From Cyclobacteriaceae bacterium (GTDB lineage Bacteria; Bacteroidota; Bacteroidia; Cytophagales; Cyclobacteriaceae): a stretch of DNA of 64,000 nt. How positions within the stretch are numbered: the stretch's first letter is position 1; each line of letters starts with the position of its first letter. Below the pieces are notes generated by a model. It did not search any database. It was not told the origin of the DNA and saw nothing but the letters and a program-made list of their open reading frames with translations. Location of the stretch: positions 1-64,000 of the forward strand of contig JAHEGY010000004.1 of the NCBI GenBank assembly GCA_024644875.1, written 5' to 3'. The translations under genes were made by a program, and so were the position numbers. Below, in pieces: positions 1-64,000 of the stretch.

Positions 1-477
1 GGATTTTTAAATGTATCACCAAAAGACTTTAGAAACGGGAAACCTGCTCAGGTTATGACTACCAGGGCACATCAGCTGGCGATGTTTGTTGTATATTATA
101 GCCCATATACCGTGGCTTGTGACCATCCGGATAATTATAAAGACCAGAAAGGTATAGAATTTCTCAAGGAAGTTCCGGCCAGCTGGGATGATACCAGGTT
201 TCTGCTTGGAGAAGTAGGCGAGTATATTGTCATGGCAAGGAAAAATGGGAAACGATGGTATATTGGAGGCATGAATAATAGTGTTCCAAGAGAAGTCATC
301 ATTAATCTGGATTTTTTACCTGATGGAAAATATAAACTATATTACTTTGAAGATACTGAGAAAAGTAATACTGAGCCAACTGAAATATATGTTGGATCCG
401 AAAATGTTGAAGGTGGTCAACTCTATAATTTCAGAATGGAAAAGGGGGGAGGCTATGCCGCTTATATTGAATTGTAA
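1..477 (+). CDS. GH97 family glycoside hydrolase, C-terminal part (cut by window edge)
   Basis: The reading frame is open from base 1 and runs 158 codons to a TAA at 475, so the start and catalytic domain lie outside the window. The visible part reads like the end of a GH97 enzyme: the last strands of the barrel (FLNVSPKDFRNGKPAQVMTT, then MFVVYYSPY), the EVPASWDDTRFLLGEVGEYI segment that is nearly diagnostic of GH97, and a C-terminal beta-domain containing WYIGGMNN. GH97 members are exo-acting alpha-glucosidases or alpha-galactosidases, usually periplasmic or lipid-anchored. It differs clearly from the second GH97 at 14207-16195 in the C-terminal domain, so it is probably another subfamily. 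It ends 9 bp before the esterase gene and probably shares its transcript with the esterase and sulfatase. Mechanism and substrate cannot be told from this fragment. Confidence 0.85.
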   Translation, partial: GFLNVSPKDFRNGKPAQVMTTRAHQLAMFVVYYSPYTVACDHPDNYKDQKGIEFLKEVPASWDDTRFLLGEVGEYIVMARKNGKRWYIGGMNNSVPREVIINLDFLPDGKYKLYYFEDTEKSNTEPTEIYVGSENVEGGQLYNFRMEKGGGYAAYIEL

Positions 478-486
478 AATGAAATT

Positions 487-1416
487 ATGCATTCTAACAG
501 AAGAAACTTTTTAAAAAATAGTACGATGATTATGGGCGCGGTCGGATTATCGCAATCTGCTATGGGCGGAACATCTATAAATCCGGAGGATCCGGATCCT
601 GCACTGGAGGATGAAGAGATATACCTCTGGGCCGACGGATCAGACAACAATGGTCAGAATCCAGAATACAGACCCAAAATCAAGATTTATTATCCTACAG
701 TCCGTGATAAGGATGCCACTAAGAAATTCGCGGCAGTTTTGATTTGCCCGGGTGGTGGATATCATATTCAGGCATCGCATGAAGGACAACCGTTTGCAAG
801 GCTTTTAGCTATGAATGGTATTATAGGAATAGTTCTCACTTACCGGGTTTTTCCTGACAGATATCCCGGCTCGTATTCCGATGCCTGCCGTGCTATCCGC
901 TATCTTCGTAAAAATGCAAGCAACTATAATATAGACCCTGATAGAATAGGAATAATGGGTTTCAGTGCAGGGGGACATCTTGCATCCACTGTAGCCACAC
1001 AACCTGATTTATATAAGGATATGCATGATGACCTGGCCGAATCCATATCGGCCCGACCCAACCGGCTTATCCTGGGTTATCCTGTAATATCCTTTATCGA
1101 CGACTATGCACATACTGGATCAGCGAAAGCATTATTGGGCGATGAACCGGACCAGGAAATGGCAAGGCAATTATCCAACAATCATCAGGTTACAAGGGAT
1201 AATCCACCGGTCTTCTTGTTTCATACCACTGAAGACAAAGGGGTTCCCCCGCAGAACAGCCTGAGTTTTGCGGAGGCATGTATTGAAAATAATGTTCCTG
1301 TGGAATTGCATTTATACGAAACAGGCACGCATGGAGTAGGCATGGCACTTGATAATCCGCGACTTAAAACCTGGTCAGGTTTAATGATAGATTGGCTGAG
1401 TGCATGGAAGTCATAA
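487..1416 (+). CDS. Exported alpha/beta-hydrolase (acetyl-esterase-like)
   Basis: This 309-residue serine hydrolase begins with a twin-arginine-type leader (RRNFLK at residues 5-10, then a short hydrophobic stretch), so periplasmic export is likely. The alpha/beta-hydrolase core shows an oxyanion-hole motif CPGGGY (87-92), the nucleophile elbow GFSAGGH with Ser160, an acid in TTEDKGVP and the catalytic His in TGTHGVG near the C-terminus. This layout matches the BD-FAE/acetyl-xylan-esterase-like group that removes acyl groups from polysaccharides or short esters. It lies between a GH97 and a sulfatase on the same strand with 9 and 19 bp gaps, fitting removal of acetyl decorations alongside sulfate removal. 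The substrate is inferred from context only. Confidence 0.85.
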   Translation: MHSNRRNFLKNSTMIMGAVGLSQSAMGGTSINPEDPDPALEDEEIYLWADGSDNNGQNPEYRPKIKIYYPTVRDKDATKKFAAVLICPGGGYHIQASHEGQPFARLLAMNGIIGIVLTYRVFPDRYPGSYSDACRAIRYLRKNASNYNIDPDRIGIMGFSAGGHLASTVATQPDLYKDMHDDLAESISARPNRLILGYPVISFIDDYAHTGSAKALLGDEPDQEMARQLSNNHQVTRDNPPVFLFHTTEDKGVPPQNSLSFAEACIENNVPVELHLYETGTHGVGMALDNPRLKTWSGLMIDWLSAWKS

Positions 1417-1435
1417 TAATATAATTTAAATATTT

Positions 1436-2857
1436 ATGATAGAATTACTAAAAACATTCATTATAATATTATTATTGGCGTCCTGTATATCTTCAAATAA
1501 TCAAGAAACTGATCAAAGACCCAACATTATATTCCTGATCGCAGATGATGCAGGATATGGAGATTTTGGATGTTATGGGCAGGAAATTTTTAATACGCCG
1601 AACATAGATCGGATGGCATCTGAAGGTATGCTCTTTACCCAGCATTATTCAGGGAGTACGGTTTGTGCTCCATCGAGATCATCACTGATGACCGGTCAGC
1701 ATACAGGACATACATTTATCAGAGGAAATAAAGGTGTAAAACCTGAGGGGCAGTACCCCATTCCCGATTCACTTCAAATATTACCTGAACTTCTAAAGAA
1801 AGCAGGATATGTAACCGGAGGATTTGGAAAATGGGGCTTAGGCGGACCCGGGACAGAGGGGGATCCCGTGAACCAGGGCTTTGATGAATGGTTCGGGTAT
1901 AATTGCCAGAGCCTGGCACACAATTATTATCCTGAATATTTATGGCACAACAAGGATACTCTCTTCCTGCATGGCAATGATAATAGAGGTACGCTGCAGT
2001 TCAGTCATGATATAATCCATAGGGAAGCACTTGAATTCATTGAAAAAAACCAGGATAAGACTTTTTTTCTATTCCTGCCATACACAATTCCCCATGCAGA
2101 ATTGCTGGTTCCCGAAGATTCACTATTTAAAAAGTATATAGGCAAATTTGAAGAAACACCCTATGAGGGATTAGACAACGGTACCCGGTACAGAAAAGGG
2201 CCATATGGCTCTCAGCAATATCCAAGGGCAGCATTTGCAGCCATGATGGAAAGACTGGACCTGGCTGTAGGTGATATCCTGAATAAAATTGATGAACTGG
2301 AAATAGGGGATAATACTGTTTTTATTTTTACCAGTGACAATGGTCCTCATCTTGAAGGTGGTGCTGATCCTGATTTCTTTAATTCAAATGGAATCCTTCG
2401 AGGTTATAAAAGGGATTTATACGAAGGAGGAATTCGTGTACCCTTTATTGTACGATGGCCACAAAAGATCCAAAGTGGGATAAAAACAGCACATATATCC
2501 GCATTCTGGGATATAATGCCAACTTTTTGTGACATAGCAGGAATTACTACCCCTGAAGATACGGATGGGATATCTTTCCTTCCAACATTGAAACAGGAAG
2601 GAATACAGAATAAGCATTCATATCTTTTCTGGGAATTTTATGAGCAGGGAGGTAAGCAAGCTGTAAGACTTGATCAATGGAAAGGTATCAGGTTGAATAT
2701 TAAAAATCAACCTGATAATCCTATTGAATTATACAATTTAGTTGAAGATCCGGAAGAGCTTTATGATATTTCAGCAGAATATCCTGAAATAGTTAAAGAA
2801 ATTAAACTCATCATGCAGAAAGCCCATACACCTTCCGAAGTGTTTACATACAGGTAA
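1436..2857 (+). CDS. S1-family sulfatase, lipoprotein
   Basis: This is a 473-residue arylsulfatase-like enzyme with a lipoprotein leader (LLLASC, lipobox Cys17), so it is probably anchored in a membrane facing the periplasm or surface. The N-terminal metal site reads IIFLIADDAGYGD. The formylglycine motif is C77-A-P-S-R81 followed by SSLMTG, making it a Cys-type S1 sulfatase that needs a maturase encoded elsewhere. A second metal segment is FTSDNGPH, and the C-terminal subdomain is complete. It hydrolyses sulfate esters, presumably on a glycan. It is a clear paralogue of the sulfatase at 22091-23500: both share NIDR, FTQHYSGS, a TGxHTGHT stretch and the GKWGLG region. It follows the esterase gene by 19 bp. 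Confidence 0.95.
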   Translation: MIELLKTFIIILLLASCISSNNQETDQRPNIIFLIADDAGYGDFGCYGQEIFNTPNIDRMASEGMLFTQHYSGSTVCAPSRSSLMTGQHTGHTFIRGNKGVKPEGQYPIPDSLQILPELLKKAGYVTGGFGKWGLGGPGTEGDPVNQGFDEWFGYNCQSLAHNYYPEYLWHNKDTLFLHGNDNRGTLQFSHDIIHREALEFIEKNQDKTFFLFLPYTIPHAELLVPEDSLFKKYIGKFEETPYEGLDNGTRYRKGPYGSQQYPRAAFAAMMERLDLAVGDILNKIDELEIGDNTVFIFTSDNGPHLEGGADPDFFNSNGILRGYKRDLYEGGIRVPFIVRWPQKIQSGIKTAHISAFWDIMPTFCDIAGITTPEDTDGISFLPTLKQEGIQNKHSYLFWEFYEQGGKQAVRLDQWKGIRLNIKNQPDNPIELYNLVEDPEELYDISAEYPEIVKEIKLIMQKAHTPSEVFTYR

Positions 2858-2864
2858 ATATATC

Positions 2865-3275
2865 TTGTTTTATCATTTAATAATTCCGAAATTTTATTTT
2901 CATCCAAACATAATACACAACCGGGGTTATGGAGAAAAAGCTGTATTGAGTGATCTATCAGAAGTGGCTCATGTCGAAAACTGGGTGGATGGAGGGACAA
3001 GACTTGAATTTATGTTTGAATTGAAGGAACCGGGATCGTTTTCCGTTGTGATTGATGCAGCCTCTGAAACGAAAGACATAGAGCTAAATATTCAGTTAGA
3101 TGACCAGGATCATCTTTTCGAACTCCAGGGATCGGGGGATCTGTCAAATTTTCAAGATTATACAATAGGAGATATCCAGTTTCCCAAATCAGGAGTGAAC
3201 GTAATGACATTGAAAGCGGGTGTGGCTCCATGGAACGAGCTTAAACTGCGATCAATAAGATTAGTTAGAAAGTAA
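2865..3275 (+). pseudogene. Orphan carbohydrate-binding-like C-terminal domain (gene remnant)
   Basis: The open frame starts at a TTG, but recognisable similarity begins only around base 2930. The conserved part is a jelly-roll-like C-terminal module found at the ends of Bacteroidota GH29 fucosidases, sulfatases and related enzymes: ENWVDGGTRLEF, FELKEPGSFSV, ELQGSGDLSNFQDYTIGDI, then LKAGVAPWNELKLRSIRLV. There is no signal peptide and no catalytic domain, and the first 20 or so residues look like random sequence. The preceding sulfatase is full length and in another frame, so this is not a simple frameshifted tail of it. The best reading is the 3' end left after deletion of a larger enzyme gene. 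Expression as a short binding protein cannot be excluded. Confidence 0.6.
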
Positions 3276-3484
3276 TTGGAAAAAAAAGTCAGAATAGATA
3301 AGATTGTATTTAAAGCCTCTAGTAGCATTTATAATGCCTTCGTAAAAATCCGTGATTTCGTATTAATATCCATGCAATAAAACCCGGAAAAATATGAAAA
3401 AATATGCATATTTGTGGTGTTTTTTGGAAAATCTGGAATCAAATCGAGTTTCCTTATGTTATCTTATATATTACTATTGAACAA

Positions 3485-4231
3485 ATGAATAAAGTATACC
3501 TTTTAATTATAGTTTCTATGTTTTCCTGGACCTTAGCACTGAGTTCTGATGGCGATAGCAGCCAGAATGGCCTTAGTGTAAGTGAATATCAGGCAGAAGT
3601 AAGGAAAATTAAAATTGACGCTGGAGAGATCTATAGAGCATTCGAGATCTTCGATCTTGATATAGTTGAAGAAGAATACCAGAAGCTATCAAATGACATA
3701 ACTGAAGTTGAACAGATTTTAAAGGACCTCAATTCAACAAGTGATACTAATATTCGCAACGAATTTTTCGATCTTTTTGAAGAGACGAGGAAATCTTATG
3801 GCATCCTTATGAATTTATATGATTTTTACACTCAGCTTGAACGTAAAAAAGACCGTTGGAGTAATGAGTATTTCACTATGTGGGAACAAACCTATGCCTA
3901 TAAGATCCGAATAGATCAACTGTACGTTAAGGAAGAGAAAGTAAATGTACATTATGGGGGTATGAAGGATACGAAGGTAACTAAGATCAGAAAAAAGAAT
4001 ATTTATGAGGCCTGTGAAAGTATTTATAATAAGAAATTGAATGAGTTGAAAAGACTAAATGATTGTGATCATCATGGACGGATCCTTATTCTCGAAGATT
4101 TAATGCCGGTATTACGTAAATGCAGTAAGTTGGTATTAATAGACGGTACTAAACCGCTTGAAAAAGAATTGAAGAATATTGATGATCCTCAGTTAAAAGC
4201 TGAGTTGATATTGGACTATCAGATAGATTAA
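3485..4231 (+). CDS. Exported helical protein of unknown function
   Basis: I do not recognise a family. The chosen ATG gives 248 residues beginning with MNKVYLLIIVSMFSW, a good Sec signal peptide; a longer frame from 3404 would put 27 odd residues before it. The mature part is rich in Glu, Lys, Asp and Leu, predicted mostly alpha-helical with heptad-like stretches (for example EEEYQKLSNDITEVEQIL), and contains a Cys/His patch (NDCDHHGR). A periplasmic helical-bundle protein is likely. It stands alone, 210 bp after the domain remnant, and ends just before a strong bidirectional terminator. Confidence 0.7.
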   Translation: MNKVYLLIIVSMFSWTLALSSDGDSSQNGLSVSEYQAEVRKIKIDAGEIYRAFEIFDLDIVEEEYQKLSNDITEVEQILKDLNSTSDTNIRNEFFDLFEETRKSYGILMNLYDFYTQLERKKDRWSNEYFTMWEQTYAYKIRIDQLYVKEEKVNVHYGGMKDTKVTKIRKKNIYEACESIYNKKLNELKRLNDCDHHGRILILEDLMPVLRKCSKLVLIDGTKPLEKELKNIDDPQLKAELILDYQID

Positions 4232-4250
4232 ATTTCACAACGCTTAACAT

Positions 4251-4290
4251 AAAAAAAGGCTATCTCTATTGTCAGGGAAAGCCTTTTTTT
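4251..4290. terminator. Bidirectional intrinsic terminator
   Basis: A perfect 11-bp inverted repeat (AAAAAAAGGCT at 4251-4261 and its complement at 4280-4290) with an 18-nt loop gives a hairpin that ends in a run of T on both strands. It lies between the convergent genes ending at 4231 and 4306 and should stop transcription from both sides. Confidence 0.85.
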
Positions 4291-4305
4291 CATACATATA
4301 AGATC

Positions 4306-5244
4306 TTATATAAAGTCAGCCTTATTCATATAATCAATACTGATTTCTATGCTTTCAAAGGGTGTTCTTTGAGTAAAATCCTGCTCTACGAAGAAATATT
4401 CCAAACCAGCCGTTTCACGGGCATTGAAGATCCTGGCAAAATCAATAACACCATTGCCAACTTCGGCAAAATACCGATCTTCTCCGTCCGCACTGAATGG
4501 TTGTTCAATCAGGTCTTTTACGTGCCATAGTGGGAATCTGCCTGGTGCTTTTTCAAAATATACGACAGGATCATATCCTGCTTTGGTGATCCAGAACAGG
4601 TCAAGTTCAAATTTAACTTCATCAGGATCTGAATTTTCCATGATCATATCATAGGCATTGAATCCATCAGGTGTCAGAAATTCAAAATCATGATTGTGAT
4701 AAGCAAACTGTAATCCACTGTCCTTACAGATCTTGCCGAACTGGTTCCAGGTTTCCAGGTGACGTTTATAATCTTCAATACTCTTTCTGTCCTCATCCTG
4801 CAAATATGCCCATATCAGGAATTCAGCTCCAACAGCTTTAACATCTTCAACGGATTCCGCCATTTGTTTAATCACTGCGTCCTTACCTCCATCACTTGAT
4901 ACTTCTGTTACGGCGTGAACACTTGGCATGGTTAATCCCAGGTCATCCATAACTTTTTTAAGTTCAGCAGGTGCAAGTCCAAGGATCTTACGATCCTCAT
5001 ATTTGAATCCTTCCATCCAGGTGTATCCCAGTTTGGCCACTTTTTCAAGAACAGGTTTAATGCCTTCAGCCTCAATCTCATTACGTAAGGTGTAAAGTTG
5101 CAGACCAATATCCTTTTTTTCTGTTGGTGCCACAACCTCTTCAACATCTGCTGGCTTTTTCTTTGATGTGCATCCATAAGGAAGAACGAGACTCCCTGCA
5201 GCCAGGGCTCCGGTTGTTTTTAAAAATTCTCTTCTTTTGTTCAT
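4306..5244 (-). CDS. Sugar phosphate isomerase/epimerase-like TIM barrel, Tat-exported
   Basis: This 312-residue protein starts with a twin-arginine leader (KRREFLKTTGALAAGSLV) ending near Cys25 (PYGC, a weak lipobox). The rest is an AP-endonuclease-2/xylose-isomerase-like barrel: DIGLQLYTLR at the start, metal-ligand segments AYHNHDFEF and FELDLFW, HVKD, and VEQDFT at the end. Family members isomerise or epimerise sugars or act on 3-keto sugars and inositols using a divalent metal. The export signal means it is not acting on cytoplasmic sugar phosphates. Exported relatives are common in Bacteroidota and some are linked to 3-keto-glycoside breakdown; the substrate here is unknown. Confidence 0.85.
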   Translation of the reverse strand: MNKRREFLKTTGALAAGSLVLPYGCTSKKKPADVEEVVAPTEKKDIGLQLYTLRNEIEAEGIKPVLEKVAKLGYTWMEGFKYEDRKILGLAPAELKKVMDDLGLTMPSVHAVTEVSSDGGKDAVIKQMAESVEDVKAVGAEFLIWAYLQDEDRKSIEDYKRHLETWNQFGKICKDSGLQFAYHNHDFEFLTPDGFNAYDMIMENSDPDEVKFELDLFWITKAGYDPVVYFEKAPGRFPLWHVKDLIEQPFSADGEDRYFAEVGNGVIDFARIFNARETAGLEYFFVEQDFTQRTPFESIEISIDYMNKADFI

Positions 5245-5411
5245 TATGTTTTCTTTATGATTTGAAATGATTACCCGTAAAAAACTTAAAATTAATCTGA
5301 AAAATTGTTAAATGATAAAAATTGAGGATTAAATAGAACTTATGAATTTCAGAGATGCCCTGAGAAATAACTTTGAATATTCCAGCTAAAGAAACTAGCC
5401 CTAAAGAATTA

Positions 5412-8400
5412 TTACTTGTTCAGAGTTTCAAGAGATTGTTCGCTATTTTGCAATTTAGGCTCAGCTTCCAAGTACAGTTTATTCAATCTTGTTCTGTATT
5501 TTGTGTCAATTTCGTCAATTTCTTTCGCCAAATCCTTTCTTTTCAATCTATGTTTACGTTTAGGATGAATTTTGATCTTATGCTTTGGGGATGAATTATT
5601 TAATTCAATGAAAAGGCTAAGATCCTTGAATAGCCTGATCTTACCCTGTTCAGTATCAACATATCTTTTTTTCTTAGTCCGGAAAAACAGATCCAGAAGG
5701 CTCACGCGAAAATTCAGGTTTATAGCAGAATCATAAAGGTAGTATTTTCCGAATATATTCATGTCGCTGATGCTATTATTGACCAATATATCCTGGATAA
5801 TCAGGTCAGTTCCATTAATAAATATCTGAAACTCAGAATTATTTATAAGTATACTATCTTTTGCTTTGTGGCCTATAAATGACAGAGTATTTTCCAATTG
5901 TGGATTGTTTATAATTTTCCCTTCCTCAATAACTATATCAGCATAAAACAGGTTCTGCCCTTCCACTAAATATAGTAAACTATCCATCTGAAACAATCCT
6001 TCGGCTTTATAGGATATAAAACCTTCAATATTACCGTGTGCGCCATCAGAGAGGTCGGTTTTTGAAAATGAATTTATCAATGGTTCAATAGACAATTTTG
6101 TGCCGGTAGAATAAAAATGACCGTCAATCGTCTTATCCGTCTTTTGAAAACACAAACCTGAGAATTCAACATGTCCTTCTGAAGTATTGAAGTTTATATC
6201 ACTAATACTCAAGATCCCGTCAGTCATACTGCTAGAGAGATTTAAGTTTTGAATAAGAAGATTTTGATATTGTAAACAGCGTGCAGTCAGGTTTATATCT
6301 ATGTCAATATTATTTGGGATTGTATGTGTAATTTGTTCTTCTGTATGCTTTTCATTGGAACTGAATCCACCGATCGTCTCATAAATTGTCTGAACATTTG
6401 CAGAATCTATTACGAGATCAATATTACCAGATATTCTGGGTTCCTGCATAAGGAAATCAACTACCTGGAGATCAATATGACCCAATCCCTCATTTAAATC
6501 AATGGAGAAATCTTTTATATCGATTTCATCCCTTGATATTTTTAACCCAGTATGAATATCATTGAACATCTTGGATCCATATAACAGACTGTCTATATCA
6601 ATAATTAAGTTAATATCCACTATTTCTGGGATTTCAGGACCCTTTTTTGGATTATCGGAAGATAATTCTTTTTTGTGGAAGTCATTTAAAAGCTCCCTGG
6701 CAGAGAGATAAGAAAACATGGCCTTCCCTTCGGCTTCTATAAGCCATATTCCCTCTGAGTTGTATTTTATATCCGAGCTAAAAGATATATTTCCACTCAA
6801 CAATTCAGTTTCTAATTTCTTTATTTCGATATCACCTTTTGAAAAATTAACATTCATGTCAAGATTGCTAAATTCTCTCCCTAAAACAATCCCGTCTTTA
6901 ATTGAAAGTGCTAACTCGAGGTCTATATTTTGAGGAAGATTAGTAGCTTTTGTGCTATCATTCCCTTTACCGGAAGTATCACCCAATTCATCTATATTGA
7001 GCTGATTGAATTGAGCATCAATTTTTCCCCTTTTGATTTGAGGCCCATTATGCTGATTGAGTTGTATTATCAGACTGCTCACTATTTTCCCTTCCTTATA
7101 ATCAAAGGTCATATTATTAATGTTCAACGTGTCATGATCTAAATTTCCATTAATGATTAAATGATCAACAGAGCCAAAACCCCCATCGATCTTATTTGCT
7201 GTTATGTTTAAATCCAGATTGACATTGGGCAGTTTGAAACTATTTTCACTATCCTCTCTAGTATCATTTGTAATATTGAATGATGATAAGTCAAAATAAT
7301 CCGATATAATATCAATATTGCCAGTTAGGGGAGTTTTACGCCCTAATATAAACTGATCCAGGTTATTCAATTCAGCCTGAATTTCAATGTTGGAATCCAT
7401 GATTTGCCCTCTGAGGTCTTCAACCCTGATAAAATGATTGTCCAGGCTTACACTCCCCGAGGGAATCCGAATTCGCTGATTTGATTTTCTAAATAAGAGA
7501 TCGACCGAATCAATCTTGACATTTCCAAAAGCGTGTTGTTTGTTATTCAGATGTAAAGCCTGCAATTCACTGATTTTACCATCTATGTACAAATCAGCAT
7601 TAACTGTTCCGGATGCACTGATCTTATCATCATGAAGGAAGTGATGTAAGTCAATTTCAGATATAAAATGACCCTTTACAACCGGGTCAATAAAATTACT
7701 GATTGTTAATTGGGCATCGACAAAACTTTCTTCAACTTCAAAATTTAGAGTATCAACTATTAGGTTATTAGTTTCAGGTCCATGCATATCACCATTGTTG
7801 TAGTTACCAATAATATGCATGTTCCTGATCGGATAAGGTAAAATGGGGCTTTTAAAATCAGCATTTCTAATCTCAAATATTAATTGATTAAAGGGACGCG
7901 TAGTTGTATTCACGAATCCATCCTGATTATAGGATATTTTTATTTCGGCATCCTTATTTAATTGATTTAAGCTTATGTTTTCCGTCATGTTGAACAGACT
8001 CAGATGATCATCAAAATTACCCTGACTTTCTATTCTTAATTTTACTTTGTTACCATTTCCCTGTTTTCTAAAGGAAATAGTAGGATGCAGTGTAAGGGCA
8101 TTAGATTCCAGGAGGCCACTTTCAAGATAGGTATGGTTTTCTTCAGTATTTATTTTAAGAACAATATCTCTTCCAATTACTTTCTTGTTTGAAAACAAAG
8201 TCATACCTCCTGACTTTAAAGAATCTAGCTGCCCTTCAAAATTGCCTGATAAGTTTATAAGGTCCTGGTATATATCGAGGTTGAATAGACTGCGGTTAAT
8301 TGTGACGTAAGTTTCGTTCTTTTTATAATCGTTGGTAAGGCATAGTTTTGCATTATTCACTTCCAGGTCTGGTGAATAAATGTTGACAGGAATGCTCGCC

Positions 8401-8813
8401 TTTTTTTTTCCCGTGTGATTATCTGCTAATTTGAGTCGTGGTTTATTCCCTTTAGCATCAATTCTGCTGTAAACTGCCGCATCACTAATAATGATTCTGT
8501 TGATGTTGATGCTGTCTTGTAGAAAATTCCGAAGATTAAAAAGAACCTGAATAGTGCCTATATTAATCAATTCGGTAGTATCATCGGAAAATATAACATT
8601 GGTTAATTTCAACCGGGCATTTGGAAAATTATTCAGGTAAGTTAAATGGAAGCCTTCAATATGTATGGAATTATTGAACCTGGAATTAATATATTCGACT
8701 ATCGTTTTCTCGATACTATCCTGGTGTTTGAATGAATATATTATAAGTATTGAAACAACAACCAGACCAAGAGAAAAGACACTCAAAATAAATACAATTA
8801 TTATCTTTCTCAT
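5412..8813 (-). CDS. AsmA-family inner-membrane-anchored protein
   Basis: This 1133-residue protein has one N-terminal membrane helix (residues about 5-27) followed by a very long, beta-rich region with repeated short motifs of the type NIDLDLNI and IEGFISYKAEGLF. The N-terminal part (FNNSIHIEGFHLTYLNNFPNARLKL, conserved as a block) and the C-terminal region are typical of the AsmA superfamily, related to TamB/YhdP bridge proteins that handle lipid movement across the periplasm or influence outer-membrane assembly. It ends in a basic tail rich in Lys and Arg. It is monocistronic as far as can be seen: the nearest same-strand gene is 167 bp downstream and the upstream neighbour is divergent. 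Confidence 0.8.
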   Translation of the reverse strand: MRKIIIVFILSVFSLGLVVVSILIIYSFKHQDSIEKTIVEYINSRFNNSIHIEGFHLTYLNNFPNARLKLTNVIFSDDTTELINIGTIQVLFNLRNFLQDSININRIIISDAAVYSRIDAKGNKPRLKLADNHTGKKKASIPVNIYSPDLEVNNAKLCLTNDYKKNETYVTINRSLFNLDIYQDLINLSGNFEGQLDSLKSGGMTLFSNKKVIGRDIVLKINTEENHTYLESGLLESNALTLHPTISFRKQGNGNKVKLRIESQGNFDDHLSLFNMTENISLNQLNKDAEIKISYNQDGFVNTTTRPFNQLIFEIRNADFKSPILPYPIRNMHIIGNYNNGDMHGPETNNLIVDTLNFEVEESFVDAQLTISNFIDPVVKGHFISEIDLHHFLHDDKISASGTVNADLYIDGKISELQALHLNNKQHAFGNVKIDSVDLLFRKSNQRIRIPSGSVSLDNHFIRVEDLRGQIMDSNIEIQAELNNLDQFILGRKTPLTGNIDIISDYFDLSSFNITNDTREDSENSFKLPNVNLDLNITANKIDGGFGSVDHLIINGNLDHDTLNINNMTFDYKEGKIVSSLIIQLNQHNGPQIKRGKIDAQFNQLNIDELGDTSGKGNDSTKATNLPQNIDLELALSIKDGIVLGREFSNLDMNVNFSKGDIEIKKLETELLSGNISFSSDIKYNSEGIWLIEAEGKAMFSYLSARELLNDFHKKELSSDNPKKGPEIPEIVDINLIIDIDSLLYGSKMFNDIHTGLKISRDEIDIKDFSIDLNEGLGHIDLQVVDFLMQEPRISGNIDLVIDSANVQTIYETIGGFSSNEKHTEEQITHTIPNNIDIDINLTARCLQYQNLLIQNLNLSSSMTDGILSISDINFNTSEGHVEFSGLCFQKTDKTIDGHFYSTGTKLSIEPLINSFSKTDLSDGAHGNIEGFISYKAEGLFQMDSLLYLVEGQNLFYADIVIEEGKIINNPQLENTLSFIGHKAKDSILINNSEFQIFINGTDLIIQDILVNNSISDMNIFGKYYLYDSAINLNFRVSLLDLFFRTKKKRYVDTEQGKIRLFKDLSLFIELNNSSPKHKIKIHPKRKHRLKRKDLAKEIDEIDTKYRTRLNKLYLEAEPKLQNSEQSLETLNK

Positions 8814-9162
8814 GAATAAGCAATCGCTTTAATTTTTTCCAAACATCTCCTAGATCAGTCTGAGAATGTTATATTTTGACATTATAGTGTGTTTTTTAAT
8901 CTGATTCAAATAATTTTAAATATATCATAAATCTGACCATAGTTTTTCGTAATAAAGTATTATTTAGAAATAAATCCAGTTATATAATTAACCCTGGCCA
9001 CTGTTTTACTTTTTCGTTCAGGAATGTTGGATAAATGAAATTCGTTGATTGTATAATTGTTTCAATTGAAGTTACATACGAAGTTAATTCTCATAAAATT
9101 ATTCTAACTTAGTTGAGCTAATATAATTCCAATATAAATACTGCACACATCAATATTAAACA
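8814..9162. other. Divergent intergenic region
   Basis: This AT-rich 349 bp must hold promoters for the AsmA-like gene (minus) and the desulfurase-like gene (plus). I saw no exact TAnnTTTG box, no RNA gene and no convincing short reading frame. Several AT-rich near-palindromes are present but none is clear enough to call. Confidence 0.5.
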
Positions 9163-10386
9163 ATGAAAACCAGGAAAATCGAACTGAAGGATGCCAGGGA
9201 TTATTTCCCTGCCTTGCAACGAAAAATCAAAGGTAAAACACTTACGTTTTTCGATGGGCCCGGAGGTACTCAAGTGCCAAAACGGGTGATCCGGGCGATA
9301 TCAAATTATTACAGGTTTTATAATACAAACTCCCACGGGCAGTTTCAGACATCCATTGAAACCGATCGGATCATTGAAGATTCCAGGAGAAATATGGCTA
9401 TTTTTCTTGGTGCAGAAGACCCTTCAACCATTTCGATAGGGCAAAACATGACAACATTGAACTTTTCTCTGAGCCGGGCTTTTTCAAGACTACTCATTCC
9501 TGGTGATGAAGTAATTATTACGCAATTAGATCATGAAGCGAACAGGGGGCCCTGGCTATCTCTCAGGTCCTTCGGCGTACAGGTAAGAGAAGTAGGCATT
9601 TTAGAGAATGGGACTTTGGATTATGAGGATCTGAGAAACAAAATAACAGAAAAAACGCGTTTAATAGCAATGGGATGGGCTTCAAATGCATTTGGAACTG
9701 TAAATGATATTAAGAAAGTACGGGAGTTGTCCTATCAGGTGGGAGCATCTCTTCTTGTTGATGCAGTTCATTATGCCCCGCATTTCCCAATATCAGTGCA
9801 GGATATTGGAATGGATTTCCTGCTTTGTTCCAGCTATAAGTTTTACGGTCCGCATCTCGGGTTTTTGTACTCTAAACCCGGGCAATTGGATAAAATACCT
9901 GTTGACAGACTTTCTACCCAGGAACAAATGGCACCCTATTCCATAGAGACAGGAACTCTAAATCATGCCGCATTGGCTGGTGTCAATGCGGCGATCGCCT
10001 TTATCTCCTCGTTAGGTGAGGGTAAATCACTCCATGAAAGGATAACAACAGCTCTTGAGAAGATTGGCGAGCATGAAAAACAGCTTGCAGAATTATTATA
10101 CCAGGAAATCGGATCATTATCGAATCTAAAGATTATCGGGCCGGATTTTAGCCAGGCTAAAAGGGCCCCGACGATATCCTTTGTTCATAACAGTCTCTCA
10201 CCTAAGGATATATGCAGGAAGCTTGCTGAAAATAATATTACAGCCTGGGACGGTCACTTTTATGCTCAAAAAGCGGTAGAAGTATTGGGATTATCGGAAA
10301 GGGGGGGTGTAACCCGCCTGGGTATTTCTCTCTATAATAATACCAATGATATAAACAAAGTGGTTGAAGTTTTAAAATCGATCTGA
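9163..10386 (+). CDS. Cysteine desulfurase-like PLP enzyme (VC1184 type)
   Basis: This 407-residue fold-type I aminotransferase class V protein has the PLP lysine at Lys226 in SSYKFYGPH, the phosphate- and ring-binding residues His124 (LDHEAN), Asp200 and His203 (DAVHYAPH), and a TFFDGPGGTQVP start typical of the VC1184 subgroup. These proteins resemble SufS/CsdA but lack the usual catalytic-loop context; no conserved Cys is seen near residue 340-360 where SufS carries it (the only nearby Cys is in DICRKL). Therefore sulfur transfer is uncertain and a selenocysteine-lyase- or kynureninase-like reaction on another amino acid is possible. No suf or isc genes are nearby. It is transcribed alone. 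Confidence 0.8.
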   Translation: MKTRKIELKDARDYFPALQRKIKGKTLTFFDGPGGTQVPKRVIRAISNYYRFYNTNSHGQFQTSIETDRIIEDSRRNMAIFLGAEDPSTISIGQNMTTLNFSLSRAFSRLLIPGDEVIITQLDHEANRGPWLSLRSFGVQVREVGILENGTLDYEDLRNKITEKTRLIAMGWASNAFGTVNDIKKVRELSYQVGASLLVDAVHYAPHFPISVQDIGMDFLLCSSYKFYGPHLGFLYSKPGQLDKIPVDRLSTQEQMAPYSIETGTLNHAALAGVNAAIAFISSLGEGKSLHERITTALEKIGEHEKQLAELLYQEIGSLSNLKIIGPDFSQAKRAPTISFVHNSLSPKDICRKLAENNITAWDGHFYAQKAVEVLGLSERGGVTRLGISLYNNTNDINKVVEVLKSI

Positions 10387-10398
10387 ATCGGTTATTGT

Positions 10399-10440
10399 CG
10401 GCTCAAAAAATAAAGACTTTTTAAAGTTTATTTTTTGCCG
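10399..10440. terminator. Bidirectional intrinsic terminator
   Basis: An AT-rich inverted repeat pairs CGGC plus AAAAAATAAA (10399-10414, with a 2-nt bulge) with TTTATTTTTTGCCG (10427-10440). It lies at the junction of two convergent genes and overlaps the last codons and stop of the minus-strand PLD gene, so the T-runs serve both directions. Confidence 0.65.
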
Positions 10441-11135
10441 TTACCATTTCCATTTCGACCAAGCGGATTCATTTCCATCCAGAGTCTTTGGAATTCCTTC
10501 TTATATGCTCTGACAATTTTATTATTGGTTGTAACAAGCATATTTTCATTATTTATATCTGCACCTGTTCTGGTCCAGTTATAACTTCCGGTTAATAATT
10601 TGATATTATCGATAATGACAAACTTATGATGCATGAGGCTCTTATCAGAATCAATTCTTACATTGATTCCTTTTTTATTAAGAGGTAGGATATCAGATCC
10701 TTTATCAAATATTTTTCCATCATCTGTTATAATTCTTACATTCACTCCCTTGGAGTAGCACTCATCCAGAGTCTCTGCAATAGGATCATCGCTTATGGTG
10801 AACATGCAGATCTTCAGATTCGATCTGGCTGATTTCAGATTTCTTATCGCAATTTCCCGAATATCATTATGATGGCTGAAGTAGGCGGCATTTTCAGGCT
10901 CTGATTCTCCTAAATTCAAAATTTTATCCAGTAAAATGGTCAGCCATTCATTGTAGGCATAATACTGATCAGGGCCTATATTCCGCCTAGATTTGTCAAG
11001 GACATCTTTGATCAAAGCCAGTTTCACTTTATTAGAAACCGATTTTGTAAAAGCTTTTTCCAGATCGAAGATTAATTTATCTTCCTGTAAAAACTCGCGC
11101 AATAAGGGTTCTATTGATATGTCAGTATTATTCAT
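10428..11135 (-). CDS. Phospholipase D-fold protein (single HKD motif)
   Basis: This 235-residue protein carries one HKD motif: His169, Lys171 and Asp176 in MHHKFVIID, followed by LLTGSYNWT and NNEN, the standard second half of the motif. Single-motif PLD proteins (Nuc, BfiI, mitochondrial PLD) work as dimers and act as nucleases or phospholipases. There is no signal peptide, so it should be cytoplasmic, unlike exported Nuc. Residues 1-95 form a helical N-terminal region with no family I recognise. The C-terminus is a Gly/Asn/Lys tail. It has no partner gene, so neither a repair nor a defence role can be assigned. Confidence 0.8.
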   Translation of the reverse strand: MNNTDISIEPLLREFLQEDKLIFDLEKAFTKSVSNKVKLALIKDVLDKSRRNIGPDQYYAYNEWLTILLDKILNLGESEPENAAYFSHHNDIREIAIRNLKSARSNLKICMFTISDDPIAETLDECYSKGVNVRIITDDGKIFDKGSDILPLNKKGINVRIDSDKSLMHHKFVIIDNIKLLTGSYNWTRTGADINNENMLVTTNNKIVRAYKKEFQRLWMEMNPLGRNGNGNGKK

Positions 11136-11497
11136 CTATAATCTTAAAAATTGCTAAAAAATCAAGATTTTAAATTAGCCAGTTACATTTTAACATAAAA
11201 ATTCTTTTGATTCGAATATTCGTGAAAACTTACCCGTATATACTTTTGATTTATTTTAAGTAATTGGATATAAGTAATTTCTTATATTTCTGGGATAAAT
11301 CCAGGCAATTACACTCATATGTTCTTACTTTGATTATCCTTTAAACTACCTGGTATATAACGTCAATTAATCAGTATTATTTGTTTTAAAGTCCTTTAAT
11401 CGAAACATTATTTTCATACCGACTCCAATGTAGTATTCTTACCCTATGTTTCTTTTATCCTAAATTCTTTCATAAATTACATTCCAATTTGAAATTT
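11136..11497. other. Divergent intergenic region
   Basis: This AT-rich 362 bp separates the PLD gene (minus) from the radical SAM gene (plus). A TACTTTTG string at 11241-11248 fits the Bacteroidota -7 box but would give a leader of about 240 nt. A second, weaker candidate lies closer. No RNA gene or coding frame is seen. Confidence 0.45.
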
Positions 11498-12976
11498 ATG
11501 AAGGCACTTTTATTATATCCTGAATTTCCGGTTACTTTCTGGAGTTTTAAGTATGCTTTAAAATTCATATCAAAAAAATCCAGTCATCCTCCTTTAGGAT
11601 TAATTACGGTTGCAGCAATGTTGCCTGAAGATTGGGAAATAAGACTGATAGACCTGAATGTCGATTCGCTTATGGATAAAGATATCCTCTGGGCTGACCT
11701 GGTGTTCATAAGTGCCATGTCCATTCAGCTGGAATCTGTAAAAGCTCTGATAAAAAGATGTAAATCAAAAGCCAAAAGGATAGTTGCCGGTGGGCCACTA
11801 TTTACAGAAGAGGCTGATCATTTTCCTCAGGTTGACCATCTGGTCCTCAATGAAGCTGAGCTGACCCTGCCAGGATTTTTAAACGACCTGCAACAAGGCA
11901 AACCGAAAAAGAGGTATAGCACAAAGGAATTTCCAGATATCCGTCAAAGTGTGTTGCCTGCATATCAACTTTTAAACAGGAAGAAATATGCTGTAATGAG
12001 TTTACAGTTATCCAGGGGCTGCCCATTCAATTGCGAGTTTTGTGAAGTCACTGCTCTTTTTGGTAATAAAATGAGATTGAAGTCTTCTGATCATATTATT
12101 GAGGAATTGAATTCCATTTATGCAAGCGGATGGAGGGGAGAGGTGTTTTTTGTTGATGATAACTTTATCGGGAACCGCAAGTTTCTCAAATCTGATCTTT
12201 TGCCCAGGCTTACGATCTGGATGCAGGAAAGAAAATATCCGTTCAAGTTCATAACTGAAGCCTCTATCAATTTATCCGATGATGATTTGCTTCTGGATAA
12301 TATGGTCAAAAGTGGATTTTCGAGTGTTTTTGTAGGTATTGAGACTCCTGATGAGGATAGTTTAAAGGAATGCTCCAAGTTTCAGAATAACAACAGGGAT
12401 CTGATTGAAAGTGTTCATAAAATACAAAATAAGGGGATCGTTGTTATGGGCGGATTCATAGTGGGGTTTGATAATGACAAACCATCTATATTTCAACAAC
12501 AAATTGATTTTATCCAGCACAGTGGGATAATTTCAGCCATGGTTGGATTGCTGAATGCGCCACCCAAAACCAAGTTATATAATCGGCTGTTGAAAGAAAA
12601 CCGGATCATCAGCAATTTCTCAGGCAATAATACCGATCTGGCTATGAATTTCATACCTAAGATGAGTTTTGAAGACTTGAAACATGGATATCAGAACCTG
12701 ATCAGTGGGATATATTCAAGAAAACCCTATTATCACAGAGTTAAAGGATTTCTTTCCAGGTACCAGAAAAGCGTACATTTTAAAAAGCGTTTTGGTATGT
12801 CTGATATAAAAGCACTTGTCAAATCAATTTTGATCCTGGGCATTTTTAAGAAAGGCCGAAGGTATTACTGGAAATTGCTGCTATGGACACTATTTAATCG
12901 TCCAAAAGTATTCAGTATGGCGGTTACCTATTCCATCTATGGTTATCATTTCAGGAAAGTCTTTAAGATTAAATAA
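11498..12976 (+). CDS. B12-binding-domain radical SAM protein (HpnP/HpnR-like)
   Basis: The ATG at 11498 gives 492 residues; a TTG nine bases earlier is less likely. Residues about 1-130 form a cobalamin-binding-type Rossmann domain (starting MKALLLYPEFPV, with VAGGPLFTEE), followed by a radical SAM core whose cluster motif is C-x3-C-x2-C in RGCPFNCEFCE, then VFFVDDNF and VGIETPDE. The C-terminal part resembles the DUF4070 extension found in hopanoid C2/C3 methylases and related enzymes. Class B radical SAM enzymes use methylcobalamin and SAM to methylate unreactive carbon. The substrate is unknown: no hopanoid or carotenoid genes are near. It has no neighbour on the same strand. Confidence 0.85.
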   Translation: MKALLLYPEFPVTFWSFKYALKFISKKSSHPPLGLITVAAMLPEDWEIRLIDLNVDSLMDKDILWADLVFISAMSIQLESVKALIKRCKSKAKRIVAGGPLFTEEADHFPQVDHLVLNEAELTLPGFLNDLQQGKPKKRYSTKEFPDIRQSVLPAYQLLNRKKYAVMSLQLSRGCPFNCEFCEVTALFGNKMRLKSSDHIIEELNSIYASGWRGEVFFVDDNFIGNRKFLKSDLLPRLTIWMQERKYPFKFITEASINLSDDDLLLDNMVKSGFSSVFVGIETPDEDSLKECSKFQNNNRDLIESVHKIQNKGIVVMGGFIVGFDNDKPSIFQQQIDFIQHSGIISAMVGLLNAPPKTKLYNRLLKENRIISNFSGNNTDLAMNFIPKMSFEDLKHGYQNLISGIYSRKPYYHRVKGFLSRYQKSVHFKKRFGMSDIKALVKSILILGIFKKGRRYYWKLLLWTLFNRPKVFSMAVTYSIYGYHFRKVFKIK

Positions 12977-13177
12977 TTAAACAAATAATTAATTAATTCG
13001 TCCCGGACTAAATGGGCATAGGAATCAGTTAATCTACGTATGGATAATAATTTTTATATAGGTGCATAAAATAATGAAATAAGAGATTGTACGCATACCT
13101 TTTATCATAGAACTATATTTTTTGTTACAATCAAAATATTTCAAAAATTGTAATGTTTGACAGGATAATACCTGAAT

Positions 13178-14050
13178 TTATTTAATTCTTGGTCGGAGGA
13201 GGAAAATAGTGGCACCAATCCAAATCACTTTTTCATATTCAAGCACGCTGTAAGGCAAATGACCATTATAGTACTCAAATATAATTCCCGCATGTGTTGA
13301 TTCTGCCTTTCCAAACTCAAATCCCAGGCCGGTTCTCAGATTTGGTGTATAATCATTTTGCTGAAATATCTTTATATCGGTTCCGGCAATGAATCTGAAA
13401 TTTCCTTTTGAGTTCAACGCTTTTCTATAAAGGAAACCAGTCTGTATGGAAAATGGTTCCCTAACGGCATTGGGCGTTATAACATATCCAAATCCCCCGT
13501 ACAACCTAAACTTATTTAACTGGCAGGAACCGGTGAGGTCCAGTTGTTCATAGTTTAAAGTACCTGGATTTGGTTCGGTAATATTGTTTCTGAGTATATA
13601 GTCGTCAGCCAGGTGAGATGATGTATGGAAAACTCTGAATCGAAAAGACAATTTCCGGATTTTGTAATTAAGCAGTATACTGATCTTATAATCTGCATTT
13701 TCCATTTCACCCAGATAGGTATTTCCTTCCATTTTTCTTATGGTAAACTGAGTAAATATTGCTCCTGCAAAACTGAGTTCCAGGCCTGACCCTTCATGAA
13801 AATCATATCTTAGAATGGATTGCTGAATGCCAATATTCACTGGGATGTATACACCATCATACTGTGTTCCGGATCGCCATATCTTTAACAAGCCAGCGGA
13901 GGTCTGACTTTCTGTTGGATCCAGTATGATCTGTTCAAAATAACTCCCCCGCTTTAAAAAGGAAAACCTGGACGAATCCTCCTTTGCATTGCCCTTTTGA
14001 GGAAATAATAAAAACCAGGAGATAAAGTGGATAATAAATCTAATTTTCAT
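13178..14050 (-). CDS. DUF1207-like outer-membrane beta-barrel protein
   Basis: This 290-residue protein has a Sec signal peptide (residues 1-22, hydrophobic, then KGNAKED). The rest alternates polar and hydrophobic residues in strand-length runs ending in aromatic residues (for example KFRLYGGFGYVI, TGLGFEFGKAE), as expected of an outer-membrane barrel. The opening FEQIILDPTESQTSAG and closing GIIFEYYNGHLPYS resemble the DUF1207 family, whose members are of unknown function. It ends in a strand terminating RPRIK rather than the usual aromatic residue. It lies in front of the GH97 gene with 156 bp between, so co-transcription is uncertain. Confidence 0.65.
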   Translation of the reverse strand: MKIRFIIHFISWFLLFPQKGNAKEDSSRFSFLKRGSYFEQIILDPTESQTSAGLLKIWRSGTQYDGVYIPVNIGIQQSILRYDFHEGSGLELSFAGAIFTQFTIRKMEGNTYLGEMENADYKISILLNYKIRKLSFRFRVFHTSSHLADDYILRNNITEPNPGTLNYEQLDLTGSCQLNKFRLYGGFGYVITPNAVREPFSIQTGFLYRKALNSKGNFRFIAGTDIKIFQQNDYTPNLRTGLGFEFGKAESTHAGIIFEYYNGHLPYSVLEYEKVIWIGATIFLLRPRIK

Positions 14051-14206
14051 CCCGGGATAAAGTTGGATACAATCTTAGATTTATAAATGTAATTAAAATA
14101 AATACCAGTTTATAGCAACCTGGTCAAGATCATGACATGGTTTTTTTATATTGATATCTTTCCAGGTTCTTTCTCTGGTTAATTGAATTGCTTTTCAACC
14201 TCAATT

Positions 14207-16195
14207 TTATTCTTCCGGTTCCCTGAAATCTGTTAACCGTCCGGCAAATCCTCCAAAAGGTTTCATTTCCAGCTGCAGAATTGTAGTATTATTAAAAGGC
14301 TTCTTATAATACATAAAGGAAGGGTCTTTCTCACCATCTGTTATGATTTCAGCCAGATAGCTTCCTTCTCTGATAAAGGGCAGTTTCAACTCAACAGTCC
14401 GGGATTCATCTTTACCGTTAATGCCCCCAAAATACCAGGTGCCGTTATTTTCTCTGGCCAGTATCACGTAATCCCCAGGGTACCCGGCCAGCAGCTTTGT
14501 TTCATCCCAGGATACGGGCATCTCTTTGAGGAATGTACTGGCAAATTCCGGAAGTTCCCTGAATACACTTACCCTGTCGGCAAAATGCAACAAGCTTGAT
14601 TGAAATATCACAGGAAGCGCTATTTCGTGACCGTAGGTTGTTATATGTGGGTAAGTCTGGTCACTGAATGTAACTGGTGTATAATCCATAGGCCCGACCA
14701 GGTTCCGGGTAAACGGGAGAATCGTATTATACCAAGGGGCTGCATCCGGGAACCTGGCATCAAAACTGTAACACTCCGCACCCCTTACAGCTTCCATACT
14801 CATTAAATGAGGGTACTTTCTTTCCCACCCTCTGGGGACAGTACAACCATGAAAATTAATGAGTATCTTATATTCCATAGCATCTTTCAGGATATCGTGA
14901 TATTGTTTTATAATCTCTGGTTTATCACTCTGGAAAAAGTCAACTTTGATGCCTTTCACACCTAGTTCATTCAGCTTGGCAAATTCTTCACGTCTTCTTT
15001 CTTTTATGTGCATTGCATCCCTGAGTTGTTCACCGACCTCATTATGCGGGCCACCACTGTTATACCATACAAGAGGATCTACCCCTTTGCTCAGGGAATA
15101 TTCAACCAGTTGCTCCAGGTTCCCACGTTTCATAATATTCCAGTTCGCATCGATCAGGGTGTATTCCCATCCCATATCAGCTGCCAGGTCAACAAATGTC
15201 TCGAGTTTTTCAAAATCCTGGGGACTATCATGATCGGACCACCAGCTCCAGCTGGCCCTTCCGGGTTTTATCCATGACAGGTCCTCAACGACATTAGGAT
15301 CAGCAAGATCCTGAACGATGGTAGACTCTACCATAGATGCTAAATTATCGGACACCATGATAACACGCCAGGGCATGATCCAGGGTAGTGTTGAACTGGG
15401 TTCTTGAACACATGTTCCCATTGCTTCCTCTTTTTCGGGCAATCGGATAACATAAGTTCCGTCAACCACGATGGGTTGCAGGTGCCCCCCATAGAAATTA
15501 TCGCCAAGGTTGGATTCCGTAATTAATACCCATGCATTTTGAGTTTCGAACAGGGCAGGGAAGGCCCATCCCTGATCACCCGGGGAATTTTCCCCGATTT
15601 CTGATCCATTGGTATAATAGGTTTCATAGGCCGGGGTATACTTCGTTACAGTATCGTATGGATGAATCCAAGCTTTTCCCGGCATGGGAATTTTAAAGGA
15701 GGTTTTTTCTCCTGTAACGGTATAAATAGACTCATCGTTTTCCGGGAAGCGATAGCGGAAAGCAACCCCGTCGTTTAAAGCCCTGAGGTCCACTGCCAGT
15801 AACTGGTTGGAATCATTTTTGAAAGTAATGGTCAATTCATTGCCGGAATATTCAATATGACGTTTTTTGCTTGATATCAATTCATAACTATCTGAAAACT
15901 CATTTATCTCAGTTTCTGATTCGAAGCGAAGCGCATTTGTAAAATTTCCGTCAGTTCGTGAAATCCCCAATAGCGAAGGCTTTATCATCTCAACAGGCCC
16001 TTCCCCGGTTTCCAGAAAAACCTGATAGGTAAGTTCCGTTTTGTTAATCTGATCCAGTTTTGTGTGTGTTAAGACGAATGCGAGCTTTTCATCCGGAGAG
16101 CTCAGCTCCCAGGTTCTGATCTTAGGTTCACATGCCATAAATATTAAGGTGATTAATCCAAGGAATATGGAGTTTCGCAAAAAATGGACTTTCAT
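14207..16195 (-). CDS. GH97 glycoside hydrolase, lipoprotein, retaining-type active site
   Basis: This 662-residue complete GH97 has a lipoprotein leader (LIFMAC, Cys22), an N-terminal beta-sandwich (to about residue 290), a TIM barrel with GWEYTLIDANW and a C-terminal beta-domain. In the barrel, Asp419 in KVDFF sits where the retaining GH97 alpha-galactosidase BtGH97b has its nucleophile, and Glu474 in RGAEC is 55 residues later, the spacing I recall for that enzyme's acid/base. Inverting SusB-type enzymes lack the Asp. This points to a retaining exo-alpha-galactosidase-like enzyme. EMPVSWDETKLLAGYPGDY is the family signature. The next gene downstream (13178) is a barrel protein; upstream lies a URO-D-family gene. 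Confidence 0.9.
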   Translation of the reverse strand: MKVHFLRNSIFLGLITLIFMACEPKIRTWELSSPDEKLAFVLTHTKLDQINKTELTYQVFLETGEGPVEMIKPSLLGISRTDGNFTNALRFESETEINEFSDSYELISSKKRHIEYSGNELTITFKNDSNQLLAVDLRALNDGVAFRYRFPENDESIYTVTGEKTSFKIPMPGKAWIHPYDTVTKYTPAYETYYTNGSEIGENSPGDQGWAFPALFETQNAWVLITESNLGDNFYGGHLQPIVVDGTYVIRLPEKEEAMGTCVQEPSSTLPWIMPWRVIMVSDNLASMVESTIVQDLADPNVVEDLSWIKPGRASWSWWSDHDSPQDFEKLETFVDLAADMGWEYTLIDANWNIMKRGNLEQLVEYSLSKGVDPLVWYNSGGPHNEVGEQLRDAMHIKERRREEFAKLNELGVKGIKVDFFQSDKPEIIKQYHDILKDAMEYKILINFHGCTVPRGWERKYPHLMSMEAVRGAECYSFDARFPDAAPWYNTILPFTRNLVGPMDYTPVTFSDQTYPHITTYGHEIALPVIFQSSLLHFADRVSVFRELPEFASTFLKEMPVSWDETKLLAGYPGDYVILARENNGTWYFGGINGKDESRTVELKLPFIREGSYLAEIITDGEKDPSFMYYKKPFNNTTILQLEMKPFGGFAGRLTDFREPEE

Positions 16196-16307
16196 GATTA
16201 TGAATTATAGATATCTTAAAAAACTGACTAAATATACATTATTTTTTTAATGGAGAAGAAGATTTACTTACTGCTATTAGGTTATTCAAATAATTTGAAC
16301 CAAATAA

Positions 16308-17399
16308 TTAACTATTAAATTTAAAAATTGCTTCATACATCGCAAAAATATTTTCTACCGGTGTGTCAGGCTGAATATTGTGTGCCGGAGCAGCTATATA
16401 TCCACCACCTTTCCCTAAAATTTCACATTTTCGTGTGATGTCTGATCGAATTTCATCAGGGGATTTAAAGGGCAATAACTCCTGTACATCAATTCCTCCA
16501 AAGAAAATCAAGTCCTTGCCAAATTCTTTCTTCAGAAATTCAGGCGTCATATCTTTTGCCCTGGGTTGAATAGGATTTAAAATATCCAATCCAAGTTCAA
16601 TAAAATCGGGTATAATTGGAACAATAGATCCACAGCTATGCCAGGCGATCTTTATATCCGGATTTACATTTCGAAATGATTCAAACATTTTCCTGATCCT
16701 GGGTTTGAACCAATATCTCCAGGTTTCGGGATCCATGATCATACCATGCTGCATACCAAAATCATCACCGCACCAGAGAATCTCTGCACCTATTCTGATA
16801 AGTTCCTCTCCAATTTTCGTGTTGATCTGCATAATCCGGTCTAATAATGGCGGCATATATTCTTCAGACAGCATCAGGTCCGTCAGGAATTTCTCCAGGC
16901 CAACCAGATACCATGCTGTTTCAAATATAGAAGTTTCCAAGTCACCAATGATTACATAATCTTCTTTGAACTTCTTGACGGTTTGCCTTGCCATATCGAA
17001 TCTCCCTTTGGCTAAAGGATCGGGAAAAGGATATTCGTCGACTTCCTCAGCAGTTTTTATATTTTTCAGAGGGAATTCAATAAACTCACTGTAAAGCCCT
17101 GTGTCCTTGAAAACCATACCCCATTCATTAACAAGGTGCCCATCAGACCGTTTTTTCGTTTTACCTTCTTCAGGATACGTTGCTGCAATGGCTACAAAAT
17201 CGTTCCCCAGTTTCGTAAGAAGATCCATATGTGAAATACGTGTGGATAATAAAGAATCAATTGGTTGTTCATAGGGAACATTGATTGATCCGGAAAGATT
17301 CTCTGCTGCCTGTGGGGTCAGGGTTGCAAATACAGGTGGTCTGTCCGGCTCTTTACGACGAAGTGTTGTTAATACTCTTTCTCTGGAATTCATTTCCAA
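16308..17399 (-). CDS. URO-D-family methyltransferase-like protein (His-type)
   Basis: This 363-residue protein has the uroporphyrinogen decarboxylase fold but is not HemE: the N-terminus reads RPPVFATLTPQ instead of the RQAGR-type substrate motif. It shows the Zn-binding His-x-Cys of MtaA/MtbA methyltransferases (His254 and Cys256 in WHSCGS), but the third ligand position holds a His (His340 in APAHNIQ) instead of Cys. The segment DILNPIQPRAKDMTPEFLK is shared with the paralogues at 29213 and 32052 in this window. No corrinoid protein is adjacent; instead it lies between glycosidase genes at 14207 and 17543. A role in corrinoid-linked methyl transfer from a carbohydrate-related compound is possible but unproven. 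Confidence 0.8.
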   Translation of the reverse strand: MEMNSRERVLTTLRRKEPDRPPVFATLTPQAAENLSGSINVPYEQPIDSLLSTRISHMDLLTKLGNDFVAIAATYPEEGKTKKRSDGHLVNEWGMVFKDTGLYSEFIEFPLKNIKTAEEVDEYPFPDPLAKGRFDMARQTVKKFKEDYVIIGDLETSIFETAWYLVGLEKFLTDLMLSEEYMPPLLDRIMQINTKIGEELIRIGAEILWCGDDFGMQHGMIMDPETWRYWFKPRIRKMFESFRNVNPDIKIAWHSCGSIVPIIPDFIELGLDILNPIQPRAKDMTPEFLKKEFGKDLIFFGGIDVQELLPFKSPDEIRSDITRKCEILGKGGGYIAAPAHNIQPDTPVENIFAMYEAIFKFNS

Positions 17400-17542
17400 T
17401 ATTCATTTATGGTTTGCTGTAGTTCAGGATAATTGAATCCATGGTCAACAGAACATTGTATAAAAAACGCAATTGAGGTTATGATAACCAGAAATTGGCG
17501 AGATTTTTTTTTGAAACTGGATATGTTTACGTCGAATAACAA

Positions 17543-18643
17543 TTATTTCCGTGTAATTTCTTTTAATGAATTGAAAAACGCCTTTTTACGTTCGGAATTT
17601 ATACCCCAATCGACGGGTACACTCTGGTATCCCTCTTCAAAGCTTTCTCCTTCTCTTCGGAAATCAAAGAATCCCCAGGAAGCATGGCTTGAGAAAGCGG
17701 CTATCATATTGTTCATGTCTTTGTCAAAATCGTAATGATCATCTTCATTGAATACTATAGGCATGGGTCTGTAGGATGGAAGTGCACGCGTCTGATCAAC
17801 CATTTCTATAATCCGAGCTGGTTCATGAACACCATTGCCGTGAATTAATACAAAGTCAGAAACTTTAACCACTTCATCACTTGGTATCCGGTTTCCGTTG
17901 AAACTTGTACCAATCAGTAATCTTTTGCCGTTTTTACTTATAGACTTTGCAAGATTAATCAACTCAGGTATTCTGGGCTTTTGAATTATTTCTTGTTGAT
18001 AAGCGCCGTTATCACATTCGTTGGCTATCTCTATAACAACATTTTCATACTCTTTGTCAAGAACCCAATTGACGACATTGCTTACTGCATTTTTTACCGC
18101 TGCTTCATCCCCCAGGTTCTCGTCCTGGCCGAAATAAAATAGACCCAGGATCGTGATCATACCAAGCTCATCCGATTTTTTAAGTATCTTATCGAGTCTA
18201 CGCATAAAATCAGGCCGTAATTCACCTTTTTCTGTATAGCTGTTATTGATCCAGGGTTGATGTCTGGAATAACCCTCAGGGCTGCCTCCCTGAAGATTTA
18301 TGGTGAAGGCAAGCAATCCGTGATTATACCATTCGTCCATAGCGGCAACGAATTCTTCTGTATTTCTCTCAGGGTCCCATAGATCTGTATCCGGATATGT
18401 CCATCTACTGACTGTTTCAGGATTCAGATCGTCAAAAATACCCTGTACCATTCTAGAATTTGGGATTAGTCCTTCCATGTTTATCCCTTTCCATGTTACA
18501 TCTTCCAGCGTTGGTTTTCCATTAATATAAAAATCTTCACCCCGTACGGAAACAATGGTTTTCTTGTAATTCTCGGATGAACATCCTGCTATCAATATTG
18601 CCAATGTCAGGTATAGGGTAAGATTGATTTTATAAATTTTCAT
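17543..18643 (-). CDS. Clan GH-A glycosidase-like lipoprotein
   Basis: The ATG at 18643 gives 366 residues with a neat lipoprotein leader (AILIAGC, Cys21); a longer frame to 18673 adds ten unhelpful residues. The protein looks like a GH5-type TIM barrel: an N-terminal strand carrying EDFYINGKPT, LAFTINLQGG, MITILGLFYFGQ, an Asn-Glu pair on strand 4 (Glu209 in EIANECD) as candidate acid/base, and Glu300 in VFNEDDH as candidate nucleophile. Exact family is not certain. It should act on glycans at the cell surface or in the periplasm. The gene is 143 bp upstream of the URO-D-like gene on the same strand. Confidence 0.7.
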   Translation of the reverse strand: MKIYKINLTLYLTLAILIAGCSSENYKKTIVSVRGEDFYINGKPTLEDVTWKGINMEGLIPNSRMVQGIFDDLNPETVSRWTYPDTDLWDPERNTEEFVAAMDEWYNHGLLAFTINLQGGSPEGYSRHQPWINNSYTEKGELRPDFMRRLDKILKKSDELGMITILGLFYFGQDENLGDEAAVKNAVSNVVNWVLDKEYENVVIEIANECDNGAYQQEIIQKPRIPELINLAKSISKNGKRLLIGTSFNGNRIPSDEVVKVSDFVLIHGNGVHEPARIIEMVDQTRALPSYRPMPIVFNEDDHYDFDKDMNNMIAAFSSHASWGFFDFRREGESFEEGYQSVPVDWGINSERKKAFFNSLKEITRK

Positions 18644-18660
18644 GTAGATTTTATTGATTT

Positions 18661-18668
18661 CAAATTTA
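18661..18668 (-). promoter_or_regulatory. Candidate -7 box for the glycosidase gene
   Basis: On the minus strand this reads TAAATTTG, fitting the Bacteroidota TAnnTTTG -7 consensus. Transcription would start about 12 nt before the ATG at 18643, which argues against the longer start at 18673. No clear -33 TTG partner is seen. Confidence 0.3.
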
Positions 18669-18828
18669 TTCACTTAATAAACCAGCCATATATTCAGGAA
18701 CTGTATTAAATCGCGTTGCTATCAATTGTGGTCTTATGGAAAAAAATAATCATTAGAACAAAAAACGACAGGCAGATATAAAGATATAAAAAACGTTCGA
18801 ATTTCTATTAATTCGCTTGTCTAATAAA

Positions 18829-18836
18829 TACCTTTG
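18829..18836 (+). promoter_or_regulatory. Candidate -7 box for the SpoIIAA-like gene
   Basis: TACCTTTG matches the Bacteroidota sigma-ABfr -7 consensus TAnnTTTG. It would place the transcription start near 18843, giving a leader of about 36 nt before the ATG at 18879. A -33 element is not clear. Confidence 0.5.
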
Positions 18837-18878
18837 CCCCGAACAATTAGCATCATTCTCTGATAGTAAACTGCCGTT

Positions 18879-19244
18879 ATGTCCTTCAAGATTGACATTC
18901 ATCCTACAAATACGCTCAGGATTACATATTCCGGGAATATTACCAAGGAAGAGATTGATTCGGTGAGAGTAAATGCCAGAACCATGGTTAAGGTAAATAA
19001 GCTGGAATATATTCTGGTTGACCTCAGGAAGGCTATGCTGGATGTCAGTGAGATGGATCTTTTCAATATAGCAGCTTCCCAGAAGAAAGTCTATGGAAGC
19101 ATAAACAAAACGGCCATTATTTATACAGAAGGCAGGCACAACCACCAGGACCTGCTGATGTATGCGGCTACGGCAAACAGTAAAGGCTTCAAGGTTAGGC
19201 TATTTAAGAATGGCTCTGAAGCATCTAAATGGCTCAAATTCTAG
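18879..19244 (+). CDS. SpoIIAA/STAS-like protein
   Basis: This 121-residue cytoplasmic protein has the SpoIIAA-like (STAS-related) fold pattern: an opening strand LRITYSGNITKEEID, EYILVDLRKAMLDVSEMD, and a closing RLFKNGSEASKWL. The family includes small proteins of unclear function, often suggested to bind lipids or act as regulators. It is convergent with feoB, with only 22 bp between the two stop codons, and has its own promoter candidate at 18829. Confidence 0.75.
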   Translation: MSFKIDIHPTNTLRITYSGNITKEEIDSVRVNARTMVKVNKLEYILVDLRKAMLDVSEMDLFNIAASQKKVYGSINKTAIIYTEGRHNHQDLLMYAATANSKGFKVRLFKNGSEASKWLKF

Positions 19245-19266
19245 TAATCCAAGAGGGTCACAGAAA

Positions 19267-21546
19267 TTAAAACAAACCCCATGCCTGGGTAATCAGGAAG
19301 GTAATTATCAATCCCATAAGCAGGGGAAGTAGTCCTGATATTGTCGTCCATTTAAGTGATCTTGTTTCTTTATAAATTGTATATAAAGTTGTACTGCAGG
19401 GATTGTGAATTAAACTGAAGATCATCAGGTTTACTGCTGTCAGAAGTGTCCATCCCCCGGCTTCGAACAAATGCATAAGATCAGTCTGGTTATCAAGTTC
19501 AAAAATGACCCCGCTGCCTTCACCAATACCGGTAATCCCGGACAACTGTACTGTAAGCATCAGTATGGTCGGGATCACGATTTCATTGGCTGGAATAGCA
19601 ACTATATACGCAAGCAAAATGATTCCATTTAATCCCAGTAAAATTGCAAAAGGATCCATCCATGTTACGAGATATTCAGCAAGGCTGATCCCATTCAAAT
19701 CAATATTTGATACCAACCAGATCAAAGCGCCCGCAGGCAGGGCGAATATGATGGCCCTCCATAAGACAAATACGGTCCTGTCTATCAATGAAGTATATAT
19801 GGTAAACCAGAATCGGGGAGGACGATAAGGAGGAAGCTCGAGGCTGAAGGCAGAGGATTCACCCCTTAGAACGGTTCTTGATAATAACCAGGATACCACA
19901 AAGGTGAGAAAAATACCCAGAACGGCAACAAATATTACCGCTGCTGAGGAAATCAATCCGGCTAAATAGGATGGTACCAGGCTGCCAATAAACAATGAGG
20001 CAATTAATATCTGGGTTGGCCATCTGCCATTGCATAAGGCAAAGTTATTGGTAATAATAGCAATTAATCTTTCTCTCGGACTGTCAATGATCCGGGTTGC
20101 TACAACGCCTGCTGCATTACATCCAAATCCCATACTCATAGTTAAAGCTTGTTTGCCATGGGCGCCAGCCTTTCGAAATATTTTATCGAGATTATAGGCA
20201 ACCCGCGGAAGAAATCCGAAATCTTCAAGAAGTGTAAATAATGGGAAAAATATGGCCATAGGAGGGAGCATTACGCTAATGACCCAGGCTGTGGCCAGAT
20301 ACATGCCATCTATAAGTACACCATCCAGCCAGAATGGAAGATGGATCTGTGCCGATAGATCTTTTAGTAAGGGATGGACATTATCAAGTAATAGAAACGC
20401 AAGAAACTTGGAGGGATAATTAGCTCCGGTTATTGTAATCCAGAGAACGAGAGCCAATAGCAGGAACATTATAGGGAATCCCCAGGTTTTACTGGTTACG
20501 ATTTTATCCAGTGCCTGGTCAAAATAAAGTCTTTTCTTAACATCAGGATAGGTAATACAATGACTGGCAATTTTTGCAGCTTCGGTAAAGTGATTTTCAA
20601 CAAGTTCATCATGAAAATTGACTGCAAGACCCATTCTCAGTTTAGTAGCTTCCTTCTGAATCACATCAACTTCATTTTGATAATTGAGGGCTAGATCAAT
20701 ACCGTCTTTGGTAAGTTTTTCCGCATCGAACTGGCTGTATTCCACATCGCCCCGGGCATGGTCCAGTAATTCACCGCTTTTTAATGAAGCAATGATATCT
20801 TCATCCTCGTCAAGAAGTCTTTCCGAAAGCCAATTCGTATTTTCGATCTCTGGAAATTCATTTTTCAACCTGGTACTAATTGATTTTATAGCGCGGCTAA
20901 ATTTTCCGTTTCCATAGGAACGGACCTTTGGTTTGGTTACTAATTCTCCAGTGGCAACCGCACTCAGTGTATTTAAAAGTTCCTTAAGTCCCTTTCTATA
21001 CCGGGCTACGGTGGAGATAACAGGTACTCCAAGGTCACGTGATAGAGACCTGATGTCAATCTTCAATCCCATCCGTTCTGCTTCATCCATCAGGTTCAGA
21101 CAGATAACGACTTTGTCCGTTATTTCCAATATCTGCAATACCAGGTTAAGATTTCGTTCTAACCGGGTTGCATCTACTACAATTAAGGTTACATCAGGTT
21201 TACCGAAAAGAATGAAGTTCCTGGCAATTTCTTCATCAGCACTTTTTGATATCAGGGAATAGGCACCAGGAAGATCAACCATTTTATAATTAGCTCCGGC
21301 ATATTGGAATCCTCCCTCCGCTCTTGTAACTGTTTTACCCGGCCAGTTCCCTGTATGCTGGTTTAAACCTGTCAGGGCATTGAAGACCGTACTTTTTCCA
21401 ACATTAGGATTCCCGGCAAGTGCTATAACAAAATCTGTCTTGTCAAGATTGATCCCCAAGCGCTTTAAATGTCCATCTCTGGCCTGAGGACAATTCTCAC
21501 ATCCGGAATTTTTTGTTTTGGGCAATATGGTGGTGCTGTTATTCAT
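19267..21546 (-). CDS. feoB: Ferrous iron transporter B
   Basis: FeoB imports Fe(II) across the inner membrane. The G-protein domain shows G1 [10 protein letters not shown]3 DLPGAYSL and G4 NLMD; the C-terminal part has the two gate repeats (GFGCNAAGV and HNPCSTTL regions) and about ten membrane helices. The ATG at 21546 overlaps the feoA stop (ATGAATAA) and gives 759 residues; an in-frame ATG at 21561 would add five. An unusual N-terminal extension carries Cys-Glu-Asn-Cys-Pro (cysteines at residues 16 and 19 from the chosen start) before the G domain. In many Bacteroidota FeoA is fused to FeoB, but here they are separate overlapping genes. No feoC is present. Confidence 0.95.
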
Positions 21547-21781
21547 CAAAGATCTCAACAAATATTTTATTGGATTGTTCTTTCCTTAAGGCTATTACCG
21601 CGCCCCGGATCCAATAACCTATAGGATCATTTAGGGGATTATCAAGCGCAAGCCTTATCTCAGTGCCCGGAACCACGCCAAGGTCCAGCAATCTAAACCT
21701 CTCAAAGCCCTGACAACCTTCATTTAGCTTTATCACCTTAGCCACCTGGTTATATTTTAAATCTGATAATAACTTCTGCAT
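21539..21781 (-). CDS. feoA: Ferrous iron transport accessory protein A
   Basis: This 80-residue SH3-like FeoA protein contains the typical [23 protein letters not shown] segment pattern (C-x-G followed by R-L-LDLG-V-PG) and an AVIALRKEQ strand near the end. FeoA is a cytoplasmic partner required for FeoB activity. It overlaps feoB by 8 bp and is presumably translated together with it. A perfect inverted repeat lies about 110 bp upstream. Confidence 0.92.
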
Positions 21782-22090
21782 ATAGTATTAAACGTATTTT
21801 TTGCATTAAGTTTTGGCTGTTGTAAAAAAATATTTAGATATGGCTAAAAATTATTATATTGTAAAGCTAATTGACTTTATCAAATTATACAATGATTTAG
21901 ATCATTAATTGGGGTATATGCCGGTCTAATACAGATCATAAGAAATGCTTTATACTTAGAAATCAGCTTTTATCAAAAAAAAATAACAAAACAAATGAAA
22001 ACTGGAGGAACTGATATACATTATGATTCCTAAGTCATATTTTGTTGATACAAATAGGAACCATCATTTTTAACTTAAAAAGTATTTCTC
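21782..22090. other. feoAB upstream region
   Basis: This 309-bp AT-rich stretch lies between the end of the sulfatase gene and the feoA start, so it should hold the feoAB promoter and control sites. It contains one perfect 6-4-6 dyad (21891-21906) and a TTGA-N5-TCAA string at 21871-21883 that is one base short of an FNR box. I see no coding frame or RNA gene. Confidence 0.5.
21891..21906. promoter_or_regulatory. Inverted repeat upstream of feoAB (candidate metal-regulator operator)
   Basis: AATGAT-TTAG-ATCATT is a perfect dyad. Its half-sites match those inside the classical Fur box (AATGAT and ATCATT), but with four bases between them instead of one. Given the iron-transport genes downstream, binding by a Fur- or DtxR-type repressor is a reasonable guess. 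Distance to the feoA ATG is about 110 bp. Confidence 0.35.
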
Positions 22091-23500
22091 CTATTCAAAT
22101 TCATTTGAATACATGGGCCAGTTGGGATCGGACACATGTGCTTCTTTGATGATATTATCCATTTGCTGCACAATATCCGGATAATTTTCTGCTACATTAT
22201 TTTGTTCGCCGATATCAGTATCCAGATCATATAATTCTATTGGTGCATCAGGATTCTCATATACATTTAACCGAACGGCTTTCCAGTTTCCTTTCCTTGC
22301 CGCCTGTTTTTTACCTTCTTCCTGGAATTCCCAGTACAGATATTCATGTTCGGGTTGGGAATTACCCAATAATTCAGGTAAATAGGATATGCCATCTATT
22401 TCAATTTCTGGCTCAATCTCGGCAATCTCACAGGCCGTCGGAAGAAAATCCCAGAAAGCTGAAATATGGTCTGAAACTGATCCTGCTTTAATCTTACCAG
22501 GCCATCGAACTATCAAAGGAACACGTATCCCTCCTTCATATACATCTCTTTTCATACCCCGCAATTCTCCACTTCCATCAAAAAAATCCGGATTGTCACA
22601 GCCGTTATCACTGGTGAATATGAGGATTGTATTGTCGCTTAAATTTGTTTTATCCAGCTCCTTCATAATTAAACCAATATAATCATCCATTCTGGATATT
22701 ACAGCCGCTCTTGATTTTTTTTCAAACGACCAGTCTTCTCCTTCATAAGGCTTGAGTGTTGGTGATTCATACCTTTCACCCTCAGGTGCTTCACCGTTAT
22801 CATGTGGCATAGTCACTGGAAGATAAAGAAAGAATGGATCATCCTGGTTATTTGCAATGAAATCAATGGCCATTTCGAAGAAATCATCATTGGAATAATC
22901 GACTTTTTTCGTGGCATATCCTCCCAGACCCCTTGTCCAGTGATCTTCAGGCAGGTAATTGACTTCATTGTTGAGCATAATTTTTTCCCCATTATGGTAC
23001 AGATACTCCGGGAAAGAGTTGTGAGCATGAACCTGACAGTAATATCCATAGAACTCATCAAAACCCTGAGCATTGGGATCCCCGGCAGAGTTTTCAACAC
23101 CTAAGCCCCATTTCCCATACATTACGGTTTTGTATCCGGCTTTTTTAAGAAGTTCTGCAACAGTAACTGTTTCACCGGGCAATGGAAATTGTCCGTAGGG
23201 TTCAACTTCCATGTTCCCCCGTGATGGCGTATGGCCAGTATGCAGGCCGGTCATTAGTACACTTCTTGCAGGTGCGCAGACAGGTGAGCCCGAATAATGT
23301 TGAGTGAACTTCATGCCTTCTAAGGCTAGTCTATCGATATTCGGAGTCATAATACCCTTTTGTCCATAACACCCCACTTCACCGTAACCAAGATCATCAG
23401 CCATAATATAAATAATATTAGGTTTGACAGGATACTCCTTCTTAGTTGAACAGGTGGAAAAAAAGAATAATAATGGAAGAATGATCAGGAAGTTTTTCAT
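22091..23500 (-). CDS. S1-family sulfatase, exported
   Basis: The ATG at 23500 gives 469 residues with a hydrophobic leader ending at Cys17 (FFSTCST), probably a lipoprotein; a longer frame to 23536 puts twelve residues before the signal and is unlikely. The metal site is IIYIMADDLGYGE, the formylglycine motif is C75-A-P-A-R79 followed by SVLMTG, and FTSDNGCDNPD holds further metal ligands. It is a paralogue of the sulfatase at 1436-2857, similar along its whole length, and probably acts on a related sulfated sugar. Its own upstream region (23501-23622) is shared with a divergent lipoprotein gene. Confidence 0.94.
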   Translation of the reverse strand: MKNFLIILPLLFFFSTCSTKKEYPVKPNIIYIMADDLGYGEVGCYGQKGIMTPNIDRLALEGMKFTQHYSGSPVCAPARSVLMTGLHTGHTPSRGNMEVEPYGQFPLPGETVTVAELLKKAGYKTVMYGKWGLGVENSAGDPNAQGFDEFYGYYCQVHAHNSFPEYLYHNGEKIMLNNEVNYLPEDHWTRGLGGYATKKVDYSNDDFFEMAIDFIANNQDDPFFLYLPVTMPHDNGEAPEGERYESPTLKPYEGEDWSFEKKSRAAVISRMDDYIGLIMKELDKTNLSDNTILIFTSDNGCDNPDFFDGSGELRGMKRDVYEGGIRVPLIVRWPGKIKAGSVSDHISAFWDFLPTACEIAEIEPEIEIDGISYLPELLGNSQPEHEYLYWEFQEEGKKQAARKGNWKAVRLNVYENPDAPIELYDLDTDIGEQNNVAENYPDIVQQMDNIIKEAHVSDPNWPMYSNEFE

Positions 23501-23622
23501 ATAAATAACATTTAAATACCCAGTGAAAAAAACCAAAAATTTTATCTCTTCAAAAGCTGAAAATTGATTGCAATCTAATCATATTTTTCTTATTATTATA
23601 TATTCAACTTAAACAACTAGCT

Positions 23623-24918
23623 ATGTTAAAATTACAAAAACCCACATGGGTAAGTTACGCCTTATCCATCCTGATTCTTGCCTGCATGAATGCCTGTGAG
23701 AATCCCCTTGAAAAATTAAATCCTGATAAGAACCAGGGTTTCCTAAACATTGAAATTGGACTGGAAATGAAGATTTTCAAGTCCAATGCCAGATTACAAG
23801 CAGTCAATACGGATGACTTTCTTGTAGTAATTAAAAAGGCAAATGATGAAATTTATTTGTCTTATAATCGAGCTGTGGATATTCCATCCGATATACCGGT
23901 CAACCCCGGAGATTATTATATTGAAGTGGAATCTCCCAATGATGTTAACCCGGCTTTTGATAATCCAAAGTATTACGGAAGATCCGAGGTTTTCAGTATA
24001 GCCCCGAATGAACTGAAATCGGTGCCTGTCTCAGCCTCCCTGGCCAACTGCATGGTATCGGTTAACTATTCGCAAAATGTAATAGACCAGTTCACCGATT
24101 TTTATACTGTGGTGTCTAATGGTCATGGTTCTGTCACCTTTGCCAGCGATGAGACCAGAATGGGATATTTTGATCTTATCCCGATTACTATTGAATCTCA
24201 CCTGAGTTTTCTTTTGGGTGATGGCTCAATTGATTCAAAAATAATTTCAGGAGAGATCCCTTTACCGGAAGCAGGTACACATTATGAAATTCATATTGAC
24301 AGTTCGCTCGATCAGGGATCAATGTCGATAAACCTGCTTATAGATGAATCTTTCCTGGTTGAGATTATTGATGTTAATGATCAGGGTACTACCATTAATG
24401 ATGGGGCTATTGCCTATGGAGATTTGTTGATTACCGAGATCATGTATAATCCTTCCGCATTATCTGATACCGAAGGGGAGTGGTTTGAAATCTATAATGC
24501 TTCTAATCAATCAATTGATATATTTGAACTGGTTGTCAAGCAAGGATCAGTTGTACAGCATATTGTCAATGAGCATATACTTCTGGAACCTCAGCAATAT
24601 TTGGCCTTAGGTCGTTCTCTTAATGCCAGCACAGGCATTGGCTATGTTTACGGTAGTGATCTGACCCTGACAAATACGGAGGATGAGATCGAATTGGCCA
24701 ATTATGGAACAGATGGCATTGACGGGCAAAGCATTTCCATTGTCAATTATGGTATTCCAGGATTCCCTGTTGGTACAGGGGCTTCATTAAATCTTGACCT
24801 GAATGCTTTTGATGTGGATCTCGCACAGTTGGGGGAAAACTGGTGCACAAGCACTGTCGTTTTTGATACTGGAGATCTTGGTTCGCCGGGCACTACGAAT
24901 GAAGTATGCAGTCAGTAA
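23623..24918 (+). CDS. DUF4493 plus lamin-tail-domain surface lipoprotein
   Basis: This 431-residue protein has a lipoprotein-type leader (LACMNACENP; Cys20 or Cys25). Residues about 38-250 resemble DUF4493, a Bacteroidota surface domain: GFLNIEIGLEM, DDFLVVIKKANDEIYLSY, PVNPGDYYIEVESPN. Residues about 268-400 form a lamin-tail (LTD) domain, recognisable by LLITEIMYNPSA, EGEWFEIYNAS, DIFELVV and a C-terminal LGSPGTTNE. Such proteins are surface-exposed and may bind ligands or DNA; no catalytic residues are evident. It is transcribed alone and ends before a strong terminator. Confidence 0.8.
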   Translation: MLKLQKPTWVSYALSILILACMNACENPLEKLNPDKNQGFLNIEIGLEMKIFKSNARLQAVNTDDFLVVIKKANDEIYLSYNRAVDIPSDIPVNPGDYYIEVESPNDVNPAFDNPKYYGRSEVFSIAPNELKSVPVSASLANCMVSVNYSQNVIDQFTDFYTVVSNGHGSVTFASDETRMGYFDLIPITIESHLSFLLGDGSIDSKIISGEIPLPEAGTHYEIHIDSSLDQGSMSINLLIDESFLVEIIDVNDQGTTINDGAIAYGDLLITEIMYNPSALSDTEGEWFEIYNASNQSIDIFELVVKQGSVVQHIVNEHILLEPQQYLALGRSLNASTGIGYVYGSDLTLTNTEDEIELANYGTDGIDGQSISIVNYGIPGFPVGTGASLNLDLNAFDVDLAQLGENWCTSTVVFDTGDLGSPGTTNEVCSQ

Positions 24919-24947
24919 ATTAAGATCATTCAATCCCTTCTGTTTAA

Positions 24948-24974
24948 AAGAGGCTGTTTTAAAAGCAGCCTCTT
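24948..24974 (+). terminator. Intrinsic terminator after the DUF4493 gene
   Basis: AAGAGGCTG (24948-24956) pairs perfectly with CAGCCTCTT (24966-24974) around a 9-nt loop and is followed by a T-rich stretch. It lies 30 bp after the stop at 24918 and just before the convergent operon end at 25000, which it may also serve. Confidence 0.8.
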
Positions 24975-24999
24975 ATTTGTTCTTTTGCACATACAATAT

Positions 25000-25701
25000 T
25001 CAGCAGCTTATTTGTTCCCTTTTCTTTCTGTAGATACAATCCTTTACATGACAGAAATCGCATGTATATCCTTTCTTCTCAGCTTTTTCCCCAATACCGA
25101 TTATTCCACTAACGGATTTGATAGGATTCATCAAGGAGGTTTCAGATAATCGAATATTACAATAATTTTCAGGAAAAAGGGAGAAGAGCTTCTGTTGTTC
25201 GCTTACATGCCATTCACAATATCCGGGACTATAACGGTCGGTGATCCCCATTCCAATTTTTTTCATTTCTGCTTCAAGAATATCCTGAATTTTATCCATG
25301 GCCTTTTCTACAATTTCAGAACCAACTACATCCACGACATATCCCTTCATCAGATCACCCTCCGACATAAGATCTTTTGACCACCTGCCCACACCCTCAC
25401 CGGCCGTGCATACAAATAATGCGGCCTTTTCAGCTTTCCGGATTAGATTTGAAATAATTGGCTTAACACTGAAGGTGACATTATCGAGGGTTACCAGGTG
25501 TTGTCTTTTATCCCTGGAGAAAGCGTCGAATATCCTGTATCCTCCCTGTATATCGCAGTAAGGTTCGACATTAGTCAGGACATCCTCTATCATAGCAGGT
25601 ATAGGGTCCGGTGCCGGTCCATCGTAGCCCATAAACTTTTCAATAGTTGATACCTCCAGCCCCAATGATTGATATTCAAATGTATATGTTTTTAGATCCA
25701 T
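25000..25701 (-). CDS. Stand-alone MetH-activation-domain-like protein with C-terminal Cys motif
   Basis: This 233-residue protein resembles the SAM-binding reactivation domain of cobalamin-dependent methionine synthase: Arg156-Tyr-Ser-Pro-Gly-Tyr161 is the SAM-binding motif, followed by CEWHVSEQQKLF, and RLSETSLMNPIKSVSG matches the conserved C-terminal part. In MetH this domain reductively remethylates oxidised Co(II) with SAM. Here it is a separate protein, similar in design to Thermotoga TM0269. Its end carries Cys214-x2-Cys217-x4-Cys222 and Cys233, which could bind a metal or Fe-S cluster and supply electrons. It is the last gene of the corrinoid operon, 1 bp after the GTPase gene. Confidence 0.88.
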   Translation of the reverse strand: MDLKTYTFEYQSLGLEVSTIEKFMGYDGPAPDPIPAMIEDVLTNVEPYCDIQGGYRIFDAFSRDKRQHLVTLDNVTFSVKPIISNLIRKAEKAALFVCTAGEGVGRWSKDLMSEGDLMKGYVVDVVGSEIVEKAMDKIQDILEAEMKKIGMGITDRYSPGYCEWHVSEQQKLFSLFPENYCNIRLSETSLMNPIKSVSGIIGIGEKAEKKGYTCDFCHVKDCIYRKKREQISC

Positions 25702-25702
25702 G

Positions 25703-26626
25703 TTATTTGGTCAATTGTCTGAAATCCCTGCTAAATTCTGATAAATTAAAATCTTCTCCCATTAAAATCAAAGCCGTATTGCTTGTTTTATTATCTATCC
25801 GTTTAATATCAATCTTTTCAAATACAGTTTGTACCGACACAATACTGTGATCATCCAGAAGAACAAAACCCTTGATGCGTATAGTCTGATCAATATATCG
25901 ATTGATCAATTGCTTTAATTTGACCAAATTGATCGTTCTGCTGGTTTTAAAAACCCTGGCATTCAGGGTAGGAGGGCCAGCACCTTTTAAACCAGTTGAT
26001 TTTTTATTTTTTAAGTTTTTATCAGTTTCAAAATTACTGAAAATATGGTCGGCATCAACTTTGCAGTACTCAGATTCTATGACTTCTGCAAGTGGGTTTA
26101 TTTCCTGAACACTGTGCTTTACGGATTCTAATTGTGATGATTCCACCAGATCGGATTTATTTAAAACGATAATATCAGCAATTGCGATCTGGTGTTTTAT
26201 CCTTGTCAGGACAGAAATCATCTTATGATAGTACAGGGTATCAATTATACACCAGCAGGTTGAAAGGTGAACAAGCTTCTTTAGTTTTTCGGATTGGAGT
26301 ATTTCTGAAATTGCGATGGGATCTGAGAGGCCGGATGATTCGAGTATAACGAGGTCAGGATTTTCCTGTTCCACAAAACTTTTCAGAGATACTATGAAAT
26401 CTCCCAGCAAACAAACACAAAATACAGATCCATTATTGATTTCAAGTATTTTAAATGGCTTTTCCAGGTTCCTGAGTTCCACACTATCGATATTGGCGGG
26501 TGCAAATTCATTCTGAATTATACAGATTTTAAATCGATCATTATTTTGCTCAATAATATGCTTCAGAAAAGTGGTTTTACCCGACCCTAGAAATCCGGTT
26601 ACCAGATAAAATGGTACAGCTGCCAT
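25703..26626 (-). CDS. CobW-family (COG0523) GTPase
   Basis: This 307-residue G3E-family GTPase has the P-loop at residues 11-19 (GFLGSGKTT), an ESSGLSDP switch region, the base-recognition motif NKSD and a C-terminal CobW-C-like domain. The family's metal-binding GCxCC-type site is reduced here to Cys70-Val-Cys72 (VFCVC). Relatives deliver metals (Zn, Co, Ni) or support cobalamin enzymes. In this operon, 10 bp after the homocysteine methyltransferase and 1 bp before the activation protein, it may load zinc into the methyltransferases or assist corrinoid loading. That is inferred from position. Confidence 0.88.
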   Translation of the reverse strand: MAAVPFYLVTGFLGSGKTTFLKHIIEQNNDRFKICIIQNEFAPANIDSVELRNLEKPFKILEINNGSVFCVCLLGDFIVSLKSFVEQENPDLVILESSGLSDPIAISEILQSEKLKKLVHLSTCWCIIDTLYYHKMISVLTRIKHQIAIADIIVLNKSDLVESSQLESVKHSVQEINPLAEVIESEYCKVDADHIFSNFETDKNLKNKKSTGLKGAGPPTLNARVFKTSRTINLVKLKQLINRYIDQTIRIKGFVLLDDHSIVSVQTVFEKIDIKRIDNKTSNTALILMGEDFNLSEFSRDFRQLTK

Positions 26627-26636
26627 TAGATCATCT

Positions 26637-27518
26637 TTATTTCTTTATCATTTCCTTCAGTTTAGAGATATGAGCAGGAGTTGTTCCGCAACATCCGCCA
26701 ATAATATTGGCCCCGGCATCTATAATATTGTGAACATAGGAACTCATTTGTTCCGGGGTTTCAGGAAACACAGTTTGTCCGTCTTTATAAACTGGAATAC
26801 CGGCATTTGCATGGACCAGAATAGGAATATCTGGATCTGCTTTACGAATTTCTCTGACAATGCCGATCATATCCTCAAAACCATTTCCACAATTGGCTCC
26901 TATAATGTCAATTTTTTCTGTTTTTAGTTGCTGGACCATGTCTGAGGGAGAAAATCCCATCATTGTTCTGAATTCACCGGTTTTTGTTTTTTCAAAGGTC
27001 ATCGTACATATTACTTCCAGGTCTGTAGATGATCTTGCAGCTTTGATGGCTGTTCTGGCTTCTGCAATGTCAGACATTGTTTCAATAATAATCGCATCGG
27101 CCTTTCCATCCTCTAATCCTCTGGCCTGCTCTGAGAAAGATTCAAAAAGCGCTTCCTCAGTGATTTCTCCCATCATAAGTATTTTTCCCGTAGGTCCGAT
27201 GGAACCCAACACATAATGATCAGATCCGGCTGCCTTTCTCGATATTGATGCCGCTGCCTTATTCAGTTCATAAGCTTTATCCTCCAGGCCATAGTGAGCT
27301 AGTTTAATACTGCTGCCGCCAAAGCTGTTGGTTTCAACCATATTAGATCCGGCATCAATATAACTCCTCGCAATATTGAAAACCTCTTCAGGATGTTCCA
27401 AGTTCCAAAGTTCGGGACATTCCCCTGCCTTAAGTCCCTTGGCCTGCAGAAAGGTTCCCCAAGCCCCATCAGAGACCAGTATTTTACCTTTTTGTAATGC
27501 TTCTTTAATTTTTCCCAT
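26637..27518 (-). CDS. Homocysteine S-methyltransferase domain protein
   Basis: This 293-residue protein is equivalent to the first (homocysteine-binding) barrel of MetH. The zinc ligands are visible: Cys210 in GANCGNG and Cys276-Cys277 in GGCCGTTP. SDGAWGTFLQ and VETNSFGGS are the usual N-terminal signatures. It should transfer a methyl group from a methylated corrinoid protein to homocysteine, or to another thiol, giving methionine. Its start codon directly abuts the stop of the upstream gene (TAAATG), so translation is probably coupled. A MetH-like folate-binding domain is missing from the whole operon. Confidence 0.9.
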   Translation of the reverse strand: MGKIKEALQKGKILVSDGAWGTFLQAKGLKAGECPELWNLEHPEEVFNIARSYIDAGSNMVETNSFGGSSIKLAHYGLEDKAYELNKAAASISRKAAGSDHYVLGSIGPTGKILMMGEITEEALFESFSEQARGLEDGKADAIIIETMSDIAEARTAIKAARSSTDLEVICTMTFEKTKTGEFRTMMGFSPSDMVQQLKTEKIDIIGANCGNGFEDMIGIVREIRKADPDIPILVHANAGIPVYKDGQTVFPETPEQMSSYVHNIIDAGANIIGGCCGTTPAHISKLKEMIKK

Positions 27519-29135
27519 TTAAATATCTTTAATCCATTCCTTAATAATTCTGACATCCGGGACCTCACCCTGAGCTTTTAGCTTGTATTCAGCGACAATG
27601 ATCGCTGGTGTATTTATTATGCCATATGATGCCAGTATCTTTTCATCAGTACTTGTGGTAATCTCAAGATCTACTCCAGTTTCATTGATTGCAGCCATAA
27701 CATTTTTTTCTGCCTGTATACATTCATTTTTGGATGTACCCAGGATCAGGATCTCTCCCTTCTTTGACTTAATTTTCAATTTTAATTTCTCGTTGATCCG
27801 TTTCTGTATTGCAGCAATCAATTCATTCTTCGGTGGGATCTTAGAAACGAAGGAGATCTTTCCATCAATACATATTGTAGGAATATTCTTGACCATGAGT
27901 GATGACATAAAAGAAATGCTCTCCATTTTTTTAATGGGATGTTCCCGCCATTCGACGATTCCTTCAAAATGAGGAGCAATTTTCTTTACGGCTTCAACCA
28001 TATACTGACATGGGGCACATGACTCAGAATCCAGGGTTATTATGTCTACAATGACCTTATCGGTCTGACCATAATCCTTCATATTTAAAAGATCCAGACT
28101 TGTACCCTCAATATCCATCGTCCGGACAACATCCCTGGTATAATTATCATAAACTACCTCTACAATCGCCTCCAGGTTTTCAGGTGGTGTATCCATCGGA
28201 AGGTCGCATCCGGGCGACAAAATGAATCCTTCCTTCCCACCAATATCAAGACACTCAACAGCTTCCTTCTGAGCATCCTCTTTTGAACCGAGCAATAGAA
28301 CAAGCGTTAATTTTAAATTACCCCCAAAACTTAAATTATACTTTAATGACATTTCCCTCACATAATCCAGGGGTATATTTTCATCAATAGATATATTATC
28401 CGGTTTACATTTGCACATCTCCTCAATATTTTGCTGAGCATGACCACAAACAAAAAAGGAACTGTAGGCTTTTTTGGACTTTATAAATTGAAAAGTCTTA
28501 CTTACATATGGTGTTACATAGGTTTCAAAGGAAACAGGATCTATCTGACTGGTCATGGGATCAACAACGGCAATAACATCACAACCGGCCTCTATATAAT
28601 ATCCGGCTAAAGCATCACTCACCTGAGAGGTAAATTGCATTAACTCATGAACCATTTCTGGATCTTCCATCATCCCAACAAAGATCTCAGTGCCCAGAAG
28701 GTGTAATCCCAATGTAAAAGGACCTGTGATTAATCCATATAAGGCCAAATCCGGATATTTTTCCTTTAAAATTTTTGTGGTTTTAATTACTTCAGGGATC
28801 CTGCCATCTTCTTTTTTAGGTATGGATAATTGCTGAAGGGAAATTCCATTTATCATAGGATGAGATATAACAGCCGGAGGGGCACTTTCACTCCATTTTA
28901 ATTCACATCCAAGGGCTTCTGCCTCTATCTGAAGATCAAATACAACTGGGATGCCGTCTGGTTTGTACCTTTCTATGGCGGCACTGAGGCCATTGACCAT
29001 GTGCGTTGAAGATTTCAGGTAACCTTCGGCATTCACACCAATTAGTTTCCCTCCGTGACATCCTACAAAAGGTACCCATGGCGTTCTTTCTGTTTCTTCT
29101 CGTTTAAAAGCCTTAAATATATATTCTTTACCCAT
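27519..29135 (-). CDS. URO-D-type methyltransferase fused to two thioredoxin-fold domains
   Basis: This 538-residue protein has three parts. Residues 1 to about 345 are an MtaA/CmuA-like URO-D domain; the zinc site is altered: Phe228 replaces the usual first His (FFVCGHA, Cys230), with His232 close by, and the second Cys is kept (Cys310 in SPGCDLP). Residues about 360-450 are a thioredoxin-like domain with Cys373-Ala-Pro-Cys376 and cis-Pro segment NIPTICIDG. Residues about 460-538 are a second, small thioredoxin-like domain (MTH895 type) starting ILILGTS with Cys472 and cis-Pro NTPAII. The redox domains may reduce a disulfide, supply a thiol acceptor or help corrinoid reactivation. It lies mid-operon, 77 bp after the 29213 gene. 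Confidence 0.88.
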   Translation of the reverse strand: MGKEYIFKAFKREETERTPWVPFVGCHGGKLIGVNAEGYLKSSTHMVNGLSAAIERYKPDGIPVVFDLQIEAEALGCELKWSESAPPAVISHPMINGISLQQLSIPKKEDGRIPEVIKTTKILKEKYPDLALYGLITGPFTLGLHLLGTEIFVGMMEDPEMVHELMQFTSQVSDALAGYYIEAGCDVIAVVDPMTSQIDPVSFETYVTPYVSKTFQFIKSKKAYSSFFVCGHAQQNIEEMCKCKPDNISIDENIPLDYVREMSLKYNLSFGGNLKLTLVLLLGSKEDAQKEAVECLDIGGKEGFILSPGCDLPMDTPPENLEAIVEVVYDNYTRDVVRTMDIEGTSLDLLNMKDYGQTDKVIVDIITLDSESCAPCQYMVEAVKKIAPHFEGIVEWREHPIKKMESISFMSSLMVKNIPTICIDGKISFVSKIPPKNELIAAIQKRINEKLKLKIKSKKGEILILGTSKNECIQAEKNVMAAINETGVDLEITTSTDEKILASYGIINTPAIIVAEYKLKAQGEVPDVRIIKEWIKDI

Positions 29136-29212
29136 TGTCGAATAATTTTCTTTTTGAAGATCCGCTATTTCTATAAAAAAATCAGACCCCGATAATTAAC
29201 AGATCCATTTTA

Positions 29213-30229
29213 TTAAAAGTTTTTCGATTGATGCCTGACTATATTAATCATTTCTCTGATGTTTTCAGGTGGAATATCACCTGTTAATGCATGCGATGGG
29301 GAGAAAATGTAACCACCCTGTGAGCCAAGCTCATCCAGCAATTTATAACTTGCATCACTTACCTCTTTAATCGAGCCATAAGGAAGTGTTTTTTGGATGC
29401 TCAATCCACCCATGAAAGATATCTTTCCATTAAAACTTTTAAAAACATCATAAATATCCATGACCTCAGGTTGAAAAGGGTCAAATACATCGATCCCGAC
29501 CTCTATCATATCCGGGATCAGCGATTCAACCTTTCCGCAACAATGTTGTCCAATATACAGATTTTCTGCTTTCGCAGCATCGCACATCCGCATCAATCTG
29601 GGTTTTATAAATTCCCTCCAGAGATCCCCTCCAATTAATAACCCGTTTTGGCCGGCCCAATCATCTCCAAATCTTACACCATCGAGCCCCCCGATCTTAG
29701 CCGATTCCTGAATAAGTTTTATATTGTATTCGACAATATTATCCAGCAGGTCATGAACAAATTCCGGTTCCAGCAACATCCATTGCATGAGGTTTTCCAT
29801 GCCCACAATTGACCATGCGCGCTCAAACAAAGTAAATCCTATAGATAAAAAATGAAAGTGGTCAGGAAAACAGGAATTATTTCGCTCTATATATTTAAAT
29901 ACCGGCAGATCATCTGCTGAAGGGAATTGAAATCCTTTAAGACTCGGTTTATCAATTGGGTATCTGTCAACTATTCCAAGTGTTCTGTCTTTCGTTTTGT
30001 TCCAGGTTATTCCAAAATAATCTTTAAAATAACCTGGTCTGACTTCTAACCAGCCACTATTGGTTTGAGAGAAAACCGCATATGAACCAGTGTCTAATAT
30101 CTCATCGAAAGTCCCTCCCAAAAAACTTTGGTACCGTTCTTCTGCCTCAATTGTAAAGCGGATTACATAGGGTACCGGAAAGCATTTCCTGAAAGTGATC
30201 GCTTTGATAAAAGACTCTTTTTTCGTCAT
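29213..30229 (-). CDS. URO-D-family methyltransferase-like protein (His-type)
   Basis: This 338-residue URO-D-fold protein has the His-x-Cys motif as His229-Cys-Cys231 (GQHCCGKV) and a His at the third ligand position (His313 in SPSHALTGDIP), like the paralogues at 16308 and 32052. It also shares GDDWAGQNG and VFDPFQPEVMD with them. It lacks the HemE substrate signature. It starts 1 bp after the corrinoid-protein stop codon, which strongly suggests that the pair works together: methylation of the corrinoid cofactor from a donor, or removal of the methyl group. The natural donor cannot be read from the sequence. Confidence 0.87.
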   Translation of the reverse strand: MTKKESFIKAITFRKCFPVPYVIRFTIEAEERYQSFLGGTFDEILDTGSYAVFSQTNSGWLEVRPGYFKDYFGITWNKTKDRTLGIVDRYPIDKPSLKGFQFPSADDLPVFKYIERNNSCFPDHFHFLSIGFTLFERAWSIVGMENLMQWMLLEPEFVHDLLDNIVEYNIKLIQESAKIGGLDGVRFGDDWAGQNGLLIGGDLWREFIKPRLMRMCDAAKAENLYIGQHCCGKVESLIPDMIEVGIDVFDPFQPEVMDIYDVFKSFNGKISFMGGLSIQKTLPYGSIKEVSDASYKLLDELGSQGGYIFSPSHALTGDIPPENIREMINIVRHQSKNF

Positions 30230-30230
30230 A

Positions 30231-30899
30231 TCATGCTACCAGTGAGTTAAGGTATTCAACAGCACCCTGTGGATCCGGGGAATAAAAATCCGCACCAATC
30301 TTGTTTTTAAAATCCTCGCTTACAGGCGCGCCTCCAATTAATACGCGTGTTTCAGGGGATGCAGCTTTTACTTCTTTCAGGATGTGCTCCATATTTATCA
30401 TGGTAGTAGTTAGCAAGGCAGATAAGCCAACATGACTTCCGGGGTTATCTTTTATCGCATTGACAAATTTATCCGCACTTACATCCGTACCCAGGTCGAC
30501 AACTTCCCATCCATTTCCTTCTACCATCATGGATACCAGGTTCTTTCCAATATCATGAAGATCCCCTGCAACTGTACCAATTATAAATATGCCACTTCGT
30601 TTAACATCACCAGATTGGAAGAATGGTTTAAGATGCTCAATAGCTGTGCTCATGGCCTTTGCTGACATTAATACCTGAGGGACAAAGACCTTGTTCTCCC
30701 GGAATTTTATGCCAATACGTTCCATACCAATAACCAATCCTTTCTTCAGAATATCTTCAGGAGCCAGTCCTGTATCGAGTGCTTCTTTTGTCAGTTCGTC
30801 TGCACCCAATTGCCCTTTCATATCGGGCGGATAGGGTGACTGCTGGTTTATCTTTCCAAATTCTACACAGTAAGCGATTTTTTCTAAAATTTCACTCAT
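30231..30899 (-). CDS. Corrinoid protein (MtaC/MtbC/MetH B12-module type)
   Basis: This 222-residue protein has the two-part B12 module: an N-terminal helical cap (residues about 35-95) and a Rossmann domain. The cobalt-coordinating motif D-x-H-x-x-G is Asp113-Leu-His115-Asp-Ile-Gly118 in GDLHDIGKN. The loop SALLTTTM and GGAPVSEDF are the typical nucleotide-tail contacts. It should carry the methyl group between methyltransferases. Residues 1-35 contain an unusual insert (QQSPYPPDMKGQLG) before the helical cap. It is the only corrinoid protein in the window and is followed 1 bp later by the 29213 gene, so several URO-D proteins may share it. Confidence 0.94.
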   Translation of the reverse strand: MSEILEKIAYCVEFGKINQQSPYPPDMKGQLGADELTKEALDTGLAPEDILKKGLVIGMERIGIKFRENKVFVPQVLMSAKAMSTAIEHLKPFFQSGDVKRSGIFIIGTVAGDLHDIGKNLVSMMVEGNGWEVVDLGTDVSADKFVNAIKDNPGSHVGLSALLTTTMINMEHILKEVKAASPETRVLIGGAPVSEDFKNKIGADFYSPDPQGAVEYLNSLVA

Positions 30900-30921
30900 A
30901 ATCTATGAATTATAATTAATG

Positions 30922-31920
30922 TTAATTTGATGATTTTCTTATTGCCATCAGGTTTTCTATTGGAGTATTAACTGTAATCTCACAACCTCCTGAAATAATA
31001 TGTTTTCTACCCATTTCTTTCTTAATAGTTTCACCGGTCATGATTTCCAACTGCTCTGATGAGCTATTCTGGATCAATACCGGGTCGATATTTCCACAGC
31101 GTATCACATCAGGTCCGATGACATCATGCGCAATGTCCATATCCACCTGCCAGTCTAGATCCAGTATATCCATGCCCAGATCTTTTATTGAAGCTAGTAA
31201 ATGACTTATGTCCCCACATATATGCAACTTTACTTTACCTCCACATTCATGAACATAATCAATGATTTCTTTCTGTCTTTCCTTCACGAAAGCATCATAA
31301 GTGCCGATATCAATTTGAGAGCATATAGCGTCCCCCATGCCAATGATATCACATCCCTCAAGGATCTGTAATCGCGCAAATTCCTTGGCTGTTACCACAC
31401 ATTTATCCATTAATATATTTGCAAAGTCGGGATCTATCATCATTTGCATCAGCATTTCACCAACACCTGCCAGGTCACATGCTTCAGCCAGGGGGCCTTC
31501 TATCCAGCCTATTACGGGTATATCCCCTTTTAACCTTTTTGCAAAATATTTAGCTCCTTCGATTCTATCCCGGGTTCGTTCTTCTTTATAAAGGTCCGGA
31601 TTCTTTAACGCTTTGGCATCCTCAAGACTCTTTACAATAATTTCCTCACATTTTGGAACAGCTTCATCCGGGAATGATACTTTGGCGCCGAAGGCTGAAG
31701 TTTCGCGATAAGGATCTGAAATGAGGCCAACGAGATCGGTATCAAAATATTCCATGGCCTTAATATTGCACTCGACGAGTACACGGTAATCAGAAGCAAA
31801 TTCACGATAGGTTTTCTGGCTGAATCTGGCAGCGAAATGCATTAAGATCGGCCGGAACAGTTTCGCTGTTTCGAGATCCATACCATTCAGAAGTCTGTCA
31901 AACTTTTGTTTTTTAGTCAT
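30922..31920 (-). CDS. MtaA/MtbA-type corrinoid methyltransferase (URO-D family, Cys-type)
   Basis: This 332-residue protein has the complete zinc signature of MtaA/MtbA: His233-x-Cys235 in LHICGD and Cys313 in SGGCEITVNTP. In methanogens these enzymes move the methyl group from the corrinoid protein to coenzyme M; in bacteria without coenzyme M the acceptor must be another thiol or the flow may be reversed. GWIEGPLAEACDL and MGDAICSQI are conserved family segments. It has no RQAGR-type decarboxylase signature. It lies 22 bp upstream of the corrinoid protein gene and 131 bp downstream of the 32052 gene. Confidence 0.9.
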   Translation of the reverse strand: MTKKQKFDRLLNGMDLETAKLFRPILMHFAARFSQKTYREFASDYRVLVECNIKAMEYFDTDLVGLISDPYRETSAFGAKVSFPDEAVPKCEEIIVKSLEDAKALKNPDLYKEERTRDRIEGAKYFAKRLKGDIPVIGWIEGPLAEACDLAGVGEMLMQMMIDPDFANILMDKCVVTAKEFARLQILEGCDIIGMGDAICSQIDIGTYDAFVKERQKEIIDYVHECGGKVKLHICGDISHLLASIKDLGMDILDLDWQVDMDIAHDVIGPDVIRCGNIDPVLIQNSSSEQLEIMTGETIKKEMGRKHIISGGCEITVNTPIENLMAIRKSSN

Positions 31921-32051
31921 GATCAGTTTCTTTCCACCTCTTTAATTTCATCAGCCTCTGTCCAATTCCTTTGAATCATTGTATTTCAAAAGCGCAATTA
32001 TAAAATAATCCATTCAGGTATCCTGGAATGTTACCATTAGAAATAATTCTT

Positions 32052-33308
32052 CTAGCCATCCACCTTTTTGATGGTTTCGATCATGGCAATAATGTTACTT
32101 GCCGGTACATTCGCCTGGATATTGTGAACAGTATTAAAAACATATCCTCCATTTTTGCCAAATATCCTTAAATTCTCTTTTACCTGATTTATAACTTCCT
32201 TTTCTGTTCCAAATGCTAATACTTTTTGCGTATCAACTCCGCCACCCCAGAAGGTGATGCTGTCACCATAGGTGTCTTTGAGATGTTGTGGATCCATACC
32301 CGTGGCATTGATCTGTACCGGATTTAAAATATCAAAACCAGCTTCAATAAAACTGTTGATAAATGGTTCTACAGCACCGCATGAATGTTTGAATGTTTTC
32401 CAGTTCGTATTTTCATGTATCCAGTCATTGATCTTTTTATAATAGGGGAGATACATTTCCTCGAGTGTGTCAATTCCACAAAACTGAGAATCCTGGGTCC
32501 CAAAATCTGTCCCGCATAAAAAGGCTATATCAACTTTATCCTGGACAACCTCATGGATCTTTTCAAGGTTGGCTAATGCTATATCACTCTGTTTACTGAA
32601 TATCTCATGTATGTAATCAGGACGCATAATGACGGACATATACCATTCGGCAATATCCCTGATACCTTTCGGATTTTTAAGATTCAATCCAGGCACTAAT
32701 GCGATGTCACCAAAGGCAGTTCCACCAAAATTGGCGATTACAGCCTTATCTGTATCTTTAACTTTTTTAATCTCCTTCCGCCAATACTCCAGGTCGTCAT
32801 CAGATATTGGATTAAATTCTTCCAAATTATCAGCAGGATCCAGTTTAGATTCATCAATTGGTTCCTGGCGAATTACAGCATCAAAAAAATAACTGGCTTT
32901 GGGCATCTTAGCACTGGCCGGGGCTTCCAGGTCACCTTCCGGATGAATCAGCAGGTTCCCATCATCATCAAAGGAAGTATTAAATTCCTTAGGTAGCAAT
33001 ACGGTCTGACCCCAGAATGTCTTGAACTCTTTCAGCTCACCACTATTGTTGATGCCGAACATATTATTTTTTGGGCTTAGTCCGATAACATCAATCTGAA
33101 GAGCTTCCATCAGCTCAGGATCGATTTCACCAAGCATCTGATAAGGCTCAATAACTCTTACAGGACTTTTTTCAAAACCAAAATGTTCTCTTAATCTTTC
33201 AATGGCTAAAACATGTATGCCTGTAACAGCAGTTGCACCGAAGTCAACTGGCGTTCTATCCGGGGTTTTATGTGCTAGGGCTTTAAGGGTTCTTTCCTTT
33301 GAAGTCAT
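32052..33308 (-). CDS. URO-D-family methyltransferase-like protein (His-type, long form)
   Basis: This 418-residue protein has His308-Ser-Cys310 (KHSCGAVEP) and a His at the third ligand position (His395 in TVHNIQANVP). The barrel is extended by an insert around residues 105-165. It is most similar to the 16308 protein (DILNPVQ, GGGVDTQKV versus DILNPIQ, GGIDVQEL). It is the first gene of the tight corrinoid operon and has a candidate promoter at 33344-33351. Probably it activates one methyl donor and passes the group to the shared corrinoid protein; donor identity is unknown. Confidence 0.87.
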   Translation of the reverse strand: MTSKERTLKALAHKTPDRTPVDFGATAVTGIHVLAIERLREHFGFEKSPVRVIEPYQMLGEIDPELMEALQIDVIGLSPKNNMFGINNSGELKEFKTFWGQTVLLPKEFNTSFDDDGNLLIHPEGDLEAPASAKMPKASYFFDAVIRQEPIDESKLDPADNLEEFNPISDDDLEYWRKEIKKVKDTDKAVIANFGGTAFGDIALVPGLNLKNPKGIRDIAEWYMSVIMRPDYIHEIFSKQSDIALANLEKIHEVVQDKVDIAFLCGTDFGTQDSQFCGIDTLEEMYLPYYKKINDWIHENTNWKTFKHSCGAVEPFINSFIEAGFDILNPVQINATGMDPQHLKDTYGDSITFWGGGVDTQKVLAFGTEKEVINQVKENLRIFGKNGGYVFNTVHNIQANVPASNIIAMIETIKKVDG

Positions 33309-33343
33309 TCTGAAAAAGTATATGTATGTTAAAAAATGTTGAT

Positions 33344-33351
33344 CAAATATA
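33344..33351 (-). promoter_or_regulatory. Candidate -7 box for the corrinoid operon
   Basis: On the minus strand this reads TATATTTG, fitting TAnnTTTG. Transcription would begin about 29 nt before the ATG at 33308. If real, it gives the operon its own start, independent of the hydrolase genes upstream. No B12-riboswitch-like structure fits in the short leader. Confidence 0.4.
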
Positions 33352-33380
33352 ACTATTTTTCTTCTATTAGATGTGGGGCA

Positions 33381-34937
33381 TTAGTTATAATAATCCAGAA
33401 TCATTTGTTGAATTTCCCGATGAATAATAGGTGAGGTTTCGGGGCCGAGTGAATTGATTTCGCCATATGGAGCCTCTTTTTGACCGTAGGTATGGGGAGG
33501 ATTCTCATCCCATTCGCTTTTTGGAATTATATATCCCAACTCGTCGTTTCCGAGACCTATAATGAATTTGTATTTTCCTTTCATTAAATCTCTCGAGACA
33601 GGGTTTTCAAGTGGGCCGATCTTGAAATCCTGACCTTCCGGGGATTCAATGCCTCCGTTTATAAGCTCAGGATATACTTCTCCGGGATATGTTAAGAAGC
33701 TGGCTGGTCCAATACCGAGATAGGCAATTTCTGTCCGCATATGGTTCCATTTACTATAACCTCTATTCAGGATCCCGAGTGCTGCGCCCAGTTTAAATAA
33801 TGGGTTCTCAAGGGGAAGATCAAAAGTCCTGGCAGAGAGCCCCATGCCTACGCTGGTTAATGTATCAGTCGAGTTGATCAATGCCTTTAAGGCGTGAAAA
33901 GCTATTTGATTTCCCTGTGATTCTGCTTTATCAAAATCAGGTTTCAAATATACCCGGTCTGACCAGGGGTCTTTTACCGGAAAATCAGGTAATGTTGTCA
34001 TTAGCCCACCTATAGCTCCATTTATAAAGATTGCTGTACCTCCAAGTCCCTCGATTATCAAACTATCATTTGCGTATACTCCATTCTCCACAGCTTCCCG
34101 TACATAATGGGGAAAATCAGAAGTGATCAACAGGTTTTCGCTCCACAAGGTCTCAGGATGATTTGCCCATCCGATCAGCGTTCCTATTGTTTCGTCAGAA
34201 TCTGAATTCAATACTTGCATAACGGTCAGCGGAAGATCAAATACCAGAGGACTTCGGGTATCCGTAACCAGATCTTTTAAAATTTCATGATCTACGGCGA
34301 ATTTTAACCGTGCTGCCTTTAAATTATCACATGCCATTTCAATTGACTTCATAATCTGGCTTTTTACAAATTCCAGATAAGTTTTATCTACACCACTTTT
34401 GAGAAATCCAGGCCCCCACAATCCCATAATATCAGGTGCTTCATGTGTATGAGTAGAAGATACGATAGTATAACTGATCCCGGTACCTGGATCTAAATTG
34501 TTTCGGATATCAATTAATTCATCATGAAACAGCCCTATTGCATCAATTACGGTTAATGAGATCCGGTTATTATTACCTTCAATAACCATTGTTCGTGCCC
34601 AGAGATCATCATGAACTCCATTTGCAGCCCTTTTATTATCAAATCCTGCCATCCAAACTGCGTCAAATACACCATTCCCATTCCCATCAGTAAAGGTATC
34701 GCCATCATCTGGATCATATTTTGCGTCCTGGTTACTGTCTTTCCAGCGATCTGGAACATCCGGAGTGATTTTCATGGCTGAGAAGCCAGCCCTGATCTTA
34801 CTTTCAGATTCCGGTTTTATTTTTATATCAACTTTATAATCAGGATTTCTGTCTTTTAAGTTAAAAAAGACAAACAATGAGAGTGCCAATATCAGTAATA
34901 TAAGAAAAACACCAACCCATTTCAGAATTCTTAACAT
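33381..34937 (-). CDS. Neutral/alkaline ceramidase-like hydrolase, membrane-anchored
   Basis: This 518-residue protein has one N-terminal membrane helix (residues about 6-28) and then a periplasmic domain resembling the N-terminal half of neutral/alkaline ceramidases: AGFSAMKITPD at the start, the zinc motif STHTHEAPD, and a second metal region GWANHPETL. Between residues about 62 and 95 lies an Asp/Asn/Gly-rich insert (DSNQDAKYDPDDGD, DGNGNGVFD) like dockerin or EF-hand calcium loops. Known relatives cleave the amide of ceramide, but many Bacteroidota members have no proven substrate. It is 34 bp downstream of the GH43/32-like gene and 72 bp upstream of the corrinoid operon. Confidence 0.82.
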   Translation of the reverse strand: MLRILKWVGVFLILLILALSLFVFFNLKDRNPDYKVDIKIKPESESKIRAGFSAMKITPDVPDRWKDSNQDAKYDPDDGDTFTDGNGNGVFDAVWMAGFDNKRAANGVHDDLWARTMVIEGNNNRISLTVIDAIGLFHDELIDIRNNLDPGTGISYTIVSSTHTHEAPDIMGLWGPGFLKSGVDKTYLEFVKSQIMKSIEMACDNLKAARLKFAVDHEILKDLVTDTRSPLVFDLPLTVMQVLNSDSDETIGTLIGWANHPETLWSENLLITSDFPHYVREAVENGVYANDSLIIEGLGGTAIFINGAIGGLMTTLPDFPVKDPWSDRVYLKPDFDKAESQGNQIAFHALKALINSTDTLTSVGMGLSARTFDLPLENPLFKLGAALGILNRGYSKWNHMRTEIAYLGIGPASFLTYPGEVYPELINGGIESPEGQDFKIGPLENPVSRDLMKGKYKFIIGLGNDELGYIIPKSEWDENPPHTYGQKEAPYGEINSLGPETSPIIHREIQQMILDYYN

Positions 34938-34971
34938 GCTGTTTTTTTATAAAAATAAATGAAAATTCACT

Positions 34972-35964
34972 TTAGTCAGTGGACTTTATCCACTTTAATC
35001 TGGCAATCCGGATCCCCTTTAAATCATCTTTCAAGGCTGCGATATACCATTGATCACCGAGTTTAACAATCTCCGGTGCAGCAACAGGGAGATCCTTAAC
35101 CAGATAATTATCGTTATCGATACCAAAATCTTTTGGATTTCCTGATCTGTAAATATTGGTTTTTGGTGGGCTGATCAATTTACCGGATTTATAATTACCA
35201 TAAGAAAACGTCCTGAAAAGAAAATATGGGCCTTTAGCAGGTTGGACCACATGCGGACATTCTGCGTACCATAATTCCCCCTTGCCGGGGCTTCCTCCAT
35301 AACTAACCATTTCAGCGTCACCCCACGAATAATAATCGGGTGAGGTTCGGACATATATTGCACCATCATTGTTCGGATGTGCTGTATAATAGCAATACCA
35401 CAGACCACTTATTTTGATGACCATTGGATCTCTTGTGTTTGTTTCTTCTAAATCTCCGAAAAGCCTGGGGGTCTTGTTTCGGAGAACCCGTTCGAAAGTT
35501 TTGCCATCATCACTTATCGCCAGGCAAATGTTATTCCAGTCGCCGTAGAACATATAATATTTACCTTGCTCCTTTATCACATAGGGCGCCTGGAGTCCAC
35601 CAGCTGTTTCTCCCAGCGTTGTATCTGCCCTCATGGCGATTCCCATCGGGATCCAGTCCCTGTCGTTAATGGAATTTCCTTCCCATCTGTGGAACAGTCT
35701 CGTAGCCCCTGATTCTTTGGTTTTACGTATACAGGACCACAGTTGCCAGGTTCCATCAGCAGCTTGCCATAGACCGAAATCTACGGGTTGTTGTTCCGGA
35801 GATGAAAGTTCACCAAGGTCAGGGTTCCCGGCTACCTGCCACCATTCTCCATCAATTTCCGGGACCAATGAAGATGTTGCGGTTCTATTTTTGGAACAGG
35901 AAATAGAAAGAATAAGCAATAAAAGGGTAGGGGAAGATGATTTAAGTATTCTAATTAACTCCAT
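34972..35964 (-). CDS. GH43/GH32-like five-bladed propeller lipoprotein
   Basis: This 330-residue lipoprotein (leader ending LSISC, Cys23) has the five-bladed beta-propeller pattern of clan GH-F/J enzymes: VDFGLWQAADGTWQLW, LQAPYVIKEQGKYYMFYGD, TRDPMVIK and YAECPHVV. The Asp in VDFGLW, Asp in TRDP and Glu in AECPHV stand where GH43/32 enzymes have nucleophile, transition-state stabiliser and acid/base, but an exact family is uncertain. It probably acts on a glycan at the cell surface. It shares a transcript with the ceramidase-like gene. Confidence 0.75.
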   Translation of the reverse strand: MELIRILKSSSPTLLLLILSISCSKNRTATSSLVPEIDGEWWQVAGNPDLGELSSPEQQPVDFGLWQAADGTWQLWSCIRKTKESGATRLFHRWEGNSINDRDWIPMGIAMRADTTLGETAGGLQAPYVIKEQGKYYMFYGDWNNICLAISDDGKTFERVLRNKTPRLFGDLEETNTRDPMVIKISGLWYCYYTAHPNNDGAIYVRTSPDYYSWGDAEMVSYGGSPGKGELWYAECPHVVQPAKGPYFLFRTFSYGNYKSGKLISPPKTNIYRSGNPKDFGIDNDNYLVKDLPVAAPEIVKLGDQWYIAALKDDLKGIRIARLKWIKSTD

Positions 35965-36112
35965 GATATATAAGTATGTAATTTACATTATTCCCAATTC
36001 CTGTCGATTACAATTGATGTTATCCGGGATTTCTTTTATTAAATTTTCACTTCCAATAACATAAGACCGATGAATACTTAGATTCTATCCAATTAAAAAT
36101 TAAGCACTCCAT

Positions 36113-36973
36113 TTAGGGGGTCCAGAAAGGATCTCCTGCCGGAACAAAGTGTATTGGGATATCCTCAGTGATATCATTTAGCCAGGTGGCCAGGTATTCC
36201 ATACCCGCCTCTTCGGAATTTACATGTCCGAGAAGAATCATAGCCTTTTTCATGTTAAGCCCACCTGCATCCCTAACATAAGTGATGCTTTCCCATTCCG
36301 GGACTTCCCCTGCAACCAGTACCTCTACATCATCCCGTTCGAGCATCCGCACATGATTCATATATCCTGGTGCCCCAGGTGAAAGTCCTACTTCCGTAAA
36401 TTTCATTTCAGTATCCCCGATAACTCTTACCGGAGAATTATTAAATTTTTCTTTAAGGCTGGCAGCAAATTCTCCAATAGTGGATTCAGGAAATTTAAAA
36501 ACAAGAATATCCGGTTCAACCTGGTAGTCCTGCCATCCAAGTTTGTTGATCATGCCTTTAAATATCCCATCTGGTTGGGTTCTATGCCAATGGTCATGAA
36601 AACGGAATACAATAAGGCCGTTCTCTTCTATAAACTTTAATTTCTCCTCATAAACAGGATCATTTTTCAGGTGATCAACTTCGTCAAGATGATTGTAAAA
36701 TGTTGGTTCATGTGTTATGATAAGGTTACATTCTAAGTCCAATGCCCGCTGCAATACATCCATTGTAACAATAAAGGTGGTGGCAATACCCGTCACTTCG
36801 CTGTCCGGATCACCGGCTTTAAAAGTATCCACAGTATTTTTCGACCATTGGCAGGTCAAATTCGATTTTATTGTTTCAATTACCTCCCTCGCTGTCGGAT
36901 TATTTGAAGCTATTGAAGCACAACCAATAAGGCAGAAGCCAAGTAAGATTATCCATACGATGTGGTTTTTCAT
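36113..36973 (-). CDS. Nif3-like (DUF34) dinuclear-metal protein with lipoprotein leader
   Basis: The ATG at 36973 gives 286 residues starting with MKNHIVWIILLGFCLIGCAS, a clear lipoprotein signal. An in-frame ATG at 37039 overlaps the stop of the upstream permease gene but would bury the signal 22 residues inside the protein. The mature part has Nif3 metal motifs: LIITHEPTFY, FRFHDHWH, and GHVNSEEAG near the C-terminus. Canonical Nif3 proteins are cytoplasmic and of unclear function (GTP cyclohydrolase or metal related). An exported form suggests a periplasmic hydrolase-like role. It directly follows the permease gene. Confidence 0.85.
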   Translation of the reverse strand: MKNHIVWIILLGFCLIGCASIASNNPTAREVIETIKSNLTCQWSKNTVDTFKAGDPDSEVTGIATTFIVTMDVLQRALDLECNLIITHEPTFYNHLDEVDHLKNDPVYEEKLKFIEENGLIVFRFHDHWHRTQPDGIFKGMINKLGWQDYQVEPDILVFKFPESTIGEFAASLKEKFNNSPVRVIGDTEMKFTEVGLSPGAPGYMNHVRMLERDDVEVLVAGEVPEWESITYVRDAGGLNMKKAMILLGHVNSEEAGMEYLATWLNDITEDIPIHFVPAGDPFWTP

Positions 36974-37031
36974 AGTATTATACTTGAGTTTTTTATATTT
37001 CGGATTTATCATTTTCTCCCGGTCGAATTCT

Positions 37032-38360
37032 TTATTCATATCTCAAAGAAAAAATTGGGTCTTGAGCAGCAGCTTTTCTTGCCGGGGCATATCCGAAAAT
37101 AATACCTATGCTAACAGCCACACCAAAGGATAATAATATGCTGAAAGCACTGATAATGGTAGGAATTTCAGCCAGGTTCGAGATAATATATGCAATGAGT
37201 ATTCCCATTATGACACCTATAATGCCCCCGGAGAAGCTAATTAATATTGCTTCCATTATAAATTGAAAAGCGATATCATTTTTCTTTGCCCCTACAGCTT
37301 TTCGGATCCCGATTTCCTTTATTCTTTCCAACACCGAAGCCAGCATGATGTTCATTATTCCGATACCTCCAACAAGCAGGGAAATTGCCGCTATGGCACC
37401 CAGAACAAAATTAAATACACTCTTAGTCCTTTGTTGTTGTTTCAATAGCATTTCTGGAATAGAAATCTCATAGTCCACTATATCGTTATGTTTCCTTTTG
37501 AGCATTTTAGACAGGACCTGAGCAATCCCATTCAGTTTTTCCGTTTCACTGACCTGTATGGTCAACCTGTCCAACTGATGATAATTTGGGAATTCCTCCC
37601 TTTCTTCCGGTGAAGTTCTGTTGAACAATTTAATTTTAGCATCAGTGATCAAATTTCTGTTTTCATATCTTGTCAGTACAGTATTAATGGTAGTATATAC
37701 ATCCATATTATAATCCCTGATACCTAAATTTGAAATAAATTTTTTAGAAATAAATCTTTCTGAAAGAACGCCGATTACCTTCAGCCATTGATCTCCTACT
37801 TTTATTTTTTTGCCAATAGGATCTTCTTCACTGAAAAAACGGGATTTTATACTATTTCCGATGATGCAAACCGCCCGTCCAAATTTTAGATGCTCTTCGT
37901 TAAAGAACTTACCCTGCGCTAGGTCAAAACCTGAAACTTCAAAATATTTATTGTCTACTCCTACTAGCTTGGCAGATCTTCTGAATGCGTTCCTGGTTAC
38001 ATAGGTGTCAATTATTATTTCAGGGGAAATTCGTGATATCCCAGGTATAATATTCTCGATACTTGCTGCATCATATATGGTCAAGCCGGTGGACAGATTT
38101 TTTTTGCCGGATTCTGCAGATGAATTTTCATCAATTTGGCCTTCCTTCTGTTCAATTATTGGTTTGATTACTATATTATTTACCCCGACAAGCTTGATCT
38201 GGTCCATAATCTCCTGCTGTGCACCTGAACCTATAGCAACCATGGCAATAACTGCCGAAACACCGAATATTATTCCGAGGGCGGTAAGAAATGTACGAAG
38301 TTTATTAGCCAGAACGGCCTCAAGAGATATTGTGAAATTGGTAGCAATTCTTTGAATCAT
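37032..38360 (-). CDS. MacB/FtsX-type ABC transporter permease
   Basis: This 442-residue protein has the FtsX/MacB topology: one N-terminal helix (LRTFLTALGIIFGVSAVIAM), a large periplasmic core domain (residues about 45-300) and three C-terminal helices containing GIMNIMLASVLERIKEIGIRKA, which is diagnostic of the family. It lacks the nucleotide-binding domain that MacB carries. No ATPase gene is adjacent, which is unusual. It is 10 bp downstream of the adaptor gene, so the pair likely forms part of a tripartite export system or a lipoprotein/peptide transporter, powered by an ATPase encoded elsewhere. Confidence 0.9.
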   Translation of the reverse strand: MIQRIATNFTISLEAVLANKLRTFLTALGIIFGVSAVIAMVAIGSGAQQEIMDQIKLVGVNNIVIKPIIEQKEGQIDENSSAESGKKNLSTGLTIYDAASIENIIPGISRISPEIIIDTYVTRNAFRRSAKLVGVDNKYFEVSGFDLAQGKFFNEEHLKFGRAVCIIGNSIKSRFFSEEDPIGKKIKVGDQWLKVIGVLSERFISKKFISNLGIRDYNMDVYTTINTVLTRYENRNLITDAKIKLFNRTSPEEREEFPNYHQLDRLTIQVSETEKLNGIAQVLSKMLKRKHNDIVDYEISIPEMLLKQQQRTKSVFNFVLGAIAAISLLVGGIGIMNIMLASVLERIKEIGIRKAVGAKKNDIAFQFIMEAILISFSGGIIGVIMGILIAYIISNLAEIPTIISAFSILLSFGVAVSIGIIFGYAPARKAAAQDPIFSLRYE

Positions 38361-38370
38361 CGGTAAAAAC

Positions 38371-39627
38371 TTAGTTGGCAGATAATAGCTCTATGTTTTT
38401 CCCTTCAGCCCCTGGTGGATCTGATAAATACAAAACATCGCCTTCTGTCAATCCCTCCAATATAATTGTTTCATCCGAATTTGTGATCCCGGTTTTGATT
38501 TGTTGCTTAGTGTAACTCAATCCGGATTTACGGTATACATATGTGATAGAATCGCCCTGGCTGTGAATGCATTCAACAGGTATAAATAATACATCTACGA
38601 TCTCTTCCGCCAGAATGCTGTTTGATGTGGTCATTCCCGGACGCAGCGTAGTATCAGATTCATGAATTTCTATAAGGATCTGAAATACTTTTGCATCTGT
38701 ATTGGGTCTCTGTTCTCCTATATTAGCTACCTCAACCACTGTTCCGGTTAATTTCTTATCAGGAAAAGCATCTAGCCCAACCTCAACTTCCTGGTCCTCA
38801 TTGACATAATTGATATCTACTTCATTAATATATGTTCTTGAAATCATCTTTGTTAAATCCGGCAAAGTGGCCACTACCGGATCCCAGGCACGTACTGTGG
38901 CACCAACACCTTGTTTTTCACCACGCCAGTTTCTTTTATAGATTACCATTCCGTCTTCCGGCGCAGAAATATTGAATTTGTCCTGTAAGCTTTGCAAAAA
39001 GTTAAACCAACGTTTATCTTCAAGCATTTCAGAGTAAGCTTCTGTGACCTGAGCAATGGCTTTTTCTACCTTCAATTGATAGTTTTCAACAGCTTGTTCA
39101 TAAGCCCTGGCCGCCTTTTCCAATTCATATTCCGCCTGTTTAATTGTAGCCGGCGGTTCAAATTTGGATTGCTCCAGGGCGATCCGTTTCTGTTCGATGT
39201 CATACTTGAGATTTATCATATTATCTCTTTCCTGCCTTAATTCGAGCGCTGTATCCAATTTTGTCTGTGTGTACTGTGAGGTACTCTGAACCAGGTCATT
39301 CTCTTCATTCTGAATTCTATCCGAGAGCTCAGCCGCATCCAGCCTGGCTACATAATCACCCTTGTTTACGACAGTGCCTTCATCAACCATATCCTCTATT
39401 TTAACCTCCCAGATTCTAGCCCTCCGAAGTCCAAGAGGACCTTCAATATTAACTGAATTTTTGGCATCCAGTTCGCCTGCTGAAGTGATCTCAACCTTAA
39501 AAGTGCCAAGTTTTGTTTTAGTTAATATTTCCAGGTCTTCGGTAGTATCGCTGCTGAACCTGATCGATAGAAAAATAATAACAATAAGAGTGAATGCTAA
39601 TACGATAAAAAAAATGTTCCTTTTCAT
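38371..39627 (-). CDS. HlyD/MacA-like periplasmic adaptor
   Basis: This 418-residue membrane fusion protein has an N-terminal membrane anchor (residues about 4-23), a lipoyl-like half (KVEIEDMVDEGTVVNKGDYVA), a coiled-coil hairpin (residues about 105-190), the second lipoyl half (ISAPEDGMVIYKRNW) and beta-barrel and proximal domains (VGLDAFPDKKLTGTV, FIPVECI). It connects an inner-membrane transporter to an outer-membrane channel. Together with the permease 10 bp downstream it makes a MacA/MacB-type pair without ATPase. Confidence 0.9.
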   Translation of the reverse strand: MKRNIFFIVLAFTLIVIIFLSIRFSSDTTEDLEILTKTKLGTFKVEITSAGELDAKNSVNIEGPLGLRRARIWEVKIEDMVDEGTVVNKGDYVARLDAAELSDRIQNEENDLVQSTSQYTQTKLDTALELRQERDNMINLKYDIEQKRIALEQSKFEPPATIKQAEYELEKAARAYEQAVENYQLKVEKAIAQVTEAYSEMLEDKRWFNFLQSLQDKFNISAPEDGMVIYKRNWRGEKQGVGATVRAWDPVVATLPDLTKMISRTYINEVDINYVNEDQEVEVGLDAFPDKKLTGTVVEVANIGEQRPNTDAKVFQILIEIHESDTTLRPGMTTSNSILAEEIVDVLFIPVECIHSQGDSITYVYRKSGLSYTKQQIKTGITNSDETIILEGLTEGDVLYLSDPPGAEGKNIELLSAN

Positions 39628-39966
39628 TTCAAAATGCTGTGTTTGAAAATTACATATCTAAGTTAAATAATGTTTCTGTGAATAATAAAGAATTTATCCA
39701 AAGCTTGAAAATTCTGTTTATATAAATGCCATGAAATAGAGTGATATTTATATGCTTAGAATCATGCTTTTTGATACAGATTTGCTCATTGAATGCAAAA
39801 TTTTCTTCCGCCACCGTGTAAAATATCAGTTAAACTATAAAACACAATATGCGATCTTCCATGAATATCTGATAAAGATTGCCGTACAACTCTGACCCTA
39901 TTAGCTGAGATGACCTTATCTGTCAGCTGAAATTATTAAGCAATAAAAGGAAATCAGAAATTAAAA
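39628..39966. other. Intergenic region between epimerase and adaptor genes
   Basis: This 339-bp AT-rich stretch lies upstream of the adaptor gene. It holds one short hairpin (arms AGCTGA at 39903-39908 and TCAGCT at 39923-39928) just beyond the epimerase stop, without a T-run, possibly a weak terminator. I see no coding frame or RNA gene. Confidence 0.4.
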
Positions 39967-40959
39967 CTATCTGATCTTTAGATAAGATTCGATCACCTGG
40001 TCCATAAAATCGTTGGTTCCCTCTACGATCCTCATTCTCGAGGGTTTCCGTTCGAACCAGGAAACAGTTCTTTTAATACCCTGTTTAAATGGTATCAGGG
40101 CCTGGAAGCCAGGAACAAAGGCTTTGATTTTAGAATTGTCAAAGATTACACTGTGGGCTTTATCGCCTAATAGGTTGCCAGTGTGAAAATCATCGAATCC
40201 GGCAATAAACTCAGATGGAATATGGACCATTTCAGGTATATCTCCAGCCGCCATTCCTATGGCCTGATATATCTGATTCCAGGTCAATATTTCATCACTA
40301 GTAATATGAAAACTATGTCCTATTGCCTGTTGATGCCCCAGAAGACCGATAAAACCTTTTGCGAAATCTTCTGAATGGGTAATAGTCCACAAACTTGTAC
40401 CATCCCCGTGAACTATGATCTTTTTCCCTTTTCTGATCCTGTCAATCAGGGTAAAGTCATCCCAGGAACCGATAGCGGCAGGAATTACCGTATCATAAGT
40501 AAGGGAAGGCCGTATGATGGTAACTGGAAATCCTTTATCCCTGTACAAATCGTTCAGGGAATTTTCACAGGATATTTTATCCCTGGAATATTGCCAGAAT
40601 GGATTCTTAAGGGGGGTAGATTCAGTTATTACAGGATGAGAAGGTGGTTTCTGGTAGGCAGAGGCAGAACTGATAAATACATATTGACCGATTCTGCTAT
40701 GAAATATCTCAAAATCCCTTCTTACGTCCTCCGGTACAAAAGCAATGAAATTTGCTACGACATCAAAGTTCAGGTCTTGAATAGCCTTTGTTATACTTTG
40801 CCTGTCATTGACATCAGCGAGAATTGATTTAACCGAATCGCCAAAAGGATTTTCAGTTTTTCCCCGATTCAAATGATAAACCTCATATCCTTTTTCAAGT
40901 GCCAGCCTTGTGCAAGCTATAGAAATATTTCCGGTTCCTCCAATAAATAAAATTTTCAT
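39967..40959 (-). CDS. NAD-dependent epimerase/dehydratase-family protein
   Basis: This 330-residue extended short-chain dehydrogenase has the nucleotide motif GGTGNIS (residues 7-13), FISSASAYQ with the active-site region, and YSRDK in place of the usual YxxxK (Tyr and Lys spaced correctly). WTITHSEDFAKGF and HITSDEILTW are typical of the NAD-binding/RNA-binding-like SDR subgroup found in Bacteroidota. The reaction is probably redox or epimerisation at a sugar carbon; the substrate is unknown. It is 16 bp downstream of the DUF2807 gene. Confidence 0.82.
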   Translation of the reverse strand: MKILFIGGTGNISIACTRLALEKGYEVYHLNRGKTENPFGDSVKSILADVNDRQSITKAIQDLNFDVVANFIAFVPEDVRRDFEIFHSRIGQYVFISSASAYQKPPSHPVITESTPLKNPFWQYSRDKISCENSLNDLYRDKGFPVTIIRPSLTYDTVIPAAIGSWDDFTLIDRIRKGKKIIVHGDGTSLWTITHSEDFAKGFIGLLGHQQAIGHSFHITSDEILTWNQIYQAIGMAAGDIPEMVHIPSEFIAGFDDFHTGNLLGDKAHSVIFDNSKIKAFVPGFQALIPFKQGIKRTVSWFERKPSRMRIVEGTNDFMDQVIESYLKIR

Positions 40960-40975
40960 AGTACCCCAAAAAATC

Positions 40976-41698
40976 TTAATCCACCTTAATTAGATCAGCT
41001 CCGCTTGAGGTATTTACTTCAATAATTTCCGGATCTCCACGGTAGTGAATATCGCTTCCGCTGGACGCTCTAACCTTCATCGTGCGTGACACATTCGCTC
41101 TAACATCAGATCCACTTGAACATTCCAAAACAGCATTTTCGACTTCAAAATCATAGGCAGAAATATCGCTACCACTGCTGGCCTTGGCTTCAAAGTTTTT
41201 GGCAGCACCTTTCAGATTCGCATCGGATCCACTGGATGTTCGCAGTTGCACGTCATAGGCTTCCAGGTGAAGTTTCAGGTCACTTCCGGAAGAGGCCTCT
41301 ATTTCAAGATCTTCAAAGGTCAATAATCCTTCTGATTCAACATCGGAGCCTGCGCTCACATCTATTGAGTTGAGTTCCACGAAAGTAATTTCAGCATTTA
41401 CAGAACCACCACCCCTGAACCAATTCCTGTCGACCCTTAATTGTAATGTCCCATTGACAACTTCTGACTCCACATCGTCTAAGATATCTTCATTGGCTTT
41501 TATTATAACGCGATGCCTGCTGCCCTGTGAAAGCTCAACATCAATACCCGTAGAGACTTTTAATCTATTAAAATCCGGAACATTTCTTTCCTCTTCCGCC
41601 ATCGGACCAAGATTACCTGTGAAATAACAGGATGTGATCAGCATAAGCGTGGATATAGCGAATAGATTTAATAAGAATAATCTGTATGTATTTTTCAT
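40976..41698 (-). CDS. DUF2807 (head GIN domain) beta-helix lipoprotein
   Basis: This 240-residue lipoprotein (leader MLITSC, Cys24) has the DUF2807 adhesin-like fold. The start FNRLKVSTGIDVELSQGS is the family signature. Seven turns of the repeat carry S-[AS]-G-[SA]-D at the same register (SAGSD, then SSGSD five times, SSGAD), spaced about 19-22 residues apart, as in a right-handed beta-helix with a stacked Ser/Asp ladder. Function of the family is unknown; surface attachment or envelope stress roles have been suggested. It precedes the epimerase gene. Confidence 0.88.
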   Translation of the reverse strand: MKNTYRLFLLNLFAISTLMLITSCYFTGNLGPMAEEERNVPDFNRLKVSTGIDVELSQGSRHRVIIKANEDILDDVESEVVNGTLQLRVDRNWFRGGGSVNAEITFVELNSIDVSAGSDVESEGLLTFEDLEIEASSGSDLKLHLEAYDVQLRTSSGSDANLKGAAKNFEAKASSGSDISAYDFEVENAVLECSSGSDVRANVSRTMKVRASSGSDIHYRGDPEIIEVNTSSGADLIKVD

Positions 41699-41913
41699 GA
41701 CCTTTTTTGTATGATTAAATTTTGAATTACCTGTTCATTGGTTAGATTACCTAATAGCTATTTAGGTTACAAATTCTAAATTATTCCTTAAAAAGAAAAT
41801 TTAAAATGTAAATGTGGCAGATTAAGTATTTGAACGGTCAGAACTGAACAATTTAAAATGACCACAAAGGTTGTAAAACGAGTATCACACAGAACAGCTG
41901 TCCTGATATTTAC

Positions 41914-42525
41914 TTAGTTATTTGGTTTCAATTCTCCTCTAAGATACAATTTGTATTGATCGCAGGTTATAAATCCTCCACCCGAACAATATGGGCAGGT
42001 CTGGTATAAAACATCATTCATTTTCCCCGGTTTAAGCAGAACACCTTCACCAAGGCAAATTGGACACTTAAAATGAGTATGCCCCTTACAGTCAAATTCA
42101 TTGGATTTGGTGAGTTCAGAAATTACTATGTCTGAGTTTTGTTCAGTTTCCATCTTATAGGCCATTTCTGCCCGGTTTAGATACTCAACAGATTCTTCAA
42201 AATATCTTCCCTTTGTGCCCTTTAATTCAATATATTTATTCAGCCAGTTAATACTTTGCTTGTATTGATCAAGGAAATATGAATTCTTGCCAAAATAGAA
42301 GCTTATCTCAGCAGGTAATACTTCCAGGTTCCTAAGTGCTCTTTTGAATTTGCGGTCTGCTTCAATATAGTTGCCTTCATCCATCAACTTGACACCTTCT
42401 TCAATTTCGATCATCAGAGATTGATCAGAAACAGTTTGTGAGAGAACTGGAATATTGAAACCCGTTATAATAAATATCAGGATGGGGAGAAATTTGTTAA
42501 CATGTAAATTATCCTTCAACATCAA
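41914..42525 (-). CDS. Exported TPR protein with DnaJ-like zinc finger
   Basis: This 203-residue protein has a Sec signal (residues about 10-29, ending PVLSQ). Residues about 38-125 form TPR-like helices (EEGVKLMDEGNYIEADRKFKRAL, then YKQSINWLNKYIEL). The C-terminal part has two C-x-x-C knuckles, CPICLGEG and CPYCSGGG, as in the DnaJ central zinc finger, plus two extra cysteines. A periplasmic zinc-finger protein is unusual because cysteine pairs there are open to oxidation. It lies 9 bp after recR on the same strand; a functional link with RecR is not expected. Confidence 0.75.
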   Translation of the reverse strand: MMLKDNLHVNKFLPILIFIITGFNIPVLSQTVSDQSLMIEIEEGVKLMDEGNYIEADRKFKRALRNLEVLPAEISFYFGKNSYFLDQYKQSINWLNKYIELKGTKGRYFEESVEYLNRAEMAYKMETEQNSDIVISELTKSNEFDCKGHTHFKCPICLGEGVLLKPGKMNDVLYQTCPYCSGGGFITCDQYKLYLRGELKPNN

Positions 42526-42534
42526 TCATTTATT

Positions 42535-43152
42535 TTAATCCCCATTAAGATCGTAGGATATTCGTTTTACAATACTTCTGCCAAGTGTTATTTCATCAGC
42601 GAACTCCAATTCCCCTCCAATGGGAATCCCACGTGCAATCGTTGAGATCTTAACATTCAGAGGTTTTAATTTCTTAGCCAGGTAAAAGGCTGTTGTATCT
42701 CCCTCCATATTTGTACTAAGTGCCAGAATAATTTCTTTAACGTTATATTCGGCATTTTGGATACGGTCAATCAGCGATTGTATGTTCAGGTCATCAGGAC
42801 CGATACCGTCTATGGGTGATATCAGGCCCCCGATCACATGGAAGAGTCCATTATATTGGGCAGTATGCTGTATGGCCATAATATCAGGCGTGTCTTCCAC
42901 GACACATATGACGGATGTATCCCTTCTTGGTGTAATACATGTACAATCCTCTGTATCATTGATCATATGACAGATCCTGCAATATTTTGTTTCATTTCTA
43001 AGTTTTTGCACAGCTTCCGCAAGGGAGTCAGTGAATTCAGGTTTCTCTTTCAAAAGCTTCAATACCACCCGCAAAGCAGATTTCTTGCCAATTCCTGGCA
43101 ATTTGCTAATTTCATTTACAGCATTTTCTATAAGTATTGTCGGATATTCCAT
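42535..43152 (-). CDS. recR: Recombination mediator protein RecR
   Basis: RecR works with RecF/RecO to load RecA at single-strand gaps. This 205-residue protein shows the helix-hairpin-helix segment KLPGIGKKSALR, a four-Cys zinc finger (YCRICHMINDTEDCTC), the Toprim start VVEDTPD and the conserved GGLISPIDGIGPDDL, ending with GELEFADEITLGRSI. Length and all domains are standard for the family. Confidence 0.97.
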   Translation of the reverse strand: MEYPTILIENAVNEISKLPGIGKKSALRVVLKLLKEKPEFTDSLAEAVQKLRNETKYCRICHMINDTEDCTCITPRRDTSVICVVEDTPDIMAIQHTAQYNGLFHVIGGLISPIDGIGPDDLNIQSLIDRIQNAEYNVKEIILALSTNMEGDTTAFYLAKKLKPLNVKISTIARGIPIGGELEFADEITLGRSIVKRISYDLNGD

Positions 43153-43202
43153 CTATATCACACCCTTATTTTCATGTAAAAATAATATAATATTTGTTTG
43201 AT

Positions 43203-43460
43203 TCAGTCCCTTTTGGAATCCTTATGTTTTCTTTTGGGATTTAATGGGACAGGATCATATCCATGTGTTCCCCAGGGATGGCACCTAGATAATCGTTTGG
43301 CGCCCATCCAAGTACCTTTTAGAGGCCCCCATTCATTTATAGCATCTATCGTATATTGAGAGCAAGTAGGTGTATGCCTGCAATGATTACCCAGATAAGG
43401 TGAAATAGCTACCTGGTAAACTCTGACAAAACCAGTTAATATTTTAGAAAGTATGGCCAA
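43203..43460 (-). CDS. yidD: Membrane protein insertion efficiency factor YidD
   Basis: This 85-residue protein has the full YidD signature: YQVAISPYLGNHCRHTPTCS with its Cys residues, GPLKGTWMGAKRLSRCHPWG and HGYDPVP. YidD helps YidC-dependent insertion of membrane proteins. It lies 50 bp upstream of recR and 44 bp downstream of the small membrane protein gene on the same strand. Confidence 0.96.
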   Translation of the reverse strand: MAILSKILTGFVRVYQVAISPYLGNHCRHTPTCSQYTIDAINEWGPLKGTWMGAKRLSRCHPWGTHGYDPVPLNPKRKHKDSKRD

Positions 43461-43504
43461 CCTGGGTACAAAGATACTTTAATTCAATGATCTTAGGATT
43501 GAGT

Positions 43505-43753
43505 TTACTTTTTTCTAAACCCGTTGATGATCACAAGGATGTAAAATACAGCTGCCCACCAGCCGGCAAGGGTAAGATAAACGACAATAATAGTTTCCTC
43601 AATTCTCCATCTTCCAAGGTAAGAATTCTGATTTATGATGTCCAGGTAAATATTGGGATTGATTACACCAGGAACAATAAAAGCGAATAAAATGCCAAGC
43701 ACCCATAGCAATCTCTTCCAACCTGCATTTAATCTTTTATAAAGCTTTATCAT
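43505..43753 (-). CDS. Small two-helix membrane protein
   Basis: The ATG at 43753 (preceded by AGGAAG about 8 bases upstream) gives 82 residues; an upstream ATG at 43798 is possible but less well placed. The protein has two membrane helices (LLWVLGILFAFIVPGVI and IIVVYLTLAGWWAAVFYILVII) and a basic C-terminus (NGFRKK). I do not recognise a family. It lies just upstream of yidD. Confidence 0.6.
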   Translation of the reverse strand: MIKLYKRLNAGWKRLLWVLGILFAFIVPGVINPNIYLDIINQNSYLGRWRIEETIIVVYLTLAGWWAAVFYILVIINGFRKK

Positions 43754-44275
43754 AGATATTTCTTCCTGAGGAAATAAAAAGTTATCGAAGGTAAACAATT
43801 TACTAAAAAAAGAAAAAATACAATTAATCCAATATTTTTAAAATCTGTAAACAACTGAAATTATTTTAACTTTTATAATATAACCGGGTTTTAACAAAAA
43901 TCAAAAAAACCCACACTTTAGGTTGTAAAAAGGGATTTTTTGTGGAAAAAGCATTGTCTTTGCAAAGATCAATATTTGGACCTTATGGGTAGAAGGTTTG
44001 GATTTATGAATGTATTGTGACTTCTTTTATTGATATTTCTTACAGTAAGCAGCATAATCCCGGAGAATATACATTAGGAACTGAACCAATCAATTTCAAT
44101 TAATACCTTTCTTTTTATTTTCCTCTCCGGCATAGAATAACTGTCAGCCTCTAGTTATTTTTATGGACAGCTACCTTACCTCAGGCAAACAGCGGCTTAA
44201 CTATGAACAATAAATTCTTGTCAGCCTTTATTTCTGAAGATTATTATTTCAGCGGGGATCCCGTATAAATCAATT
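43754..44275. other. Intergenic region, no gene seen
   Basis: This 522-bp AT-rich stretch lies between the small membrane protein gene and the RraA-like gene, both on the minus strand. It has a hairpin with arms GGGTTTT (43886-43892) and AAAACCC (43906-43912) but no clear terminator context, and no convincing coding frame, tRNA or riboswitch-like structure. Confidence 0.45.
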
Positions 44276-45202
44276 CTACCAGGTCCTGTTTTTAAGGTAT
44301 TCGTCCAACTCTTCTCTGCTCATAGGAAGATATTCCGGGTTTTCATCGATCCAGTTCATGAAATCCTCTTTGATCTCATCTGACCAACTTCCATCGATTT
44401 GTCCCGGTGTATAGGTGCCCTCCTTCAGTCGCTGGTGTCCGAACTTATCCCTCAGGCCAATAAATTCGGAATTAATAACGACCTTTTCAAGCAGATGAGG
44501 AGGGATGAATATTACACCTTCTTTCTTAGCAAGTACAACATCTCCTGGAAAAACAGTAGCCCTTCCTATCCTGACGGGAACATTGATCCCGGTCATCATA
44601 GTTTCCCTGAGGAAGGATGGGTCCCAGCCTCTGACGAAGGCGTTAAACCCCTTAATTGCATGCAGCCCTTCGAGATCCCTGGAGCCACCATCAAAAATTA
44701 CACCGGTCTTTGACTTGGCATATATGGAATTTCCAAGATTATCACCAATTAGGGTGCCGTCTATTACCTTGCCGAAACAGTCGGCAACATATACATCTCC
44801 TTCCTGCAGCATATCTATTGGCCATGAGTTGGAAGCCCCGATCCTTCCTTCAGCATGACCCTTTTCAAGGATCCTTTCATTTATATCAGGTCGTTGAGGC
44901 ATATATTGTGCAGTTAACGCTCTTCCTACAAAAGGTTCATCCTCGTGTAACATAACCCAACCTGCTTCGAACTGGTTGTGATAGCCTTCGCCCCGCATTA
45001 CGCCCCATGCTTCTTCAATTGAGATATTCTTTAGACGGTTCAGCAATTCATCGGATACCTTCGGCCGTCCATCTGATGTACGTTCGCCAGTCCATTCAGA
45101 AGTATAAAAATCTAATAACTCCCTGGACATTTCAATTTGTGAAAAAAGTGGAAAAGATACCAGCATGCATAAAAATCCGGATAATAAGTGTTTATTTTTC
45201 AT
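44276..45202 (-). CDS. RraA-family protein with Sec signal peptide (HMG/OHA aldolase-like)
   Basis: This 308-residue protein has a signal peptide (MKNKHLLSGFLCMLVSFPLF, cleaved after SQ) and an RraA/HMG-aldolase core. The active-site motif is in place: IGDNLGNSIYAKSKTGV with FDGGSRDLEGL, where the G-x20-R-D pattern binds Mg and pyruvate-type substrates. True RraA (the RNase E inhibitor) is shorter and cytoplasmic. This one is probably a periplasmic lyase or aldolase of 2-keto acids. The neighbouring carrier and dehydratase genes suggest sugar-acid breakdown. It lies 44 bp downstream of the carrier gene. Confidence 0.85.
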   Translation of the reverse strand: MKNKHLLSGFLCMLVSFPLFSQIEMSRELLDFYTSEWTGERTSDGRPKVSDELLNRLKNISIEEAWGVMRGEGYHNQFEAGWVMLHEDEPFVGRALTAQYMPQRPDINERILEKGHAEGRIGASNSWPIDMLQEGDVYVADCFGKVIDGTLIGDNLGNSIYAKSKTGVIFDGGSRDLEGLHAIKGFNAFVRGWDPSFLRETMMTGINVPVRIGRATVFPGDVVLAKKEGVIFIPPHLLEKVVINSEFIGLRDKFGHQRLKEGTYTPGQIDGSWSDEIKEDFMNWIDENPEYLPMSREELDEYLKNRTW

Positions 45203-45246
45203 TGTGAATAATGTTTATATTATGTTTTGGATGCCTTATTAAAGCA

Positions 45247-46542
45247 TCATTTTTTTGTTATTTCTTCATTTTTCGGCTGCTTACCCCGCCAATAGGTGGC
45301 CAGGGAAGATCCGGTAATGTTCATTAATGGTCCGAATATCGCCGGAGCAAGGCCCACAGTCGCAATTTTACCCATTTGTAAAGCCAGGCCTGAGGCCAGT
45401 CCTCCATTTTGCATACCCACCTCGAAGGCAACCGTTCGGCAATCTTTCTCAGACATTTTAAATAGTTTTGCAGAGAAGTAACCCAGTGAATATCCTGCAA
45501 GATTGTGAATTAGGGTTGCCAGTATCAGTAATAAACCAACATCCAGCAGACTATCCCTGCCTGCTGCAGTAATTATGGTTATAATAACTGCAATACCGGC
45601 CATGGATACAAATGATAATACCTTGTCCATCCATTTTTCGAAATCCTTGAATATGGCCTTTAACGCTGATGCGACTACAATAGGCAAGACAAAGAACCAT
45701 ATCATATCCTTCATGAAGGACATGCCCGCCACTTGAAGACTTACTTCAGCAGATTTCAGGTATATGAAATTTTTTAGTACTATAATTGCCATATAGGATA
45801 GAAGCTGAATTATTTTACCACGATTCGATATTATTCCTTTTGAGAAAAGATTAAAAATAAAGCCTGCTATAATAGGGAGGATCATCATATTGATAATATC
45901 CAGCATCATGGACCAAAACTTGATTTCTATATACTGACCCGCAAGTGTTTTCATTAAAAGAGGCGTCATAAGAGGTGATAATAGAGTAGCAATTGCGGCT
46001 AAGGTAACAGCAAGAGCCAGATTGGCGCGGGCAATATAAGACATCACATTGGAAGCCAGACCACTGGGAGCACAGCCAATCAGAAGTACACCTGCAGCAA
46101 TTTCGGTAGGAAAATTAAACATGTATGCTATTGTAAATCCTACCAATGGCATAATGCTGTATTGTGAAACAATTCCGATTATTACACCTTTTGGCATTTT
46201 GATTACACCGGCAAAATCATTGATGCTCATTTGAGAACCCATGCCAAACATGATAATCTGTAAAAGTGGGACTATAAGTTTCTTTGTTTCAAAGCTGCCA
46301 ATATTCGTAAAATATTCAGGATAATACATAGAGGCCGTTACCGCGGCAAAGATCCAGATCGTGTATGAAAAACTTCTTAATTTGGGAAATCCCTGGAAAC
46401 TTATGGCCAGTGTAACGAAAAATCCTGTAAGAAAAGGGCCTGTGAGTGATTCTTTGCCTGTAAAATATAAGATCAGAAAAATTGCCAGACAGATAAATGA
46501 AAAGGCCATTAAGAATCTGGAAATGATATTATTTTTTGCCAT
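45247..46542 (-). CDS. Bile acid:sodium symporter family (BASS) carrier
   Basis: This 431-residue inner-membrane protein has about ten membrane helices. It shows BASS-family signatures: GCAPSGLASNVMSYIARANLAL in the first half (helix-crossing region) and FEVGMQNGGLASGLAL in the second. The family carries bile acids, pantoate, 2-keto-3-deoxygluconate-like acids and other organic anions with sodium. With an RraA-like lyase downstream and a divergent dehydratase upstream, an organic acid derived from sugars is the best guess for the substrate. Confidence 0.9.
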   Translation of the reverse strand: MAKNNIISRFLMAFSFICLAIFLILYFTGKESLTGPFLTGFFVTLAISFQGFPKLRSFSYTIWIFAAVTASMYYPEYFTNIGSFETKKLIVPLLQIIMFGMGSQMSINDFAGVIKMPKGVIIGIVSQYSIMPLVGFTIAYMFNFPTEIAAGVLLIGCAPSGLASNVMSYIARANLALAVTLAAIATLLSPLMTPLLMKTLAGQYIEIKFWSMMLDIINMMILPIIAGFIFNLFSKGIISNRGKIIQLLSYMAIIVLKNFIYLKSAEVSLQVAGMSFMKDMIWFFVLPIVVASALKAIFKDFEKWMDKVLSFVSMAGIAVIITIITAAGRDSLLDVGLLLILATLIHNLAGYSLGYFSAKLFKMSEKDCRTVAFEVGMQNGGLASGLALQMGKIATVGLAPAIFGPLMNITGSSLATYWRGKQPKNEEITKK

Positions 46543-46671
46543 ATACGTTTATAAATTCTATAAAAACAATGAAAATAATGGATTCCCTTTTAAAAGTGTC
46601 TAAATTTTAAAAAATTAGGGCGATCATTTTTAATACCTGAAAAAACTAAAAATTCTTAAACTTTTCCAATT

Positions 46672-48093
46672 ATGAAGGATAAATTCTTAAAATCATTTTT
46701 AAATACTACACAAAACCAGGGTGAAAAAAATAAAGGTAATCGCCGGGAATTCATTCAAAAGGCGGGTTTAGGTGGCCTGGCACTGGGTCTTATGTTCAAT
46801 GGGGATATTCACAAGGAGGTGGAGTTTACTACCCAGAGAGTAAGCAGGAGTTCATCACCGACTGATCTAAAGATCACGGATCTAAGAATAGCTTATACTT
46901 CAGAAGCCCCGATCATTAAGATAGATACCAATCAGGGGATATACGGTCTCGGCGAGGTAAGAGATAACGGAAGCCCGAAATATGCTTTATTTCTTAAAAG
47001 CAGACTACTGGGAAAGAATCCCTGCAATGTGGAGCAGTTATTTAAATTGATTAAGCAATTCGGAGGACATGGACGGTTGGGTGGCGGTGTTTCAGGCGTT
47101 GAGATGGCATTATGGGATTTAGCCGGGAAAGCCTATAACGTTCCTGTATACCAGTTGCTGGGTGGAAAATACAGGGACAAAATCAGGATCTATGCGGATA
47201 CACCGGGCTCCAAGGATCCTGCTGTATATGCAAAAAGAATGAACAGCAGGATAGAACATGGATTTACTTTCCTGAAAATGGATTTTGGTATAAGACTCAT
47301 TAGTGATATAAAAGGGGCTTTAATTGGGGGTGATGCCTGGGATTTCAGCAAACAGTGGAGCGAGGAACCGGGTAGCCTGGGTACCACAAAACACCCGTTC
47401 ACCAGGATTCAGATTACGGATCTGGGATTGGAGAAATTAGTTGAGTACGTTTCTATAGTAAGGGATATTGTCGGGTATGAAATTCCACTTGCTGCGGATC
47501 ATTTTGGTCATTTTGATACGAATACAGCCATCCGCCTGGGTAATGCCCTGGAAAGATATCAACTGGCCTGGCTGGAAGATATGATTCCCTGGTTCTATGT
47601 CGACAAGTGGCGGCAAATTACAGAAGCAATAAATACCCCTACCTTAACAGGAGAGGACACTTACCTTTTAAAAGGATTTAAGGAACTGATTGACAAAAAA
47701 GCCGTAGATATGGTTCATCCGGACCTGGCCTCCGCGGGTGGAATTCTGGAAACTAAGAAAATCGGCGATTATGCCGAGGAAAATGGAATAGCGATGGCTC
47801 TTCATTTTGCCGGTACGCCTATATCCTTTATGGCAAATGTCCACAGCGCCGCCGCAACACAGAATTTTGTGGCACTCGAGCACCATGATGTGGATACACC
47901 CTGGTGGGAAGATCTCGTAACAGGAGATAAGCCACTGGTTCAGGAAGGATATGTAAAAGTCCCTGAAAAACCCGGCCTTGGCGTTGACCTCAATGAGGAA
48001 GTGATCAAAGAGCACCTGAGGGAAGGGGAGAAGTATTTTGCACCCACACCAGAATGGGATAAGGATCAATCCTGGGATCGAACCTGGAGTTAG
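46672..48093 (+). CDS. Mandelate racemase/enolase-superfamily dehydratase, Tat-exported
   Basis: This 473-residue protein begins with an extended Tat leader (NRREFIQKAGLGGLALGLMF at residues 23-42). The enolase-superfamily capping domain (residues about 65-175) precedes a barrel with a KMD segment on strand 2, Asp in AADHFGHF, Glu in WLEDM and Glu in TGEDTY as metal ligands, and a candidate catalytic His in ALHFAGTP. This arrangement resembles the D-galactonate-dehydratase-like subgroup, which turns sugar acids into 2-keto-3-deoxy acids. The export signal is unusual for this family. The divergent carrier gene is 129 bp away. Confidence 0.88.
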   Translation: MKDKFLKSFLNTTQNQGEKNKGNRREFIQKAGLGGLALGLMFNGDIHKEVEFTTQRVSRSSSPTDLKITDLRIAYTSEAPIIKIDTNQGIYGLGEVRDNGSPKYALFLKSRLLGKNPCNVEQLFKLIKQFGGHGRLGGGVSGVEMALWDLAGKAYNVPVYQLLGGKYRDKIRIYADTPGSKDPAVYAKRMNSRIEHGFTFLKMDFGIRLISDIKGALIGGDAWDFSKQWSEEPGSLGTTKHPFTRIQITDLGLEKLVEYVSIVRDIVGYEIPLAADHFGHFDTNTAIRLGNALERYQLAWLEDMIPWFYVDKWRQITEAINTPTLTGEDTYLLKGFKELIDKKAVDMVHPDLASAGGILETKKIGDYAEENGIAMALHFAGTPISFMANVHSAAATQNFVALEHHDVDTPWWEDLVTGDKPLVQEGYVKVPEKPGLGVDLNEEVIKEHLREGEKYFAPTPEWDKDQSWDRTWS

Positions 48094-48192
48094 TTATTTT
48101 GCTGGATGATAAATTAGAGCAGATACTTTTGCACTTTATTATAGCCTATGCTTTTACGCTTAATTAAAGCCTATGCCTGAGTTCTGAATTAG

Positions 48193-48216
48193 AACCCAGA
48201 CCTGGGTTTTATTTTA
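48193..48216 (+). terminator. Weak terminator after the dehydratase gene
   Basis: AACCCA (48193-48198) pairs with TGGGTT (48203-48208) around a 4-nt loop and is followed by TTATTTTAG. It lies 100 bp after the stop at 48093. The stem is short, so confidence is moderate. Confidence 0.45.
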
Positions 48217-48343
48217 GAATCCAGGTCTTCCTTATGCATTCATGTTTTGGATATTTCACAGGTAATGGTCAGTAAATGACCTGAAACGAGCATTTATATC
48301 TTTGTGTAAAGGAAGTTTTCTGAAAAGGAACTCAAAGCGGTAA

Positions 48344-48880
48344 CTAAAAATCCGTGGACAGATCCTCTATGCCTTCTTCCTTTTTATCTTTAATATACTG
48401 GTTTAATTTGCGGGATGCGTATTTGATCTCAAGCTTTTTCTTGCCTACGGATATAAGCGACAGCAGTACACCTTCTGTTTGCCATTCCCAAGCATTCGAC
48501 CTGACGGAGAAAGATGGTTCTCCATATAGTTTTTTAAGTGCCTTCATTATGTCCGTTTCCTTAGGAGTAATTATTTTGATCTCAATAATCTTTTTGAGAT
48601 ACACTTTAACTTCCATGTCCTTAATAGGAACTTCACCTATATTCGGGTAAGAGCCCTTATTTCTAATATATACATGAATTGGATATTCTGATTTTTTCAG
48701 GGCAACCTGCTTTTTATATACCAGTTGTGGATTATCTGATATATCTGTGTCCAGTATGATATCCTGAAATCCATGCTTTTTCTCGAGTGCATCAAGACTC
48801 TGTGCATTTATTCCATAACAGGGACCAATAAGCCATATTATCAAAACAATGAAACGCCAAAATCTATATTTTAATGCCAT
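48344..48880 (-). CDS. Exported protein of unknown function
   Basis: The ATG at 48880 gives 178 residues with a Sec signal (MALKYRFWRFIVLIIWLIG to INAQ); the frame could start at 48910, inside the upstream gene. I do not recognise the family. The mature part is a compact alpha/beta-type sequence with conserved-looking strands (VKVYLKKIIEIKIITPK, EWQTEGVLLSLI) and a charged C-terminal helix. It starts 7 bp after the gamma-glutamyltransferase stop and is probably co-transcribed. Confidence 0.6.
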   Translation of the reverse strand: MALKYRFWRFIVLIIWLIGPCYGINAQSLDALEKKHGFQDIILDTDISDNPQLVYKKQVALKKSEYPIHVYIRNKGSYPNIGEVPIKDMEVKVYLKKIIEIKIITPKETDIMKALKKLYGEPSFSVRSNAWEWQTEGVLLSLISVGKKKLEIKYASRKLNQYIKDKKEEGIEDLSTDF

Positions 48881-48887
48881 ATCTATA

Positions 48888-50447
48888 TCATTGAAAACTT
48901 CTGGTTGCACCTACGCGCCTCCTGTCACCTGCAGCTTCAATATGCCCGTTCTTATCTTTAAATACTGCATGCACGCCTCCAAAATACATATTTTGAGCAG
49001 TCCAGTAGATCTTTTCAGCATTTCCGGGCAGTTCAAGACGATCGATTATGTTAAGATCATAACCGGGTTCCACATCGAGGTGATTATTCTCCCAATGTAT
49101 CCTGGGTGCGTTAACACTTTCATCTGCTGACTTGCCAAAATCAATATAATTTGAAATAGCCTGGACAATAGCCGACCTGATCCTGTTTGAACCTCCAGAT
49201 CCAAGAGCAGCGATGGGTCTATCTTCCTTGAGAAAAAGCGTTGGTGACATCATCGAACTAATTCTCCTGTTTTCAGGCCAGTTGAAAAAACCTTCCGGGC
49301 AAAGGTCTTCTTCTCCTAACATATTATTCAGCATAATATCGGTATCGGGAATGTAATATCCACAACCTTCACCGTGAGAAGTCGTAATAGAAACAAAATT
49401 ATCATATTCATCAACTACACTAACATGGGTTGTATTCCCCGATTTATATATGCCTTTTTGAATTTCAGCATTTATACTATTTAAGTATTCTTTATCCAGC
49501 AACATTTCCATAACCTGAGGATGGTATCGGTTTTGAACGAAAATATCTTTCCTCGCAAAGGTTGTAAATTCGATCGCTTCGGCAAGTAGATTCAAATGAA
49601 ATCCTGATCCCCACTGGTCTTTCTTCAGGGGATATTGGTTCAATAAAGAAAACGTAAAGGCAATTAACGGACCACCGGCATTGGGTGGTGCATTGGTTAC
49701 TATGGAATAGTCTCGGTACGGAAAGGTCAGAGGTTTTCGTTCGATAACGTGGTATTCTTTAAAATCCTTATAAGTTAGATTTCCCCCTATTTCACGGCTG
49801 TCAGAGACAATTTTCCGGGCTATTTCTCCCTTATAGAACTCATCGGGGCCAGCTTTGGAGACATATTCCAGGAAATCCGAAAATTGCGGCAGGATGTATA
49901 TTTCACCTAATTGCTTGATCTTTCCGTTTTTTGTATAGATTTTCTTTCCATTTTCTGAAATTGAAAGGATTGGCTTTAATATATCAGCCTGATATTTGGT
50001 TTGATTATGAAGCCGAACACCATTTTTTGCAGCTTCGCATGCCGGTTGGACAAGTTCCGAAAACGGGACCGATCCAAATCTTTTGTGTATCTCAAATAAA
50101 CCGGCAAGGTTCCCTGGAGTAGCAGCCGTGGCCATGCCGACATGAAATTCCTGTGTTTTATCACCAAAATCCACAATGACCGGATAAAATTCGGATTGAT
50201 CTTTTGGTATTTTATAAAAAGGGGTGTGTGTGAAAAAATCAAGTAACACTGGTTTTCCCCCATTATGACTTGCCATCATAAATCCTCCTCCACCCATGGA
50301 AGTGATCGTTGAACTGGCTACAAAGGTCATCAAGGTTGCACTGATGGCTGCGTCAAAGGCATTGCCTCCGGACATAAGAATTTCATGACCAGCCTCAACT
50401 GTTAATTCATCTCCTCCTGAAATAGCGCCTTTCGTTGCCCTTAACAT
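48888..50447 (-). CDS. Gamma-glutamyltransferase family protein
   Basis: This 519-residue Ntn-hydrolase has the catalytic Thr at the start of the small subunit: SGNTTHVSVVDE, where the precursor is cut before the first Thr of TTH. SMGGGGFMM, GMATAATPGNLAGLFEIH and APPNAGGP are conserved in the large subunit, and GSGGSNRIRSAIVQAI in the small one. Members cleave or transfer the gamma-glutamyl group of glutathione and similar compounds, or act as acylases. It has no signal peptide, unlike most bacterial GGTs, so it may be cytoplasmic. Length is slightly short for the family. Confidence 0.92.
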   Translation of the reverse strand: MLRATKGAISGGDELTVEAGHEILMSGGNAFDAAISATLMTFVASSTITSMGGGGFMMASHNGGKPVLLDFFTHTPFYKIPKDQSEFYPVIVDFGDKTQEFHVGMATAATPGNLAGLFEIHKRFGSVPFSELVQPACEAAKNGVRLHNQTKYQADILKPILSISENGKKIYTKNGKIKQLGEIYILPQFSDFLEYVSKAGPDEFYKGEIARKIVSDSREIGGNLTYKDFKEYHVIERKPLTFPYRDYSIVTNAPPNAGGPLIAFTFSLLNQYPLKKDQWGSGFHLNLLAEAIEFTTFARKDIFVQNRYHPQVMEMLLDKEYLNSINAEIQKGIYKSGNTTHVSVVDEYDNFVSITTSHGEGCGYYIPDTDIMLNNMLGEEDLCPEGFFNWPENRRISSMMSPTLFLKEDRPIAALGSGGSNRIRSAIVQAISNYIDFGKSADESVNAPRIHWENNHLDVEPGYDLNIIDRLELPGNAEKIYWTAQNMYFGGVHAVFKDKNGHIEAAGDRRRVGATRSFQ

Positions 50448-50535
50448 GCCGTAAAAGTAATAGCTATGAATTAAAAATAATTATAACAGCTTATCCAATT
50501 GCTTTAAAACTTAGAAAAAAAATTGAAATACGTAA

Positions 50536-50543
50536 TATGTTTG
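50536..50543 (+). promoter_or_regulatory. Candidate -7 box for the third sulfatase gene
   Basis: TATGTTTG fits the TAnnTTTG consensus. It would start transcription near 50550, 21 nt before the ATG at 50571, which supports that ATG over the TTG at 50523. Confidence 0.45.
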
Positions 50544-50570
50544 TTAATTTTCCTGCCAAATCGATTTACC

Positions 50571-52142
50571 ATGAGAAGGGGATTTTATTTATGGATCAGC
50601 CTCATAGCCTGTCTTATATTAGCAAGTATTGCTACAGGATTTCAGAAAAAAAATAAAGCCAGACTCCCCAATATTTTACTGGCCATCAGCGATGATCAAT
50701 CATTCCCTCATGCTTCGGCATATGGCTCCAGGGTGGTTGAAACACCAGGCTTTGACCGAATTGCCAGGGAAGGGATACTATTTAACAATGCCTTCTCCGC
50801 AGCCCCGGGATGCAGTCCATCGAGAGCCTCTCTGCTCACGGGCAGGCACATCTGGGAACTGGAGGATGCCGGATCACATGCGAGTTATTTTCCATCAAAG
50901 TTCAATACTTATACATCGATACTAAATGAAAATGGATATTTTGTTGGATATACCGGAAAGGGTTGGGGGCCAGGAAATTGGCAAGATTCAGGGTGGCAAA
51001 TAAATCCGGCAGGTGAAGAATACAATAGGATCACAGATCCGGATGTGCCTGAATTTATTCGTAATACGGATTATTTCGAGAATTTTAAGTCTTTTCTCGA
51101 AGATAGGAAAAGAAAGCAACCTTTCTGTTTCTGGTATGGCGCATCAGAACCCCATCGTAGGTATAAAAATGGGATTGGAGAAGGCAGTGGAATGAATATT
51201 GATCTGGTGGATGTTCCCGGATTTCTGCCTGATGTAGAATCTGTGCGTGGAGATATTCTGGATTATATGTATGAAATTCAATATTTTGATGCGCATCTTA
51301 ATAAAATGATCGAATATCTTGAGGATATTGGTGAGTTGGATAATACCCTGATCATCGTTACTTCAGATAATGGCATGCCCTTCCCGAGGGCTAAAGCGAA
51401 TTTATATGAATATGGTTTTCATATGCCCTTGGCTATCCGGTGGGGAGATGTTATAACCCCTGGTCGTGAAGTTGATGATCTGATCAGTCTGACCGATATA
51501 GCTCCCACCTTGATTGAGGTATTGGAAACAAGGGGAAATGCGGAAATTAACATTCCTGATATGATGACAGGCTGGAGTTTTCTGGATATACTGCTAAGTG
51601 ACCAATCCGGATTATTGGAACCTGAACGAAATAAAGTGTACAGTGGGCGTGAAAGGCATTCCTGTTCCAGGTGGCAAAATTTATCTTACCCCATCAGAGC
51701 TTTGAGGACGCATGAATTTCTGTATATCAAGAATTTTAAACCGGAAAGATGGCCTGCGGGGGCTCCCGTTAAATATAATGATCAGATGGAATTGGTTCCC
51801 GGATTTCACGATATAGATGATTTTCAGGAAAGTTATATCTATAAGAACCGGATTGTGGATTCTATAAAATATTATTTTGATCTTGCAGTGAAGAAACGAC
51901 CGATGGAAGAGTTATTTGATATAAGGCGGGACCCTTATTGTTTGAATGATCTATCAACATTACCAGAATATCAATCTGATTTAATTGAATTAAGAGAAAA
52001 ATTGAATTCCAGACTAATTGAAACTAAAGACCCCAGACTATTTGGGAATGGGGATATCTGGGAAACCTATAAGAGATTTAATTTGATGAGGACCTTTCCT
52101 GATCCGGATTGGATTCCAGGTAATCAGAATTTTAAGGAATAA
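50571..52142 (+). CDS. S1-family sulfatase (heparan-N-sulfatase-like)
   Basis: The ATG at 50571 gives 523 residues with an N-terminal hydrophobic signal or anchor (residues about 5-22; LIAC at 11-14 could be a lipobox). The metal site is ILLAISDDQSFPH, the formylglycine motif is C81-S-P-S-R85 followed by ASLLTG, and TSDNGMPFPRAKANLYEYG is typical of the sulfamidase/heparan-N-sulfatase group. This places it in a different subfamily from the two other sulfatases. The likely substrate is an N- or O-sulfated sugar. The K+ channel gene follows after 11 bp. Confidence 0.93.
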   Translation: MRRGFYLWISLIACLILASIATGFQKKNKARLPNILLAISDDQSFPHASAYGSRVVETPGFDRIAREGILFNNAFSAAPGCSPSRASLLTGRHIWELEDAGSHASYFPSKFNTYTSILNENGYFVGYTGKGWGPGNWQDSGWQINPAGEEYNRITDPDVPEFIRNTDYFENFKSFLEDRKRKQPFCFWYGASEPHRRYKNGIGEGSGMNIDLVDVPGFLPDVESVRGDILDYMYEIQYFDAHLNKMIEYLEDIGELDNTLIIVTSDNGMPFPRAKANLYEYGFHMPLAIRWGDVITPGREVDDLISLTDIAPTLIEVLETRGNAEINIPDMMTGWSFLDILLSDQSGLLEPERNKVYSGRERHSCSRWQNLSYPIRALRTHEFLYIKNFKPERWPAGAPVKYNDQMELVPGFHDIDDFQESYIYKNRIVDSIKYYFDLAVKKRPMEELFDIRRDPYCLNDLSTLPEYQSDLIELREKLNSRLIETKDPRLFGNGDIWETYKRFNLMRTFPDPDWIPGNQNFKE

Positions 52143-52153
52143 TAAATTATCAA

Positions 52154-52813
52154 ATGTTAAGAAAAAAAATTTCAACAGAATTGAATGCAAGGGAGGATTT
52201 TAAATATCCATTATTTCTAATAGCATTGGGCGCCTTCCTGTTTCTTCCATCCCTATTGGGTCAAGCCGATTCAGATCTGCTTTATGATATTCTTTTTGTA
52301 TTATTTATTATCAGCAGCTTATTCCTGATCAGTGCTGATTCAAAAAAAGTCAGGATGTTTACCCTGGCAATTGGTATAATAGGCATTACCGCCGAATTGT
52401 TCCATTATTTTATCCGGCCACTCAGTGATAGCTTTCAGGTGATTTTTATGCTGATCATTTTCATATATTTTATCGCTTTATTTTCGGAATTAATTGGTCA
52501 GATATTTAGAGCAGAACTGATAACCCTGAATGTTGTGCTTGGGGCTTTTAGCGGATATATAATGATCGGAATAATCGGTTTTTTTGTTTTTCGTATAATT
52601 TTCCTCCTGGAACCCGCCTCGTTCGCGATCTCTGAAAGCGCAAGCCGGGATCTGCTTTATTTTAGTTTTATTACGCTTACCACTATAGGTTATGGTGACA
52701 TATCACCCGTAACGGAAGCCTCCAGAAATTTTGCTATTATACTGGGCCTTGTCGGACAATTCTACAATACGGTTATTATTGCTATTATCATCGGAAAATT
52801 CCTTCAGAAATAA
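52154..52813 (+). CDS. Potassium channel-type membrane protein
   Basis: This 219-residue protein has the K+ selectivity filter TTIGYGD (in FITLTTIGYGDISPV) between the last two membrane helices, preceded by about four more hydrophobic helices (residues 20-130). This is the layout of a voltage-sensor-like six-helix channel, but the fourth helix lacks regular Arg spacing, so gating is unclear. There is no cytoplasmic RCK domain. It lies 11 bp after the sulfatase gene on the same strand, although the functional link is not obvious. Confidence 0.88.
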   Translation: MLRKKISTELNAREDFKYPLFLIALGAFLFLPSLLGQADSDLLYDILFVLFIISSLFLISADSKKVRMFTLAIGIIGITAELFHYFIRPLSDSFQVIFMLIIFIYFIALFSELIGQIFRAELITLNVVLGAFSGYIMIGIIGFFVFRIIFLLEPASFAISESASRDLLYFSFITLTTIGYGDISPVTEASRNFAIILGLVGQFYNTVIIAIIIGKFLQK

Positions 52814-52900
52814 ATCCCGGATATTCGTTGGGAATCCCCATCAATAGCTTTTCTATTATAAAAATTGTAAATTGGGTAAAGGGCAAACTCAATTCCGATT

Positions 52901-53917
52901 ATGCCAAAGGCAAAATACTTTCAGAAATTATCCAGAGGATCTCTGAGGTGTAATTTATGCCCGCATTATTGTGAATTAGCCGAAGGGGAGCGGGGAAAGT
53001 GTGGCGTGCGCAAAAATATAGATGGAAAACTTCTGGCTGAAAACTATGGCCTGATTTCTTCGGTCCACCTGGACCCAATTGAAAAAAAACCCCTCTACCA
53101 CTACTACCCTTCAGCTTCCATTTTATCAGTGGGTAGCGTGGGTTGTAACTTAAGTTGCAGTTTCTGTCAGAACTGTGATATTTCCCAAACGACTGTTGAT
53201 GATTATCCATGGCTAAGACAACATACCGTTGAACAGGTACTAGCGTATAACGATCAGTATTCCGACAACATCGGGATAGCTTATACCTATAATGAACCAA
53301 CCGTATACTTTGAATTTATGATGGATCTTGCCGCGGAATCGAAAAAACAGGGATTGAAAAATGTGATGGTTTCAAATGGGTATATTGCTGCAGAACCCCT
53401 GAGGGAGGTTCTTGAGCTTATCGATGCTTTCAATATTGATTTAAAGGCGTTCAACAATGAATTCTATAAGAAATTTGCTGATGCCAGGCTCAATCCTGTT
53501 AAGGAAAACCTCAAAACAGTCAGAATGGCTGGCAAACATCTCGAAATCACTAATCTGATCATACCAGGTCTTAATGACGATGAAAAGGAATTTGAAGAAA
53601 TGATCAAATGGATCTATAATGAATTAGGCGAATATACGGTATTGCACCTTTCAAGATATTTTCCCGCTTATCGATTGCAATATCCACCGACCCCTCAGGA
53701 AACCATATCCAGATTATTTGAGATCTCAAAATCACATTTACCGTATACTTATACAGGAAACCTGAATTTTTCCCCTGGCCAACATACTTTATGTCATCAA
53801 TGTGGCACCTTACTAATTGAAAGGAAAAACGGATATTTGACAAAAATTAAGGCGATAGATGACAAGGGGAAATGCTTAACATGTAAAACCCGGATCTTAA
53901 AATATGTAAAACCATGA
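52901..53917 (+). CDS. amrS: AmmeMemoRadiSam system radical SAM enzyme
   Basis: This 338-residue radical SAM protein has the cluster motif C-x3-C-x2-C in GCNLSCSFCQN, an N-terminal zinc-like knuckle (CNLCPHYCEL and KCGVR) and the AMMECR1-linked family features AYTYNEPTVYFEF and HLSRYFPAY. It overlaps the MEMO-family gene by 4 bp (ATGA), the usual pairing for this system. In this widespread but poorly understood system, a third gene AmmeA (AMMECR1) normally accompanies; it is not in the window. The reaction catalysed is not established. Confidence 0.9.
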   Translation: MPKAKYFQKLSRGSLRCNLCPHYCELAEGERGKCGVRKNIDGKLLAENYGLISSVHLDPIEKKPLYHYYPSASILSVGSVGCNLSCSFCQNCDISQTTVDDYPWLRQHTVEQVLAYNDQYSDNIGIAYTYNEPTVYFEFMMDLAAESKKQGLKNVMVSNGYIAAEPLREVLELIDAFNIDLKAFNNEFYKKFADARLNPVKENLKTVRMAGKHLEITNLIIPGLNDDEKEFEEMIKWIYNELGEYTVLHLSRYFPAYRLQYPPTPQETISRLFEISKSHLPYTYTGNLNFSPGQHTLCHQCGTLLIERKNGYLTKIKAIDDKGKCLTCKTRILKYVKP

Positions 53918-54750
53918 AAACCAGAGAACCTGCCGTTGCCGGAACTTTTTATCCGGCCTCAACCAATGAATTAACTGAAATGTTGGACAAATTATTACAA
54001 TTTGAAAAAGGAAAAATTAAAAGTGAGCTATCAGAAAGAACGATTCTTGGAGGAATAATTCCACATGCGGGATATAAATACTCCGGATATGAATCAGTTC
54101 ATTTTTTCGAGATCCTTCACCAGGACTTCAAGGTGTTCTTTGATACAATTTTCATTTTGAATCCAAACCATCACGGTCTCGGGCCTGAGATTGCCGTTGA
54201 TGATAATGATTGCTGGAAAACACCACTGGGCGAAGTGCAGGTTGATTCTGAAATGAAAGATGCCCTCGCTTTTCCTCTTTCGGCGGATGCTCATAAATTT
54301 GAACATTCCGGGGAAGTCATTATTCCATTCCTTCAAAAGTTTCTGGATTATAATTTCAAGATATTGCCGATTAGTTATCTGCGTCAGGATCCCGAACAAT
54401 CTATTGAGGTAGCTGACCGGATTATTGAAGTCAATAAGGTTTTAAACAAGAAGATTTTATTGCTCGCTTCTTCTGATTTCTCCCATTATATTGATCCTGT
54501 TATCGGGGAGAAGAAGGACAAAAAGATCATAGAAAAAATCCTTGATCTCGATGTAGAAGGCGTATATTCAGAAATTAAAGAAACCAACGCTACAGTTTGT
54601 GGTTGCGGACCTATAATGACTTTGATGCATTATACTATGAAGGTGGCCGATAATCCACAAGTCAAACTATTATCATTCGGTAATTCAGCAAAATCCTATA
54701 AATCTTCAGAAGTGGTTGATTATGCTTCACTTTTATTCCATGATGATTAG
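53914..54750 (+). CDS. amrB: AmmeMemoRadiSam system protein B (MEMO1 family)
   Basis: This 278-residue protein is related to class III extradiol dioxygenases and human MEMO1. It shows REPAVAGTFYP at the N-terminus, the metal-type His in GIIPHAGYKYSG, FILNPNHHG, SSDFSHY and CGCGPIMTL. It is translated in overlap (4 bp) with the radical SAM gene, so the two proteins likely act together. Length is normal for MEMO without the AMMECR1 fusion. Confidence 0.93.
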   Translation: MKTREPAVAGTFYPASTNELTEMLDKLLQFEKGKIKSELSERTILGGIIPHAGYKYSGYESVHFFEILHQDFKVFFDTIFILNPNHHGLGPEIAVDDNDCWKTPLGEVQVDSEMKDALAFPLSADAHKFEHSGEVIIPFLQKFLDYNFKILPISYLRQDPEQSIEVADRIIEVNKVLNKKILLLASSDFSHYIDPVIGEKKDKKIIEKILDLDVEGVYSEIKETNATVCGCGPIMTLMHYTMKVADNPQVKLLSFGNSAKSYKSSEVVDYASLLFHDD

Positions 54751-54964
54751 ATCCTGTTATAATTCAGTCTTTTTTACTACTAGTGAATGAAGTGAAAGTT
54801 TAATATTCGAAAGGAAAACGAAAAATTGAGAATCCAACATATTCCTTAAGATATTGAGTTTCCGGAAACCAATCAAATTTAACCTGGACACATTTTAAGT
54901 CACTTATTCTCTCTAATTTATATGAAATTTATCCATATTTGGGGTTTGAATTTTAGTAACAATC

Positions 54965-57463
54965 ATGTCCACAAAAAAAATTATCCAGTATTTAATTACT
55001 TCGTTCTGCCTGTTTCTTGTATTCGACCTGAATGCACAAGCACCTGAGCGGCATAACAGCTCTGAGATATATAAAATGATCCAGAAAATGAATGTTCTGG
55101 GCAATGCATTATACGTGGCAGCACATCCTGATGACGAGAACACGAGGATGATCACTTATTTATCGAAAGCGGAGTTGGTGAATACAGCATATTTATCATT
55201 AACCCGCGGTGACGGTGGCCAGAATTCAATCGGACCGGAGCAATCTGAGCTTCTCGGTGTAATAAGGACACAGGAATTACTTAGTGCCAGAAAGGTAGAT
55301 GGCGGAACGCAGTTTTTCACACACGTTATGGACTTTGGGTATTCAAAAAGTGCGGATGAGACTTTGAATATCTGGAGCAAAGATGAGCTGCTTGAAGATG
55401 CAATATGGGTGATACGAAAGTTTAAACCGGATGTCATCATAACCCGTTTCCCTTCCGATAGTAGAGCAGGACATGGTCAGCATGAAACATCAGCTATAAT
55501 TGCCGAGGAAGCATTCGAACTATCGGCGGACCGGAACGTATACCCTGAGCAACTGAAATATGTCGATCCCTGGCAGCCAGCCCGTATCTTTACCAATACC
55601 GGCAGATGGTGGAACCCAAATATTCAGGAAAGCGACAGTGTAATATCTATGGATATTGGTGAATATGATCCATTAAGCGGACTTTCATATTCTGAATTGG
55701 GTGCTGATAGCAGAAGTCAGCATAGGAGCCAGGCGTTTGGCGTTACCTGGAGAAGAGGCACATCAAAAGAGTATCTTGAATTTATCAAGGGTAAAGATCT
55801 GAAACCAGGCCTTTTTGAAGGAATTGATATTACCTGGAACCGGATTAACCGTATGGATATTGCCTCAGATGTAACAGAGATACTTAATAATTATAATTTT
55901 AGATCTCCTTCCGGATCTATCCCCGAATTGATCAAATTACGAGGCAAGATCTCTGAGATTGAGGATAGATTCTGGAAACAGAAAAAACTTAAAGAGCTTG
56001 ATGATATAATCAAGGCATGCGCAGGGCTTTATCTTGAGGCTACTTCCGGTAAATCATATCTAAGCCCCGGGGATATTTTTGATGTAAATCTGGAAATAAC
56101 GAACCGGTCAGATGTTGATATAGCCGTAGTTGGTGTGGTTTCACAAGCACTGGCCTGTGATACAATAATGAATACAGGTCTGAAAAATAATGTTCCCCTA
56201 TATATTAATCTTTCAAAACGATTGGGAAATGGTGTCCGTGAAACCACTCCATTCTGGTTGGAGAAGCCAGTTAAAGATTTCAAATATGAGGTCTCAGACC
56301 AAAGTTTGAAAGGACTTGCCCAGAATCCTCCATCGGTAGAATTCGAGGTAAAGTTAAAAATAAATGATGAAGACATATCATATTGTATTCCAGTAGTTTA
56401 TACCTGGACAGACAGAATGGAGGGTCAGCAATATGAACCCCTGGAAATTGGACCAGAATTATTTGTTGAAATTACAGAGGGCGTTTTTATTTTCCCGGAT
56501 GAGAAAGAAAAAGATATAACAGTAAAACTTGATTCACGCAATCAACCTGCAAAAGGTGAATTATCTGTAAAATTACCTGAGGGTTGGAGAACCGAACCGG
56601 AAAAACAGATTTTTGATATGATGCCCCAAGAAACTGCGTTTTATCATTTTAAATTATTCCCCACAAAAGAATCATCACAGGGTTATATTCAGGCCATAGC
56701 ACAAACTGAGGATAGAAATTATGATCGGAAACTGGTAACTATAGAATACGAACACTTTCCAAAACAATCCATTTATTTACCCGCGATGGCAGAAGTTGTT
56801 AAACTTGATATTAAGAAAAAAGGATCCAGCATTGCGTATATCACAGGTGCTGGTGATGATGTTGGGCCGAACCTTGAACAGATTGGATATCAAGTCACTT
56901 ATGTTGATGAGGGGAACATTCATTTGATCAACTTCCAGGATTTCGATGCCATCGTGTTTGGGATAATGGCTTTTAATAACCTCGCCTATTTAGGCGACTA
57001 TAATGATGATTTCCTGAAGTATATAGAAAATGGCGGGAATGTAATAGTCCAGTACAACAATATAAGAATCGGTACAAAATCGCCGATATTATTACCATAT
57101 CCTATTGAATTTTCGGGCAGGTCAGCCAGCGTAAGGGTATCTGTAGAAGATGCAGAAGTGCGTATCTTGGAACCTGATCATGAGATCCTCAATACACCCA
57201 ATAAAATTACCACTGATGATTTTAACGGTTGGGTACAGGAGAGGGGTTTGTATTTTCCAGTCAGCTGGGATGAGCATTATCACGCTGTATTATCCAGTAA
57301 CGATCCCGGCGATGAAGCGCTTAATGGAGGTTTACTTGTTGCCAAATACGGGGAAGGCCATTATATATACACTAGCTATGCCTGGTTCAGACAGTTGCCG
57401 GCTGGTGTACCCGGTGCATACAGGATTTTTGCAAATCTAATATCCATAGGGAAATGGAGATGA
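54965..57463 (+). CDS. Large exported PIG-L family deacetylase
   Basis: This 832-residue protein has a Sec signal (MSTKKIIQYLITSFCLFLVF, cleaved near LNAQ). The LmbE/PIG-L domain (residues about 40-250) has the zinc motif AHPDDE (53-58) and HGQHETS further on. Members remove acetyl groups from N-acetylglucosamine-type sugars. The middle region is a NEW3-like beta-domain, and the C-terminal about 220 residues resemble a class-I glutamine-amidotransferase/ThuA-like fold (YITGAGDDVGPNLEQIGY, DAIVFGIMAFN, GGNVIVQYN). This architecture is common in Bacteroidota but the substrate is unknown. It is monocistronic and convergent with leuB. Confidence 0.88.
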   Translation: MSTKKIIQYLITSFCLFLVFDLNAQAPERHNSSEIYKMIQKMNVLGNALYVAAHPDDENTRMITYLSKAELVNTAYLSLTRGDGGQNSIGPEQSELLGVIRTQELLSARKVDGGTQFFTHVMDFGYSKSADETLNIWSKDELLEDAIWVIRKFKPDVIITRFPSDSRAGHGQHETSAIIAEEAFELSADRNVYPEQLKYVDPWQPARIFTNTGRWWNPNIQESDSVISMDIGEYDPLSGLSYSELGADSRSQHRSQAFGVTWRRGTSKEYLEFIKGKDLKPGLFEGIDITWNRINRMDIASDVTEILNNYNFRSPSGSIPELIKLRGKISEIEDRFWKQKKLKELDDIIKACAGLYLEATSGKSYLSPGDIFDVNLEITNRSDVDIAVVGVVSQALACDTIMNTGLKNNVPLYINLSKRLGNGVRETTPFWLEKPVKDFKYEVSDQSLKGLAQNPPSVEFEVKLKINDEDISYCIPVVYTWTDRMEGQQYEPLEIGPELFVEITEGVFIFPDEKEKDITVKLDSRNQPAKGELSVKLPEGWRTEPEKQIFDMMPQETAFYHFKLFPTKESSQGYIQAIAQTEDRNYDRKLVTIEYEHFPKQSIYLPAMAEVVKLDIKKKGSSIAYITGAGDDVGPNLEQIGYQVTYVDEGNIHLINFQDFDAIVFGIMAFNNLAYLGDYNDDFLKYIENGGNVIVQYNNIRIGTKSPILLPYPIEFSGRSASVRVSVEDAEVRILEPDHEILNTPNKITTDDFNGWVQERGLYFPVSWDEHYHAVLSSNDPGDEALNGGLLVAKYGEGHYIYTSYAWFRQLPAGVPGAYRIFANLISIGKWR

Positions 57464-57484
57464 TCTATTTGTGGTTACAACAGA

Positions 57485-57502
57485 TAGTATAAACCTATAC
57501 TA
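57485..57502. terminator. Small hairpin between convergent genes
   Basis: TAGTATA (57485-57491) and TATACTA (57496-57502) form a perfect but AT-rich stem with a 4-nt loop, 22 bp after the deacetylase stop and 17 bp beyond the leuB stop. There is no T-run, so a terminator role is uncertain. Confidence 0.3.
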
Positions 57503-57518
57503 CAGCGGAATTCCTAAC

Positions 57519-58583
57519 CTAGATCTGGCTGGCTATCCAATCACCAATTTCTGAAGTGGTACCTGGCTTTATACCACCTTCTGCAATATCTTCAGTGACA
57601 ACGCCTTCGGCAAGGGATTTATCAACAGCCACCTTAATAGCTTCTGCCTCCTCCTTCAAATTAAAAGCATATTCAAACATCATTGCTGCAGAAAGTATTG
57701 TTCCGTTAGGGTTGGCAATATTTTTACCGGCAGCTTGTGGATAAGAACCATGGATGGGTTCAAAAACTGATGTATGAATACCAATTGAAGCAGAAGGGGA
57801 CATGCCTAATGATCCGGTTATAACACTTGCCTCATCAGTCAGTATATCTCCGAATAAATTCTCTGTGACAATAACATCAAATCCTTTTGGCCATTGAATG
57901 ATCCGCATGGCAGCAGCATCGACGTAAAGAAATTCCAATTCAACATCAGGATAGTCACTGGCCATATCCTGGATGGTTGAACGCCATAATCTCGATGTGG
58001 CCAATATGTTTGCTTTATCGACTGCGCAAAGTTTTTTATTTCTGTTTTGCGCATATTCAAAAGCCAGCCTGGCAATTCTTTCAATCTCCTCCACAGTATA
58101 TATACAGGTGTCAAAGGCTTTCTGTCCATCTTCTGTTTTACCCCTGGGTTCACCAAAATAAATCCCTCCTGTCAGTTCACGTATAGTTACAAAGTCGGCA
58201 CCATCAACTAGCTCAGTTTTCAGGGGTGACCGGCTAACCAGTGATTTGAAGGTAGAAGTAGGTCGTATATTTGCGTACAAACCTAATTTCTTTCTCATGG
58301 CCAGTAAACCTTGTTCCGGCCGGATCTTGGCGCTGGGATCATTATCATATTTTGGGTGCCCTATGGCTCCGAACAGAACGGCATCTGATCTCATGCAGAG
58401 TTCGTGGGTTTCTTCAGGATAGGGATTTCCTGTTTTATCGATGGCATCTGCTCCAACCAATCCATATTCATAATGGATTTGATGTCCGAATTTAGTACAG
58501 ACTGCATCGGTCACTTTTACTGCCTGTTCAATGATCTCAGGACCTATCCCGTCACCCGGTAAAACAGCTATATTTAATTCCAT
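57519..58583 (-). CDS. leuB: 3-isopropylmalate dehydrogenase
   Basis: LeuB oxidises and decarboxylates 3-isopropylmalate to 2-oxoisocaproate with NAD+. This 354-residue protein shows [10 protein letters not shown] at the start, [35 protein letters not shown] and [20 protein letters not shown]. It lies 1 bp after the LeuA/CimA-type gene, at the distal end of the operon. Confidence 0.97.
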
Positions 58584-58584
58584 A

Positions 58585-60138
58585 TTATATAATAACTTTA
58601 TTCAATTCCAGTTCGTGTTCTAGTACATTGATCATTTTCATCGTTGCCTTAATAGCTGCTACGGTCTGATCTGGATCAAGTCCCCTGGTCTTGAATTCCT
58701 TATCTGACTGCCAGGTGATGACCGTTTCAACTAATGCATCGGTACGCCCACCAGGAGGGATGGTAACCACGTAATCGATCAATTTGGGAATTGGTTTTTC
58801 AAGTTTTTTGTAGACAGCTTTCAAAGCATTCATGAAAGCATCATATTGACCATCCCCTGAGGCATGCTCTTCGTATACTTTTCCATTTATTTCAATGCTC
58901 AGGCTAGTAACAGGCCTCAGTCCTAATGCATGGGAAGTAGAATAGTTTTTAAGCTTGATCTTCTGCTCTATAGTTGCACTCTTTAAGACATCAGATATGA
59001 TATAGGGAAGATCTTCCGTTGTTACCGTTTCTTTTTGGTCGGCCAATTCAATAATCCTTTCCGTAACTTTCTTAAGGGAATCCGGATCGAGTGTAATTCC
59101 CATTTCCTCGAGGTTCTTTCTGATATTGGCTTTGCCTGAGGTTTTCCCCAAGGCATATTTCCTGATCCTGCCAAATCGTTCGGGCATCAGATCATTATGG
59201 TATAAATTGTCTTTATGATCACCATCAGCATGAATACCACTACATTGTGTAAATACAAACTCACCTATCAGCGGCTTGTTGGTTGGGACGCGTATACCGG
59301 AAAATGATTCAACCATTCTGCTGATCTTATTCAATTTTGATTCAACCACAGACATATCATAATCGAAATGATCTTTTACAACCGCCACCACACTTGATAA
59401 TGGGACGTTGCCTGCGCGTTCACCAAGGCCATTTACCGTTGTATGCAAACATCTTATACCAGCTTTCAGGGCAGCAAATACATTGGCTGTGGCTAGATCG
59501 TAATCATTATGAGCATGGTAATCAAAGGTTACCTTCGGGTACTTTTTTATAATACCTGATAGAAATTCATATGTTTCATCAGGTGAAAGGATGCCCAGTG
59601 TATCGGGAAGCATGATCCGGCTAACATTCAGGTCTTTCAGGCCCTTTATCATAAAATCCACATAGTCAGGCGAGTTACGCATACCGTTAGACCAGTCTTC
59701 CAGGTATATATTAGTAGTAATACCTAGTTTCGTGGCATATTCAACAGATTTTGCGATGTTTTCGAGATGTTCTTCCGGGGTATTTCTTAATTGTTGTGTG
59801 ACATGTCGGTAAGATCCTTTGCATAAAAGGTTTATTACTCTACCTCCTGCTGCATTTATCCAATCCAGAGATACTTTGTTATCGACGAATCCCAGGATCT
59901 CAACCCTGTCGATGTATCCATTTTCTTTAGCCCAGTCAAGAACTTTTTTTGATCCCTGAAACTCACCTTCAGAAACCCTCGCAGAGGCGATCTCTATTCT
60001 ATCTGCATTCACTTCCGATAAAAGGATCTTGGCAATATTCAATTTCTCATTACTTGAAAATGATACTCCGGTAGTTTGCTCACCATCCCTCAGGGTGGTA
60101 TCCATTATAGTTATCAGCGGTAATTTTTGATTTTTCAT
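58585..60138 (-). CDS. 2-isopropylmalate synthase / citramalate synthase family
   Basis: The ATG at 60138 gives 517 residues and leaves a 10-bp gap after leuD; an ATG at 60174 overlaps leuD and adds twelve residues. The HMGL-like barrel shows [24 protein letters not shown] and [12 protein letters not shown]; the C-terminal half is the LeuA regulatory dimer domain (residues about 380-500, ending with [13 protein letters not shown] and the GDGQYDAF motif). Two reactions are possible: acetyl-CoA plus 2-oxoisovalerate (LeuA) or plus pyruvate (CimA). In some Bacteroides the operon holds two such paralogues; only one is present here. Confidence 0.88.
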
Positions 60139-60148
60139 AAAACTTGGA

Positions 60149-60739
60149 TCAGTGTTGTTCTTCAAATGCGTCAATTTTACTTTTCAGACTTAACAAATAG
60201 TCTATATCATCATATCCTTTTAACAGGCATTCCTTTTTATAGGGATTAATATCGAATTTTGCTGATGAACCTGAATCCAGTATTTTAATATGCTGATTTT
60301 CAAGATCCACCTCAAATTCTGCATTTGCATCTTTTTCTATAGTGTTGAATAATTGCTTGAGAAAATCGGAATTTACCTGTACGGGAAGTAATCCGTTATT
60401 AAGTGCATTGTTTTTAAATATATCTGCAAAAAAACTTGAGACAACCACCCGGAACCCATAATCATAGAGTGCCCATGCAGCATGCTCACGGCTGGATCCA
60501 CTTCCAAAGTTTTCTCCGGCCACCAGGATCTTTCCTTTATAAGTATCATTGTTCAATACAAAATCCTGAATAGGTTCGTTATTGCTGTCATATCTCCAAT
60601 CCCTGAAAAGATTATCCCCAAACCCTTTTCTTTCAATAGCTTTAAGAAACCTGGCAGGTATAATCTGATCAGTATCAACATTTTCTATTGGCAGCGGAAC
60701 TGCGGGAGAAACTAATTTTTGAAATTTATCTATTGGCAT
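60149..60739 (-). CDS. leuD: 3-isopropylmalate dehydratase small subunit
   Basis: This 196-residue swivelling-domain subunit has the family signature [14 protein letters not shown] and [14 protein letters not shown]. It pairs with LeuC to isomerise 2- to 3-isopropylmalate. It is 12 bp downstream of leuC. Confidence 0.97.
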
Positions 60740-60751
60740 TTTCTATTTTCG

Positions 60752-62152
60752 TTATGTGATATCACGTGGGTCAGTTATCTTTCCTGTGATTGCAGTAGCC
60801 GCAGCTGTCAAAGGACTGGCAAGTATCGTCCTTGCCCCGGGGCCCTGCCTACCTTCAAAATTCCTGTTAGAAGTGGATACAGCATACTTCCCGGCAGGTA
60901 TTTTATCATCATTCATGGCCAGACATGCTGAACAACCTGGTTGCCGGAGCTTAAAGCCGGCTTCCTCAAGAATGTCTACCAGGCCTTCTTCATATGCCTG
61001 TTGTTCTACCTGTTTAGAACCCGGTACAATCCATGCGGTAATGTTGTCAGCTTTTTTCTTACCCTTTACAAGTTGAGCAACTTCCCGTAGATCTTCAATC
61101 CGGCCGTTTGTACAACTTCCGACGAATATATAGTCCACGCTTTTACCATTCATGCTTTCCCCTGGATTAAAGTCCATATATCCAAGGGATTTCAGATAGG
61201 TTTCCTGGCTTGCTGAAGGTATATCCTTAACTTCAGGAATGGGTTTGGTAATATCCAGTCCCATACCCGGATTGGTACCAAAGGTTACCATAGGGCCGAT
61301 ATCCTCCGCTTTGAAATTATATTCGAGATCAAATACAGCCCCTTCGTCTGTTTTCAAAGTTCTCCAATAAGCCAGTTTTTGATCCCAATCCTCACCCATT
61401 GGAGAAAACTGTCTTCCTTTGATGTATTCAAAGGTGGTCTCATCCGGGGCGATCATCCCCCCACGGGCACCACTTTCAATACTCATATTGCATATCGTCA
61501 TCCGGGCTTCCATAGATAACGTTTCAATCGCAGAACCGGCATATTCAATAAAATATCCTGTACCACCTGCAGTACCGATCTTAGATATGATATATAATAT
61601 AATATCTTTAGAAGTTACCCCTTTTTTAAGGACACCGTCTATGGATATCCTCATCTTTTTTGGTTTGGGTTGTAATATGCATTGGGTAGCAAGCACCATT
61701 TCAATTTCACTTGTGCCAATCCCAAAAGCTACTGCTCCAAAGGCTCCATGCGTGGAGGTATGACTATCTCCACAAACAATGGTCATCCCCGGTTGTGTTA
61801 TCCCTAATTCAGGACCAATCACATGGACGATTCCATGCCATTGATGATTCAATCCATAAAGATCAATACCATGGGTCTCGCAATTCTTGGATAACTGATC
61901 AACCTGTTGCCTGGATAATACATCCCGGATCGGCATATCCTGATTGATTGTCGGTACGTTATGATCCGGGGTTGCGATGGTCTTATCAGGCCTTGAAACC
62001 TTGAGTCCCCTTTTTTCCAGTCCTAGAAAAGCAACAGGGCTGGTAACCTCGTGAATAAAATGCTTGTCGATATATAAAACCTGAGGCCCTCCATCTACCG
62101 AATGAACCACATGTTTATCCCAGATCTTATCAAATAGTGTTTTTGGTTCCAC
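60752..62152 (-). CDS. leuC: 3-isopropylmalate dehydratase large subunit
   Basis: This 466-residue aconitase-type protein has the [4Fe-4S] ligands in GSCTNGR and CSACLAM, and [14 protein letters not shown], as expected. It forms the active enzyme with LeuD, encoded directly downstream. It is 35 bp downstream of ilvC, so the ilv and leu genes form one unit. Confidence 0.98.
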
Positions 62153-62187
62153 TCTACAATATGTTTACTCAGATAAAACTTTTCTTC

Positions 62188-63234
62188 CTAAGCGTCAGGT
62201 CGAAGTTTCCTGACCTGGGCACCAGCCTGCCACATTTCTGATTCTCTTATTTCTTTAAGTTCAGATTCAAGGTGGGCTCTGTAATCCGGATGACCAGTTT
62301 TTTCAAGAACAACTTTTGTTTCTTCACCGCTTCTCACACGCTCGTAGAGTTGTTTAAAAACAGGTAGAGTTGCTTCTTTGAATTTAGGTTTCCAGTCCAG
62401 GGCACCTCTCTGGGCAGTTGCACTGCAGTTGGAATACATCCAGTCCATGCCTTTTTCATCAACCAAACGTATTAAACTCTGTGTCAATTCTTCCACAGTT
62501 TCATTAAAGGCTTCTGAAGGACTATGCCCGTTATCCCTGAGAACATCATATTGTGCTTCCATAATGCCAGCCAGTGCACCCATAAGTACACCTCTTTCAC
62601 CAGTCAGGTCACTATATACCTCGTCTTCGAATGTTGTAGGGAATAAATAACCTGATCCTATGCCAATCCCCAATGCGATTGTCCTTTCTTCCGCCCGGCC
62701 TGTGTAATCCTGAAATATGGCATAACTGGAATTAATTCCTGATCCGGCAAGAAAATTTCGACGCACACTGGTTCCTGATCCTTTAGGGGCTACCAGGATA
62801 ACATCTACATTCTTTGGAGGAATAACACCTGTTTGTTCCTTATAGGTTACAGAGAAACCATGAGAAAAATACAATGCATCACCCTCATTAAGGCATTTTT
62901 CTAATGTCGGCCAAACTGCTCTTTGTGCCGCATCAGATACAAGGTATTGTAATACTGTGGCTTTCTTGGCTGCCTCTTCAATTGAAAAGAGTGTTTCTCC
63001 TGGCACCCATCCGTCAGCTATTGCCTTGTCCCAATCGTCTTTGAAGCGTTGTTCCTGACCAATGATGACAGGTATTCCATTATCACGCAGGTTAAGTGCC
63101 TGTGCTGGGCCCTGAACACCATAACCAATAATTGCGATAACTTCGTCTTTTAGCACTTCCCGTGCTTTTGCGAGCGGGAATTCTTCCCTTTTTACGACGT
63201 TTTCTTCTACGCCGCCAAAATTAATTTTTGCCAT
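62188..63234 (-). CDS. ilvC: Ketol-acid reductoisomerase
   Basis: IlvC converts acetolactate or acetohydroxybutyrate to the dihydroxy acid with NAD(P)H and Mg2+. This 348-residue protein shows GYGVQGPAQALNLRDNG in the Rossmann domain, SHGFSVTY, VAPKGSGTSVR and DLTGERGVLMG with the metal-binding acids. The start overlaps the ilvN stop by 14 bp, indicating translational coupling. Confidence 0.97.
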   Translation of the reverse strand: MAKINFGGVEENVVKREEFPLAKAREVLKDEVIAIIGYGVQGPAQALNLRDNGIPVIIGQEQRFKDDWDKAIADGWVPGETLFSIEEAAKKATVLQYLVSDAAQRAVWPTLEKCLNEGDALYFSHGFSVTYKEQTGVIPPKNVDVILVAPKGSGTSVRRNFLAGSGINSSYAIFQDYTGRAEERTIALGIGIGSGYLFPTTFEDEVYSDLTGERGVLMGALAGIMEAQYDVLRDNGHSPSEAFNETVEELTQSLIRLVDEKGMDWMYSNCSATAQRGALDWKPKFKEATLPVFKQLYERVRSGEETKVVLEKTGHPDYRAHLESELKEIRESEMWQAGAQVRKLRPDA

Positions 63235-63832
63235 ACTTGTCTTGTCCGTTTGATGAATTTAAAATATGTGTTTCTGAATTTTCGAGTTCATCGAGGTATT
63301 TTTGTGTTTGCCGTTTTGATTTAGATATGGCCACCCGGCCGGATCTGACAAACTCAAGTACCCCGTATTCATTTAATAAATTGAAAAGTTGTTGCGTTTC
63401 GTGTTTGTGTCCCGTTTTTTCAATTACAATATAGTCCTCTTCAATCACCAGGATCCGGGCATTGTTTGCCCTGACCAGGTTCTCTATTTTATTACCATGA
63501 AGAAAGATCTTTGTCGGTACCTTATAAAGGGCAATTTCCTGATAATATATTTCATCTTCTTCATAAAGAAATGCTCCAAGGACTTCAACCAGTTTCCTGA
63601 GCTGTTTTGTCACTTTTTCAGCGATATCTTTTGTTGTATTCACAACGAGGGTATACCGGCTTACTCCGGGCACTTCCGAGGTTGAAACATTTATACTTTC
63701 TATGTTTAATTTAATCCGTGAAAAAATAATTGTTACACGGTTCAACAGTCCTGGTCTGTCTTCACTAAGAACAGATATTGTATATCTCTTTCTCAGCGTA
63801 CTTTCATGACTATCTTGATAGATATCAGACAT
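63221..63832 (-). CDS. ilvN: Acetolactate synthase small (regulatory) subunit
   Basis: This 203-residue protein begins with an ACT domain (TISVLSEDRPGLLNRVTIIFS) that binds valine to feed back on IlvB, and ends with a second ALS-regulatory domain (VRSGRVAISK). It overlaps ilvC by 14 bp and lies 18 bp after ilvB. Confidence 0.96.
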   Translation of the reverse strand: MSDIYQDSHESTLRKRYTISVLSEDRPGLLNRVTIIFSRIKLNIESINVSTSEVPGVSRYTLVVNTTKDIAEKVTKQLRKLVEVLGAFLYEEDEIYYQEIALYKVPTKIFLHGNKIENLVRANNARILVIEEDYIVIEKTGHKHETQQLFNLLNEYGVLEFVRSGRVAISKSKRQTQKYLDELENSETHILNSSNGQDKYGKN

Positions 63833-63850
63833 AATAATATTGTTTTAATT

Positions 63851-64000
63851 TTAATCTAATCGAATATTAGTTACCGATTCCCCTGAAGGAACCATTGGGA
63901 AAACATTATCCTCTTTTTCAACCTCAACCTCAAGAAGATAAGGGCCACTGGATGCAAGCATCTTATCGATGGCCTTATCAAGCCCTCCTCGTTCACTGAC
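63851..64000 (-). CDS. ilvB: Acetolactate synthase large subunit, C-terminal 49 residues (cut by window edge)
   Basis: The minus-strand frame open at the window edge ends with a TAA at 63851. The last residues (SGPYLLEVEVEKEDNVFPMV, then PSG) match the end of the thiamine-diphosphate-dependent large subunit of acetolactate synthase. The start of the operon and its promoter lie beyond the window. Confidence 0.9.
   Translation of the reverse strand, partial: VSERGGLDKAIDKMLASSGPYLLEVEVEKEDNVFPMVPSGESVTNIRLD

Follow-up and report, generated by a model that had tools for sequence, protein, structure and literature searches.

Eight co-directional open reading frames on the minus strand of contig JAHEGY010000004.1 from a Cyclobacteriaceae bacterium (positions 25000-33308 of the window, the whole 64,000-nucleotide stretch of DNA that was analysed) form an operon which we read, with a probability of about 0.6, as a corrinoid-dependent O-demethylation hub for methylated sugars, in which donor-specific proteins of the URO-D fold would feed a shared carrier and homocysteine would be the methyl sink. 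The reactions and the direction of methyl flow given here are those suggested by gene content, conserved residues, co-occurrence and gene neighbourhoods. The operon encodes a homocysteine methyltransferase (HcyMT), a corrinoid protein (Corr), an activator (ACT), a CobW GTPase and four URO-D-fold proteins. These are listed below with a separate URO-D gene and two upstream genes.

16308..17399, minus strand: separate URO-D gene, triad His-Cys-His (PF01208, 102 bits)
25000..25701, minus strand: ACT, free-standing MetH-type activation (reactivation) protein of 233 aa (PF02965, 32 bits, weak, above cut-off)
25703..26626, minus strand: CobW/COG0523-type GTPase (PF02492, 135 bits; PF07683)
26637..27518, minus strand: HcyMT, homocysteine S-methyltransferase of the MetH homocysteine-domain type (PF02574, 250 bits)
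27519..29135, minus strand: UroTrx, URO-D with two thioredoxin-like domains, CAPC (PF01208, 215 bits; PF13192 Thioredoxin_3)
29213..30229, minus strand: UroB, URO-D protein, triad His-Cys-His (PF01208, 90 bits)
30231..30899, minus strand: Corr, corrinoid methyl carrier (PF02310 B12-binding and PF02607 B12-binding_2)
30922..31920, minus strand: UroC, MtaA-like URO-D, triad His233-Cys235-Cys313, S-type (PF01208, 186 bits)
32052..33308, minus strand: UroD418, URO-D protein, triad His308-Cys310-His395 (PF01208, 61 bits)
33381..34937, minus strand: ceramidase-like gene, neutral/alkaline type (PF04734, 33.5 bits), co-directional, upstream after a 72 bp gap
34972..35964, minus strand: GH43/GH32-like glycosidase gene (PF00251, 28 bits, above cut-off; PF04616, 27 bits, below cut-off)

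The gaps between the eight reading frames are 1, 10, 0, 77, 1, 22 and 131 bp, and the gene coordinates and spacing of the initial annotation are reproduced throughout. A congener preserves the order ACT-CobW-HcyMT-UroTrx-(UroB)-Corr-UroC-UroD418, and a second genus of the same family preserves part of it, so that the arrangement is not a matter of chance. The ceramidase-like gene is possibly part of the operon's transcript, and the co-directional glycosidase gene lies 34 bp beyond it; a homologue of the latter (459 bits) is present near the congener's operon, past UroD418 (L060:12181-13263), and the congener's operon itself includes a GH36 gene. An Rfam search for a riboswitch or other RNA upstream found none, with tRNAs alone being matched in the 64-kb stretch and 14 relatives.

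What accepts the methyl group in such a system, and what is it that donates it? The proposed methyl-acceptor enzyme is HcyMT, which has the PF02574 homocysteine module together with the zinc cysteines by which MetH and split-MetH proteins are recognised, Cys210, Cys276 and Cys277 being invariant in 26 sequences. Its closest solved relative is the T. maritima MetH (1q7m, E 9e-51), and because it lies far nearer to this homocysteine domain (176 bits) than to BHMT (66 bits) or the bacterial homocysteine S-methyltransferase 5dml (48 bits), the alternative of S-methylmethionine as its substrate is weakened. With MetH as nearest relative, an S-methylmethionine- or betaine-type enzyme was rejected. 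We infer, with good support, that homocysteine is the methyl acceptor.

On the donor side the operon has no methyl-tetrahydrofolate module, as originally proposed: Pfam finds no PF00809 within it, and across the source genome the only carriers of PF00809 are the full-length MetH and FolP, with no spare pterin-domain protein, a restriction shared by the majority of the 24 further genomes with the core that were scanned. Given this distribution there is no dedicated methyl-folate transferase of the MtrH/CmuB type, named beforehand as the finding that would tell against the proposal. The MetH is intact and encoded elsewhere in the genome (L077:8711-12424), which makes the initial description of a dismantled methionine synthase misleading if the cell's methionine synthase is meant, and the operon was rejected as the cell's main methionine synthase for the same reason.

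Besides MetH, Corr is the sole free-standing methyl-corrinoid carrier in the genome, as judged from a genome scan for PF02607, and its motif D113xH115xxG118 is invariant in 24 sequences. ACT contains the motif RYSPGYCxW, of which RYSPGY is nearly invariant among 29 activator sequences, and the residues singled out in advance for HcyMT, Corr (Asp-x-His115) and ACT hold in the homologue alignments. Compared with the PDB, the AF2 model of ACT (pLDDT 91.7) finds activation domains of MetH, TM0269 being the best hit (1j6r, E 2.8e-13), such that conserved columns, model and structure match all point to a MetH-type activation domain. Four further cysteines, C162, C214, C217 and C222, are invariant in 29 homologues and possibly form an Fe-S site; the CxxCxxxxC tail of ACT is absent from the MetH of the same genome. 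Searches with ACT as query also returned Draconibacterium-type loci (L018-L020, L029) where ACT is present and the other operon genes are not nearby. The CobW gene adjoins those of ACT and HcyMT in L060, L061, L063 and L064, and its product is a probable metallochaperone.

The four proteins first described as being of the MtaA/MtbA/CmuA kind do all have the URO-D fold, but the MtaA-like His-Cys-Cys triad is found in UroC alone, which retains three of three ligands when aligned to the methylcobalamin:CoM methyltransferase 4ay7. UroTrx has Phe-Cys-Cys, with Phe replacing His in all five of its orthologues and the CAPC motif being invariant, and UroB and UroD418 have His-Cys-His. The latter two are proposed as donor-specific demethylases. 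Relatives of UroB adjoin Corr in L060, L130 and L131. In UroD418, H308, C310 and H395 are invariant in 14 sequences, the AF2 model (pLDDT 84.8) matches URO-D and MtaA-type structures, and a relative with 50% identity is part of the core in a genome of another class (G548, locus L120).

URO-D proteins are also encoded away from the operon. The URO-D encoded at 16308..17399, which has orthologues with 59% identity in two core-bearing genomes, is a candidate satellite demethylase sharing Corr, and three URO-Ds scattered in the source genome are 47-59% identical to URO-Ds that stand beside Corr/HcyMT elsewhere. Among 296 genomes of the bacterial family HcyMT is present in 11 and Corr in 12, with 10 having both (genus-level p 7e-7), and extra URO-Ds, of which one genome can have as many as 13, were seen in nine of the ten genomes with the core and in none of the 20 without it. 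The co-occurrence across Bacteroidota that the initial annotation had suggested looking for extends to other Bacteroidota and a second class. Several compact loci (L176, L182, L186, L192) bring a single donor URO-D together with Corr and HcyMT on a stretch that has no His-Cys-Cys URO-D, and there are URO-D/Corr/ACT loci with no HcyMT nearby (L021-L028, L130, L131).

A concrete candidate donor comes from relatives in xylan-degradation operons. In the second class a clade of His-x-Asp (HDG) URO-Ds is encoded beside corrinoid, homocysteine-methyltransferase and activator genes, with a GH115 4-O-methyl-glucuronidase near 17 of 35 loci and UxuA near 11, for a chance expectation of about 1%. For instance, in L176 and L182 (another class) the genes GH115-GH43-Corr-HcyMT-ACT-URO-D are consecutive and HcyMT is the sole acceptor enzyme. 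At GH115 loci O-methylated sugars are thus well supported as donors, the case being strongest for 4-O-methyl-glucuronate. Neighbour counts for GH29, GH95, RhaT, Gfo/Idh and sulfatases near scattered URO-Ds exceed controls; core loci that are not beside glycan genes exist as well (e.g. L117, L125, L126). For the operon itself O-methylated sugars are, by analogy, the likely donors, the donor chemistry being extrapolated from relatives since none of its triads (His-Cys-His, His-Cys-Cys and Phe-Cys-Cys) is of the His-x-Asp kind. GH115-released 4-O-methyl-glucuronate was rejected as the source organism's donor because its genome has no GH115. The genome does carry a URO-D of the GH115-linked clade (C200, 50% identity). 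The unknown non-folate donors of the earlier claim can now be narrowed, with O-methylated sugars as leading candidate. For one such sugar, 6-O-methyl-galactose, a known demethylation route is an oxygen-requiring P450. Our literature search, outside which most subscription papers lay, found nothing linking corrinoid enzymes or URO-D with sugar methyl ethers.

In the proposed hub, the methyl source would be an O-methylated sugar released when glycans are degraded, and UroB, UroD418 and the scattered URO-Ds would transfer its methyl group to the Co(I) of Corr. HcyMT would pass the methyl of CH3-Co(III)-Corr to zinc-bound homocysteine, thereby generating methionine without methyl-folate. Were the Co(I) to be oxidised to Co(II), ACT would re-methylate it reductively with SAM, like the activation domain of MetH. 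CobW would provide metal, UroC with its His-Cys-Cys triad may act as a second thiol-directed exit or entry, and UroTrx may be a redox partner, an uncertain role. The methyl route through one corrinoid carrier to homocysteine that was originally suggested is supported in part, by the acceptor and the lack of a pterin module, and not in its framing as the cell's methionine synthase in dismantled form.

A sulfur/selenium-linked function, of the kind ascribed to the type 1 mlp gene clusters (MGC) of anaerobes by Kountz and Balskus, appears doubtful. Like the operon, those clusters combine several URO-Ds and one corrinoid protein with no H4folate methyltransferase, and methionine has been proposed as a possible end point (PMC10418091); by Pfam content the operon has at least two URO-Ds and a corrinoid protein and lacks the H4folate methyltransferase. 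The His-Cys-Cys triad of the MtaA-like UroC is the ligand set of S/Se enzymes, a His-x-Asp kind of substitution being said to favour oxygen ligands (PMC10418091), and homocysteine is a thiol acceptor too. However, a Ram/RACE activase is among the defining parts of mlp clusters, their URO-Ds are nearly all HCC and they are linked to Se/S metabolism (PMC10418091), whereas the source genome has no RACE-type activase (PF14574) and the His-Cys-Cys triad is present in one of the four operon URO-Ds, two being His-Cys-His and one Phe-Cys-Cys. The operon and its relatives have instead a MetH-type ACT, HCH/FCC/HDG URO-Ds, HcyMT and a glycan context, with no sulfur or selenium genes seen beside the operon.

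The same hub could operate with HcyMT as a minor branch, the main exit being from UroC to another thiol or through MetH acting on Corr in trans, and the end being a volatile thiol or methyl-folate. In L021-L028 Corr, ACT and a His-Cys-Cys URO-D are indeed present with HcyMT absent from the locus, MetH is intact and could accept methyl from Corr in trans, which counts against homocysteine-directed flow, and another methyl sink may exist because plentiful donors could bring in more methyl than methionine synthesis needs. Against this, the compact loci pair a donor URO-D, Corr and HcyMT with no His-Cys-Cys URO-D, and HcyMT presence follows Corr across the family, which leaves a minor role for HcyMT unlikely.

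The O-demethylases Mtv/Odm/Mto and the chloromethane system Cdm also employ a URO-D-fold MT1 that methylates a small corrinoid protein (PMC8630106, PMC13222342), a pairing which Pfam and structure matches identify in the operon. Their methyl group ends on tetrahydrofolate/H4MPT via a folate-type MT2, with a reductive activase (PMC8630106, PMC13222342), in contrast to the operon, where the acceptor enzyme is predicted to be a homocysteine methyltransferase. Since known URO-D-family O-demethylases use methoxy-aromatics via a corrinoid protein (PMC8630106, PMC13222342), the donors might be aromatic methyl ethers in the form of lignin-type methoxy groups, homocysteine still being the sink, but this is quite improbable with an MtrH-type MT2 and RACE both absent from the genome, no aromatic-degradation genes near the operon or among the neighbour counts, and repeated glycan-gene linkage instead. 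A back-up methionine synthase, in which methyl-folate would donate through pterin domains supplied in trans by MetH or a FolP-like protein and the functions of the URO-Ds would be unrelated, would account for the clustering of three MetH-like functions but is very improbable, given the intact MetH, the lack of a spare pterin-domain protein, a URO-D copy number that follows the core, and L176-type loci that hold no other possible donor.

The proposed sugar-demethylation hub also differs from other known routes to methionine. With MetH it has in common the homocysteine, corrinoid and activation functions, all of MetH type, and differs in its separate chains, the missing pterin module and the presence of a true MetH elsewhere. 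In Ruegeria/Phaeobacter, the split methionine synthase MtgBCDE also serves glycine betaine demethylation, such that demethylation and methionine synthesis are coupled on one separate corrinoid protein with a separate PF02574 module (PMC12478193); the operon has both separate proteins, and the same coupling is proposed for it. MtgBCDE depends on the pterin module MtgD, acts on betaine by an MttB-type enzyme (pfam06253) and in most cases stands in for MetH (PMC12478193), whereas the operon has URO-D donor entry with no betaine-type MttB (PF06253) within it, a MetH-type activator and a MetH still present, and neither operon nor genome has an MtgD-like pterin module usable in both directions. MesA-D resemble the proposed role in making methionine independently of folate from another methyl donor, some probably via a corrinoid protein, but are MetE-related (PMC7857596), unlike HcyMT, which is a PF02574 barrel; by Pfam content the operon encodes no MetE-related methionine synthase.

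Sugars with O-methyl groups occur widely, in plant xylan as well as in algal and bacterial glycans. We put at even odds the broader proposal that these loci represent a general, oxygen-independent means of removing sugar methyl ethers, from 4-O-methyl-glucuronate of xylan and probably from methylated fucose, rhamnose or galactose, where a single B12 carrier serves many donor-specific URO-Ds and the methyl group is kept as methionine with no folate, in at least two classes of one phylum. If true, it would supply the missing 4-O-methyl-glucuronate step, give a function to many proteins labelled "uroporphyrinogen decarboxylase", and make the methyl groups of polysaccharides a direct, folate-free source of methionine.

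The operon lies on the minus strand at 25000-33308 and comprises eight open reading frames separated by intergenic gaps of 1, 10, 0, 77, 1, 22 and 131 bp.

Genes of the operon (all minus strand, Pfam assignments) and its co-directional upstream neighbours
ACT, 233 aa, minus: free MetH-type activation protein
CobW, 307 aa, minus: CobW protein
HcyMT, 293 aa, minus: homocysteine methyltransferase
UroTrx, 538 aa, minus: URO-D-fold protein
UroB, 338 aa, minus: URO-D-fold protein
Corr, 222 aa, minus: corrinoid carrier
UroC, 332 aa, minus: URO-D-fold protein
UroD418, 418 aa, minus: URO-D-fold protein
Upstream, co-directional: a ceramidase-like gene and a GH43/32-like gene

All eight assignments are upheld by Pfam, and NCBIfam gives an above-cut-off equivalog for none of the eight. 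The catalytic residues named in the initial annotation (C210, C276 and C277 of HcyMT, D113xH115xxG of Corr and RYSPGY of ACT) are present and conserved. The window also holds an additional URO-D gene (16308-17399), which adjoins a large secreted protein (14207-16195) that, judged by eye, resembles a GH97-type glycosidase.

The label of a dismantled methionine synthase should be dropped because an intact MetH is encoded on a separate contig (L077:8711-12424) of the same genome (5.06 Mb, 97% complete), making the operon an additional system. The absence of a folate-type partner has fared better, since a scan of this genome found PF00809 outside MetH only in one FolP-like protein, leaving no MtrH/CmuB-type partner for Corr. 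PF02607 is found in MetH, Corr and a 300-aa protein on contig C230, which from its size and weak score is taken for a regulator, and the genome lacks a RACE activase; Corr is thus its only clear free methyl-corrinoid carrier and ACT the only dedicated activator candidate. In most of the 24 other core-bearing genomes the PF00809 pair is likewise FolP and MetH. The exceptions are an MtrH-like gene within the related cluster of G066, an additional 272-aa protein in G132, a second match within a 611-637-aa protein in G334, G548 and G664, and, in G505, a fragment lying at the edge of a contig. The G066 cluster (L069:9893-19279) carries HcyMT, URO-D and corrinoid genes together with MetF-like, MtrH-like (PF00809, 52 bits), amidohydrolase and molybdopterin oxidoreductase genes.

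ACT has the weakest assignment of the operon proteins (PF02965, 32 bits). A structure model built from 29 natural homologues (pLDDT 91.7) matched MetH activation domains in the PDB (1j6r, E 2.8e-13, TM 0.75/0.87) and nothing else convincingly. Across the free-standing family, represented by the window protein (25000-25701) plus 28 homologues, cysteines C162, C214, C217 and C222 never vary, and those of the CxxCxxxxC tail are missing from the genome's own MetH; the four may form an Fe-S site, perhaps for electron input. Homologues (41-48% identity) in Draconibacterium/Prolixibacteraceae MAGs (L018:5573-6280, L019:637-1344, L020:9935-10684, L029:9998-10708) adjoin a peptidyl-prolyl-isomerase-like gene, on stretches with no Corr, HcyMT or URO-D matches. 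G132 encodes both kinds of activator, RACE and ACT, in one cluster beside a GH127 gene (L068:5419-6939 and 7637-8401).

Among 296 family genomes, 11 have a free-standing HcyMT orthologue (41-72% identity), 12 have Corr and 10 have both (genus-level hypergeometric p 7e-7); here and throughout, related genomes are each scored separately. Gene order is fully conserved in the congener G004, with a GH36 gene inserted between UroC and UroD418. A second genus retains ACT, CobW, HcyMT, UroTrx, Corr, UroC and UroD418, with completeness varying by genome. Its loci additionally encode PhyH dioxygenases, a sugar-isomerase-like protein and a regulator of the GntR type that has a periplasmic-binding-protein-like domain. 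In G548, from another class, relatives of UroD418, UroC, Corr, ACT and HcyMT occur as a set (L120). 2-Oxoglutarate dioxygenases of the PhyH type turn up repeatedly next to URO-D genes (L062-L064 and the scattered-URO-D loci of G130/G158), possibly as an oxygen-dependent alternative for demethylation. Corr, a His-Cys-Cys URO-D and ACT come together without HcyMT at L021-L028, in Paludibacter, Bacteroides sp. 224 and further MAGs, which suggests a variant hub; the neighbours there include a 354-aa His-x-Asp protein resembling URO-Ds and, judged by eye, GH31-like and sodium/solute symporter-like genes.

What, then, might the methyl donors be? In two related genomes, the surroundings of 20 scattered-URO-D loci hold more genes for GH29 and GH95 fucosidases, sulfatase, RhaT, Gfo/Idh and 3-keto-disaccharide hydrolase than same-genome controls do, in modest numbers (sulfatase 6 vs 4; GH29 4 vs at most 2). 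Against these counts, loci in another class of the phylum make the strong case for donor identity: GH115, GH43, Corr, HcyMT, ACT and URO-D stand in line at L114, L116 and L176, and inverted at L182, L192 and L195. GH115 enzymes release 4-O-methyl-glucuronic acid from xylan. GH115 lies within about 10 kb at 17 of 35 loci of this URO-D clade within the class, or 14 of 32 after removal of the three that prompted the idea, where about 1% is expected by chance from 1-2 copies per genome where found (binomial p < 1e-19, shared descent ignored). UxuA is near 11 of the 35, and HcyMT and Corr near 20 each; the most compact loci have HcyMT as their only acceptor enzyme, and 9 of 10 more distant members (~36% identity) keep it. 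A GH115 gene is absent from the window organism's genome, so 4-O-methyl-glucuronate set free by GH115 would not be the donor there.

The URO-D metal sites bear on the same question. UroC retains the MtaA His-x-Cys...Cys ligands, UroB, UroD418 (invariantly in 14 relatives) and the 16308 protein have His-Cys-His, UroTrx has Phe-Cys-Cys in 5/5 orthologues, and the GH115-linked clade has His-x-Asp. His-Cys-Cys marks sulfur/selenium enzymes and carboxylate or other substitutions oxygen substrates, in a rule that leaves His-Cys-His unnamed (Kountz and Balskus, PMC10418091); by it the GH115-linked proteins resemble O-demethylases, and UroC resembles a thiol enzyme. In a tree of 88 sequences grouping largely follows the triads, with several long branches and unsure deep splits.

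Parts of this arrangement have precedent. Ruegeria MtgBCDE already links demethylation and methionine synthesis through one corrinoid carrier (PMC12478193), but keeps the pterin module and lacks URO-D, the opposite of the operon on both counts. Type 1 mlp clusters already pair URO-D and corrinoid proteins without folate enzymes, but use RACE, absent here, and have ties to selenium and sulfur (PMC10418091). Aromatic O-demethylases (PMC8630106) and Cdm (PMC13222342) have a donor enzyme of the same fold, but their pathways lead to acceptors of the folate type, whereas the proposed operon acceptor is PF02574. Judged by defining features, the predicted combination of URO-D donors, PF02574 acceptor, free MetH-type activator and glycan context is matched by none of them.

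The ten core-positive genomes carry 13, 8, 14, 13, 5, 5, 3, 2, 2 and 1 PF01208 genes, the last with a further URO-D-like gene (L068:1643-2707) missed by Pfam and placed by sequence. The 20 core-negative genomes, congeners of positives included, have the heme-type URO-D only (one has none, another a gene reported in two pieces; Fisher p 7e-7, species not independent). Three scattered URO-Ds of the window genome, on C200, C47 and C52, share 50%, 47% and 59% full-length identity with URO-Ds that elsewhere adjoin Corr, HcyMT and ACT. The simplest reading is one carrier served by many donor enzymes. Glycosidases would free an O-methyl sugar, a donor-specific URO-D would move its methyl onto Co(I)-Corr, and homocysteine would receive it through HcyMT, with Co(II)-Corr rescued by ACT and SAM. 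CobW probably loads metal, UroTrx carries thioredoxin domains with CAPC, and UroC may provide a second methyl exit, which would suit L021-L028. The demethylated sugar would then enter normal catabolism, for glucuronate by UxuA and a UxuB-like SDR.
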